64,000 nt of DNA. It comes from Loxodes magnus. Lineage: Eukaryota > Ciliophora > Karyorelictea > Loxodida > Loxodidae. This document shows, one piece after another, positions 1 through 64,000 of this stretch. The notes beneath the pieces were generated by a model. That model saw only the letters and a program-made list of their open reading frames with translations. It was not told the DNA's origin and ran no database searches. The position numbers and the translations under genes were made by a program. Within the stretch, counting starts at the first letter, position 1. Each line of letters begins with the position of its first letter. The stretch lies in NCBI GenBank assembly GCA_946699065.1, contig CAMPDV010000864.1, forward strand, positions 1 to 64,000, read 5' to 3'.

Positions 1-3000
1 AGATTTAAATTTAGATTTTAGTTAATTAAAAATAGTTAGATTTAAATTTAATTTTAGTAAATTAAAAATAGTTAGATTTAAATTTAATTTTAGTTAATTA
101 AAAATAGTTAGATTTAAATTTAGATTTTAGTAAATTAAAAATAGTTAGATTTAAATTTAATTTTAGCTAATTAAAAATAGTTAGATTTAAATTTAATTTT
201 AGTAAATTAAAAATAGTTAGATTTAAATTTAATTTTAATAAATTAAAAATAGTTAGATTTAAATTTGATTTTAGTAAATTAAAAATAGTTAGATTTAAAT
301 TTAGATTTTAATAAATTAAAAATAGTTAGATTTAAATTTGATTTTAGTTAATTAAAAATAGTTAGATTTAACGTTGATTTTAGTTAATTAAAAATAGTTA
401 GATTTAACGTTGATTTTAGTAAATTAAAAATAGTTAGATTTAAATTTAATTTTAGTTAATTAAAAATAGTTAGATTTAAATTTAATTTTAGTTAATTAAA
501 AATAGTTAGATTTAAATTTAGATTTTAGTAAATTAAAAATAGTTAGATTTAAATTTAATTTTAGTTAATTAAAAATAGTTAGATTTAAATTTAATTTTAG
601 TAAACTAAAAATAGTTAGATTTAAATTTGATTTTAGTTAATTAAAAATAGTTAGATTTAAATTTAGATTTTAATAAATTAAAAATAGTTAGATTTAAATT
701 TGATTTTAGTAAATTAAAAATAGTTAGATTTAAATTTAATTTTAGTTAATTAAAAATAGTTAGATTTAAATTTAATTTTAGTTAATTAAAAATAGTTAGA
801 TTTAAATTTAGATTTTAATAAATTAAAAATAGTTAGATTTAAATTTGATTTTAGTTAATTAAAAATAGTTAGATTTAAATTTAATTTTAGTAAATTAAAA
901 ATAGTTAGATTTAAATTTAATTTTAGTAAATTAAAAATAGTTAGATTTAAATTTAGATTTTAGTTAATTAAAAATAGTTAGATTTAAATTTAATTTTATT
1001 TAATTAAAAATAGTTAGATTTAAATTTAATTTTAGTTATTTAAAAATAGTTAGATTTAACGTTGATTTTAGTTAATTAAAAATAGTTAGATTTAAATTTA
1101 GATTTTAGTAAATTAAAAATAGTTAGATTTAAGATTAGATTTTAGTAAATTAAAAATAGTTAGATTTAAATTTAGATTTTAGTAAATTAAAAATAGTTAG
1201 ATTTAAATTTAGATTTTAGTTAATTAAAAATAGTTAGATTTAAATTTAGATTTTAGTTAATTAAAAATAGTTAGATTTAACGTTGATTTTAGTTAATTAA
1301 AAATAGTTAGATTTAAATTTAGATTTTAGTTAATTAAAAATAGTTAGATTTAAATTTAATTTTAGTAAATTAAAAATAGTTAGATTTAAATTTAATTTTA
1401 GTAAACTAAAAATAGTTAGATTTAAATTTAATTTTAGTTAATTAAAAATAGTTAGATTTAAATTTAATTTTAGTTAATTAAAAATAGTTAGATTTAAATT
1501 TAATTTTAGTTAATTAAAAATAGTTAGATTTAACGTTGATTTTAGTAAATTTAAAATAGTTAGGCTTAAATTTAATTTTAGTTAATTAAAAATAGTTAGA
1601 TTTAAATTTAATTTTAGTTAATTAAAAATAGTTAGATTTAACGTTGATTTTAGTTAATTAAAAATAGTTAGATTTAAATTTAATTTTAGTAAATTAAAAA
1701 TAGTTAGATTTAAATTTAGATTTTAGTTAATTAAAAATAGTTAGATTTAAATTTAATTTTAGTAAACTAAAAATAGTTAGATTTAAATTTAATTTTAGTA
1801 AACTAAAAATAGTTAGATTTAAATTTAATTTTAGTTAATTAAAAATAGTTAGATTTAAATTTAATTTTAGTTAATTAAAAATAGTTAGATTTAAATTTAA
1901 TTTTAGTTAATTAAAAATAGTTAGATTTAACGTTGATTTTAGTAAATTTAAAATAGTTAGGCTTAAATTTAATTTTAGTTAATTAAAAATAGTTAGATTT
2001 AAATTTAATTTTAGTTAATTAAAAATAGTTAGATTTAACGTTGATTTTAGTTAATTAAAAATAGTTAGATTTAAATTTAATTTTAGTAAATTAAAAATAG
2101 TTAGATTTAAATTTAGATTTTAGTTAATTAAAAATAGTTAGATTTAAATTTAATTTTAGTAAACTAAAAATAGTTAGATTTAAATTTAATTTTAGTAAAC
2201 TAAAAATAGTTAGATTTAAATTTAATTTTAGTTAATTAAAAATAGTTAGATTTAAATTTAATTTTAGTAAACTAAAAATAGTTAGATTTAAATTTAATTT
2301 TAGTTAATTAAAAATAGTTAGATTTAAATTTAATTTTAGTTAATTAAAAATAGTTAGATTTAAATTTAATTTTAGTTAATTAAAAATAGTTAGATTTAAC
2401 GTTGATTTTAGTAAATTTAAAATAGTTAGGCTTAAATTTAATTTTAGTTAATTAAAAATAGTTAAATTTAAATTTAATTTTAGTTAATTAAAAATAGTTA
2501 GATTTAAATTTAATTTTAGTTAATTAAAAATAGTTAGATTTAACGTTGATTTTAGTTAATTAAAAATAGTTAGATTTAAATTTAATTTTAGTAAATTAAA
2601 AATAGTTAGATTTAAATTTAGATTTTAGTTAATTAAAAATAGTTAGATTTAAATTTAATTTTAGTAAACTAAAAATAGTTAGATTTAAATTTAATTTTAG
2701 TAAACTAAAAATAGTTAGATTTAAATTTAGATTTTAGTTAATTAAAAATAGTTAGATTTAAATTTAATTTTAGTTAATTAAAAATAGTTAGATTTAAATT
2801 TAGATTTTAGTTAATTAAAAATAGTTAGATTTAAATTTAATTTTAGTAAACTAAAAATAGTTAGATTTAAATTTAGATTTTAATAAATTAAAAATAGTTA
2901 GATTTAAATTTGATTTTAGTTAATTAAAAATAGTTAGATTTAAATTTAGATTTTAGTTAATTAAAAATAGTTAGATTTAAATTTAATTTTAGTAAATTAA

Positions 3001-6000
3001 AAATAGTTAGATTTAAATTTAGATTTTAGTTATTTAAAAATAGTTAGATTTAAATTTAATTTTAGTTAATTAAAAATAGTTAGATTTAAATTTAATTTTA
3101 GTAAATTAAAAATAGTTAGATTTAAATTTAATTTTAGTAAATTAAAAATAGTTAGATTTAAATTTAATTTTAGTTAATTAAAAATAGTTAGATTTAAATT
3201 TAATTTTAGTTAATTAAAAATAGTTAGATTTAAATTTAGATTTTAGTTAATTAAAAATAGTTAGATTTAAATTTAGATTTTAATAAATTAAAAATAGTTA
3301 GATTTAAATTTGATTTTAGTTAATTAAAAATAGTTAGATTTAAATTTAATTTTAGTTAATTAAAAATAGTTAGATTTAAATTTAATTTTAGTAAATTAAA
3401 AATAGTTAGATTTAAATTTAATTTTAGTAAACTAAAAATAGTTAGATTTAAATTTGATTTTAGTTAATTAAAAATAGTTAGATTTAAATTTAGATTTTAG
3501 TAAATTAAAAATAGTTAGATTTAAATTTAATTTTAGTTAATTAAAAATAGTTAGATTTAACGTTGATTTTAGTTAATTAAAAATAGTTAGATTTAACGTT
3601 GATTTTAGTTAATTAAAAATAGTTAGATTTAAATTTAGATTTTAGTAAATTAAAAATAGTTAGATTTAAATTTAATTTTAGTTAATTAAAAATAGTTAGA
3701 TTTAAATTTAATTTTAGTTAATTAAAAATAGTTAGATTTAAATTTAGATTTTAGTAAATTAAAAATAGTTAGATTTAACGTTGATTTTAGTTAATTAAAA
3801 ATAGTTAGATTTAAATTTAGATTTTAATAAATTAAAAATAGTTAGATTTAAATTTGATTTTAGTTAATTAAAAATAGTTAGATTTAAATTTAATTTTAGT
3901 TAATTAAAAATAGTTAGATTTAAATTTAATTTTAGTTAATTAAAAATAGTTAGATTTAAATTTAATTTTATTAAATTAAAAATAGTTAGATTTAAATTTA
4001 ATTTTAGTTAATTAAAAATAGTTAGATTTAAATTTAATTTTATTAAATTAAAAATAGTTAGATTTAAATTTAATTTTAGTAAATTAAAAATAGTTAGATT
4101 TAAATTTAATTTTAGTTAATTAAAAATAGTTAGATTTAAATTTAATTTTAGTTAATTAAAAATAGTTAGATTTAAATTTTATTTATGTAAATTAAAAATA
4201 GTTAGATTTAAATTTAATTTTAGTAAATTAAAAATAGTTAGATTTAAATTTAATTTTAGTAAATTAAAAATAGTTAGATTTAAATTTAATTTTAGTTAAT
4301 TAAAAATAGTTAGATTTAAATTTAGATTTTAGTTAATTAAAAATAGTTAGATTTAAATTTAATTTTAGTTAATTAAAAATAGTTAGATTTAAATTTAATT
4401 TTAGTTAATTAAAAATAGTTAGATTTAAATTTAATTTTAGTAAATTAAAAATAGTTAGATTTAAATTTTATTTTAGTTAATTAAAAATAGTTAGATTTAA
4501 ATTTAGATTTTAGTTAATTAAAAATAGTTAGATTTAACGTTGATTTTAGTTAATCAAAAATAGTTAGATTTAAATTTAATTTTAGTTAATTAAAAATAGT
4601 TAGATTTAAATTTAGATTTTAATAAATTAAAAATAGTTAGATTTAAATTTGATTTTAGTTAATTAAAAATAGTTAGATTTAAATTTAATTTTAGTTAATT
4701 AAAAATAGTTAGATTTAAATTTAATTTTAGTTAATTAAAAATAGTTAGATTTAAATTTAATTTTAGTTAATTAAAAATAGTTAGATTTAAATTTTATTTT
4801 AGTTAATTAAAAATAGTTAGATTTAAATTTAATTTTAGTTAATTAAAAATAGTTAGATTTAAATTTAATTTTAGTAAATTAAAAATAGTTAGATTTAAAT
4901 TTAATTTTAGTTAATTAAAAATAGTTAGATTTAAATTTAATTTTAGTTAATTAAAAATAGTTAGATTTAAATTTAATTTTAGTAAATTAAAAATAGTTAG
5001 ATTTAAATTTAATTTTAGTTAATTAAAAATAGTTAGATTTAAATTTAATTTTAGTTAATTAAAAATAGTTAGATTTAAATTTAGATTTTAATAAATTAAA
5101 AATAGTTAGATTTAAATTTAATTTTAGTAAATTAAAAATAGTTAGATTTAAATTTAATTTTAGTAAATTAAAAATAGTTAGATTTAAATTTTATTTTTGT
5201 AAATTTAAAATAGTTAGATTTAAATTTAATTTTAGTAAATTAAAAATAGTTAGATTTAAATTTAATTTTAGTAAATTAAAAATAGTTAGATTTAAATTTA
5301 ATTTTAGTAAATTAAAAATAGTTAGATTTAAATTTTATTTTTGTAAATTAAAAATAGTTAGATTTAAATTTAATTTTAGTTAATTAAAAATAGTTAGATT
5401 TAAATTTAGATTTTAGTTAATTAAAAATAGTTAGATTTAAATTTTATTTTAGTTAATTAAAAATAGTTAGATTTAAATTTAATTTTAGTTAATTAAAAAT
5501 AGTTAGATTTAAATTTAATTTTAGTAAATTAAAAATAGTTAGATTTAAATTTAATTTTAGTTAATTAAAAATAGTTAGATTTAAATTTAATTTTAGTTAA
5601 TTAAAAATAGTTAGATTTAAATTTAGATTTTAATAAATTAAAAATAGTTAGATTTAAATTTGATTTTAGTTAATTAAAAATAGTTAGATTTAAATTTAAT
5701 TTTAATAAATTAAAAATAGTTAGATTTAAATTTAATTTTAGTAATTAAAAATAGTTAGATTTAAATTTAATTTTATTAAATTAAAAATAGTTAGATTTAA
5801 ATTTAGATTTTAGTTAATTAAAAATAGTTAGATTTAAATTTAGATTTTAGTTAATTAAAAATAGTTAGATTTAAATTTAGATTTTAGTTAATTAAAAATA
5901 GTTAGATTTAAATTTAATTTTAGTTAATTAAAAATAGTTAGATTTAAATTTAGATTTTAGTTAATTAAAAATAGTTAGATTTAAATTTAGATTTTAGTTA

Positions 6001-6163
6001 ATTAAAAATAGTTAGATTTAAATTTAATTTTAGTTAATTAAAAATAGTTAGATTTAAATTTAGATTTTAGTTAATTAAAAATAGTTAGATTTAAATTTAG
6101 ATTTTAGTTAATTAAAAATAGTTAGATTTAAATTTAATTTTAAGTAAATTAAAAATAGTTAGT
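1..6163. repeat. 36/37-bp AT satellite array
   Basis: About 170 head-to-tail monomers, running off the left window edge. The basic monomer is 36 bp (AGTTAGATTTAAATTTAATT followed by a TTAGTTAATTAAAAAT half). A 37-bp form has TTTAGATTTT in place of TTTAATTTT, and a third 36-bp form carries AACGTTGATT. The TTAGTTAATT/TTAGTAAATT alternation and the insertions recur in ordered patterns, so there is higher-order structure. The array ends abruptly near 6163. No gene is embedded in it. It looks like a centromeric, subtelomeric or other heterochromatic satellite; which one cannot be told from the sequence. Confidence 0.97.
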
Positions 6164-7249
6164 ACTCACGTTTTATATATCTTGATTTTCTTTTAATTAT
6201 TTTATTTAAATATATATCGTGTTGCAATTCTCAAACTGTCGATGACTTTTGATCGAGTATCGGAATAGCCAATAGTACAAGAATATAAAGAAACATTTTG
6301 TGATTCTACAGAAAAGATAAAGTCTAATGAGTCATCATAATATATTCATTTTATTTTACGCACTTCTAATCTTTTTTTTTTACATCAAAAATTATCTCAT
6401 AGAATTAGTTTTTTTTTAACAATAACTTCTTTTCGTTTATTATTGTTAGTTTATTTCATTTAATTTAATAGCTTTTAACAGGATAAAATTAAATTTCTTT
6501 TTACAAACTTCTTTAATTATAACTAAAAAATGCATAGATATTATTTTGAAACTGCTTATATAAACAAATTTTTCACTTTTATTTAATCATCCTCTTATTA
6601 CTTTCGCTTTTTTTTATTAAACATTAAATAAAAAAAGTTTTTTATTAATTATTTTGAATAAAAAATAATATTTGCATAAATGAAATTATTCAGAATATTC
6701 AGAATATTTATAATTTTATATTTATCTTTTTAATCTATAAAATATAATAATTTATCTATCTAATTTCTTATTACTATTTCATTCAAATTTTATTAATTTA
6801 TGCCTATTATTTTCTAATTTCTTAAAATCTATATAATGCATGTTGAATTTTAAAATCAATGATAATTGTTATTTTTTAAAAGAACTTGCTATTTCTTTGT
6901 AGCTCCATCAATGTTGCATAAATTACTGAAAATTTACTTGATAACTCTTTTTATTATTTTAGCTTAGAATAATATTTTATCAACTTAATTTTGTTCTGTA
7001 AACCTTAATTCTTTTATCAAGATTAAATTTCTTTTTCTCGAGATTTTGAATTTTATTTTATTTACTAGAATTTTAGATAAAAACCTTTCGCTCAAAGTAT
7101 CAATTATTAGTATAAAAGTTCTACATTTTTTGAATTTAGCTCTTTTAAGAAGTTATTTATGGTTAATTTTGATCTTTTTCCTAATTTGCTTAAAAGCTTA
7201 TTATTTCTTATTTTTTCTATTTTTAGTTTTTTATTAAATAGATGCAATA
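6164..7249. other. AT-rich spacer
   Basis: Unique, T-biased sequence after the satellite. I see no domain, structured RNA or convincing codon pattern. Short standard-code ORFs here are not credible in this genetic code. Confidence 0.6.
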
Positions 7250-8395
7250 AAAATCACCTAAGAAATAGTTTATCTCTTGGTAAACTTGTTTAAAAGTAAA
7301 AAGAATAATCTAATCTATATATAAATACTTAATAAGTTTAAGAAAATAATCTCAAAAATCTTAAGCATTTCCAATTAAGAAACAAATATTTAATATCTAA
7401 AAAGAAAAAATAGAATAAAAAAAAGAAAAATAGAAAAATAGAAAGTAAGCAAGAAAATTGATTAATAACTTGATCTAAAATATCCCTAAAGAAAAAATTA
7501 TATAAAATTTAATAGTAAACAGTAATTAAATATAAAAACTATTGTGAAAAGCAGGTAAAAATCAAATTTTAAAAGGCTAAGGATTAAAACGACAAAAAGC
7601 TCAGAAAAAATTAAAAAAATGAGCAGAAAAGATAGAATGTAAGATTTTTTAAATCTAGACAGCAAACATTTCTATTAGAAATGATAGGAAAAAAAGTAAG
7701 GAAGAATCTAAGAAACATGTGGATATATAGCATACACAATGAGAAAATAAAATACTCTATAGAAGCAATAAGACAAAAAAAATTTTAGAAAGTAAGAGAA
7801 GCAGGTTAAAAGGTTGATAAGATAAGGAAACTTTTACATAGATCGATAAATAAAATTGAGACAAGAAGAAAGAAATAGATACAAAATTTAAGAAAGAAAA
7901 AACAGAAGAAATTAATTCAATATTTTTCTTGATAAGGGAAATCAAGGAAGCCTAAATGATACTTCTTAAAATATATAAAAGTGGTTCAAATAAAGAAAAT
8001 ATGCTTTCTAAATACTACTAAACGAAGAAAACATTTAGAAATTTATAAAATTACTGAAAAGAACTATACAAGAAAGGTGAAAGCAGATTACCGACTCAAT
8101 TTAAAAATAAAACTAAAATAAAGATTCAGATAAAAGACATAATAAATTATATAAATAAACTAAGTAAATGAAAGGCTGCTGAATCAGACTAAATATAAGC
8201 AGGTGGTGAAAATCTTTTAAATTTAGCAGCAAAAAAAATACAGAAAATTTTACAATCGGAGAAAATACCGTAACAACTTAAAGAATCTTATATAGTGCTG
8301 TTTCAAAAAAAATGAAACATAGAATATCCTAAGAAAAATAGGTCGAAATCAATTTTAATCACATTATAAAATCATAGATCTTCGACTATTTAAGC
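7250..8395 (+). mobile_element. LINE fragment, linker plus N-terminal reverse transcriptase
   Basis: Purine-rich plus-strand sequence reading, at about 8170-8390, as the start of a non-LTR reverse transcriptase. It shows KAAESD in place of the usual KAAGPDG, then GGENLLNLAAKKIQKIL, IPQQLKESYIVLF, and a decayed match to the KKGNIEDPKNYRPISLL block. The 800 bases before it match in length the linker between endonuclease and RT in the intact LINE at 54-60 kb. The RT stops before the catalytic WADD block, so the copy is 3'-truncated, and it lacks the endonuclease. It abuts an oppositely oriented LINE piece at about 8400. Several conserved residues are lost, so this is an old copy. Confidence 0.7.
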
Positions 8396-8409
8396 AAATA
8401 AACCCTTCT

Positions 8410-10450
8410 TTTGTAATATTTAGTATTAATTATGTAAGGAGTAACAAATTGATCAGTTAGAAAGTAGTCGATTTTTAATTTTCTTTTTCTTTATGTATCG
8501 AGGAAAGTTGGATCTTGGATTGGATCTTTGCATTTGAGCTTAAATTCTCTCATTAAATCCGTTAATTGTTATCCAGCTAGATTTAATTCATAAGGTAAGA
8601 ATTACAGAATTTGGGCATTAAAATCACCTAGAATTAATGTCTATAATCCTTGATTAATTGTCATGTGTATAAATTATCTTAATTCCACATAAAAAGGATT
8701 TAACTATTTCAGATCTGTTTTGTGGGAGTATATGAATTTATTATTGCTATCCTATTATTCTCTCACAAGCATATTATTCTTCCTCCCTAAATGATTTCAA
8801 CTTGATTAAGTCCAACTGTATCTCATTCTTTTATACTTTTTATTATAACTTGCTCTTTTTATAGAAGGCTACTCCCTTACTGTGCTTATTTATCTTGTTT
8901 TTTTTGATTGCCGATAGCCAAAAATCTTTGGCATTTCGGTGATTTTTTCACAAAAAATTTCTCAAATCGCTATTTAATCTATCTATTTGTCTTGCAAGAA
9001 TTTACTTAGTTCTATTTTGTTTGACTTGATTCCTCCTACGTTTGCTGTTCCTAATTTTAGTTGATTTCAAACTATCATGCTTGCTTATGTCTGATTTATT
9101 ATTTCTTTATTTTAGATTTCTTTTTTTTGATCTAGTTTATTTTGACATACAAAATCCAAAATCTTCTAGCGTTTGTGATTTCTATTGTGTCATGTTTTTT
9201 AATTGCATTACTATTTTTCTCTTTTTTGTCATTATACTTTATTTGTGTTTATTCTTGGTAACGATCTTTATTCTATTAAAAAATTTCTATTTTTCATTAT
9301 ATTCTTGTTTTTTCTACCTTATTTTACTACTATGCTTTACTTCATGTTTTGCATCTTCCCAAGAAAGTCTAAGCCATGTTTTCTCATATCTCATTCATTT
9401 AAATGACTTTTTGTGCTTCCAAAAGATAATCTTTGTCTGTGAATAGGTTCAATATAAATTGAACTTATTCTTACTTTTTATTGCTAAAATTTACCTTTTA
9501 TTATTATGCTATTTTCTCATTACTTTCACATTATTTCCTTCTTCTATATTTTCCAAATTCTCACTATTTTTAGAGGAAGCATCTCTTCTATTTACTTATT
9601 GAAAATTTTGCATTTAAAATTTTTCGGCTTTTTTGACTATGTCTATTATATTTTCATTCCTTCTGCATTATTTCGTTTGAGTCCAGATATTTGGCATGCT
9701 TCATATTTATAAAAGTTGGATGACTGATTTTAGTAATCCATCCTTCTAAAATTAATTCCCTTGAGATTTTTTTAATTCTCTTCATTACGTAGCTCTAATT
9801 ATGTGGATATATTTCCATTCACTCACGTTATTTATTTTACAATTTGTATATCTGTCTGCTTTATTGCTCCAAAATACTGTAGATTCAACTCTATTTAACT
9901 CAAGCAAGTGCCTATATCGAATTTCCAATGTAATGGATAATTATTAATGATATCTTAAAACTATTAGAACTTTCTTTTTTCAGCGAGTTTAGATTACATC
10001 TTTTATTGTCATTCTTTTATTTAGGCGAATTCTCGATTGATTATTATTATTGAAAAGATATTGATAATTCTACAAGGAAGCAGTTTAATTATTTTAATGC
10101 ACTATTCGTATTTTCGTCTTAAATATTAGAGAAATTACTTAATTACTTCATCTTTTTGCACATCTCCTATTTAAAAAAAATTATTTTGCTTTAGATATAT
10201 ATTTAAATTAACAACTTCTATGCTTTATGAATGGATATTTTATGTACTATCTATCGAAAACCCGCTTTTGAATTGGGAGTGATTATTTCAAGAATTCAAG
10301 AGTTTTCCTGGCTTTTTTTAAGTTCCTCCATGCCATTTTTTTTATCCAGCAACTCCTTACTTCTTTTTCCTACATACACAAATTATGGGAATATTTTAAA
10401 AATTTCATTATCGTAGTTTGATCTTTTTATTACTTCGTAATATTAGCTTT
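8410..10450 (-). mobile_element. LINE fragment, ORF1-like region plus AP endonuclease
   Basis: On the minus strand the 8410-9060 part is an APE-type endonuclease. It opens with a LGTANVGGIKSNKIEL motif, then has GVAFYKKS, IINSYTPT, the core ILGDFNA (about 8600-8650) and a C-terminal DTWRKRKLKIDYFL. Reading needs at least one frame change, so it is broken. Upstream (9060-10450) the minus strand is lysine-rich and protein-like, with a degenerate knuckle-like segment near 9400, and probably represents ORF1. Order ORF1-EN matches the intact LINE at 54-60 kb. No RT follows: at 8400 the sequence switches to the plus-strand RT fragment. The limit near 10450 is approximate. Confidence 0.65.
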
Positions 10451-11285
10451 TACACGTCCGTGAGTGCTATCCGAATAGTCCTCAACTAAATTTTGGCGGC
10501 ACGTTGGTAATCGAGAGACTATTTCAAAATTGTAGAGCTATCTAAATATTTTAATATTTATCATTTATATCTTTATTGATCTTATAATATTGCTTGACAT
10601 TCTATTAATTAATGATATTATTATTATAATAAAAATAGAGATCAATTTAATTTTGTGATTTTTTAGTTGTTCAGCCTCATCCTCACACCCTACCAGAAAA
10701 ATATCTTACAATATAATAAAAAAAGTCTATAGGGTATTTATAATTCTGCATTATAGTATTCATATTTATCATTTCCAGTGTTTTTAATTGTGTATCTTTT
10801 TTAATACTTAAACTTAGAATTAATCTTGCATTATCCTATGCATTCACTCTGCTTAAGAAGATAATTAATAATTAAGAATATATCTTTTCATCAATCTATT
10901 ATTTCTATCCCTATAATTTAGTTTTCGACTATTTATTTGAGTTAATTGGTCTATTTAAGTTTCAAATAAGAGATAATGTAAAAAAACCCTTTCTTGATGA
11001 CCTTTTAATAGTTAAGGTACTTTCATTATCATACTTACTTAATGTTCTCAGATATGATTGAATGGCTAAAAGAATGAAAAGTTAATAAGAAAGTAGAGTT
11101 AAGTATTGTAATAACAGTAAAGTCTTATGATTTACTTTCTAATATTAAATTATGATTTGGTTACTTTATTTGTAATTAACTCTCTGCATTGTAATATTTA
11201 AAATTCTCTTAGTGTTATCTAGTTAAGATAGAAATAATAGTATTTGGTTTAAGGGAATTTTGATTTTTTTTATATGGGGATTGAA
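10451..11285. other. spacer, no clear gene
   Basis: Mixed composition with a small GC-richer patch at 10450-10510. No motif or structure recognised. Confidence 0.45.
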
Positions 11286-11700
11286 ATGGAAGAACTGGAT
11301 GATTGGTTGCTATTTAAGATAATGATCGATTAGTGCATTTGCTGATTTAGGAGTCTAAGGATTCTTTATTAATCTTTAGTTGTTAACTAAGCCAAATAAC
11401 TATTTTATAGCTCTAATATGGTTGCTAGATCTTTATCTCATAGCAAAGTTATTAATCCTTTTGAAACATATGCTAGCAACCAAAATAATAATGAGAAATA
11501 TAAATTTTTCAATAATATTACTCAATATGATTGCTAGACATTAAGTATAACTAAATTCTCAAGGATGACTTTCATCATTTTATTTACGCTTTGATAAATA
11601 AAATTATCTATAGTTTCCTCATAAATTATTGGTCTATTTAAAGGCAAAATTCAAAATTTACTAGAACAAAATTATATAAAATGAACTGTAAAAATAAAAA
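11286..11700 (+). CDS. possible small protein, unrecognised
   Basis: A frame opening with ATG at 11286 stays protein-like for about 140 codons under the reassigned code. It has an acidic start (MEELDDWLLF), a polar middle (VINPFETYASNQNNNEKY) and a hydrophobic stretch (MTFIILFTLWQIKL) near 11570-11610. It could also start at the ATG at 11418. The end is not defined. It lies just upstream of, and on the same strand as, the membrane protein at 11876. Nothing identifies a family; the call rests on composition only. Confidence 0.35.
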
Positions 11701-11875
11701 TATCTCAAGTACAAAAAATTTAGTTTGATTGCTTTAATAAAACATTAGTCAGATATCCATTTTATATTTTTAAATAAAAAAGAATACTAATTTCCTAAAT
11801 TTCCTTAACCAATTTTATATTCAAATAACTAATTATAAACTTCACATCTTTATATTTCTTATAAATATAATCAAA

Positions 11876-12433
11876 ATGTCTTCTCAGCCATTGACTTCTG
11901 TTGACGAAGAAGCTTAAAGCCAATAGTAGTAGACTAATAAACGTCCTACAATAAGTTGATTATAAGTACTTAAAATCATATTCTCAGTTGTACTGATACT
12001 TGTGAATGTTGTTTCAGAGATACTAAGTATCGTAGTTCTTTCTTATAACTATAAGTGCTTTACTGTAACTTTTGATTATTGGAATGATTATGAAAATTAC
12101 AAAGATGTGACAAATAAAATAAAGTCTTGGTTTATCGTATTTTTCATACTCAACGCTCTACAATTGATTAGTTTACTATGTCTATGGTTCAATAAACGAT
12201 TGTCTTTATGAACCTTTTTATTAGTAATCTTTTTGTTTGATAGTGGATTTATCCTTGGATGGACAAGCTATGGGTTAAATTTAAGATATTCTGGCGATTT
12301 TATGGAATGCACGAATAATGAAGTACTTAAACTTTTCGATTCTGCCTTGTGAATTTAACTTATAACAGAATTAATTCATTCTCTTGGTGTCTGCATTTCT
12401 AGGATTTGGTTCCGAAATTTAATTTGGTCATGA
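11876..12433 (+). CDS. four-helix (tetraspan-like) membrane protein
   Basis: Starts at ATG 11876 after an AT-rich leader; the first in-frame TGA that fits as a stop is 12431-12433, giving 185 residues. Two earlier in-frame TGAs fall inside predicted helices and read well as Trp (LSLWTFLLVIFL, SALWIQLI). The N-terminus is polar with a Gln run written in TAA/TAG codons (AQSQQQQTNKRP). Four hydrophobic segments follow: about residues 38-64, 92-113, 119-140 and 155-180. The loop between the first two carries aromatic and acidic residues (FDYWNDYENYKD). The layout is that of small tetraspan or MARVEL-like proteins, but no diagnostic Cys motif (CCG) is present, so the family is not assigned. One uninterrupted frame argues for an intact host gene. 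Confidence 0.68.
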
Positions 12434-12960
12434 GATGATAATGGAAACAAAAAATTTCTTTAAATTTCATTTAAATCTAATGATAGTTTATTATTATTAG
12501 CTTAATGGAAAAATAGCAACAAAATTTATCATTTACTTTCCCTGCCTTCTTTTATTGTATTCACAAATGAAATTTAAAAGTCATTAAAAATAACCGAGAA
12601 ATTTTATAAATTCGAAAAGTTTAGATTCATTAAATTCCCATTTTTAAATCGGAACTATAAATCTTTATAGTTCTTATTTCTGAATTTGTAAACATTAACA
12701 ATAAATATCAAACAATTATCGTAATTTTGCTACATTACTCCATGATTTTTTATAATATGCTTTATCAAAAAACTGTTTTTTTAAAGTTTGATGAACACTT
12801 AGATTTTTAATATACCAAAAGTAATATGGAAAAATAAAATAATAAAGAGAATGTGTGTGTAATTTATAATTCATATAGAAGCATCAATAAATGTATTTAA
12901 AGATTTTCCTTATGAATTAAACTGAAACTTTCCAATACAAATTTGGGGAAACAAACCATT
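12434..12960. other. spacer with left copy of a 31-bp direct repeat
   Basis: AT-rich. The segment 12873-12903 recurs imperfectly at 13354-13384, bracketing the structured island between them. No gene seen. Confidence 0.5.
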
Positions 12961-12984
12961 TTTGGATAATACTACTAATATATC

Positions 12985-13235
12985 TTTTGTGCAACTACAC
13001 TTATCCCTGTATTAGTCTGGTATGGGAAAGATGTTATTCGACCGTACCCAATAGAACACCTATCATAGCCTATATATTTCCTACGCCTTGTGGATAAGTA
13101 CACTGGTAAAGCTACGATTATCTTGTGGAGTCAAATCTATCCTGCAGGTAGCTGAGTTAGACTATATAGGATTGCGCTAGCATGAACCCTAGCGTCCAAT
13201 CCGTCATTGCAGACATATTTCTGCTTAAGATTATT
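12985..13235 (+). ncRNA. candidate structured RNA or SINE-like island
   Basis: A GC-richer island in AT-rich surroundings with several perfect or near-perfect helices. GGATTG-CGCTAG pairs with CTAGCG-(TC)-CAATCC around an 8-nt loop (13169-13202). GCAGA/TCTGC closes a 6-nt loop just after it (13209-13224). GGTATGG pairs with CCGTACC (13019-13048, one G-U). CCTATAT (13069) can pair with ATATAGG (13164), in competition with the first helix. An A-box-like TAGCTGAGTTAG lies at about 13149-13160, suggesting pol III transcription. It does not fold as a tRNA cloverleaf. Imperfect 31-bp direct repeats (12873-12903; 13354-13384) bracket the region, so it may be an inserted element. The class is unknown and the strand is a guess from the A-box. 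Confidence 0.35.
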
Positions 13236-13748
13236 GGCTAACATTTAATGGCTGCATACTTCCATTAAACTGACTCTCAAATTATTACTCTCTAGGAATT
13301 GAAGTACCAATGCTATTATAATGGTTAATTACAGTATTTACAATTAATATTTGATATAGAAGGACCAATAAATGTAATAAAGAGGATTTAATATATGCAA
13401 TTTTCCTGCTCAGGCATTTAATTTATTTTCCAATCTGAATACTTTATATTCACTAGAAAGATTATTATCTACCATTTCAATCGTTTTTAAATTTATAAAA
13501 ATGAATGAGATTAAAATAGTAAAGTCCTTAATGAACAGAAATGTATTAGAACATAAGCAATTAGAAATCAATAACCTATAAACATTTCTTACCATTCATC
13601 TAGAAACGTTCTAACTAATAGAACCTGATACTTTAGAACTTTTCCTTAGTGTTTGTCTTAATAACACTAAAGGATTCGGGATTACTAAAAAAACCCTTAC
13701 GAATAGCTAGGAAACTCCAATTTATATGAGCATTTAACTAAGAAAAAA

Positions 13749-14550
13749 ATGTCGAGAAAGACTAGTTAGATCTAAGCCATCGTATTTAAACTGAAACTAG
13801 GAATTTTAACGCAAATAGCCAAAATGAAGTTTTTATGACTTACTCGTATTTGAATCAACCTAAAAGTCGATAAATATTCACAGGCTCTAGAATCAAGAGA
13901 TTGACTGTAGATGAAATTGAATACAGATCTAGGACTCTGAAGACTGTGGAAATGCTTAATATGCTAGCTTTAGAGAATGGCATTAGAGATTTCTTAGAGA
14001 TTAGAAATTAAGCAAAATAAGTAAATTTATTAGTTAAAAGGGAATATGTAGACTATGCCATATACAGCAACAATTACTAAAAGACATGCAAAATCCTTTG
14101 TTCAAGCCCCAAAATTTGCATCTTTCAACTAGAAGCACTATTAGAGTTTACGTAAAGGATGAAAATTGAACTCGAAAAAACAATGGCAATCACTACAATG
14201 AATTGATAAAGAGTCCCAGAATAACTTAATCACCAAGGAAAAATATATAACAGTTCAGATAAAATAAAAGCTAGAAAGATGTATTTTGGCAAAAAGGATG
14301 TCAGGAATATCTAAAGAATTCATATTAGTTTTGTATGAATTCGTCTAATCAATCCATAGTGAATCATTCTAAGTTCAGATATACTTTCTACAATTCGAAT
14401 CCGAAATAGGAAGACAAGGAAGAAGTGCTGGGAATTCAAATAGCCTAAATTAAGCATACTTTTGGTGATAAATTGCTTCTCTGTAGATTTTTAAAGAAGC
14501 ATGAAACTTAGCCATATTCTAGACTTAAGATTCACTTATTTTCTTCCACT
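13749..14550 (+). CDS. unrecognised protein, probably broken or spliced
   Basis: Protein-like sequence in plus-strand frames. From about 13820 one frame reads SRIKRLTVDEIEYRSRTLK followed by TVEMLNMLALENGIRDFLE, a basic amphipathic protein. From about 14180 the frame shifts by one (NNGNHYNELIKSPRITQS ... EDKEEVLGIQIAQIKHTFG) and runs to about 14540. A short intron or a frameshift near 14170 would explain the change. Possible start ATGs are 13749 and 13835. No family recognised. It precedes the kinase region, but joint function is not implied. Confidence 0.45.
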
Positions 14551-15129
14551 ATTTTTATTATTAATTCTAGTGATAAGGTACAGTTAAAAGCTTAAGACAG
14601 GAAAGGGGTAAAAGAATGAAGCTAAATAGTTTTAGCTTTAATATAAAATCTTATATAGAAAATAAAGTTAAAGTGAGATCAATGTATATAGCTTGTATTT
14701 ATATAGCCTTATTAATTAAGCATTACTTATTTTAATATTAACTGTAGAATATTCAAATAGGAAATTCAAGTTCTCAAACTAAATGCTTGCAAAACGAATT
14801 CAAATACAGTGCAAAATTAGCAATAAGAAGGATATAAATTTGAAGGATAGCCTTTATATCTAGTATCTAGTAGTAATACAAGAATAAAGAAAGAAAATAC
14901 AAATACACTTAATGCAACAGTCGTAATTTTTCATGCAATATTAAATATAAAAAACAAATCTATTAAAAAAATGGAATTGAAGAGCAATTATAATAATTAG
15001 AAAATAAAATCCACGTCTATCGCTTAATTCTTCTATTTAGGTAATTAAATATTCAACTAGAGATAAAATAGTAAATAATTAGCTACATTCAACTCTAACT
15101 TCTAGAATCATTTACTTATCACATTCAAA

Positions 15130-15470
15130 AAATAAGACATAAAAAACTCTCTGCTATGACAGTTCCACAACTTACTACTATAAAGATTATTTATTGTAAA
15201 TAATGGAAATGGAATAGGAGTTAGAAGTAACTTGCCTTCTAATAAGACTGCTCTTAAATAAACTGTAGGGAAAAATTTAAAATTCAATGAAGAGGTATAC
15301 TTAATTCCTTAATTTCTAGTAGCTATTTAAAAGTCTAATTCTAGCACTGTGAAGAGGAAAGAATATTATATTAAAGATATCAACAAGATTGTCTCGTTTT
15401 AACCATAGTGAATTATATCTAGCAAATAGATTTTCAAACAGAGGCAAAAAGCTTAGTAACGACCTTTATC
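15130..15470 (+). CDS. short coding-like segment, unrecognised
   Basis: One plus-strand frame reads NNGNGIGVRSNLPSNKTALK, then KNLKFNEEVYLIPQFLVAI, then KRKEYYIKDINKIVSFQPQW. It is clearly more protein-like than the other frames. It ends about 80 bases before the kinase ATG at 15551 and could be an upstream exon or a separate small gene. No motif identified. Confidence 0.35.
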
Positions 15471-15550
15471 TGGTACATAGTTAAAAAATACCTTTATAAT
15501 TATCAAAGCAACTTATCTAAGTACTTAATTTAACATCTTTTTTAGATATA

Positions 15551-16930
15551 ATGAAATCACCAAAGAAGCAGAAGTATCAAATTCCAAAAATAATGATAAG
15601 GAAACAAGTCTCTAACGAATTCCGAAGAAGAATAAAAAAGTAAGCAGAATATAATTACTTTGAGAATATATTAGAGGGTATAAAGGAAAGCTAAGAGGAA
15701 ATAAGAGCTACTCCAATATAGACTGCCAAAGAAGAGAATAACAGTGAGGAAATCAAGCAGCTGCCTTAAATTACATTCAATGAACTAGGCAGATTTCTGA
15801 GCTAATTACATAGGAAAGCAGAAAATAACATCAGCCGCTTAGGTTCAGAGTGAAATCTACCTCGTTAATTTCCATCTTTTACTTCTGATACCAGTTTCAG
15901 GTTTTCTCTTATTCCATAAATAACAAAAATGTCTCCTATCAAATACAACAAATTAAATCTAAGTAAAGTATTTGGAATACAACATATGAGGCAGTTACAT
16001 TTTGCTCAGAACAATGAAGTAGAGAAAGAAAAACCAGCTGATAAATAAGTTACATAAGCTGATTCTAAATCCTTCAGCAATTTTACAGGGAGAAAAATCT
16101 CACTAAATAACTACTGTCTCGGGAAATTAATTGGACATGGTGCTTATGCGCTTCTGATTTATGGAAAAAACAAGTACAGTGAACAAAAAGTGGCTATAAA
16201 AGAATATGAAAAGTTTAAGCTTATGGATACACATAGAATGAAATCAGTAAATGAGAAATTTTAGTTCTACAAAAGCTAAGGTATCCTAACATAGCGAAGC
16301 TATAAGAGGTAGTTAGTTATAATAAGCAAATAATCTGGTAACTGAATATATGGATGGACCTGAATTGTATACATTTATCAAAAACAAACTAAACGCAGAT
16401 TCCAGAAGAAATCGCAAAAATGATAATTAAGTAGCTGCTATAAGCTCTGGATTATTGCTATGATTTAAACATTGTGCATAGAGATATTAAGCTAGGAAAT
16501 TTTCTGCTTTAGAACAATAAATCGGATTATTAGTTAGGCGTCAAGCTTATTAACTTTGGCTTTTCAACAAAAATTCCACCTGGTTAGAAGGTAGAAATGT
16601 TTTGATGCCCTTTTAGTTATATGTCACCTTAAGTAATTGGTGATAAAGAGCATAGCGGCTTACCAGAATATATTTTAGCGATTAGAGTACTTATTTTTGT
16701 TACCTTTAATGGATTTTATCCTTTCAGAGGGAAAACTGGCAAAGAGTTTTACAGTTAGATTATGAAAGGTGATTTTACATTCGGAGAATACTTGATCGAA
16801 ATTTCAAAGGCTATTATAAATAAAATGCTTGTATTAAACTCTAGCTGACGACCGAATGTCAAGAAAATACTAAAAAATCCTTGATTAACTTCAGCACTTT
16901 CTGAAGTTAAAATCATATGATATTCATCTA
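15551..16930 (+). pseudogene. Ser/Thr protein kinase (CAMK/AMPK-like), decayed
   Basis: ATG at 15551 opens about 175 codons of polar N-terminal sequence. A kinase domain follows: glycine loop GKLIGHGAYALLIYG, VAIK lysine (about 16195), LRYPNIAKL, hinge LVTEYMDG, catalytic loop IVHRDIKLGNFLL (about 16470), LINFGFS in place of DFG, KVEMF-SYMSPQV for the activation segment, GFYPFRG and KKILKNPWLT near the end. The frame changes at least three times (around 16255, 16335 and 16395), the DFG aspartate is Asn, and the D-x-W-S-x-G block is lost. So it is a pseudogene or a badly degenerate pseudokinase. The TGA in the NPWLT motif falls on the usual Trp. Family by motif order: CAMK-like; the exact subfamily is uncertain. 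Confidence 0.8.
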
Positions 16931-16989
16931 TCATCATTACAACTTTAAATTAATAAACTTCAGTATTTTATAAGAATCAACATAAGAAT

Positions 16990-17400
16990 TTGGCAAAAGA
17001 TAGAAATTAATAATTGAAGTAAACTAAGCTAGTATAAGCAAAGGAACTTAAGTTACTATTTAAAAAGTGGTTAACTAAATATACCCTAATTCCTGATATT
17101 ATTAAAAGTTAATTTACCTGGATTTTATAACTAATGAAACTAATAATAATCTTTCAAAAGCTTAAGATAGAGTTATTATCAAACCTTTTAATTACTTATA
17201 AATGTTCTTTAAAGATCGAAATAAAGAGACAGTAAATTAAAGAGCCACTTAACCTTTTATTTACAATAGAACAGCTTAAAAATTAAACTAGGTAAAAGAT
17301 TTGTTAAACTAGATTAAAAGTAAATCAAGTAAGTAGCTTAATCTAATGTAATATGATCTATTATCATAATTAAAGTTAATAGCTATTATATTTAAATAAG
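16990..17400 (+). CDS. coding-like segment downstream of the kinase
   Basis: A frame different from the kinase C-lobe reads LIIEVNQASISKGTQVTIQK, then YPNSWYYQKLIYLDFITNE, then RVIIKPFNYLQMFFKDRNKE. It is consistent over about 400 bases and includes one TGA read as Trp. It could be the C-terminal tail of the kinase gene after a frame break, or the first exon of the large gene that follows. It fades into low-complexity AT-rich sequence after 17400. Confidence 0.4.
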
Positions 17401-17599
17401 TAGTAGCTTTAGTTAAAGTTATTATTATTAAAATGATTACTCTAAACATATCTATAATACTACTATTTACTATCTATCACTAAAGCTATTATTAAAGTAA
17501 TAAAGCCCTTTAATCATATTGATATTAAGAGTTTAAAGTTTATTAATTAACTAATCTCTATTGTATTAAGATGAATAGCGTTTGCTTATTATCTTATTG

Positions 17600-20500
17600 C
17601 TTAGTATATTATTATTTTAACAAGCTTATTAAGCTATTTAAAGAGTTATTAATATTAAATAAATCAAATTTTTATTTTCTTTACTAAGCTAAAAATCTAT
17701 TATCTTCTCTTGGAAATTAAAAACTATAGCTGTAGAAACTAAAATCTTGGTGCTGCTAAATTTCTGTTAAGATAGAAAAAGAAAGCTAATTCTTAAAAAA
17801 ATTTCCAAAATGATTATATTTTTAAAAATTATGAAGACCTCTATGATTTAATTAGTTGATTATTAATAGCAGAAACTCAAAAAAATAGAGCTTATACACC
17901 AAACTCTTGCTTATTTAATGAAGCAGAGAAATAAAATCAAAAATAAAATGAAATTTTATTTTAGTAAGTAATGAAAAGTATAGACCATAAGCCTTAATTC
18001 TATTAACTAAAAAGATTTGTAGTTAAAGATAAGAAAGTGACGATAATTTTTGAAACAGAGTAAGGAAGTTTCGTTAAAAAGTAGTGAAGGGAGATAGATA
18101 AAACAAGATAAGTTGAATAACTTAATAACCTTTATTAAGCTTATACTAGCTCCACTTTTTTGACTAATTTTTTTAAATTTAACTGCATATCCAATTTTTC
18201 TGATTACTTGGTAATAGAAATGGCAGATTTGCTGTCTAATTACTCAAAAATTTGCTTATGATGTTACAAAGCTGAATTCTTTAAAATATATTAGCTTTTA
18301 AAATGCTAGCTTACATTTTCTAAAAATAGCTAAGATTTTTTAGCTTCATTTTTTATCTTATGACTAGAAATTTCTTTAATTTGAAGTAGCTTTAGAATCT
18401 TGTTCTTAAGAACACTCTCATTCTTAAAAATTCATTGAAGCTATTATTCCGAAGAATTACTCTTTTTCATTTTATTCAGTGCTTTCCTTTATCTCTTAAT
18501 ATTTTAATTTCTAATAATTGTCAGAAGGTATATTAGATACTATGTAAGAAATTCATAGTTTTAAGTGTGGATAACTCTCTTTCCTTAGAGTGCTTAATTT
18601 TACATTTGCATATGTTTTTTATCATTATTTCAGTATGTTATCTTCTAGGTTTTCAATTAATTCAAGCAAGCCTGAGGAGATTCTTAAAGCCGATCTCTGT
18701 TTTTTATAAATAGATCTAATGAGTTATTTCTTCTTACTCTAGTTATCAAAAGATTTAGCAGGCAGAAATGCAAATAAAATGATAAACAAATTGGTTAATT
18801 TTTATAAAATGCCTACCTATGTCAAACTTCTTTTAACTCTGCTAGATAAAATTAGCCTTCTTAATTTTGCAATGCAAATTACTTAAAATTACTGTTACTA
18901 TAACTTAAATCACATTTCTCCTTTCAAATCCGCTCAAACTTTTTTAATACAATTAAAAAGTTCTGGCAGTGATTTTGTTTTTGCTGATTTAAGTTTAAAA
19001 TCTCATAGACTGACTTAGAACTTCTAAAACTATTCTCATTCAAAATTTACTTAAGATCTGATTTGTCTTATTATCTCTAACTTAGTTATTCTAGCTTAGT
19101 ATTTTAGCTAAGACAAATCTCTTAATGCCTAGAAATATTATGCTTTACATATTTGATTCTCAAATTTTCTTTAATTTATTTGTTATTCACTCTGAAAGCA
19201 AGCCAAAACTACTTAAGGAAGCAAAGCTAGAGATTTAAGAATTAAACTAAAACGATTTCTTTATATGATGATATAAATCTTCTGCTTAAAGGGTTGTTTC
19301 TTTATATATCAAAATTCTACCTCAGATAAATTCCTCTTGCTTCAATAATGATTTGATCCTCATTCACTTAAGACAACTCAGTATCTATATATCCGATTTT
19401 TTATTAAGGACTACTTTATGTAAATATTATTAACCAATAATCTCATAGTAAAGACATGATTCTACTATTTTGAACTAGATAATTAAATGTCTTTGAGTAG
19501 CAAAACCATAAGCATTCTAAAATTAAAAGCAATTTATAGTTCTATAGACAGAAATAACCTTAATAAAGAGTCTAAGTTTACTAAAGATCTAATTGCTTAT
19601 AACTCTTAAATTCAATTAAGAGATTGTAAAAGTAATTGATTAAACTACCTAAATTATAATTGAAAGCTTAATAAGTATTATTATACAAACCTTTCAAGCT
19701 AGTATATTCATAATAAATATGCATTTATCTTAATAAAAGAAGCTATTTCTTTTAATTTGTCTATAAAAAGAGGCTTCTATGTTTATGCTAATGAAATATC
19801 ATTATTTTAAAATTTAAGTTGTATAATTTGGAAGGAAATTAAAACTATAAATTTGGAAAATAAAAGATAAAAGTTTTAGGTGAAAGAAAATATTGTGTTT
19901 AGCCACCTAAAAGCAACAAAATATTATATTAGAGAAAAAGAATAAATCAAAAATAGCTTAATAGACAGCTATAGAAAGATATATTAAAAAGCAACCATTT
20001 AGAATAAAAATATCTATAAGTAATTACTTATTTATAATTGATAGGCATTAATAATAAAGCTATCCTAATTCTTTTAAGAAGATTTAATCTTAATCAAGCA
20101 ATTAAAGTATAATTCAAAGCATTTTAGTTATTTTAAAAGTAAAGGCAAGATAAAAATAGTATACCGCTATTTTTTATTATTATTAATATATACAATTTAA
20201 TAAAAAATCTATTAACTAGTGATTACCTTTAAGATACTAAAGATAAATTAACATAATAAAGTTAAGTGATTGATATTATAAAGATGTTAATTCGTTTTAT
20301 ATAAAAGAAAAACTTATTAGCAAGGAAATTATAAAAATAACTAAAATACATGAATCTATTGCTATTTGTTTGCTAGATCAAGAAAACATTTTAAGCTATT
20401 TAATAAACTTAATGTTAAAGTTAGAAATAAAAAATATGTAAAAAAATATTAAATAAAAGGAGCAATAAGGAAAGAGATCTTAACGCCTTTTGGAATATCT

Positions 20501-22330
20501 CACAAAGTTAGATTAAAGAATCCTAAAACTAGCTTTAGAAACAGATTGAACTGGATAACAGACTCATAAAAGTAGAAGAGAAATTATAAACTTTTAAGAA
20601 AGATTAAAGCGAAACTGGAGCGATACAAATGGAAATCGAAGCCTAGAAAGAGCAAAAAAATCAAGGAAAATAATTCAAAATAAAAAAGAAATGTTTCTGC
20701 TGTGGAAGCGTATGACATTTTTATCGGAAGTGTTAGAAATTTTAATAGAAATAAAGAAACTATTGGATTAAAGAACAAAAAAAGAAGAAAAAAGAAGAAG
20801 CAAGAATGAAAAGAATGTATTGCAACCCGGATAGATCAATATACAAGATTAAGATGGAACCAAGGCAAGTTAAAGGAGGGAAAACCTGGAAAAACCCGAA
20901 TTCCCAATCTTGCTAAAATTGGGCGACCCGAACTCTTTTATTTAACAACAGGGAGTATGAACTGCTGTCTTCCTGACGGGGTTGGAAATCCCTAAAACGG
21001 AAAACTTAAAATTAATATTATTATTATAAAAGGAGCAATACATAAATTTGGTTTAAAACCTGTGAATACATAGGTATTTAATAAGAGCAAAGATAAATGC
21101 ATCAAATAATTTAAGACAAAGTTCTAGTAAGCTATTAATCCTCTGAAAGATAATCTTAACTAGTTAAAGCTAATTTAAAAATATGATTGAAGATTAGCTA
21201 TAATGCAACTCATTAGCACTTGACTTTTTTCATTTGTCTAGGCTTTGCAATAAAAGCAGCTTGCTCTTAGTAGCCATTTAATTGAATGCAAGATATTAAC
21301 AAAGTAATCTAAAATTAATCTATTGATATAGAAGTAGTTTGAGATCAAATTTTAAAGTTATAACGACAATAAAAGTTTGAATGATGTATAAAATAAGGCA
21401 GAAGTTATTTTTTATAAAAGGATTACTAAATAAGCAATGCCTAAACATCTATCTAAAATGTAGATTATATGATAACAGTATTGAAAATACTACGTATAAT
21501 ATAAAGGGGATAAGTGATATCATAGAAGTTTAAAATTAAATTGTTTATTTTTAAAAGTAAAAGAACGAAGTTAAACTAGCCAAAAGTATATGAATTACCC
21601 ACAAATGGAGAATAAGAAATAAAATTTATAAATAAAATGATATTAATAAAAATTATTATTATTGTCTATACGAATCTAAAACTTAAACATTGTGCAAGTT
21701 AATTGTTCTGAAAATTGAACCTCATATTTTAGAAAAGACTTATATAAAAAGGTTTTATAAACCTTTGTGAAGAATCTATACCTTAACAACGAGTTTATAT
21801 TTAAAATTTGTCTTTCATAGTTTATGTTTATATAGGGATTTTTTTACAATTCAAGATCTTTTTCAAACTAAAGTGCTATAGAAGATTACTAAAAATACAG
21901 GGATTAAAAATATGTTTAACACATTTCTAAAACATTAAAAATTTATTATTAGACGCAGATTGACTAAACAAATACTATATACCTTCAAATATTTTAAAGA
22001 TCTTAAAATTTAGTAACTTTATCCATAATTACTAAAATTACTAAGAATTTAAAGTATAGAAAGTTTAAAATATTAATTTTGAAGTATTTCTTGTTTATCA
22101 TTTTTATTAGCTTCCCTCTAACGCTTGCTCATTCTTTCATTATAATTGTAATGTTCTCATTTTTGATATTGTTCAGTATCTTTGTTGAAGTAATCTAAAT
22201 AAAGATATATTTCCTTTAATACTTAATGTTTTATTATGAATATAAATTAGTTAGTGATTTATCTAATAATTTTTGCAATAATTTAATTTATTTAAATAAG
22301 ACTATTAATTTGCTTGATTGTTTTTTAAAT
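17600..22330 (+). CDS. large unrecognised protein gene, split by a retroelement
   Basis: From about 18250 to 20452 and again from 21026 to about 22330, a single frame (codon starts equal to 2 modulo 3) is strongly protein-like. It has roughly one TGA (Trp) per 60-80 codons, against many in the other frames. Samples: EEILKADLCFLQIDLMSY, INKLVNFYKMPTYVKLLLTL, AINPLKDNLNQLKLIQKY. A strongly hydrophobic part near 22060-22200 (YFLFIIFISFPLTLAHSFII) suggests C-terminal membrane segments. An upstream stretch in another frame (about 17600-18230, with VTIIFETEQGSF and FSDYLVIEMADLL) may be an earlier exon or a frameshifted part. The retroelement at 20468-21025 sits between two halves that share the same frame. 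Without it the protein exceeds 1,250 residues. Start, stop and family are unknown. Confidence 0.55.
20468..21025 (+). mobile_element. 5'-truncated ORF1-only retroelement with 15-bp TSD
   Basis: Flanked by identical ATAAAAGGAGCAATA at 20453-20467 and 21026-21040 (the last bases may overlap the tail). The insert is a near-identical relative of the 3' part of the element at 53338-54308. It codes for a coiled-coil end (KQIELDNRLIKVEEKLQTF), a CX2CX4HX4C zinc knuckle (CFCCGSVWHFYRKC, 20692-20733, TGA as Trp) and a basic tail (MKRMYCNPDRSIYKIKM). It ends in a TTATTATTAT tract. An extra base near 20890 shifts the tail frame relative to the 54-kb copy. Target duplication and 5' truncation indicate target-primed reverse transcription. 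The two TSD copies are 573 bp apart, a multiple of three. Confidence 0.88.
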
Positions 22331-23001
22331 ACTATTTAAATTTTAATCTTTTATATATAAATTATTAAATCAAAATAATATTATCATCTTATTTAAAAAT
22401 AAAGGGTTTATTAAAATAATAAAAATGAGACTTAAGTTTAGATAAAGAGAGTTAATATTATTAAATAATAAGGAAGATAATAATTAGTAGACTATTAAAC
22501 TAAAAGTATTTCTATTATTAGAATATTCATATATCTTTAATTTTATATATATCTTAATTAAATTAAAGAAAACTTCCTATTTCACTTTAATTAAAAATTA
22601 TTAACCGGGAGTAATCAAAGTTTAATATCTTAAAAATTTTAATTAAAATCTTATTTGCATCTAAACTAACTGAGAAACTATTCGGAAAAAGAAAGTTTAA
22701 GTCATAAATCTAAAAAAATTAATAGATATTAGAAAGTTAAAATCTTAAGACTTTAAGGATTTACTGAAACTATTGGAAGCTATTTTAATCTGAAAGGGAA
22801 AAAGAATTAATTGAGTAGAATAAGTATAAACCACTAAAAATATTCGGTAGAAGCAAAATCTAAGATGCTTAAATAAATAGAAAGTGTTATAATCATTTTG
22901 AATTTTAATTAGAGATCCAGAGGAATCATCATTAAAAAAAATTCATTAAATAATTAAAAATTAGCAAAAATTAATAAATTAAGCTAACTTAAAACCATAA
23001 A

Positions 23002-26000
23002 ATGAGCTACAGCCCCCAGTTCTATAAATAGAAAGATAAAAATAGAATTTAAAGAAAGATATTTAATGTAAGAAAAAGTATAGGAAATAAGACATAAATA
23101 AATACAACTAAAATGAAATCAATCTAGAAAGGCAATTTTAATTTTCTCTAGTAATATCATGTTAGCATGTATTGATAGAAAGTGACTGAAGGATTTTTAA
23201 CAATGATTTCACAAAATTATTTAAGATATCTTAAGTTTAAATTAGGATTATAAGATTTACCTTTGGATATTTGCAAAAAACTGAAGAAATGTGAAAAAGA
23301 TGAATGCCAGAATATAAATATTTAAGTTAGCTATATTTAAATTATTGCTCTTTACAATCTTTAAAATATAAACTTTATAAATAATAGATAAAAGAAGTAC
23401 TAACTAATATATAACTACTAAATACATTTAATTATAAGGAAATGTCTCTAGCTAAAATAATAAAGTATTATCACTAAATAAAGGAAATTAATAATAAAAT
23501 TAAAGTTAAAAATAATAGCGTTAGTAAGCTTATATATGCAAATTAACTAAGGCTAAATAACTAATACTAAGAAGCTTAGTATTTTAAAATTAACTAATAA
23601 ATTAAATATTCCTTTCTTAAGTTAATCTTAATCAATAGATATCTTATATTACTATTATTACTATTTATTTTAATACCATATTATTTATTTTTACTTTCTA
23701 AACCACATTTCCATTAAAATAATTGAATGAACTACATTAACTGATAACTATCTTAAAATATTATAAAGATACTAAAGATTTTAAAATAAAATATATGAAA
23801 CACTATGCTTGATACACAGCTAGAATAATAAAATAAAATAATTATAGATATAATCACTAATATAACTAACAATTATAAATTTATTACCTCAAGTATTTAA
23901 ATAGTGTCTTAATTTTGGATATAAGATTGATTAATAGAATATACAAGTTAAACCTTAATTATTTATCTGGTTGACTCATAAGAAAGAACTTAAATAAAAA
24001 TAAGAAATACTATAAATTTAGAATAACAACACAAAAATAAAACTTAGAATATTAAAACCTAAATGGAGATTATTATTTCTATAGAGCTAAGATCTTCCTT
24101 TAATTTTAAGATTCTTTTTTACTTAAATATATTTATATATTTAAATAACTTTAATTATCTCTTAACTTTAATTCTACTCTAAAAATTTGCTTTAGATGTA
24201 ATCTAGCTTAATAACTTTTTTAATTCTAGTTAATTTGAAAATTTGAAAATCAAATAAAATGGATATTATTCAAATTACAACATAAAAACACTAATCCACA
24301 GAAAAAATAAAGACTAGCAAATATTTAGAAAATAAAGAAGAGATGAAAGATTAATCTTTTTATTTAAAATAATTAAATTGATAGAGGATTCTTAATCTAT
24401 AGTCCATCTGATAGTTTTGCAATTAAATATATTAGAAAGAACCAATCTAAGTAAAAAGAGCTGGAGCTAAAATAGAATTAGGAAATCAAGAGATGTTTTC
24501 AGCGTATTTGGTTCTGATTAATAAAAGATTAAATTACCTTTGATCTCCAAGAAAAAAGGAATCTCCTTAAAAGTATAATATTTATAGTAATAAAGAGTAG
24601 CAAAAGACATTAATTCTGGAACTATATTTCAATCAAAAAATAAGAATAGGTAAAAAGGATAAGATCTGAAACTTCTAATATGAGCAGAAATAGTTCAGTG
24701 ACAAAAAGATGAGTTAATCTTAGCAAAATTGAAAATGCCTAAAATTTTATCAAACTTTGAGGCATTTTTAGAAGAGTCTAAATTTTTCATAACAGTCAAA
24801 ATTTCGAAAAAAAACTAAGGTTTCTCACAAATACTAAATTAAACTGAGTCACATATAGTTCTTAAAAAGTAGAGTTTATGCATATCTTATAACAAAAGAA
24901 TACTGTAAGTATTATTTATTTAGACGCTAGAAAAATCCCTTTTTATTATAGAACATGCCAAGCTTTTAGATCTTAAAAGTTCAAATGACTTAGCTCTATA
25001 ACAAGCTGAAAAAAATAGCAGTTATTCAATCTAAAAAGCAATTATGAGCTTTAAAGCAGATTCTAAGAGATAATTATTACTTGGCAGCTAAATTTTAAGT
25101 ACCTAAAAATAGATATTAGAAATGAAGATTTTTCTTTTAACAAGCTCGACTTCAAGTGTTCTTAATTCCTCATAATTAATTTTAGAATTTGTAAGATAAT
25201 ATATAGAGTCCAGCTCTAATTAATAAAGGAGAGAAAGCTTAGCAAGTATTAGAGATAGTAATCCTTGAAAGGAAAATTATAAGCTTAAGTGAAAATCATA
25301 AGTTTTATAGTCAATTCTGAAGAATTAAAAAAGCAGATTCATGGAACTGAGTTCTAGGAAGAATAGCGATAGTTTTTAAAAAGTTAGATTGATTACTTTA
25401 GAACATTTACCGACTGAAAATAGTCCTTATATAAATATGAAGAAGACCCTATAGTTTCCTAAATAAACTTTAGAAGCATCTGGATTATTTATTTAGCATA
25501 AAAAATTAACTTCTCCTGAATAATATTGAGTAATCAGTAGCTCTAATTGAGCACCCAAAAATTAAAGTAGACTGAATTGGAATTTTTAGCATTCAAACTT
25601 AAATGAACGTTAAGTTTATGTAATTCTTAGAAGCTTTGATTTCAGATTATTGAGAAATAAAATTAAGAAAAATTGTAGAAAACTACTTTTAATAACTTAG
25701 TTGGGCTTGGGAGTTTATCTGATAAAAGATATCTGAAACTATATTAGGAAGAGACATAAATATCTAAAAAATTTTACTTAAAGAAAAATTCACAGTTCCT
25801 AATATATCTTGCTAAAAAATCTAAAACAAATACTCAGCTTACTATAAGAATATTCTGGCTAGGTGGATGCGTGCCAATTAGTGCAAATTTAATAAGTATT
25901 GCAGAAAAATTTGCTAAATTGAAGCAAAAAAATAATAATAAACTGTTTTAGCGATTTTTAAACGACTGCAACTAAAATAAAGACTAAATTGGTAGGAATT

Positions 26001-27450
26001 GAAAAAAATTAGACACCAACTCCTTAAAATATTTGGAGGATTCAAGAATATAAATAAATAAATATAATAAGCAAGAGTAAAAAACAAATCATATGAAATA
26101 ATAAGATTTTTTAATTATTAGTGCCTAGTTACCCATACGAACTCAGGGATATTTTTGAAAAAGTTCTTCAAAAAAATAAGGAGATATAGTCACTTAATTT
26201 AATAGACCTTAAAAAACATCTTGATTTAATTTAAGCCATAACTTAAATTAATAAAGGGTTGAAGAATATAAAATTAAGTTTATCATTTTGATTGAATAAA
26301 ATAAAAGCTTTAAAAGATATAATAATCATGTCTTTAAAAAAAAATTTAAAGTTGCTTGAGAACATCTTTTAGCTTAAAAACTTTAGCACTAATTCCTTTC
26401 GATAGCATCACGAGAATATCAAATTATTATAATCAATTATTGGCTAGTTATCATGATTAATAATCAGCTCTATCTATTCTCACTAAGTTAGCTAAAACAT
26501 TAATAGATAGAAATCTGCTAATTCCTTGTATTAAGATAGTTTAATATCAGAACATTACTAATATGTTTCTATGCTTAATAAATCTTAATATCTTTCTACT
26601 TTTAAGAGTTTCTTAGCATGTATCTTATGTTTAAAAACTTTTAGTATCTAAATTGCAGCATATTTACCAGTTTTAGTATCAATAGCTGAACATATTAATA
26701 GACATACCACTCTACTCACTATATCTTATATTTACAACCTTCTATCGACATTGAAAGAAAAATCTAAGATAGTTAAATTGATAGTCTTAATACCTTAAGG
26801 TATTTCAATTTAGATGATAGTATATTGATTTTTCAGCTAGCAATTGAAGAAGTTAGAGAAATAATATTTTGTTTAAAGATGATATCAATTTATCAAAAAA
26901 GCTCTATAATTACTTGGTAAGCAAAATATTGATAATGAATATCTTATAAATAATGATCATAAATCTACAAGCTGTAAATGTTAATAAGATAAGAGTTAGT
27001 TTAATTATATATAATAGAAGCCATTAAGTTAATAAATGCTAATATATGAAAGATAACTTTCTAAGGCTTTTTAAATAAATAGATTACTATTAAACATACA
27101 CAAGATGGATATTAATAATACTAAGATAAATTAAAGATCTCTTTATTGAAAATAGGCTTTACTATACTAAAGTGTCTATTTTATAAATACAATATTTTTT
27201 AATTATTTAAGAGTATAATAGAGAAATTAATGATGTAAAGCCAGTCCTAAATATATAAAGCGTCGCTTAGATCTTTTTATTTAAAGTGATTGACTTATTT
27301 TATTATGTATTAATGACAGTTAAATGATAACTAATTATTTTATTGTAAGAATGAAATATAACTATAGGACAAGTTAAAATACTTAACTAGGTAAAGGGTT
27401 AATATCGAAGATATTAAAGTTAGAAAGATTACTTAATAATATAATTCAAT
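23002..27450 (+). CDS. long coding-like region, unrecognised, structure unresolved
   Basis: Long protein-like stretches on the plus strand, in more than one frame. ATG 23002 opens a frame reading MSYSPQFYKQKDKNRIQRK. From 24735 to about 25700 a frame (codon starts equal to 0 modulo 3) reads SNFEAFLEESKFFITVKIS and VLFIQTLEKSLFIIEHAKL. At 25800-26100 another frame reads LTIRIFWLGGCVPISANLIS. At about 26580-26870 another reads SMYLMFKNFQYLNCSIF and SLNTLRYFNLDDSILIFQLA. Either several short introns or decay would explain the frame changes. Domain structure is not recognisable by eye. It resembles in style the large multi-pass proteins common in ciliates, but that is only an impression. Confidence 0.4.
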
Positions 27451-27589
27451 AATGAGACAAAGACTATTAAATTTAAATCAAATATTAAAGAATCTTCACT
27501 GTTAAGTAGTAACGACATAAGATACTTTTGATACGAATTTAGTTAAAGTTAGTCACTTCAAATCCTCTAAACTTATTTTATTATAGTGT

Positions 27590-30480
27590 CTTTTCATGTT
27601 TAATCATTTTAGTTTGAGAATATCTTTAATCGATTTTATAAAATGAATAAGAAAAATAAAGAAAGTTTACTCTTTAGGTCGTCTCTACTGTAATATTTAC
27701 TCTTTTTCTTTATCTGAAGAAATTTCAATGCTAAATTTATTTAGCTACTTTGTAGAATACAAATAGCCATTTCTTGAAGTGCTTCTGTTTCTTTAAGAGT
27801 ATTTAATTTACTTCAGCAAGTCTCTAATCATCTCTCCACTTCCTTGTACTTTATCATTTTCACAGCACAAAAGATAGTTTGGAAAATCTTATTATTAGAC
27901 AAGCTACCTTCTTTTTCTTCTAGACATTTAAAATACTCTTTACACTATATTTAGCTGCTAAAATAAATTTTTGCTTCTTAAGTATCCCAAAAGCAAGACC
28001 TCGTTCAAGTTTACTAATAGCCTAGTTTAAAATAGGCTATAATGTTTTAAATTACTAATTCGTCACTAAAGATCTCAAGAGTATCTGAATCTAGTTGCAT
28101 GTCGTATTAAGAGAAATCTATTGGAATTGACTTAACCTTCTATATTCTTTTCTTTCTAAAAGAATCTGATTTAATTGAGTTTAAAATAATTATTCAAAGG
28201 GCGAATGCTTTATGCTTGCTATTAAAGATTGCCAAGATTAGCTTTTACAGTTATTCTGACTTCATAAAGAGTAATTACGGATTCTCTTATTTTGATGGCA
28301 TTCTTTTAGTAAATCTCTTTTTCTTGCTTATGATTAGTTAATTCCTACTAAGGATAAGTTGAAGATATTTGCAGAGGACTACTTTAAATGTTCTTTCTAA
28401 GTAATTTTGTTTTTCCTTAATTCTTCAATTGTTTCGCTATTGTAAGACTTTGACTTACTTAGGTTTTATTTTGAATTACGTTGATTTGTTACTTGTTACC
28501 TTAAAGAGAGAATGCATTAGGTTACATTCTTTAGTAGTACGATCAAAAAAATTATTATAATCCTAAAATAATCAATTTATTTCCCTGAAAATTTTCTTTC
28601 TATTTGTAAAATAAATTTTGAGGAAAACTAGCTCTTCTTCTAAGGATTTTATCCAATAATTAGCACTTGAAATATTTGTATGATTGGCTGGCATATCTTC
28701 ACTCTTTTTTTACAGCTAGAAAGAAATTATTGTCGGAATCTTGTTAATTATATATCATTATTATTTTCAGCTTCATTAATCAGTTCTTAAAAGAATTTGA
28801 GCCATCATTTGATTCAATATTCTGTTTAGTATCAATGCAGCGTATTATTGATATATAGTTCAGAGTTCTCCTCATAATTTCTGCGTGTTGCTTTTTAGAA
28901 TTTATTCTTTTCTCCAAATTCATCGTTAAAGCTTAGAATCGTATTTTTCTAGCAATTAAAAGGTTTTATTTACATTTATTTAGCGTTCTAAATATTGCAA
29001 GTCTTTTTTAACTAAAAAAGGTCACTCGGAGATTCTTGCAATGTCAAAAATTCTATAAGTAGAATTCTATTTTAAAAGATCTTTTAAGAAATGCTCTTAA
29101 ATGAAACTAATTAAAGGATTTAGTCCTAGATGGCTTATACTAAATTTTATTTTTTATGTTTTGAGATGCTAATTGATTACGTCTACTTGTGTATTTCATC
29201 CTTTCTATTCTATGAGTACTGATTTATCTTTTCCTCAGTTCCAGAGTCTTAAAAAGATCTTCTAAACTTCTTACTAAAGTTTTTAAGCTTTTAAGATGAT
29301 AATGTTCGTTTTAGATTAATATAAAGTTAACTCTAAATTGACTAGTTTTGCAAATGTGTCCTATTAAAAATACATAATTTATTTTCCTATTTTCCTTAAT
29401 GTAGTAGTTACTTAAGAAGCTATATTTCTTAGAAAATGATTATAACGTCATATTAGTTTATTTTTATTTTAAGGTCTCATATCAAAGCTTGAAAATGCCT
29501 TCTATTATTCCTCAGCAAACCGACTTATTAAGCAAACTTATCTTAATTGACTTAAAAAGATAACTTTCATTGAACTTGGGAATCTGCTTTTATGAGCCAG
29601 TACTTTTTTAAAATTCGCTAGCATTTGAATTTTATTAGTATCTCTTTTCTGAATATCTTTTAATACCTTATTTTTATCTTAGATATAGTTGAATAATCTA
29701 CTAGAAACATTCTAGCTCTTTCGAGTACAATTACTTCCTCTAAAGATTTATTTTTCATCAGTCAAAAGCTCTATTTTCACTTGAGTGTTTTTTCTTGTCA
29801 TTTATTCTGATGTAGACTTATTTTACCTTGAGCTATAGTCTTCGAAGGTTTAGTTTTCTTACTAAGAAGTCTCAGTAGTGAAATTCCTTAACAAATTTAG
29901 ACTTAAAGCTTAGATAGTTAGTTATATTATTTCAAAGACAGCCATTCTTTCTCTACTCGATTCCTGCTCTTTGAATTTAAAGGTTATTGATCTAGTTATT
30001 GCTTATCCTTTTAAATATTTAATTATATATTACTAAGGTATATTGGAAAATCTTTAAAGAAATAATCTCTCTTTAGTCTATCACAAGTTACTCTTTTATA
30101 TAGTGTTATTAGTAGATCCTATTTCCCCTTATCCATCTCATATTGTTAAGATAGCTATATTAAATTTTCTTCTTAAATTACGACAAATTTATTATAAAGG
30201 AAGGCTAAGGATGCTAATTTTAATTTAAAATAAATTTTTTAGTAATTTATTATATCTCTTGCTTGGTTGTTTTTAATAACTAGAAGATGAATTTACCTTA
30301 AATATTTTCTTTACTTTAGCAACCTTTAAAATACGAAAATGAGATGTTTAACTCTATTCTTACTATTAATCTAATTCTTCATTTTGACTGTTTTAATTAA
30401 AATAAAGCTATAGTTAGTTTGTTACCTACTCTTTCTTCTTATAGTACTTTAAAGTTCTCAGTTTTTTAATAAGTTATATC
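27590..30480 (-). CDS. large helical protein, unrecognised
   Basis: The T-rich plus strand here is the complement of a consistent minus-strand coding sequence. Samples in order of translation: NLEKRINSKKQHAEIMRRTL (about 28900), KKEWRYASQSYKYFKCQLL, MKSEQLQKLILAIFNSKHKA (about 28250), FSQYDMQLDSDTLEIFSDEL (about 28090), KMIKYKEVERWLETCWSKL (about 27830), LKETEALQEMAICILQSS (about 27790). Charged amphipathic helices suggest a solenoid or TPR-like C-terminal part, with TGA read as Trp. The last clear codons are near 27600. The 5' limit (about 30480, just left of the SINE) and any introns are not resolved. No family assigned. Confidence 0.55.
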
Positions 30481-30525
30481 ATATAGCTCGTTACAAACTT
30501 TTAGTATTAAGTTTGCTTAAACTTT

Positions 30526-30839
30526 TTAATTTAATTTTAAACTAAAAGAGTTTTTGGACTGCAACTTCTTGCAGCTTAACGACCCCAACACTCCCTTCAT
30601 GGGATAACGGGGATATCATGTTGCTTTCAAAAAGCAGCTGCCAGGGAGCTCCATCGCTATGGGCAGCCAGGCTTCAAGCCCCTATCTTGAGTGGATAATC
30701 AAGAGGAAGGCGTTCCCTTGCAAAGGATGACTTTGACCAGGGACTTTCTCAGCGACAGGAAAGGAACTTGTTCCTAGCCATAAAACCAGAAAGTATGATT
30801 CAGAAGGTCAATCTCAGCTCCCACCATCTTTTTAATTAT
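30526..30839 (-). mobile_element. SINE with LINE-derived 3' tail and 17-bp TSD
   Basis: A GC-rich island in an AT-rich region, flanked by AAGTTTGCTTAAACTTT (30509-30525) and AAGTTTGCTTAGACTTT (30840-30856), 16 of 17 identical. Read on the minus strand it starts AAAGATGGTGGGAGCTGAG and ends with hairpin CTGCAA-GAAG-TTGCAG, then TCCAAAAACTCTTTTAGTTT. The last part matches the 3' end of the LINE at 54-60 kb (CAAAAAACTCTTTTAGTTT, also preceded by a hairpin). Sharing a 3' tail with an active LINE is the hallmark of LINE-mobilised SINEs. A weak B-box-like GGCTTGAAGCC lies internally; the origin of the head (tRNA, 5S or 7SL) is not recognised. An older copy lies at 33330-33600. Confidence 0.82.
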
Positions 30840-30856
30840 AAGTTTGCTTAGACTTT

Positions 30857-32280
30857 AGATCTGCATTAATTAACATAATAATTACACTTAAAGTTAAAAT
30901 TTATCAAACTATATATAAATAGAATTTCTTTGCTGCTTTATATTGACTTTAGATATCTTAATTATTTTACATAGCTTAATTGTTATCAACTGGTTGAGAA
31001 GAGTTAAATTCCTTTAATTCCTTATTTTAAACTTTCAATTTTTATTTTCTGTTCCTTTTTTTAAATAAAATTAATTATCTATATTTATATTAACATAACT
31101 GACTTCTTTTTTCTTAAGATACTTGAAATATTTTCTTATCTCTTTAAATATTTTTGATTTAACTAAATTTCTGTTTTTATCTATAATATATAGAATTTTA
31201 GAATTAAAAATCTTAATTTAATCTAATTAAGCATGCACAAATAATTACTATAGACTATCATTAGTCATTGAATATTCTTCTTATTTGGAATCTTAAACAA
31301 ATTTTTATTAAATGAAGTTTATTTAAAATATTTATTTGCCTCCAAGTAAACTATTCTAAGATAATTAGCTTTAGATTAAAATGCATAATATTTATTGATA
31401 AAATCTAAAATAATTTTTAAAGTTGATTTCTAAAATTAAAAAGTACTAGAATTTTATAATTAAGTAATACATAAACTAGGAGAAATACTTTAATCAGCCA
31501 AATTAAAAAATTATTATATATAAATGTGGAAAAAACTTAATTATAAAATTAAATTAACTCTTTTAAAGAAGTTTATATGATAGCAGTTTATAAATTTTAT
31601 ATAAATAGTTCTATAAAGATGCTTAATATAAAAATAATTAAAACTAACTAGATAGTTTAATCTTAAAGAAATATTTTTCTTTTTACAATTTAATTAAGTA
31701 ATTAGTAACTTATTCTTAAATTTTTATTTTCAAAGTCTTTAACTTGTAAAGATTGACTATTTTTTTATAAACGATTGATACAACAAGTTAAAATTAAAAT
31801 AGATTTTTGAGTAGCCTAATTACTTTTATATTTATCAACTTTAAATTCTTATTTAACATATTTTTAGTTTATTTCTACTAACTTTATTGAATCTCTAAAA
31901 TTTTATAAAGATATATATCATTTTATTTAATATTAAATTATTTCTATCAAAGATGCTTTATTAATAGCATTTTTTAATATTTTTGCTTTAATGTTTTTAA
32001 ATTTTTATTTTTATTAAATTTACTTAATTAACACTCAACATTATAATTAATCTTAAAATATTAAGATATTTCTCTACAAATAAGCAATCTAAAAGCTTAA
32101 ACAAGGGAAATATAAATAGATTAAGAATAATAAAAATATGTTAATGATATAAATTAACTAAGATTAGTAAATTAAAGCATATAAATAAATAAAAATATAA
32201 AAATTTAAATTTATAAGCAAAATATATTAAGAATAGTAAAATATTAAGTAATTTAATATTTTATAAAAAAAAGTTAAAAG
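30857..32280. other. AT-rich spacer
   Basis: Very AT-rich on both strands with short homopolymer runs. No domain, structure or codon pattern seen. Confidence 0.6.
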
Positions 32281-32284
32281 TTAA

Positions 32285-33044
32285 AAAGCTTTGTTAAAGC
32301 CTTAGTAGTCAGCCATCTGACCTATTCTATCAGCTTGTCTCTATTAGTTTGTCTTGAATTCCTACTAGGCTTAGTTAGGCGGTGTTGCACTTCATTAGTG
32401 CACCATCCTTTAATATTCTGAATAGTTTTGTCTTGCACTTAGCGTTCCTAATTATTTATCCAAGGATTAAGATTTGAATTAAAGAATTTTTTTCTATAAA
32501 TTTTTCCGCTTTATGTTGGATATATCCTAAATAGTTTTCTAAAAATATCTTATTTATTCTTTCTTTAAATTTCGCTTAGTTAGTAGCAATATTTTCATTG
32601 GTGTTATTTATTGCACACGTAGCATTCTATTCTTCTTTTAAACTATTATTCCTGTAACACTTATTTAATTTAAATTTACTACTTATTTTAAATAAACGTT
32701 TACTGTTTATTTTAATTTGAGGCTTCATTTTCTATTTCCATAGGATCTGATTAATTCTGTTAAAACGAAAATGGCGTTACCTGAATTTATTATTAAATTT
32801 AAAGAATTCTTTGTTCCAGTTTGTTTTCTATTTCTTATGATTATTAATATTGTTTCTCAAGTAAAGACGTTATTAGTTTTTCTAATTTTTCTACTTTATC
32901 ACTGAGGTATCTATTTTTAAACATAAACTCTTTTAATGACTTAGATAATATTTCTATTTGAGTTTGTGTAGGAAGTTTTTTTAGTTCTGGATTTCCAAGT
33001 GGTTAATGTTCGTCATATCAATCATATTTTTCACTTTCACTCAT
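32285..33044 (-). CDS. ORF1-type protein of an ORF1-only retroelement
   Basis: ATG at 33044 (minus) opens one frame of about 250 codons. The N-terminus is acidic (MSESEKYDWYDEHQPLG). A coiled coil follows (FMFKNRYLSDKVEKLEKLI), then a Gln-rich linker with PMEIENE, then a CX2CX3HX4C zinc knuckle starting at residue 141 (CYVCNKQHQWKYC). The C-terminal part has LFRIYPTQSGKIYRKKFF and GWCTNEV. The same order and the same PMEIE, LFRI.PT.(S/T)G..YRKKF and GW.TN.V blocks occur in the protein at 60491-61303, so the two are paralogues. No endonuclease or reverse transcriptase accompanies it. No obvious in-frame TGA stop is seen near 32285, so the 3' end is uncertain. Confidence 0.75.
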
Positions 33045-33329
33045 TGTAATTATTTCGCTTTTTTATTTTTTAGAGAATTTTCCTGTTTAAATGTTTTGTT
33101 CAAAGTTCTGTTATTTCTTAGAAGCCATTTTATATATAATACTATAATAATAGCAATAACTAATTATAGTGATACCATCTTCAATTAAGTTCCTTACTGG
33201 GTAAATGACATATTCAGATTTCTCCAAGTATAGTAACAAATATTTTCGATTCAGCATATTAAATCTTTGAAAAATGATCTAAAGAGTAACAAGCAGTTTA
33301 CAATTAATTAATTATAAATTTTCAAATTT

Positions 33330-33600
33330 CTCTTTCGAGGGGCTGGAAACTTCTGCTAGACGACCAATAACACTCTCTTAATTCACACAACGTAGATATC
33401 CTGCTACTTAATTCAATAAGCTTCGACCTAGGATTCGATAACTATGAACCAACAGACTTCAAACCGTTAGCAGGAGTGGATAATCGGAAAGATTTTGTTC
33501 ACATGTTAAGATTGACTCTAACCAGAGAACTTCTCAGCGAAAAGGAATTTGACCTTATCATAAGATTAGAAATTTTTATCATAAAATTAATCTATGCTAC
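33330..33600 (-). mobile_element. older, AT-eroded copy of the 30.6-kb SINE
   Basis: Aligns by eye along most of its length with the SINE at 30526-30839, with shared blocks such as GCTGAGAA, GATTATCCACTC, TTGAAG, GATATC, GAGTGTT and GGTCGT in the same order on the minus strand. Most differences are G-to-A or C-to-T, as expected from mutation toward the AT-rich background. The shared LINE tail is not visible, and no target duplication was found. Confidence 0.6.
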
Positions 33601-36475
33601 AGCCATCTTATTAATTATGGTATTTTTAATAATTAGTGTATATTTTAAATATAACTATACATACCATATAAAAACTTTAAAATTACATATTTTTAATTTT
33701 TCTATTATTTAACAAGACTAAAAGATATGAACTTGAAGATAAATGAAGTTTGTTAAATAAATCTATTATAATGGTATAATTCTTATTTCTAGATTAACTT
33801 ACTAAATAATAAGTCTTCTTGTAGCATTGCATCTATATCTTTTGGAATAGGAATTTTTAGAGATTTACTGTTATATTAGTGCCCTAAATTCTTGCACAAG
33901 TTGAATTAATTTCTTATAAATAGTTTGTTTTATAGTTTGTATGAAAATATTTTGCTTTTAAACTATAATTTCACCTTATGACAGTTTATCTTATAAAAAA
34001 GTAGTTTTTTAAGAGTTAAGTTTGATGTTAAAATAATGTAGGGATTTTAGAGTTTGAGACACGTTGAATACATATAATGTGTAAAATATAAATAAAATAG
34101 ATGAGTAATAAATAATGAGTATTTATAATTAAAAAATGAATAGGAAAATGTTTGAATTGAATTAGTTGATCTTTTAAATAGAAATAAATGATTAATGTTT
34201 TTAAAATTGATATTAAATAAAATATTTGAAATATTATTATGTATATGCATTTTGTATAGATATAATAGTAATAGCTTTAACTTACACTTAGTATATCTTA
34301 ATAAATTAAAAAAGCTTTAGTTTTAATGTTTTAGATATAATGAATATGATATTAATTTGTTAATTACTTTTATTTTGCTAATATGCATTATATTAGAATA
34401 TCATTTTTATTATTACTAAGTATAAAGATACTTAGATATATTTAAATAATTTAAATAATTTGGTAGCAAATGTTTGTTATATGTTATAACTTTTGATTCT
34501 TAAAGCAACTTTAATAAAGGTTTGATTGGAAATTCTAATTTGATGTATAAATGTTCTACAGTAGATATATATTAAATGATGATTATAGATTTATAGAGTT
34601 ATATATATTGATTGTAGTGTATATAAGATTGTAAGTTTAATTATTTGTAGGTTGTTATATTTTATTATATTAAGACTATTATAGATAAAATTAAATGGTA
34701 CAAACTTAGATTATCTTTTTTATAATATAATTATGAATATTCTTTCATAATAATGTTTTTAAATAAAATAAATAAATAGTTTGATTTAATCTCAAAATAC
34801 TATTTTTTAAATTTAGAACAACTTAGCTTTTACATGTGTAACCATGCTATATAATTAATTTAGTATTTAGAAACTTTAGTAAAAATGTATTTTTCTTTAT
34901 TTATTTAAAACTATTTAATATTTTAGTAAAATTTAAAATAATTAAAAATTTAATCTTATATTCCCTTATTATTTATGCCTATAAATAGATTATTTATTCT
35001 TTTATCAAAAAATATACTCTTTTAAATTAGCTTAATCACTAATTTTTTTAATATTTATCAATCTATTTATTAAATTTTATTTATTTAATATTCAAACTTT
35101 CATTATAGCTATTCATTATCAAATATTATTTATTATCTTATTATATTTCAAATATTACAGAAACTTTTTATTTAGACAATATCTTTTGCTTTAAAACCTT
35201 ATTTTTTTATAAATTAAACTAAATTATGTACATTTTTTAGAATCCTAAAAGTTGGTTGTTAAAAATTAAATTTAGAATAAGTTTTAATTTTTTTGTTTTT
35301 GACATTATTTTATATGTTATATTTTGAAAGTTCATTGAAACAAAAATCAAGCTTGTTTTATTAATTTTACTAAAAATATAATTTATAGCATTTTAAATTA
35401 AAATACAAATGGAGTTTCCTTTAGGATTACTTTGTGTAATTTTCCTTTATACATTTAATATAAATTTATTATAGACATTTTGTAACTTATTTTACGATAT
35501 TTTTAAATTTTTGAGTTAGAAGTATTTAGGAATAATGTTAACTGTATTAATGAAATATGATTAAACTTAAGTTTATTAAAATTAAATTTTGCTCTTCATA
35601 GTGACAAATATAACTTGAATTTAAATAAAATATTCTATTTGATAAATAAACTATCTAAAATATTAAAATTATTTGAATATAATATATCAAGTATTTAATA
35701 ATCTCTTAGATATCATTCAAATTATTTATATTTCATTTAAACAAATATCAATTATTTCAAACTATTTATCATTTTAAATCTATTTCCAAAATTTATATCA
35801 ATAACTATTATATTATCAACAGTTCCTTCTACTTCTCATTTATTTCAAACTCTATTTCTTATTTTTTTATTTATTGCTTAATCATCAAATTATTTTATAC
35901 TTATTCACTATAGGAGAACAACTAAATATACTAACAAATTCAATTTTACTTTAAGTATAAGGGAGAACTATATTAATTATTTACATATTATTATTATATT
36001 TGGCTAACTTATTATAATTCTATATTATACCTATGTGTAGATTTATGCTTACCCCATTTCAGATCTATTTCCATTTATAGTTTTTTTTAATTCATTTTTT
36101 AAAACATTCCAATACTTTCAAACTTCTATTCTATTTTTCCTTTTATAGATATTAAAAAAATTTAATTTATTCTATCCAAAAATCTTTGCTAGATAAATCG
36201 CTGAGCATAAAATGGTCTAAATAAGGTTTGTAATTTTATTAATATTTATTATAATGTTATCCGAACTTCAAATCTTAATATCAATACCAAACAATATTAA
36301 GGCCTTTAAAATTACTAAGAAGTATAAACATAAAATATATATACCTTCAATAAAAAATTAACTAATCCTTTTAAACTTTATAACAAATCTAATATCAAAT
36401 ATATACTTTTTATCTACTTTTAATCATTCAAAAATTAAACCCTCAAATTTAATTAGTCTTCAATAAATTATTCCT
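33601..36475. other. long AT-rich spacer
   Basis: Nearly 3 kb of extremely AT-rich sequence. No domains, repeats or structured RNA seen. Confidence 0.55.
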
Positions 36476-36479
36476 CAAC

Positions 36480-37240
36480 TCTTAACTCGCAATCCTCCAC
36501 TTCCTCATAGTATTGTCATCTGCTCCAGATATTAGCCATTTATTGTCACTACTCAATGCTATAGTTTCAATTGGTTATGTATGCCCATAAAGAGTCTATG
36601 TACACACACCCGTATTAAAATCCCATATCTTGATTAAATGGTCATAAGAACCAGAAAATATAGCACTTGAATCAGAATTTAACTGAATACTTGATACACC
36701 TTTTGTGTGACCTTGAAGAGTACGAACTAGCTAACCAGTAGAGAAGTCTCATATCTTAATTGATTTATCAGAAGAACTCGATATTATATACTTATTGTCT
36801 AAAAATAAAATTACCGATAAAACATAATTTGACCAGAAAGAGTTTTAATAAGCTGGCCAGTTTGGAAATCCCAGATCTTGATCGTTTTATCATTAGACGC
36901 TGATATGATTCATTTCTAGTCAGAGGAGATAACTATCGATCAAATGATAGAAGTGTGTCCCGATAAAGTTCTTAGGAGGGTAACAGTCTAGAATTTCCAG
37001 ATCTTTATAGAATTTTCAGGGTATCCTGAACTAGATACAATTCAATTCAGGTAATTTGATATGGCTACCAAATAAACTTATGAGGAGTGACCAGTGATGA
37101 CTTAGTCTAAAAATATTAAAAAATACCTTAACTTTTATCGTAGTTGATCTTATTAACAAGTCTTTAGAAGCATAAATTTGGTAAGATTTCATATTTAAAT
37201 AGAAGAAATTGTATCCTTCCAAAGGAACCGTTTCGTTATC
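36480..37240 (-). pseudogene. WD40-repeat protein gene, decayed
   Basis: Minus strand carries at least four WD40 repeats in frames that do not all agree. Clear units are TLSGHTSIIWSIVISSDQKW / IISASNDKTIKIWDF, then NKYIISSSSDKSIKIWDF, then TLQGHTKGVSSIQLNSDSSA / IFSGSYDHLIKIWDF, then TLYGHTQPIETIALSSDNKW / LISGADDNTMRKWRI. The Trp of one KIWDF is TGA (36749-36751) and of others TGG. Frame changes between repeats (near 36820 and 37045) and a lost His in one GH pair mark it as decayed. Upstream, PLEGYNFFYLNMKSYQIY resembles a TPR-like helix. It directly follows the LINE ORF1 at 37.3-38.2 kb on the same strand. Confidence 0.85.
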
Positions 37241-37299
37241 TTAAGAGTTTTCGCAAAAAAATGCATTTAGTAAATTGTATTTTGTTTTCCATTTTCATA

Positions 37300-38161
37300 T
37301 TTATAGGTTACAATAAAATTGATCTATTTGAAGTTTATGTTCTTCAGTTTTCTTCACTTTCTTTTCCTTCGCTATCTGTTTCTCTTTATAGTAAGGCATT
37401 TTATTCCTGATTCTGAATGCATTAACCTGATTTTTACTTCCTTAGCACTTTTAATTGCTTCCTTTATAGCTTTTTTTTCTTAAGCATCAATTTGAGCTGA
37501 GCCCTTTTTGGTTACAGTTCTTACATTTTCAAATTGATGGTTGGCGATAAAACGATACGTTTATGGGATTTCCAGATTGACTCAAGTAAGTGCTTATATC
37601 TCATTCGTCTAACTTATCTGGTATATTTTCTGCATCTTTGATCTCCTTCAATTCTAAATGGGTTTTCATTTTCCCATTGGCTCATGTTGTACCTTTTACG
37701 GTTCTGATCTCTGTATATACTATTTTTCCGTATTGCTATAGATGGGTATCTACCTGGCTAAAACTTGAATACATGTTAAATGTTCAGTGAATCGGGTAGT
37801 TCTTAATGCTGTAGAATTCCTCTTTATTTCTTTGCTCTGCTGGTATTAAAAAATTTCTACACTTCCATGTTTAACTATTTACGAATTGTGTGAGTGTTTT
37901 CTAATTTTTGAATCACATAATAATTATTCCTGTCTGAAAGATTTTCACACTCTAAATATTTTTACCATATTCTTAATTCAAACATCTGAGAAATGCTTGA
38001 ATGATTTCATTTCCTTGCATTTCTGCTGGACTGAGTCTTTGACTATAGTAATTTTCTTATAAAAATTTATTGAAATAGGTAACTCCTACCCTTTTAGCAG
38101 TTTTGAGCTGCATATTCTCCTCCTCATTTTATGGTATTTGCTCACTCTTTTCTTCTTCCAT
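37300..38161 (-). mobile_element. LINE ORF1, RRM plus zinc-knuckle type
   Basis: ATG at 38161 (minus) starts a frame that stays open past the knuckle. Residues about 125-195 form an RRM/gag-like domain (NYPIHWTFNMYSSFSQVDTH, then GKIVYTEIRTVKG and ANGKMKTHLELKEI). An IPDKLDEWDISTYLS segment and INVSFYRQPSIWKCKNC follow. The knuckle (C213) is CX2CX4LX4C, with Leu replacing the usual His. This RRM-then-knuckle layout is known in I-clade/Jockey-like LINE ORF1 proteins. TGA is read as Trp at least five times. After the knuckle another frame looks better (DAQEKKAIKEAIKSAKEVKI), so a frameshift is likely near 37480. No endonuclease or RT follows; the frame instead runs toward the WD40 pseudogene. 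Confidence 0.7.
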
Positions 38162-38547
38162 TATAATGATTAGCACAGAGCTTCGTCTAAGTTGATGTTA
38201 TAAGTTACCTACTTTTTTTGATAAGTTGGTTAGTTTTAAGATTTCTGTCCCTTTTTTGTGTATTCCTTCTAGTAGTTTAAAGATTTTACGACAAAGACGT
38301 TTTTCTTAAAAATATTATCAAAGATATTTTGTAAAGCTCTTTCATGCCTTTATTAAATTTAATAACCAATCTCGATCTAAGATTGGCGGCATGCAGAATG
38401 TGAGATAGCTACTTGATATAATAGCTTAATATTGTAGTATTTAAGTAAATAAAGTAATAATGTAATAGTTGATATAATTGAGTGTATTTTTGATGGTAAC
38501 TGTTATAAATTGCCTTTATAGCTTTTGTAGTCTAAATAATAATAAAA
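38162..38547. other. intergenic spacer, divergent starts
   Basis: Separates the minus-strand ORF1 at 38161 from the plus-strand RING-kelch gene. AT-rich; no specific promoter element can be named. Confidence 0.4.
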
Positions 38548-39942
38548 ATGTAAGCGTTACCAAAATGCTTAATCTGCTTAGAAGATTACAACTTAACTAA
38601 TGCTCTTCCAACTGTCTTACCTTGTGGACATATTTACTGTGGTTTGTGTTTGAATACTGAGTACTGATTATAAGGCATAATGTAATGTCCTATTTGTTAA
38701 AAAGGATTCCATTTTAGATTTGATGATTTACCTTAAGAAAGTGATTTAATAAGAATGATATTTTAAAACTAATAATACATATAAAAGATTTAAGATGCTA
38801 GATAGAAATTAAAAGAGATAAGGAGGTAAATTATGGAAAAATCTAAAACCATTACAACCAAATAATCAAACATTAGTAATACTCTCATAATACCACTAAC
38901 TAATATCATCATCAATCATTAACCAACATTTATCTACCAAAAATAACACTCAAATATTATCTAATTCTACTAATCACTAAAACCAACTATACTCTAATAT
39001 AACTCATAACCACCTACAATACTAAAGTCTAAATTAACTTACAATCTAATAAGATACAAACTATAACACAATACTAAGTAACCAAATATTATTTAGACTA
39101 ATTAACATAAACTAAGCTACCACTTTATATAATCTAACTATATTCACTATTTTAATTGAGAAATTTAAAAATTAAGTTTATTTAATATTTAAACAGAGTA
39201 ATTACGATAAGTCTAAGTTTAAATTATAATTCCAGATTAAAGTAAAAGTATAGAATATTAAAATAAGTTATATTTAATTGGAGGATATAATGAAAATTAA
39301 AATAAAGGAATAAAAGAAACTTGATAATTTAATTATGAAGGTATCAGAATAAAACTTAGTGATCTAAATGAGGGAAGATGTGCCTTTGGAATAGCAGCTG
39401 CTTAAAAATATGTTTATGTGTTTGGAGGTGTTGTTAATAATTATCTACGTTTATAATCAGTAGAAAAGTTAAAGATAGGAAACTAAAGTAAATGATAAAG
39501 CTGCTCTTAATTTTCATTTAGAATAGCAAATTAAACTTTAGTAGTAGATAAAGATGAATAAAATATTTATTCTTTTGGAGGTGGAAATTAGAAATTCTAA
39601 GCTTTAAAAGATATATGAAAATATAACATATAGAATGATAGATGAAGTAAGTAAAATTTGAGTCTTCCTGAAGCTGTTGCTAGGCCTATAGTTTGTTTAG
39701 AGCCTTTTGTCGTGTGTGGAGGTATGAAAAATGCATTTACGAATGAATATTCAAAAAGAATATATAAAAGAAGCAAAGAATAATGATAATAAAGTTAAAT
39801 TTTTAAAGATATTGCAACTTTAACGGAGATGAAAATAAGAAATAACTATGGATATGTTTTTGCTATAGAATAGCCAAGAGTTTCAATAATGAGGATTGAT
39901 TTAGAAAAGTTGAGTTATAGAAGTATTAGAAGTCATAACTGA
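38548..39942 (+). CDS. RING-kelch protein, probable E3 ubiquitin ligase
   Basis: ATG 38548 to TGA 39940-39942 gives 464 residues in one frame. Residues 7-50 form a C3HC4 RING (C7, C10, C26, H28, C31, C34, C47, C50; with LPCGHIYC and CPIC), the E2-binding fold of ubiquitin ligases. A low-complexity Gln/Asn/Thr/Ile linker (about 90-200) is written almost without G. A kelch repeat region follows, with glycine pairs in YLIGGYNEN (about 245), VFGGVVNN (292), SFGGGNQ (342) and VCGGMKN (390). Conserved kelch Trp codons are TGA (DIWKYN 39616; DRWSK 39643). RING plus kelch suggests substrate binding by a propeller and ubiquitin transfer by the RING; the substrate is unknown. No frame breaks, so probably functional. 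The stop TGA is inferred from loss of coding character downstream. Confidence 0.85.
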
Positions 39943-40557
39943 TAAACATAATTTTAATATCTATTTATTAATAATATTTATAATAAATATAATTTAATAT
40001 GTAAAGAAGTAGTTTAAAGATCTATAATTAGTTAAATATGTTACTACTTATTAAAATATTTAAAGCGTCTGAAATAAATAAAGAATCAAATTTTATCTAA
40101 ACATCTTTAAAAATCTATTATTCAAATATTATCATTATTCAGATACAAACATACAGCTTATAACATACCAAAACATATTCAACACAGTCAAAAAACTATC
40201 TTTAAATACATCCTTATATTTAAATTATACAAATACTACTAAGATTACTCTATTATTTATCTAATCAAATCATAACTATAATCAAATAATAATTAAGCTA
40301 TACCTATATCTAAATACTAATTAAATCATCACTACTATCATTAATTTAACATCTTCAAATCTAAAATACTTTATTTTCTTAATTTTATTTAAACTAACTA
40401 CTATATATACTTAAAAATGACCCATAGCCAATAATAAAATCTAAACATTATAACACCTATACTCTCGATAAAAACTCAAACATAATAACTTTTCAAGATT
40501 AATATGATAGACCATAAAACTATACTCAGTTACATCTAAATAAAGTTTTTTGAAGTG
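39943..40557. other. spacer with G-poor, C-containing segment
   Basis: About 40080-40480 contains almost no G on the plus strand while C is common. No gene recognised. Confidence 0.5.
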
Positions 40558-41960
40558 ATGTCTAATGGTGAGAAAAAGGAGTATAGCGAACTAATATAAT
40601 TAACAGAAATAAAATATCTTAAATTAAGCTACTTTTTAAAATAAATAAAGTTAAAAATTAATCTAATAAATAAGAATAATCTATCTCAATTTTTAAATAG
40701 GGAGACATTTAAAAAGTTACAACACAAGCAAAGCAAAAATGAAATAATGTGTCGCATTAATGGAATTCTTCGGTACCGATAGAGAGAATTTGGATAGTAT
40801 ATTAAATTCAAATAATGCCAACTTGATTTATTGTATTTTTTATCTGATTAAGAATAACTTAATAAATTCTCTAACATTAAAATGATAATATTAATCTTTT
40901 GATATTTTAGCAAGAAGAGAATTATTAATGAATACTACAAAAATAATAGTTGCCTATTTACTACTCTTTTGGCATAGAAAACTGTTTAATTCCAACAGAA
41001 AAATAGCTAAAAGCCTTCTGAAATATCAAACAAACTTTTTATTTACAACAAAAGCAACAACATGACTTTATTATAGAACAACTATGTACTTAACTTTATT
41101 AGAAATCACTAATCTAGTAAATATTCTTATTTGACTGGAAGAAAAAAATTATGAGTAAAGATAAGTTATTAAGATATATGATGATATGTAAACTGTTAAA
41201 AAATTAGACACAGTACTGAGTAAATTTGAAGATAAAAAGTGATAAACTTAAATCAATTAAGCTTAAGCATCAAAAAAGTGGTAAAATATGTAACAAGAAA
41301 TAACACACTGAAATAAGGGATTCATGAATAAAAATAGAAAATCTAAAGAAATTAATAAGAAATGATTAAGATGAGTAGCAAGAAAAAAATTTAATCTAAA
41401 GTATAAAATTGCTTAAATAATTATTTAAATTACGCGCGAGATAAGCAAAAATTGATAGAATAATAAAACATTAACTGAATAAATGCTGAGATAAAATTAT
41501 TTAATTTCCTATTATCTATTGAATTGCCAAATTTTATTTCCATGGAAGAAAAAATTGTATTGTCAAAACCCGTTGAACAAAATAAGCTTCAATAAGTAAC
41601 AAACTTGCCATTGCAACTAATATATGTAATAACTTTTAATAATAATTTAAGAATAAATCTTAGAAAAAAAAGCATAATTAAATCTAAATATAAATGCAAT
41701 CATTAGAGTAATTTTATTTTGAAAAAGACTAAGCAAATAATCTTAAATTGATAGTTGATACTAAATAGGAAGAATCAAACAATGAAAATCAAGAAAGTTT
41801 AATTATCTGAACTAATTAAATATAGGAATTGATAACATAAGATAAATAAAGTTGAACAAAGAAGTTATTAAATATAAGAATAAAGTTTAGATTGTAAAGA
41901 ATTTCAATAGTTTTACCTTAAAATATTAAAGATGCTCTAAGAAACCAAGCTAGCAAGAAC
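40558..41960 (+). CDS. basic, purine-rich coding region, unrecognised
   Basis: ATG 40558 begins MSNGEKKEYSELIQLTEIKY; the frame stays protein-like to about 41150, with FGQYIKFKQCQLDLLYFL and TLLAQKTVQFQQKNSQKPSE. At 41151 a different frame continues (MSKDKLLRYMMICKLLKNQ, then RNDQDEQQEKNLIQSIKLL), highly charged and probably coiled coil. A short intron or frameshift near 41150 would join them. No family seen. The end near 41960 is approximate. Confidence 0.4.
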
Positions 41961-42149
41961 TTAGTAAATGATTGTTATAATATTTTTTATTTATTTTTAC
42001 TTTAAATAAATTATTTCCCTAGTGATTTTATTTAAATGTATAGAACTTAAATTCAGCTTAGTTGAGGAAAGCAATCACTTAAAATGTAAATAAGGAAATA
42101 AAATGTAAAAATAGAAAATGATTATATACATTAGAGACAAATAAAGAAG

Positions 42150-43160
42150 TGTTAAATTGCTATATACTTAAATAACTGTGATGATGAATTATTAAAAATC
42201 TGGTTTCTGATTTATAACTGAATGATTATACTTTTACATTCTCCTTTTTCATTTTTTCTCGAAATATAATACTTTTTTCCTTCGAGTTATAAAACTTAAC
42301 TTTTGAAAGCATCAAATCTAAATAATCAAACCAATATTTCATTCTCTTTATTTAAATAAATTTCCCAAAATTTTAGCAAATTTCTGGTAGAGAAGCAAAG
42401 AATTCTTAAAAGTATTTACTTAAAACTTTAAAATACGTTTAGTATAACGATATAAGACAATTTTAGCAGTTTGGCTAAACTTAAAGGACAATCACAGATT
42501 TCTTTAGCCATAAAGATCATCAATTTAAATCCTCTTTATTTATCGTTATTCTTTTATTATATATCTTTAAGCTTCTTAGATTAGAAGATCTTACAAGAAA
42601 GTTAATATTAATCTTTCAATTGTTTGGAAACATTTGATTAAATATTCTAATATTTTAGCTTTATAAAGAAAAGCTCTAGATTAAAATAGTAGATGAAGTT
42701 GTAATGTTTTTAAATCTGAATTTCTTATATTTCCTAGCAAATGAATGGTATTTCTTTGAGAAAGCTAAAACTATTTTTTAAGCTAGAACATAAATGAATT
42801 TATCTTCACTAAATGTTAATTTTTTATGAGTAATCTTTCGTAATATAAGCATATTGGATACATTTTTAACTATTATTTAGTAAAAGAAATGATTCCCATA
42901 TCTATATTATTCCAACTGCTTTAAAACTCACTTCTTTTTGTTCCAATTATCCGTTTTTAATACTCTCTTTAAGCTGTAAAAATGGAATCTAAAAGTAATA
43001 ATTAAAAAGTAATGCTTAATCCTTTTGCTTGAGAATGCTTTCTCAGGTATATAAAATCCTTCATTCAATTTATCATCTTTAGTACATGTTAACTTAATAT
43101 TTCAACTTTTTTCTTTCAATTGATTTAATTTCAATTTACCTCAAAGAATTGTGGTTTATT
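42150..43160 (-). CDS. unrecognised protein
   Basis: A minus-strand coding sequence is clear in two blocks. About 43150-42530 reads NQLKEKSWNIKLTCTKDDKL, EGFYIPEKAFSSKRIKHYF, VLKTDNWNKKKWVLKQLEQY and KKLTFSEDKFIYVLAQKIV. About 42520-42200 reads MIFMAKEICDCPLSLAKLL and LEGKKYYISRKNEKGECKS, in a shifted frame. The change near 42525 may be an intron or a frameshift. It diverges from the cysteine-rich receptor-like gene at 43364. No domain assigned; start and stop approximate. Confidence 0.5.
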
Positions 43161-43363
43161 TAAAAGAAAAACTTAATAAATAAAAAATTCAAAACTTTAC
43201 TTTAACAACAAACGAAGACTTTAAAGAAAGGAAGAATTTTTAAACTAAACCAATTCAGGTAAAGTTGACCTTAAGTGTAAGATTCCTTAGTGCGAATATA
43301 GATTTAACAGTAGAAGTTGAATTTTCTTTAATTTCTAAATAAATAACAATCTTATTTTTAAAA

Positions 43364-46300
43364 ATGTAAGTGACTCTAATTATCTTAGCATGTCTCTTAT
43401 AAGTAAAATCCTAATATTACTAACTCATTGATTCTATTACTGCTTAATAGTTCACTGGTAATGCAGTTACTGTTACTTTTGCATAGTTTTCCTATGACCC
43501 CAGTGTAAATTCATAGAATTCGTGAGCTTTAACTGGTTGATTAAAAATAAAATGTTAAAAAGATCATTATAATAGTATTATAGAACTTCAAACTGGAAAC
43601 TTCAAAATGGGTTTTTGAGTAAAATAAGATAATAAAGATAATTAAATTTCTTGAGATTTACCAGATTCGGATCTTTGATTTGAGGAAAGAACCAATGTTT
43701 TAGGATGCAATATTTGATACTTCCATCTTATTCAAATGACTAATTAACCGAAATTATCATGATGCAATAGTATACAATATTATGAATAGACCACTTTCAC
43801 TTGTGCAACTGCGAGTAAATAGTCAGGTTGAATTTAATTAGATTCTTCATCTGTCATGAAAATTGGAAACGGGGAAAAATGAACAGGATATCCCTTTAAT
43901 GGATAAATGTTTGATTTAAGATTTTGAGGCAACAATAAATGATTTACTAATTAAGAGTTTAGCGATCTTGCTTAATAAAGCCCTTGTGTTCTAAGTTGCT
44001 CTTAGGGTTATTGTACTTCTCCTTTAACAGATTCCTGTACTAATAATTGTGATCCTAAATGCTTAGCATGCTCGAGTACTGGACCTAATTCTTGCTGAAC
44101 TTGTAGAGCAAATTAATATTTAGATACAACTTTCTATACTTGTAAGTGTAACTCTGATTCTTGAAGTACAAATTCTAATCCCTTTACATGTTAATAGTGC
44201 CAATAAACCATGAATAAATGCTAAACTTGCTCTGATGGTTCAACTTGTTTATCATGCTAATCGCCTTATTATCTTAGGCTTGATGGAACTTGCTAAACTG
44301 ATTGTAGTTCAAGTCAATAAGATAAGAACGGAGATCATTAATGTGAATTATGTAATTAAGCCCTTCCTAACTGTCTTGATTGTAATTTAGCTGGAACAGT
44401 ATGTAACTAATGCTAAACAGGATATTACATTTAAGTATCCACATGTTACCTATGTTCATCTTATCTTAATGATTTTCGTAGCTTGTTCTGACAAATCTAC
44501 TTGCACTAAATGTTCAACTAAATATCTTTACTCTGGCCAATGCTAAAATACATGTCCTTCTACTTAATAAGATAAGAACGGAGTTCGAATTTGTAAGGAC
44601 TGCTCATTAGTCTTAATGAATTGCTTAGAGTGTACATTGGATGGTTTGCAATGTACAATATGTATCGACGGATACTATGTAGGAACGGATTTCAAATGTC
44701 ATTAATGTTAAGACACTAATTGCTAAACTTGCTTAAATAAAGGAAATGTTTGTAATGTCTGCTTTAATCCTTGAAAATTAGAAGAATCTATAAGCAAATG
44801 TTCTAGTAACTGTCCTATTACAGAGTAAGACAAAGACAAAGACAGAAAATGCAAGCTTTGTAGTGCTGTACTTAGCAATTGCTAAGAGTGTACTGAAGAT
44901 GGTATTTAATGTACTAAATGCATAACAACTAGCGTGCTTGAAGCAGACAATTTTTGCTATCTTTGTAATTCAATTGATATTAACTGTATAAGCTGCTCTG
45001 ACAAAAATACGTGTACAGAATGTAACAGTCCTTTTAAACTTTCATAAAACAAATGCATAATTAACTGTCCTATTACAGAATAAGACACAGACGGGGACAG
45101 AAAATGCAAGCTTTGTAGTGCTGTACTTAGCAATTGCTAAGAGTGTACTGAAGATGGTATTTAATGTACTAAATGCATAACAACTAGCGTGCTTGAAGCA
45201 GACAATTTTTGCTATCTTTGTAATTCAATTGATATTAACTGTATAAGCTGCTCTGACAAAAATACGTGTACAGAATGTAACAGTCCTTTTAAACTTTCAT
45301 AAAACAAATGCACAAATAGCTGTCCTATTACAGAGTAAGACAGTAATAATGATGGAGTTTGTAAAAGTTGTAGTTAAGAACTCTACAATTGCCTCTAGTG
45401 CAGTTAAGATGGAATCGTATGTTTAAATTGTGAAAAAGGGTTTTATATTAATAGTCAAGATTAATGTGAGATATGCTCTCAGAATATTTAGAATTGTAGC
45501 AATTGCTCTTTAAATGGATCAGTATGCTTCAACTGCTTTTCACCTTTTAAACTTTAAAGTAATTTATGTGTAGATGAGTGCTTTAAGAATTATTATTACG
45601 ATGCTTAAAATATCTGCTAGTTTTGCAATAAAAAGCTAACTTAAAACGAATGCAAAGACTAATGTTCATATTTTGAATAAGACACAGACAAAGATAATGT
45701 TTGTCAGCCTTGCAATCTAATTATCGATAATTGTTAGAAATGTCATGAAAGTAATGATAAGCTTATATGTGATGCTTGCTATACTAATTATAGACTAGGA
45801 GAAAATACGTGCTTTTTATGCAGTGAAATCCACTAAGACTGTACCAAATGTAAATAGAAAGGTATTTGTCTAGAATGTAGAAGTCTTATGCTTTCTAATA
45901 ATACATGCTAAACTTAGTGTGATAATACTTAGCAAGATTACGATAATGACTAAGTTTGCTTACCTTGCAGTTAAGAAATATGAAATTGCAGTAAGTGTGA
46001 TAAAATTGAACGATAATGCCTTGATTGCTAAAATGGATTTTACTTAGATACTAAAAAAACTTGTATATCTTGCTAAGAAATACATTATAACTGTATTTCC
46101 TGCGAAGATGAAGATAATTGTTTAAAATGTGAAAATCATAAATTATCCTAGAACACATGTGTTCAGAAGTGTCCTGCTACAGAATAAGATTAGTGAAGCT
46201 TAGGAATATGTGAATCTTGCGATAAAGTTATAGAAAATTGCAAAAAATGCTCAGAAAATGGAACTGTTTGCTTAAAATGTTCTTAGCCTTTTATCGTTTC

Positions 46301-48068
46301 AGAGAACTATACATGCGAGAAAATGATGGAAGAAAATGAAGAAACATCACTAGAAATTTTTAATATAACAGATCAGTAAAGAAAAATAATAAATCAAATC
46401 TCATAAATAAAAAATGGAGCCATAATTGGAATTGGTACAGTTTCTACTGCTAGTTTGATTATAGCATAAGGAAATTCTCTAGGATACTGATTTTAACTTA
46501 TGATAATGACTGAAATATTTTAAGCAAACGCTTATATTCAAGTTAACAAGCCAGCAATTTTATTGGCTTTCTATTTTGAGCAAAACTAAAATATCATCAA
46601 AAATTGACAGAAATATTTAGATTTCAACAATAGTAAATAAGCAATTAAAGATGAAGAATGAAGAGTCTTAGGATATACCAGCTACGGCTTTCTAGAAAAT
46701 TCATGGTTATATTAACTATTTATTCTTTCCATTTTATTCCTAGATATATCACTGAGTCAGATATAAAAGTTTGCTTGTACTAAGATTCTTTCTAACATAA
46801 GACTTAAATATTTACATTACCGACTTCCGTTAACTTTTTATTTACTAAGCAACCTTCAGATATCTTATTCATCTCTTCTTCAAATTGTGTATTCAAACTT
46901 TGATGATGGATTGTGCACATTGAATACACTTGCCGCTATCTTTTGATTGGTAATTTTTTACTTTATATAGGTGTTGCAATTTTATTTGATAATTAGGTTT
47001 CTCTTTATCATAAAGAGATTTTTTGACTTAAAAAAATAGGTGAAACCAAAAGTTCAATACAAAGAGGAAAATAAGGAAGAATACATTCAAAAGTATTTTT
47101 CTTTATTCGACGAGTTAAAGTAAGAGAAGAAAGCCTTACTATTCTACCCCTTGTTCTTACTTAGAAGATTACTATTTTCCATTATCTTGATAAGCTTCAA
47201 AGAATCACCTTTACCTCAGATCATTTTGTGCAATGCCTTAAGTTTTTTGATGCTTATATATATCCTAAAAAGTAAGCCTTTTGAATCTAAATTGCTTAAT
47301 ATAGTCCAAGTTTTGCATGAGATATAATTAATCACTTTACTGTCCTTTAATTTCTATTTCTATTAGCTTGATTAAGACTAAACTCTAAGAAATCTAGCTT
47401 CAGTGGAATCCTAAACATCACAGAAGTTAGGTTTAAGTATTATAGTGATATCGAGTATAATAACGTTTGCTGGTATACTTTTTGGAGTTATAGTTTTGAT
47501 TAGAGACATAGTGAAGGAAATAAGTCAAAAGAAGAACTAAAGCATTTCATCAAATAAGATTTCATAGTGGAGCACTATAGTTTTCGAAACTACAATGTGA
47601 AAACCATAAAACTTGAGAAAAAATAAAGATATATATTAGGCAAGAATGTAAGATTCGGATCACTCTGATCGTATTTTTGACTTGAAGAGATAGAATTCTT
47701 ACCAGGAAACTAGTTCTAGATATTTTAGAAGCAAGAAAAGGAATAAAAAATAACTAAAGATTGATATAGACAATAGCATGGTAATTTATTTAAGTATATA
47801 GGAGTGTGACAATAGATAAAGCAGCTAAATAAAGATAGAAGAAAATAGATATTCAAGAGATGAAACTTAGTTTTCTTTAGAAATCTTACGAGAGAAGATA
47901 CAAAATAAGAAATTTAATTTTGAGAGCAAGAAGTAAATACTCTAAGGAAACTAGACTGATTAATAAGATAAAAGCCAGTAGTCTGGAAAAAAATCGTAGG
48001 AAAATGCAAAAACAAAGAGAAACAAAAAATTCATCTTTCCAAATGAGAAGCACAATAATTAAAAATGA
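43364..48068 (+). CDS. cysteine-rich repeat, multi-pass membrane protein (receptor-like)
   Basis: Exons 43364-44444 and 44482-48068 give 1,555 residues. A signal peptide (MQVTLIILACLLQVKSQ) and a unique extracellular domain of about 200 residues lead into hundreds of residues of spaced CxxC/CxC units, of the growth-factor-receptor/furin-like type common in ciliates. Then come about eight or nine hydrophobic helices (from about 46410, e.g. AAIFWLVIFYFIQVLQFYLI and LSIIVISSIITFAGILFGV). A basic cytoplasmic tail follows, rich in Ser, Gln and Lys. Exon 1 uses TGA for Trp about a dozen times and TGG not at all in my reading. The last 150 or so codons lack TGA until the stop at 48066-48068. Two 85-residue units (44811-45320) are almost identical. 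Likely a surface receptor or adhesion protein; ligand and signalling route unknown. The frame is intact. Confidence 0.85.
44445..44481 (+). other. 37-nt GT-AG intron in the cysteine-rich gene
   Basis: Exon 1 and exon 2 are in different frames. Removing GTTACC...TTTCGTAG (37 nt) joins them exactly within a Ser codon (T|CT), followed by CSDKSTCTKC, which matches later repeats. The alternative donor 10 nt upstream would not restore the frame. Intron status is inferred from the frame only. Confidence 0.6.
44811..45320 (+). repeat. 255-bp tandem duplication (2 units) within the gene
   Basis: Units start at 44811 and 45066, each beginning TGTCCTATTACAGA; a third, diverged unit starts at 45321. The first two differ by only a few bases, so the duplication is recent. 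255 bp is 85 codons, keeping the frame and the cysteine spacing. Confidence 0.92.
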
Positions 48069-48299
48069 GCAACTTGAGTAATAATAACTCAATTATATTT
48101 AAATTATTTTCCATAGATGAAGATAAAGATAATAATTATCTAACAATACCTCTAATTTCTCTATTAATAAACTAACATTATTTCTCATATATTAAGTTAT
48201 GAAATACAGGTTTAAAGGGATAAAAGTGTTAAATGCATATAAATAGTTAACTAAAAGAAAGAGAAATTAATAGTAATAAGTGACTAATAATTTTTGCAT

Positions 48300-49400
48300 A
48301 ACTAAAGAACTTTATTTTTGATATAGGAAGCATGTATGAAGATAAAAAATCAACTTGCTTTTTTTCCCTTAGATGATTTAAAATTCTTAATATAGCAAAT
48401 TATAAAAAGAAAACCTTATATATTTAAGATTTACTAGGTAATCGCGAAAGTAGAACTTTTAAAGATGATTGTTTGTGTTAACTATTTTTAAGATAAAGAA
48501 GTCCTTTAATTACAAAGACATATCTCCTTACATTTTATTTTCTTTATAAGTAAAATAAAATAACTTAACTGATTTAAAGGCTTGATGGTTGTATATCTTA
48601 ATACCAAGATTAAGAAATTAAATTCAAAATTCGACTTTTAAGCTTATTTAATCCTAGTCTAAAATTAAAGTAGCTAGATGTGTATCCTAGCTTTAAATGA
48701 ATAAATACGAAAGTTAATAAAATCTTTATTTATAAATCGATCTAAGTAATAGAGAGACATTAAATATGACTTATAGTAGTTCAAAAGTCAGAAAAACGCT
48801 AGATTAACTAATTAAATAGATAAGCTAGTTCTTATTAAAATAAAATAGCTTTTTAAAGGGATTTAAGTAGAATCAACACTTATCTAGCAATTATAAGGAA
48901 AAATCGAAAGATTAAGAATTAAGAAAAAGTTATCAAAAAGAAACAAAAATTGTAGAACTTTGGTTTCTATTCCATATGAAAAGCAGGAAATTAGAATTAA
49001 TAAAAATAAAGAGAAGACAAATAGGGAAGAAAAATCAGATTCGTGAATAAAATAGATTCTGTGTAGAAGTTGGAAAATTCCTATTTTACGAAAATTTAAG
49101 CTTCAAACATTTAGCAATTAAAATTTCAATAAAAGCAAACAGTAGTTTTTGCAATCTATTAAAGGAGTTTTGATACCTATAATAAAGCAAAATCAAATAG
49201 AAATTGCTGAAGCATTTTCTTTAAGAAATATAGAAGCTTGTAGTTTTGTAATCTTCGTGATGATAATGATAAGGAATGCATCATTATCAGTTCATCTTAG
49301 TATTTTATTTTTTTTTAACTCGCATCTTATTCATCATTTATTTTTTAATTATCTCAAAATTTGGTGTAAAGTGATGTAAAACCATCTCATTGGAACTTAC
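48300..49400 (+). CDS. coding-like region, unrecognised
   Basis: Plus-strand frames with protein character: GSMYEDKKSTCFFSLRWF and DLLGNRESRTFKDDCLC (about 48330-48470), and SIKGVLIPIIKQNQIEIAEA / FSLRNIEACSFVIF (about 49150-49260). Frames differ between blocks and no motif is diagnostic. It could be one spliced or decayed gene. Confidence 0.3.
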
Positions 49401-52094
49401 TTTTATTAGTTCTAATCTCTTCTAATATTGTAAGTAGATTACCACTCATCTTTTTCTTTTCCATTAATCACTATTTTTATATAGGAGATATGACTTATTC
49501 TCAATTTTCCAATGAATGAAAGTTTAGAGTAAACTTACAATTATTTTTCATTATTTGACAAGTTTGAATTCTCAGTTCATATTTAAATAGTTTTAAGCCA
49601 AATCCTTCTGTATAGAAATATCTACACTCATCATAGATATAAAAAGTAGAACCTTTTATTTTATCACAAATGTAGACTAATAGCTGTAATTGTTAATTAC
49701 TCTATTTTCCTTCTTTTACACTATTATTCACTAAACAAGCAACTATATCAAGATCACATTATTTAATTAAGTTATTTTATCATCATTATTAGAAAGAGTT
49801 TTAGTGTGGCGTTAATGGTAAAAGAAACCATAAATTTAGCAAAAAAAGAAAAAGCAGAAAAAAGAGTAAGAATAGAAGCAAATTTTCATTTAAAGTGCAA
49901 ATAATTTGTAAAAGCATAATTTAAAGTGAGAAACTTAAGGGAGTTATAAGATTTAGCCCTAGCAAAATGTAAAAAATAACTTGTACTTAGCATCTATTTT
50001 AATTTGAAAAGTTAAGCTCATAACTTATATCAAAATTTCATCTACTTTAGTATGAAAAAAATGTGAAAGTAACTACATAGTTAAACATGCAATTTTTAAG
50101 GAATTATTAGCTTTATTTTGTAGATCATAATAAATAAAAAGACACAAAAGAAGTAGAAAAAGAAAGTACTAAAAGAAATTAAATTTAACTTTCTAAAAAC
50201 TAAAAGAAAAACAAATGAGGTTTACAAATTTTTTTTCTAACTAAAAATCCCAAGATAAATGAGTAAATTTTTTGAAAATAATATTCGTAAAATAATAAAA
50301 AACTATAAGACCTATTAAAAATGCCAAAAAAGAAAGATAATTTAGAGGAAAAAACAGAAAGAAAAAAAGAAAAGGTGGGAATAATAATTTAAAGTTTTAT
50401 TTAACAAAGGCATACTGTAATGCGATTTTTTATATTAAGATAAAAAATTAATTAAATATTTGTTTATATTTCGTTATTTTCAGAGGCGAATCCTTAATAA
50501 AAAAATAAAAAACAATTTTCATAATATAAAGATAAATTTTATCCTACTTCTTGAATACTCGCAAAATTAAAAAAATTATATTCTCTTTAACTAAGAATTT
50601 TTATTTGTTTTTTTTAGTTTCTAAAAGATATTTACTCTTTATCACAAAATATATATCTAATCTTATTCGATATTTAACTAATTAATAGCTGAAATATTAA
50701 ATTAATTTCTTTTTTCACCATTTATCAAATTAGCTAGCTTAGTTGTTATAGATTTAAATCATTTTTACATATTTGCCTCATATATATAGATAAGCCCTAT
50801 TAAGTGTTTCAAACATTTTAATATTTACAGCATATTTAAAATATTTTCATTTCCTCACAAAATTAAAATGTCTAAACTAGCTAATAACTTTTGGAAATAT
50901 ACTTAGCCTTCCAACTATTTTCTTATTCTTATTTATCTTTTAACCTATGATAATGTCATTTCATGTCTTTTTATTATTTCTACATAATCAAATAACTTTA
51001 AATTTTCTTTATAGTAACTATATAATTTATTAAGAATTAAGTGCATTTTATTTGTTTTCAACTTTAGCTTCTATTAATAGATAGATATTATACTATGGAC
51101 ATAACTCAAACAATCTAAACTAAGAAATTAATCTCAATCATTTCGCTCATCTGCTTAGCGAAATCTTTTTTTCCAAAAGGCCAATTTAATGTAATAAAAA
51201 GGATGCTTTTTTCTATTTAATTTTATCTGAGGAAATAAATGGAAAATGTCCCGAATGATGTTTTTTTTGATTAATATTAGTTAAATTCTAAAATTGTTTA
51301 ATATGCTTTGAGTTTAAGGATATCTCAGAAGAGATTTTGTATCGAAAATTTTAATTTTTACACCTTTAATTGTGCTTTAATTTTAAATTCATTTCATTAT
51401 TAAGGTTTCAATAAATAATTTCATCAATTTTCGTGATTTTCCGAGGAAAATAAATTCGTTCATCCACTTATTACTCACTTAATTTGATCTCAATATCTCT
51501 CATTATTCATCTAAAGCTGCATTCATTTTACTTATTTGCTTGGTTTAAGTTAATTATTTATTTAAGCCAATTTCAAATTCCAAGCTTGACTTAAATAAAC
51601 ATAGCATGATCTTATATTTTTGCTTTAAAGCAAATATTTATATCAGAAGCTTTATTATAAATGACTTAGTTAATTACTTATTGTTTATATAAATCAAAAG
51701 CTCTATTACCTATGACTTTAATTGAGAAGCATGTTTATAGACAATCCCTTATTTTCAGAGAGCGCTGAATTTTTCTTAAATTTTTCTAGAAATCTAAAAT
51801 AAAGAAAAATCCCTAATATTGCTTTATTTTTATCTTGTTGCTTCTTTTAAAAGTAAGTATACTCAAATAAGTTTAAATCATTTTTGGTATACCATCACAA
51901 TTTAAATTTTTGAAAAAGTTTTCTTTTTTGGTATAGAAACATCTGAAGACTAAATATTTGGTAACTTAAGTTTTCTTCTTTTAATTTGTTTTTATCTTCT
52001 ATTTGATTTATTAAATTTATCCTTTATAAATATTCTCATAAGTTTCCTTTATTTTAACTATCTTCTTATATCTTAAGTCTGCTAAAATTGGATA
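49401..52094. other. AT-rich spacer
   Basis: Alternating A-rich and T-rich blocks; 49800-50350 is purine-rich and 51000-52090 T-rich. No motif, domain or structured RNA recognised. Confidence 0.45.
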
Positions 52095-53022
52095 TTTATA
52101 ATAATAGGATAAATTAAGTTTAGCAATTTTCGAGGATTTTCACCTCTTCATGCTGGACACCAGATTACTGTTAAAAATAAAGTTTTAGATGTCTCTACTC
52201 CTCTCTCCTCCCATTACTCTTGTCATTTCCGGATCTAGCCTTATTTCTAATTAAATTTTCTCTTGTAAATGTATCCTTATTCATTTAAGTATAATCTTTC
52301 TCTTATTTGTCTCTACTACATTTTTTTTTCTTCCTCTACTGTGCTTGTATGGTTCTTTATTTATTCCAGTACTACGACTTGAAATTTTGGAATTCCTTGC
52401 AGCGTCTTCATAAATGTTCTGTCAAATTGCAGTAGTAACATTTCTTCACTACTTTTTGGAGTTTAACCTTAGTCTTCCTATTGGTCTCTTCAATCATCAT
52501 TGGATCTCCCCTTTTTTCATCTAATTTCTTTTCTAGTATTTCCAGTCTAATACTCAGATCAGATTGTTTCTGAAGCTAATTTCAGATTAGTTACTCTAGT
52601 CTTAAGATATGTTTCAGAAAGCGCTTAGTTCTCTTTCTTAAGACATAAGTCTGGATTCTATTCCTTCCGCTAGGTTGAGTTTTTCCATTAGTTTCTCATT
52701 GTCCTTTCTCAGTTTCTTAACCTCTTCCTTGAGGTTTAGTACCACTTTGATGAGCTATTCCATGCTCATCTGGCCAGAAGGATTGAACTTTGAGACCTCC
52801 TGGTGCAGAGCAGACTTCATCTGCTTTCTGGGCTTCTCTTCTGAGGTTGGAGTTATATCATGTGTTGTCTTCTGAGCTTGTTTCTGTTCCTCTTCAGGTT
52901 GTTAGAATTAAGAAAAAGGTTAGGGTTAAGGGTAAGAAGACTATCCAAGATTGGATTCAGGTTTCCTCTCCAACTTTTTGGAGGTGGTGTAGAAACCTCT
53001 TTTGAATCCTTACATTTTTTTG
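52095..53022 (-). mobile_element. ORF1-only retroelement, copy A
   Basis: Minus-strand relative of the element at 53338-54308, full length by comparison: both begin with an A-run followed at once by ATG. The ORF reads MQGFKRGFYTTSK, a Pro/Gln linker PQPQPFSQFQQP with Gln as TAA, then MKSALHQEVSKFNPSGQM and a coiled coil EEVKKLRKDNEKLMEKL. After a frame change near 52630 come SDLSIRLEILEKKL and a CX2CX4HX4C knuckle (CYYCNLTEHLWRRC, TGA as Trp). It ends in an ATTATTAT tract near 52100. No target duplication was found. The frame change makes this copy broken. It lies head to head with copy B. Confidence 0.82.
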
Positions 53023-53337
53023 TTTTTTTATGAAAAATAGTGTAAAAGACTTGCTTTATATGACTAAAACTAGATTAATAAATAGTTTACAAAAGATAAG
53101 ATAATTAAATTAGATAAGTACATAAAAATATTTCATCAATAATATTTAGAAGATCATTAAAGATTTTTAAGAACTAAAGTGAAGAGATAATAGATTATAT
53201 TAAGAACCCATGAACAGATTTAATGAACAAAAAATTCTTTATCAAGATGAGAGTGAAAGAGAACCACGAATGAAATATAGAAATTTTTAAATTTAGCTTA
53301 ATTTGCTGGATAAATGCCAATAATGATACAATTATGT

Positions 53338-54308
53338 ATAAAAAAATGGTTGAAGGTTTCAGATCAGGCTTCTATATCACCTCTTCCTAAGCCAAAAAGG
53401 AAGGGAAGAAGCAAGAAACCAAATCTTAATAATCTTAACAATCTTCTCTATCTCAACCTTAACCAACACTGAACTAACAACTTGGAATCTAACAAAACGA
53501 ACGAAAGCCAACCTTGAAGAATATACACACGGAAACTCCAACCTCAAGCGAGAAATCGAGGAGACAGATGAAGTCTGTTCTTCACCAGGAGGTATCAGAG
53601 TTCAACCCTTCTGGCCAGATGAGCATGGAGTAGCTCATCAAAGTGATACTGAACCTCCAGGAAGAGGTCAAGTGATTGAAGAAGGACAATGATATGCTGA
53701 TGGCAAAACTAGACCTAGCGGAAGGAATAGAATCCAGATTTATGTCCTAAGAAAGAATTAAGCGCTTTCTGAAACATATCTTAAGACCAGAGTAGCTAAT
53801 CCTAAAATTAGCTTTAGAAACAGACTGAACTGGATAGCAGACTCGGAAAAGTATAAGAGAAATTGTAAACTTTTAAGAAAGAGTAAAGCGAAACTGGAGC
53901 TATACAAATGGAAATCGAAGCCTAGAAAGAGCAAACAAATCAAGGAAAATAATTCAAAACAAAAAAGAAATGTTTCTGCTGTGGAAGCGTATGACATTTT
54001 TATCGGAAGTGTTAGAAATTCTAATAGAAATAAAGAAACTATTGGATACAAGAGCAACAAAAGAAGAAAAAAGAAGAAGCAAGAATGAAAAGAATGTATT
54101 GCAACCCGGATGGTTCAATATACAAGATTAAGATGGAACCAAAGCAAGTTAAAGGAGGGAAAACCTGGAAAATCCGAGTTTCCAATCTCGCTAAAATTGG
54201 GCGACCCGAACTTTTATATTTAACAGCAGGGAGCATGAACTGCTATATTCCTGAAGGGGTTGAAAATCCCTAAAACAGAAAACTTAAAATTAATATTATT
54301 ATTATTTT
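53338..54308 (+). mobile_element. ORF1-only retroelement, copy B, with 12-bp TSD
   Basis: Bounded by ATACAATTATGT at 53326-53337 and 54309-54320. The 971-bp body starts with an A-run and ATG (53346). The ORF has an N-terminal block (MVEGFRSGFYITSSQAKKEG), a Gln-rich linker, MKSVLHQEVSEFNPSGQM, and a coiled coil (NLQEEVKWLKKDNDMLMAKL). After a frame change near 53760 come QTELDSRLGKVQEKLQTFKK, a zinc knuckle CFCCGSVWHFYRKC (about 53960) and a basic C-terminus (MKRMYCNPDGSIYKIKM). It ends IPEGVENP near 54273 and then a TTA-type tail. There is no EN or RT. Coiled coil plus knuckle is a LINE ORF1/gag-like RNA-binding layout. The target duplication shows it was inserted by retrotransposition machinery supplied in trans. 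Confidence 0.88.
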
Positions 54309-54371
54309 ATACAATTATGTCTCAATATTCAAAATATTTAAACTCTTATAGTTTATTATTAAGACTTATTA

Positions 54372-54388
54372 TTTAAGTTTTTAAATAA
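54372..54388. repeat. left 17-bp target-site duplication of the LINE
   Basis: TTTAAGTTTTTAAATAA, identical to 60434-60450. Confidence 0.9.
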
Positions 54389-54423
54389 ATTTAAATTTAA
54401 ATTTAAACTAAAAGAGTTTTTTG

Positions 54424-54465
54424 ACGTCTTTAATTGCAAGAATTGCTTCTTTCAATTATAGACGT
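54424..54465 (-). other. 3' stem-loop of the LINE
   Basis: ACGTCTATAATTG pairs with CAATTAAAGACGT (one mismatch). Inside it AAGAA/TTCTT closes a GCAA tetraloop of the GNRA class. It lies about 35 bases from the 3' end of the element RNA. Comparable 3' hairpins are template-recognition signals for stringent LINE reverse transcriptases. The SINE at 30.5 kb has its own hairpin at the equivalent place. Confidence 0.75.
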
Positions 54466-54506
54466 TAGTAAATGTTTTTAAATTGTTTTTTAATCTTGCT
54501 TACATT

Positions 54507-57500
54507 TCATCATTTTTCTTCAATTAGTTCTTCTTTCTATTCATCTTTAGCTTCTTCCTTTTTTGCTTTCTCCATTTCTAGAATCTCAAGTCTCCTTGTC
54601 ATTAGCTTCTTATGAAATATTTTGATCTATAAGTCTAAATACTCCAATTTAGACCTTGAAAATGAATTTAGATATTCTTGATCGTATAGTATAAGGCGCC
54701 TTAAGTCATAATTTCCGATCTTTTCCGATAATCAATTAATTATATTAGAATAGTACACACATTTAAAGATATGCTCGAAAGTTTCATACTCTCCACACAT
54801 ACAAAAGGGATTATCAATGGGGTAATGACGATCTTAAAGATCCTTACGGAAATTATAAGTTTAGGTTCTAAGTTTATATATACTGATAATTTCTCGTCTA
54901 TACTATTTGTTTAATTTAGTATAAGTAATTTGTGGAAATTGTTAAAGATTACCAAATTATTCAGTATATACTTTAGCTGTTTTCATCCTCATAAATTTTT
55001 TAGTAGCTACTTTGTAGAAATATTGTTGTATTTTTTCTCTTACATGTTTAGTAAAAGTTTTAAGATTGGTATTATTCTATTAATTCTGCAGATCGATATT
55101 ATAAAGGTCTGATAATTGCTACACTTAATCGTAGTATTGAAATCCTTTTTTCCATATATTAATGAAAAGAGAGCCTATTGTTGATCTTGGAAAATCAGTA
55201 CTTTCTTATTTAATTTTATGGTAGAATCTGAAGAATTTTATAGCCATAATGTGCTTAAAGGGTAATCAATTCAGGTCTATATAACATGATTCATTAAATG
55301 TTGAAGTTGCTACTTAAAAAGCTTTTCTTGAAATTAATCTCATGCTTGATTCTATTCTGTTCAAAACTCCAGTTACTCCTTTTTGAATACTTCATGGTAC
55401 TAAGTCTCCTCCATATTCTGCTTTAGGTAATGTAAAAAGTCTACATAAAGTTTTAAAATGTCAAGGAGTTACATTCTTATATCTCATCAGTTAAAAAACA
55501 GCTTTCTTCATTGCAGCTATATATTTAAATGCAGCTTCTTTGCAATGGGGATTTAAGTTCTTCTTCTAATGTAGAATAACTCCTAAATATGTTACTTGTT
55601 CTTTTTAAGCAATTGGTTAATTTCCTAATTATAAATTTAAAATTTATTATTTCTGATTCTTCTTTAGAAATTAGATGCATTCAGATTTGGTAATATTAAT
55701 CTTTAAATGTGTTCATGCAAAAACTTTATTTGCTTCATTTATTAAATTCTACATCTACTTTGCAGATTTGGAAAGAAGAATAAGATCATCTGCCCATCCT
55801 CTACAAGCGAAGCTAATACTTGAATCCTGGCATTTAAATCCCAATTAGTTATTTTTACTTTCCAGATATCTAATTACTATGTCATAATACAATAATGCTA
55901 AAACTGGTCCATGAGAACTTCCTTACATAACTCCATTGTTGAATTATAAAGTTCTGGTACTCTTACCATCTATGATAAATGAAGAATTTAGGTTTTTATA
56001 AAACGATTCTAAGGCTATTATTATTCCAAGTGGTAGTTTAACTCTCTTAAGTTAATCAAACAAGAGTCTTCTTTCTATTGAGTCAAACATTTTTTCAACG
56101 TCTATCAGTGTTGCTATCAATTTAGTCTTACCTTTAGCACATTTCCGATAGTTATCAATTATTTGTTATATTATTCAAATTTATTAAGTTGTTTATCTGT
56201 TTTTCATAAATCCCATTTATGAAGGGTGAATCAAATTTCTCTAATAAATAAGATTGTATAGTCTTTTTGCTAAAGCTTTATCATATAGTTTTAGAATAGT
56301 ATTAATAAGAGAAATAGGTCGTCAGTTTTTCCAATCATCTTTATTTCCTTTTTTAAATATTGGAATTATCACCGATATATTTAATTCCTAAGGGATTCTT
56401 CCAAGTCTTAGCATATTATTCAGAAAAGAATGAAGAATTATTAATAAATATTATCCACCATATTTCAGAAGTTCGCCTTTTATTCCATCTGGACCAGCTG
56501 CTTTTCCATTCGGAATTTCTTTTATAATTTCTTATATTTCTTTTATGGTAAAAAGATCAAATCCTTACAAATACGAGAGTGGATAATCTTTAATTTCTTA
56601 AATATTATCGTATATTTTATCTATTTTTTAATTACTAAGATTTATCTATTCTTGAGTTAGATTAGAATGCTTGTTAAAAACACAATTTTCCCATGATTCA
56701 ATGAATTTATTTTTGATTTCTTAATTAAAGTTCATAGTATTTCTCTTCAAAGGATTTAGAATTTTCTTAGCTTGCGAAAAAATTTCCTTAGAATCTCCAT
56801 TAAGAAGTAGAAATTTCTTTTTTGCTTTGTTTTTTTTAAATTTTCATAGATTATACTTGAAGTCTTTCCAAAGTCGTTTTGCTTCCTCATGAAGATTAGT
56901 TACTTGCTAGTTTATTCTTCCAAATTTTACGTGAGCTTCCTTATATTCTGAGTTAGCTCTTTTTGCCTCTATATATTTCTTTGTGAGAGCTCGAGGAAGT
57001 TTGTTATAATTTGAATCTGGAATAAACGAACCTAATGTTTGATCAGCATTGTCTTAAATATTACTTTTGATGCATTCATATTAATCTTCAAGATTATCTT
57101 AATCTATTTAAAAGAATTCTAGATAAGTTTGTAGGAAAGATTCTTAATATTTTTACCTATCTATTGCATCTTATAACCTATTTATTTTATATTTTCTCTG
57201 AGCTATCTTTTCCCAATATACTATAGAATTATTGATAAAGTCGACAGTGATTGGAATATGATCAGAAAATAAACTATTATTATGAGCAGTGAAATTTGCA
57301 AACTAATTAACGTTCAAATGGTTGTTTATAATGATATAATCATTACAATACGTTTTTCCTGTTCCTTTATGAATACATGTATTAATGTTGCTATCATTCA
57401 CTATCTCAAGATCGTTTTATAGTAAGAATTCTTATAGTCTAATGTTATTATCATAAGCATTTTCAGGATTATCACCGAAGCCTTATAAAAGAGCATTGAA

Positions 57501-57899
57501 ATCTCCCATTAGTATATGTGGATTATCATTATATAAATTCAGCAATGTATTTAGTTGTTCATAAGCTAAATCTTTAACATCTTAACTTTTTCCATTATCA
57601 GGCATGTAACAAGACGTGATTAAAATATTATCCAGTTTAATTGTTATGAATCTATTTATTTCTTTTTCAACTTATATATGTATTTCTGTACTATTAAATT
57701 CTTCTCCTACAATTAAGCATACACCTCCTCCTTTTCCTGAGTTCTTAAAATATGTTTTAAATCCATTTATCAATATTGGAGGAAAGTCATCTTTTTATCA
57801 GGTTTCGTTTATTGATAAAATATCTATACTGTTATCTCTGATAAATTCTTCAATATTCAAGCACTTGCTCGCTATTCCATTAATATTTATATGTCCCAT
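54507..57899 (-). CDS. LINE ORF2: endonuclease, reverse transcriptase, CCHC
   Basis: From ATG 57899 to tandem TGA TGA (54512-54507), 1,129 residues in one frame. EN (about 1-235): INGIASKCLNIEEF, SINETW (Trp34 is TGA, 57798-57800), GGGVCLIV, ILMGDFNA, YCNDYIIIN, SDHIPI. Linker about 235-450. RT (about 455-760): GKAAGPDGIKGELLKYGG (from 465), VIIPIFKKGN, NWRPISL (Trp526 is TGA, 56322-56324), QMGFMKNRQTT, LIDVEKMFDSIERR, GVMQGSSHGPVLALLYYD, and the catalytic GWADDLIL (W702). The C-terminal CX1CX7HX4C-type motif is FCMCGEYETFEHIFKC (C1033). The C-terminal tail is a charged helix. The upstream region is in the same frame, so ORF2 may be made from a polyprotein or by reinitiation. Confidence 0.92.
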
Positions 57900-58205
57900 C
57901 TTTATTTTTTAAATTTATTAGTCCTTTCTAATTTTTTCCGAGCCTGCAGATAGACCACTTTCGTAAATGCAAATGCTTTTCTATCCTTATTGGTTAATCT
58001 AAATATGTACTAATCTTTTTCCATACTCAGGATGTTAATGAAAATATTGTATCAAAATATATATTACTTACGTCGTATATTTTTTAAGTAGCTTTCTATC
58101 TATATCAATTTTACTTTTCACACTATCACATGTACCTTATTCTAAATCTTAAGTAACTGTGACATATCTACCTTATATATTGTACATTTCGTACTATGGA
58201 CGTCT

Positions 58206-60424
58206 TCAAGTTTCGGATTTAATAAACTTTTAAAGTTATAGACTAGTCAGATTGAAATAACATATTATTTAATCGCACTCTTTTTTATTATTATGTTTAC
58301 TCATACGTTTTGCTGGCGGAATTGTTTTATCTTCTTCTTCATGTTTCCTTTTAAGAATATTAAGATTAATATTGGAAGATAAGGTTTAATTCTGATAAAT
58401 AGCATCGATCGAATCTGTTTAGTTTTATTAATCTTTTTTTCATCTTTTAGTAGAATAATTAAATATATCTTTTTTCAAATTTTAATTAAGTTTTTAAAAC
58501 TCTTCTATTTTTATCTCAAGTGTCTACATATTTTGGGTACTTTAAATGAATTTTAAGTTGAGTTAGTGATATTAATGCTATAGTAAAACAAAATCTTCAT
58601 CTGGCAATTTTATTTGACAGTATTAGTTATTATGTTATGTTATAATAGTATTAGTTTATGCTTCCTATTAATTATTTTAAGTTTACATTAACTTGTCTTG
58701 CTTGATTATATTTGTTTGAGTAAATTTTTGACACAAAATAGCTGTTTATTATTTATTTATATTATCTGTTTAGATAATACTATCCTTTGTTTAAATATTT
58801 CCATATAATGTCTAAGTTTATGCATCTACAAATTACTTCTTCTAGAATTACTATTAATTACTAAATTCTTTTGTATGTTAGATTTAATTCTAAAATAATT
58901 CTTTATACATTTGAATTTCCTTATTTTTTAATAGAATTTAATTTTGAAAAGCTATATTTATTTCATAGTTTTATTATATTTACTTATCTAATTCGATTTT
59001 GAAAGTTAAAATTTCCATTTAAGCTTTCTATTCTTAATCTATAAATTACTTATTTTAGTTTTATAATTTTTAATATTAAGAATATAACTCTTGGAGTTAA
59101 ATTTCGGTTATTATTTTTTATTAGGTAATTTGTTGAAGTAAATATTAGTTCTATTCTAATATAGTCTATTGATATCCTAGCTAAGTTTTATTTAGAAAGT
59201 TATCTATTTCAATTTAAGTAAAATTTATAATTTATTAAAGTTTTGACATAGTGAATTATTTGCTCCTATCATTTAAGCTTAAGTAAAGCTTTAATTAGCA
59301 TTGGCTTCAATTTGAATCTCTTAATTAGATAATATTTCATCTATTGAATTGACTTAATTCTCATAGTTTTTCTATTATATCTAAATTTCTTGAACTATAC
59401 TAATTATTTCATCTGTTTAAACTATTTAGTTACTGTAATAAGTGGAGAAGTTTGTTTAAGTAATTTTATGAACTAGTTATTTTGATAGCATTTTTTTGTG
59501 ATATTTCTATATATCAGATTTGATTGACTAAAAATAGTTCTATAATAGTTTATATTTCTAATAAATTTTATTTATATAAGTTTTATAATATATTTTGGAT
59601 ATTTCTTAGTTACTTATCAATGTTTCAATATCTCGTTCATATTTTGCTTTTATATTAATTAGCATTTCATTTAATTATTGGTTCTTATCTATAAGTCTTT
59701 ATATATTATGCTTAAGTTCTTTTATTTCTAAGGTAAATAAATCCTCATTAGACTAATTAATTATTTGATTTTATATTACATTTCTTAAATCAGCAGTTTA
59801 ATTTTAAGGTTGTTTGCTCTGAAGATCAGGTAAATATTGATTATTTGAATTATCAGGATTAGTAATATTATTTTATTTCTGATTAATTTCGTTATTTGAA
59901 ATTTAATAGAATTGTTAATTAGTATTATTCAAAAATGAATCTTAAGTTTATGTTATTTTTGACTACCATAAAAGGATATCTTTATTTGAATTTTAATTAG
60001 GATTTGAAGGTATATCTTTTGAATTCTAACTATCTAAGATAATATCTTATTTTTGGAAAGATTTCTTAGTTAATCGTTTCGTATCTTTCGCGGTATTATT
60101 TTAGGCGGTTAATCTGTTCATCTATTTATAGGTTGATTTCGCTTTCATAATACGCTACAATTAATATCCACGTTGAAGAGAGTTCCTAAGTAGTTTTAAT
60201 GGGACGTGTATGAATTTGTTTTCCGGTTTTTGACTACAATTTTTAAGTAGTTGTCTTAATAAATTCATTATTAGGTTTACTTATTTAATTTGTAGTTACT
60301 CCAAATCTTTCGTTTGGAGATTTTAATGCACCTGCCTATGCTTTTCCTATGAATTTGCAGCTTCTTTGAAATTAATTAAAGAAGAGTCACTATTAAAAAC
60401 TAGTGAATTCTATATTTCGTCCAT
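58206..60424 (-). CDS. LINE ORF1: coiled-coil protein, in frame with ORF2
   Basis: Starts at ATG 60424, about 10 bases from the element's 5' end. It reads MDEIQNSLVFNSDSSLINF, then a second possible start MKAKSTYKQMN (60148). A Gln/Asn-rich region and long coiled coils follow (LEIKELKHNIQRLIDKNQQL; IQLQELYSQYQKLQNQNKQF). The C-terminus is basic and NLS-like (LKRKHEEEDKTIPPAKRM). A change of frame near 59230 is explained by a 44-nt GT-AG segment (59204-59247). Removing it gives 724 residues to the TGA at 58208-58206. If that TGA is Trp, the frame runs on through about 100 more codons into ORF2 and forms one 1,956-residue polyprotein. RNA binding and chaperone roles are typical of LINE ORF1 proteins; no RRM or knuckle was seen here. 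Confidence 0.75.
59204..59247 (-). other. candidate 44-nt intron in LINE ORF1
   Basis: Minus strand GTCAAAAC...TTGAAATAG. Its removal joins CTA T|AT AAC TTT and restores the coiled-coil frame on both sides. An intron in a LINE is unusual, because spliced RNA would be the expected template; a compensating frameshift or indel is the alternative. Confidence 0.4.
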
Positions 60425-60433
60425 TTTTTTTTT

Positions 60434-60450
60434 TTTAAGTTTTTAAATAA
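60434..60450. repeat. right 17-bp target-site duplication of the LINE
   Basis: TTTAAGTTTTTAAATAA, identical to 54372-54388. Confidence 0.9.
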
Positions 60451-60490
60451 TGAATAAGATTTTTTAAATTATTAATATAATTTAAATAAA

Positions 60491-61303
60491 ATGGCACCTA
60501 AGAAATAATAGACCTCTATTAACGAATACTTGAAAAAATAAGAATAACCTAATTTAATTGAAGAATAGCCTTAATAAGATAAAGATTAATAATCTAAGGA
60601 ATCCTTTGCATAATCAGTTCAGCAAAGGATATCAAATATCCAATATGACTTGAAAAAGTAAAGATAAAAAATAGAAAATTTAGAAAACTTACTAGAAAAA
60701 TTAATGGAATAATTAAACCTATAATTCCCATCCATAGATAAATCATTAAATAAAATCTAATCGTAAATAGTAATTAAATTGGAATAAATTGATAAATAAT
60801 TTAACGAAGTCCCTCAAATGTTCCAATTTCATTTTTCTTAAATTGAATATCAAATAAAGCAACTTTAAGAAAAACAAGAATAATAACAAGTAATAATTTA
60901 AAAATTATAATATTAATAAGATTAATAATCAAATATCCCAATGGAAATCGAATCGGAATTCTAATAATAAGAAATAAATAAGATCAATTATTATCGCAAA
61001 AAGATTCGGTGCTATTTATGCTAGAAAAATCATTGCCGGAAGAAATGCTGGAAGAAACAAGAAATTGAAAAAATTAACAAGTAATAAATATTAGACTAAC
61101 TTTTCAGAATATGACCAACAAGAACAGGATAAGTATACAGAAAGAAATTCTACAACTCAAGAAACAACGAGTTTTATATAAATGGAAGAAGAAACTATAA
61201 CGATAATTAGTGGATGAGCGAGAGACAAGGATGGCGGACTAATGTAGTCCTACGCAGTCCTTTAGTTCAGGAAAGAGCAGGAACAAAAACAAGTGAACCC
61301 TGA
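60491..61303 (+). CDS. intact ORF1-type protein (coiled coil, zinc knuckle)
   Basis: ATG 60491 to TGA 61301-61303, 270 residues, one frame. The N-terminus MAPKKQQTSINEYLKKQ contains a PIP-box-like QTSINEYL. A Gln-rich segment leads to coiled coils (YDLKKQRQKIENLENLLEKL; FSQIEYQIKQLQEKQEQQQ), then IPMEIESE, a CX2CX3HX4C knuckle from residue 174 (CYLCQKNHCRKKC), LFRIWPTRTGQVYRKKFY and GWRTNVV. It is a clear paralogue of the protein at 32285-33044 and a distant relative of copies A and B. No EN or RT is attached. The LINE inserted just upstream, with start codons only 66 bases apart and divergent. It is either an active ORF1-only element or a domesticated gene; no target duplication was found. 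Most Gln codons are TAA/TAG. Confidence 0.82.
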
Positions 61304-63630
61304 AACTCTTTTCTAAAACTATAAACTTAATTTTATCCTTTTTTTTTCATCTATTTTTAGTTATTTTTAAACTAAATAACTTAAAATAAAATAAATCTCA
61401 TTTACTAAAGCTAAAATTAATAGAATAGCTTCTATAATTTATTCCTTTAAACTATTATTAAATTACAATACTTTAAAACCTTAAACTTTGCTAGATAAGA
61501 AAGGAAATAACCTATTAAGGATATAATAGATTAGATATAAGGATTAATTTTTAATTTATTGCCAAATAAATTTAATTCGAAAAGATAATTGCCAATCTCA
61601 TTAGTATCCACAGTACAAGAAATATTCCATTATAAGTCTGCCTTAAGTTACTATATTAGCTTCGAGTAAGTTTCATTAAAGCATAAAGTAAACATAGCTA
61701 CAGACCTCAAGAAAATCATATTAAGAATCTCTCTTAGAGCACATAATCATACTCCTACAGACTTTTTATTTTATACTTAAGCACTTTTTTTAATTTTCTT
61801 TGTAATTGAATATTCTTTTTAATAATCTAAGTTATAATGAAACTTAGAACTATTGAAATCCCTAATACTTTTAACTAAATAATTTTAGAATGCTATTACA
61901 AATGTTAAATGATATAGGAATTAAAAATATAAATAGTATTTAGTTTATAAAAGGATATAATAATTAAAATTAATGCTAAATAGATTATAATAAGTAACTG
62001 TATGATATAATAATAATACTTGTAGTTATTATTAGTAAACCATATAATTATACTCAATCTATCATACTTTTCATTTATTTTCAATTACCATTCATCTTAC
62101 ATAAGTTGAACCAATATAATAATAAGCCAGGCTTAAATTAAGGCATCAAGAATAACTTTTTGGGACTAGATAATTAGTTCTAAATAGGAAATTATCAAAA
62201 CAATGTATACTAAAGTCTATAAAATTAATTTAACACTTTATAAAGTAAGCTATTAACATTAGAGTTTATAATATCTTAGGTAAAATAATTATAAAAAAGA
62301 GAAATAATAGTATTCTCATATATTCACTTAATTATCCTAATAATAAACCATGTAATATAATATTTTACTTAAAAACCATATAGTTAAAATAGATACCTTA
62401 AGAGGATTAAGATTTATCAAATAATAAATAATTATAATTTAACTTTAAGATATTCAAGCATAGTTAAATCAACAATCAGTCCTTTAATTAAAATAATTTA
62501 TTCACTTGATAAATCTTTCAGCTACTTAGCGAATTATCTTAGTTATAATAACCCTTCTTAAATTTTTAAGGCTTTTTCATCCTTATGATCTCTAAATAAG
62601 AAACTTCAGTAGAACATTCATTTTTCTCTTTATTTTTAAATTATAGAAACAATTTTTCCTTTCTAACTTGATATAAAATTAAAACTTAATTATTGCCTTT
62701 AATTTTCAATTGTTTTTTCCGGATATTTCAAAGATTTCAAATAAAACACTTAATTGGTTTAAGTTTTTCGATTTTCAATTATCTAGATAACCGTTTCAAA
62801 GCATTCTAAATTTTTACTTGTTTTGAAGTAATTTATAAACAAACTCCTTCTTTATGAGTTTTTTATTCTTATTTTTTATACATAAATGAGAATCAATGTA
62901 TGATACTTTACTATGCTAAGAGAATTATATAAATGACATATTATTAATTTATGAGCATTTGAAACATTTTTCTAACTTCGATACTATTATTAAGTTTCAT
63001 ATCTAAAGCTTAGCAAGATTATTTATTTACTATAACTTATCAGTAATTGTTAATTTTTCAAATTAAGCGTTTATTTTGATGTTAAAATATGTTTAATTTT
63101 GATTTAATTTAATCTTAAATAAAAGTATGGTATCACTTTATTAATTTATTGATCATATTTAAGTTTACCAAATGTTTATTCTTATGCTCATAATAGCTAT
63201 TTTTCCTATAGTAAATAATAATTTTATTAGGAAAAGTTTAATGTTTTATCTATTAATATTCTATTATCTAGAATATCTTTGCTATGTTTAAATTACTTAC
63301 TCTAAATTTATAATTTTTATTACAGCTATAGTTTAGCATACATGTTTATTAGGATGAATAAAAGAGTTAACTTTAGAACATTTCCTAATTTTGATATCTT
63401 ATTAATCTTAATAAATATCAAAGATAGATAGTATAATTTTATTTTTTCTAACATTCATTTGTTTCAATATTTGGAAAAATATAGATAAAAAATCAATTTT
63501 TAATAGTTATATTTATGACTTTAAATAGAAATTTTATTAGTAAAATGTTTTTATACTAAAATAATTTAAGTAGCAATGGATTTAAATATTAAAGTTTTAG
63601 CCTTTATATTTATTAATTTATAACCTTACA
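61304..63630. other. AT-rich spacer
   Basis: No domain, repeat or structured RNA recognised over 2.3 kb. Confidence 0.55.
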
Positions 63631-63639
63631 TTAATCAAA

Positions 63640-64000
63640 TATTTTAAAATAATCTTCATTTCCACACATTGCTTTTGTCAACCAGTCAAATCCTTCATAC
63701 AAACCATCACCATTTATTGCACATAATCCTGGAATATGTAATTTTCATTATTGCATTCAATTGTAATTTTTTCTTTAACTCTTCAATATCCATTGCATTA
63801 GTGTAGTCTTATTTATTTGTAAATACTAAAATGCAAGTGTTTCTTAATTCATCTTCTTTTAATATTTTAAATAATTCTTCTTTAGCATTTTCCTTTCTCT
63901 ATCATTAGAATCTACTACAAAAATTAATCCATTTGCTAATATATTAAAGCATCTATTCTATCAGCTCCACCTACATCTCATTATTATATTTTTATATTCG
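63640..64000 (-). pseudogene. ARF-family small GTPase, decayed and cut by the window end
   Basis: Minus strand, reading from the window end: WDVGGADRIDALIY (G3 region; W is TGA at 63978-63980), GLIFVVDSNDRE, AKEELFKILKEDELRN, CILVFTNKQDYTNAM (G4 NKQD; Q is TAA) and IPGLCAINGDGLYEGFDWL (G5 and C-terminal helix). The blocks lie in different frames, with at least three breaks, and the spacing in switch 2 is altered, so this is a pseudogene. The G1 and G2 motifs lie beyond the window. ARF proteins are membrane-recruited switches in vesicle traffic. Confidence 0.88.

Follow-up and report, generated by a model that had tools for sequence, protein, structure and literature searches.

Half-LINEs of Loxodes magnus: ORF1-only non-LTR retroelements probably moved in trans by LINE enzymes

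Retroelements that code for an ORF1 or Gag protein and leave the enzymes to others are of a kind already known, ciliates included, since HeT-A, HAL1 and the solo ORF1 elements of Paramecium precede those described here. HeT-A is a Gag-coding non-LTR element without reverse transcriptase (RT), dependent on RT made elsewhere. In mammals, HAL1 elements are described as non-autonomous, coding for the ORF1 protein only and having several origins (PMC5753468, PMC4859970). In Paramecium tetraurelia, seven 'solo ORF1' elements, A-G, have been described (PMC5405496). For Loxodes magnus, the published account gives the macronuclear assembly as 706 Mbp, says that retroelements are retained in the working nucleus rather than excised, and describes two or more complete LINE families, most repeats being left unclassified (PMC11441545). 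We found no report of half-LINEs in Loxodes among the open-licence papers searched.

The window, i.e. the whole stretch of 64,000 nucleotides analysed here, comprises bases 1-64000 of a 164-kb contig; the assembly totals 705,730,643 bases (705.7 Mb). An earlier note on this DNA had marked five copies encoding a coiled coil plus a zinc knuckle without endonuclease (EN) or RT. These copies are real. A profile of the half-LINE protein, A1, built from six sequences, all of this genome, recovers copies A (20299-21009, + strand), B (32266-33116, -), C (52111-52973, -), D (53403-54287, +) and E (60491-61333, +), and matches no other place in the window. All five encode a coiled coil and a CCHC knuckle, and Pfam scans found EN and RT in none of them. 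They had also been taken for a single family, an idea that did not survive comparison of DNA identity: four families were found, A and D together, C, B and E. Copies A and D are 93.5% identical over 509 bp, and C is a relative of D (83.8% identity, 333 bp). At the DNA level, copies B and E match none of the other copies in the window, and their proteins are alike (33% over 254 codons). A DNA search of a plasmid collection gave no matches. Elsewhere in the window, positions 1-6000 hold an AT-rich 36/37-bp tandem repeat with a strong G-over-C bias on the + strand, and a long Cys-rich ORF (44620-46323, +) contains a 255-bp internal duplication, 96% identical; no Pfam match was found for this ORF in the two frames scanned.

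Copy D (53340..54308, +) is a full-length ORF1-only element, its ends having been counted genome-wide. It consists of an A-run with ATG at 53346, a leader, a coiled coil, a QMEIE box, the knuckle CFCCGSVWHFYRKC, a 3' hairpin and a (TTA)n tail, and is flanked by an exact 12-bp target duplication, ATACAATTATGT, at 53326..53337 and 54309-54320. Copy A (20468..21027, +), placed by its identity to D and its reading frame, is a 5'-truncated member of the D family with the same knuckle and a (TTA)n tail; its 15-bp duplication, ATAAAAGGAGCAATA, at 20453-20467 and 21026-21040, is also exact. Both duplications, and the TTA-type tails of the same two copies, had been seen before and are confirmed here; the start on an A-run and ATG once ascribed to copy A is not, as this copy, truncated at its 5' end, lacks an ATG.

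Copy C (52095..53023, -) belongs to a family related to D and is ORF1-only and frameshifted, with the leader MQGFKRGFYTTS and the knuckle CYYCNLTEHLWRRC; all 40 of its genome matches scored are 94-100% identical. When an alignment of 14 D-family sequences is set against the C sequence, copy D is seen to contain a tract (53765..53800, +, ends approximate) that resembles family C, unlike other D copies, and that shifts the frame of window D. The tract agrees with database matches starting at query base 35. Copy C itself lies inverted less than 1 kb from it, so that gene conversion suggests itself as the source of the tract.

Copy B (32263..33128, -) is ORF1-only, with the box SDPMEIE, the knuckle CYVCNKQHQWKYC and IYPTQSGKIYRKKF. 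Its ORF had been recognised before, and only the start needs moving: it lies at 33128 (MASKKQQ...), 84 bp upstream of the one claimed. The 3' end is T-rich with no clear target duplication, and the genome matches scored are 98-100% identical over 766 bp (40/40). Immediately 3' of another B copy, a tRNA-Ser (GCT) gene was observed (L045 289-371, -). Copy E (60491..61341, +, 3' end uncertain) is again ORF1-only, with MAPKKQQ, IPMEIE, the knuckle CYLCQKNHCRKKC and WPTRTGQVYRKKF; its 40 of 40 scored matches at 98-100% arose in part through duplication of a larger block. Candidate numbers at first look, which are not copy counts, were 3048 for D, 4965 for C, 2355 for B and 2080 for E.

About ten families are present in the genome, those of the window (A/D, B, C and E) being joined by F, G, H, I, J, K and M. 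Family F adjoins a B copy (L043/L047), and the decayed family G stands behind a LINE (L036/L046). Families H, I, K and M occur in L024, L009, L032 and L027, respectively, and J, together with a relative, in L019; J and K look closely related. Family F appears to be young, all 40 scored matches being 98-100% identical (at least 710 of 718 bases).

The proteins have a common layout: an N-terminal leader, a long coiled coil, a [P/Q]M-x-IE box, a CCHC knuckle and a basic C-terminal block, G-x-[IV]-Y-[KR]-x-K (GxIYxxK-type). Identity to the C protein is 21-53% in the other families that were aligned, the remainder being compared by eye. The knuckle spacing is CX2CX4HX4C in A/D, C and F and CX2CX3HX4C in B and E. 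Across the six aligned sequences, the residues Q140, M173, I175, E176, C193, C196, H201, R241, G248, Y251 and K254 (C-copy numbering) are invariant. Compared with solved structures, one stretch of A1 matches GCN4 coiled coils (best E 0.0023) and another the knuckles of retroviral nucleocapsids (best E 0.0018), and Pfam zf-CCHC gives 0.0011 in F, just under the cut-off, and 0.031 in C. With its coiled coil and CCHC knuckle the protein is of the ORF1 type, the matches being modest (best E 0.0011-0.0023). An AlphaFold model has one helix, 85-168, at low confidence (mean pLDDT 60.9, pTM 0.23), and a fold search with this low-confidence model returned nothing at E <= 0.001.

In a genome-wide search for RT domains, all 150 RVT_1 matches listed contain in-frame TGA, 3-9 each. 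The RT domains of this genome read through TAA, TAG and TGA alike, UAA/UAG standing for Gln and UGA often for Trp. Such readthrough is what the karyorelict code predicts. After this result TGA was translated as Trp and code 6 was dropped. With UAA/UAG as sense codons and UGA common within RT domains, an 'open frame' is little informative here, and open frames under code 6 were discarded as proof of selection. The selection formerly inferred from two open frames fails on dN/dS as well, which within the D family is equal across the three frames (0.61/0.62/0.59; 13 sequences, window D being excluded owing to its C-like tract). Copies of the D family thus appear to decay neutrally, as dead-on-arrival copies should. 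Between C and D, an ungapped 331-bp block has 15/16/36 differences at codon positions 1/2/3 (chi-square 12.6, 2 d.f., p about 0.002), and dN/dS is 0.21 over 288 codons, with dS near saturation. Since C and D differ mostly at third positions, with a dN/dS of 0.21, the protein probably mattered while the two lineages were active. The value for B versus E is 0.46, likewise near saturation.

The ends of the elements could be counted throughout the genome. With at most two mismatches, the D 3' end is found at 749 places, the D 5' end at 645 and the C 5' end at 496, the reversed-pattern control giving 0 in each case. Ends of D on the same contig and strand and within 10 kb were paired among the 100 places listed per end; 10 of the 11 pairs span 919-967 bp and one 1269 bp. 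EN plus RT could not fit in any of these 11 listed pairs because the spans are only 919-1269 bp. The D family is a discrete element of ~0.97 kb, and the 5' ends of half-LINEs sit on the ORF start. Outside the window, 12 of 19 sampled D loci have different flanks; two of these are 5'-truncated, and the end points of the ten full-length copies agree to within a few nt. Truncated members of the family are copy A, L020 and L025. No EN or RT was found downstream of D at any of the 12 D-family loci outside the block described below (roughly 4.5 kb per locus); at L023, one of the 12, a weak RT match lies 2.7 kb upstream of D. ORF2 downstream in most copies, which the earlier note named as the finding that would count against it, is not what is seen for D.

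Exact target duplications of 12-18 bp surround 16 of 20 copies from families D (8/11), C (3/4) and H, I, J, K and M (together 5/5, with 3' limits set by eye after reading the flanks). As a control, 380 mismatched flank pairs were compared, and none has a match of 12 bp, the longest being 11 bp. Seven of the ten full-length D loci with different flanks have duplications of their own, and so do all three C copies sampled outside the block (13-15 bp). Duplications are missing at 3 of 11 D copies and at window copy C, and none was convincing for B (6 copies tested) or E (3 copies tested). A (TTA)n tail is present in families D, C, F, I, J, K and M; family H has a target duplication and no (TTA)n tail. 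On these data D and C are whole elements, and copies B and E, at 33 and 60 kb and without convincing duplications, may be regarded as candidates for retrotransposition.

Some neighbouring elements were considered as template jumps. At L016 (3615-5458, -) D and then B stand head-to-tail, with a ~14-16 bp repeat 5' of D and 3' of B (by eye). This pair could be a template jump in one insertion or a nested insertion; the former is not claimed, as part of the repeat could also stem from insertion of B into D's own duplication. Template jumps at L029 and L036 were dropped: because ~40-90 nt (by eye) intervene between the LINE end and the next element, these neighbours look like separate insertions.

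A block with C and D recurs at 7 of the 19 D loci sampled outside the window (L009-L014, L024). E is also present in six of the seven recurrences, where the sequence passes directly from window 54387 to 60428, into E. In the window, a LINE with EN and RT (54389..60433, -; Pfam RVT_1 9.3e-30, Exo_endo_phos_2 2.9e-10) lies between D and E; it is flanked by a 17-bp target duplication, TTTAAGTTTTTAAATAA, and missing from 6 of the 7 other block copies. This LINE is a later insertion, belonging to neither D nor E, and because it was inserted later it is uninformative on both. Next to E, window 61350-62650 is a high-copy repeat (40/40 scored matches at 94-100%). Because E adjoins this repeat, part of the E copies spread with the block. 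In the repeat, 17 of 40 scored matches start at query base 9, and these 17 may be without E.

LINEs are abundant in the genome, PF00078 being matched in 150 of 150 candidates scored. Copies of LINE1 (L029, L031, L033, L034 and L035, with L031 and L034 near-duplicates, flanks included) have an ORF with the knuckle ICCLCKVKGHTDQQC, EN, RT and a GC-rich 3' hairpin, in this order. LINE2, represented by one copy (L030), has an ORF1 29% identical to that of LINE1 and a different 3' hairpin. Both LINEs have their own knuckle ORF1. In profile-profile comparison with ORF1p of LINE1 and LINE2, the half-LINE protein aligns at the knuckle alone, with a probability of 1.8%, and it appears to differ from the ORF1p of these two LINE families, the two compared. 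The search for a LINE with matching ORF1, proposed in the earlier note, found none: none of the LINE loci sampled has a half-LINE-type protein in sense orientation 5' of EN, and at L032 one lies antisense, upstream of a 5'-truncated LINE1.

LINE pieces were also seen in other arrangements. At 7802-10152 of the window a LINE2-related copy has RT on the + strand (7802-8396) and EN/ORF1 on the - strand (10152-8413), which looks like the 5' inversion typical of twin priming. A LINE2-type ORF1 fragment at 37300-38116 (-), with no EN/RT match downstream and beside WD40-like repeats, is possibly another kind of ORF1-only copy. In contigs C5131 and C20, RT domains stand in tandem every 2532 bp (for example, C5131:12904-26349), apparently a LINE piece turned tandem array.

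The ends of half-LINEs were compared with those of the LINEs. Over its first ~107 nt, F shares 83% identity with LINE1 (89/107; z 41.6 versus 300 shuffles), and a 51-nt match to LINE1 (z 13.8) is found at the 5' end of C. The 5' end of D is not above shuffles against LINE1 as DNA, although its leader peptide is similar-looking. At the other end, F matches LINE2 (L030) over its final ~45 nt, the score being 46 where 200 shuffles reach at most 27 (z 11.5), and in the hairpin common to F and LINE2 two stem pairs are altered on both sides (C-G to A-U, G-C to A-U). LINE2 has no 5' leader in its 6.8 kb examined. Since its ends match LINE1 (5') and LINE2 (3'), family F is a mosaic of LINE1 head, own Gag and LINE2 tail. 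The ends come from one F copy, which has a T-run indel in the leader, the other 39 matches spanning its 3' part at 98-99%. Comparison of 3' tails, also proposed earlier, succeeded for F with LINE2; for D, C, B and E, comparison with four LINE 3' ends gave nothing better than shuffles.

A second 3' hairpin is found in families D, C, H, J, K and M, which end in GG-loop-CC with a loop near TTGAAAGT. Both pairs outside GG/CC are formed in all six families (12/12), and these outer pairs covary, one being G-C, A-U or U-A (3 types) and the other G-U, G-C, U-A or C-G (4 types). Alignment with MAFFT misplaced a gap, hence the pairs were counted by a motif, which was written after seeing the six families and excludes the outer pairs. 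The motif occurs at 30 sites in the sampled sequence. Both outer pairs are formed at 25, some of which are one place twice or copies of one block, and 25 of these 25 are half-LINE 3' ends. The five sites without both outer pairs are two altered D copies (L026, L027), two antisense sites inside D and one elsewhere; copies no longer fitting the motif, for example L011, L014 and L042, were left out. In folding energy the hairpins do not stand out: the D 3' end is not stabler than shuffles (z -0.93, 37/200 as good), and z is -1.75 for C and -1.84 for LINE2. The D/C 3' end has no counterpart among the four LINE 3' ends compared, and its hairpin was not seen in two more that were inspected, L048 and L049, the 3' ends of further RT loci (by eye; motif unmatched). 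As the GG-loop-CC hairpin is in none of the LINEs examined, the partner LINE of D/C is probably one outside our sample.

Half-LINEs are very probably non-autonomous, protein-coding non-LTR retroelements of about 0.85-1.0 kb, moved by LINE EN-RT in trans. At the level of sequence, this reading draws on their discrete ends, duplications and tails, on the absence of EN and RT, on the protein constraint between C and D, and on F sharing both ends with LINEs. Duplications, a fixed 3' end with a tail and the lack of EN/RT are consistent with a non-autonomous non-LTR element mobilised by TPRT, B and E being without a convincing duplication. What the earlier note said of ORF1-only non-LTR elements holds good (D ends 919-967 bp apart, 16 of 20 duplications); what it said of one family with selection evident from open frames does not. 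Transcription of a half-LINE would start near the A-run, directly on the start codon, and its product, a Gag/ORF1-like protein, would coat its own RNA. That RNA would end in a short hairpin, plus (TTA)n in D, C, F, I, J, K and M. LINE enzymes would recognise the 3' hairpin, and LINE EN-RT would copy the RNA in trans at nicked target sites.

Several other explanations have to be weighed. Ordinary truncated LINEs, with ORF2 lost copy by copy after the 5' ORF1 part, might be suspected in a genome where LINEs are abundant (PF00078 in 150/150 scored candidates) and where the first ~51 nt of C and ~107 nt of F match the LINE1 5' end. This is highly improbable, given that 10 of the 11 listed pairs of D ends span 919-967 bp, that target duplications flank both ends, that 12 of 12 D loci outside the block are without downstream EN/RT, and that LINE ORF1p aligns with the half-LINE protein at the knuckle only. 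The truncated-LINE reading is refuted for D, by coupled ends plus duplications, and for the three C copies sampled. Discrete paired ends and target duplications therefore argue for ORF1-only non-LTR elements moved in trans rather than truncated LINEs. The window copies might instead have spread through duplication of larger blocks. This is true of part of the copies, as C and D stand together at 7 of 19 sampled D loci, with E in six of those, and E adjoins the high-copy repeat at 61350-62650 (40/40 scored matches at 94-100%); yet at 12 of 19 D loci the flanks differ, and of the ten full-length loci among these, seven have their own duplications, which makes it quite unlikely as the general explanation.

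The remaining two alternatives concern the protein. If half-LINEs were SINE-like parasites, only the RNA ends would matter and the ORF would be an inert passenger. The D family is without frame-specific constraint, the ends of F are LINE-like, and ends alone would be enough for capture by a LINE enzyme. This alternative is nevertheless unlikely, as the protein layout is kept in about ten families (21-53% identity to C where aligned) and C and D differ mostly at third positions. Conversely, the protein could serve LINEs or the host in trans as a shared Gag, the elements being kept for it; a shared Gag in trans has been proposed for the telomeric elements of flies. Both LINE1 and LINE2 have their own knuckle ORF1, however, and the neutral decay within families gives no sign of single copies being kept, so that this is very unlikely despite the many families, the protein-level constraint between C and D, and the 5' leader common to LINE1, C and F.

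Within the preferred reading, that of elements moved in trans, it is tentatively possible that half-LINEs form a modular, diversifying Gag lineage, in which a private RNA-binding protein in about ten families has been swapping LINE ends and partner enzymes, the hairpin of D, C, H, J, K and M reflecting one further unsampled partner. Gag-only elements let one ask what use the ORF1 protein has once the enzyme is supplied from outside, a question difficult to isolate in LINEs. Moreover, the LINE1 5' end and LINE2 3' end of family F pose a testable question, namely which LINE enzyme accepts which RNA end.

Among known systems, SINEs carrying the 3' end of a partner LINE show the usual sign of capture by that enzyme. 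Family F resembles them in its terminal 3' hairpin, common to F and LINE2, and a 3' end shared with an autonomous LINE was found in F with LINE2 only. Unlike SINEs, whose heads usually come from a tRNA, 5S or 7SL gene, half-LINEs are protein-coding and have an A-run and ATG at the 5' end, the head of F being shared with a LINE. A SINE would have a Pol III promoter-derived head and no protein, whereas these elements code for one and their 5' ends sit on the ORF start. HeT-A of Drosophila is described as about 6 kb long with a long 3' UTR and as maintaining telomeres, whereas the Loxodes elements are under 1 kb and inserted with target duplications at dispersed sites, not without duplication at chromosome ends. 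The 3' end of HAL1 is poly(A), where half-LINEs have a 3' hairpin plus (TTA)n. ORF1 homologous to that of the partner LINE, as in HAL1, was not found against LINE1 or LINE2; an unsampled partner could still fit. HAL1 is described as derived from L1 and encoding ORF1p (PMC5753468, PMC4859970), whereas the Loxodes protein is unlike the ORF1p of the LINEs compared. The Paramecium solo ORF1 elements are alike in being ciliate non-LTR derivatives with only ORF1 and a zinc finger at its end; short-repeat 3' ends are described for 3 of 7, and the elements are said to be likely mobilised in trans (PMC5405496). Their zinc finger is described as like that of ORF1 in LINE groups 1-3, whereas in Loxodes only the knuckle aligns with the LINEs compared, and the 3' repeats are (TAAA)n in Paramecium versus (TTA)n in Loxodes, the two systems being compared by description only (PMC5405496). 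The novelty in Loxodes lies in a protein that does not resemble its counterpart in the LINEs compared, in how many families one genome contains, in the covariation within the 3' hairpin, and in F as a mosaic of two LINEs.
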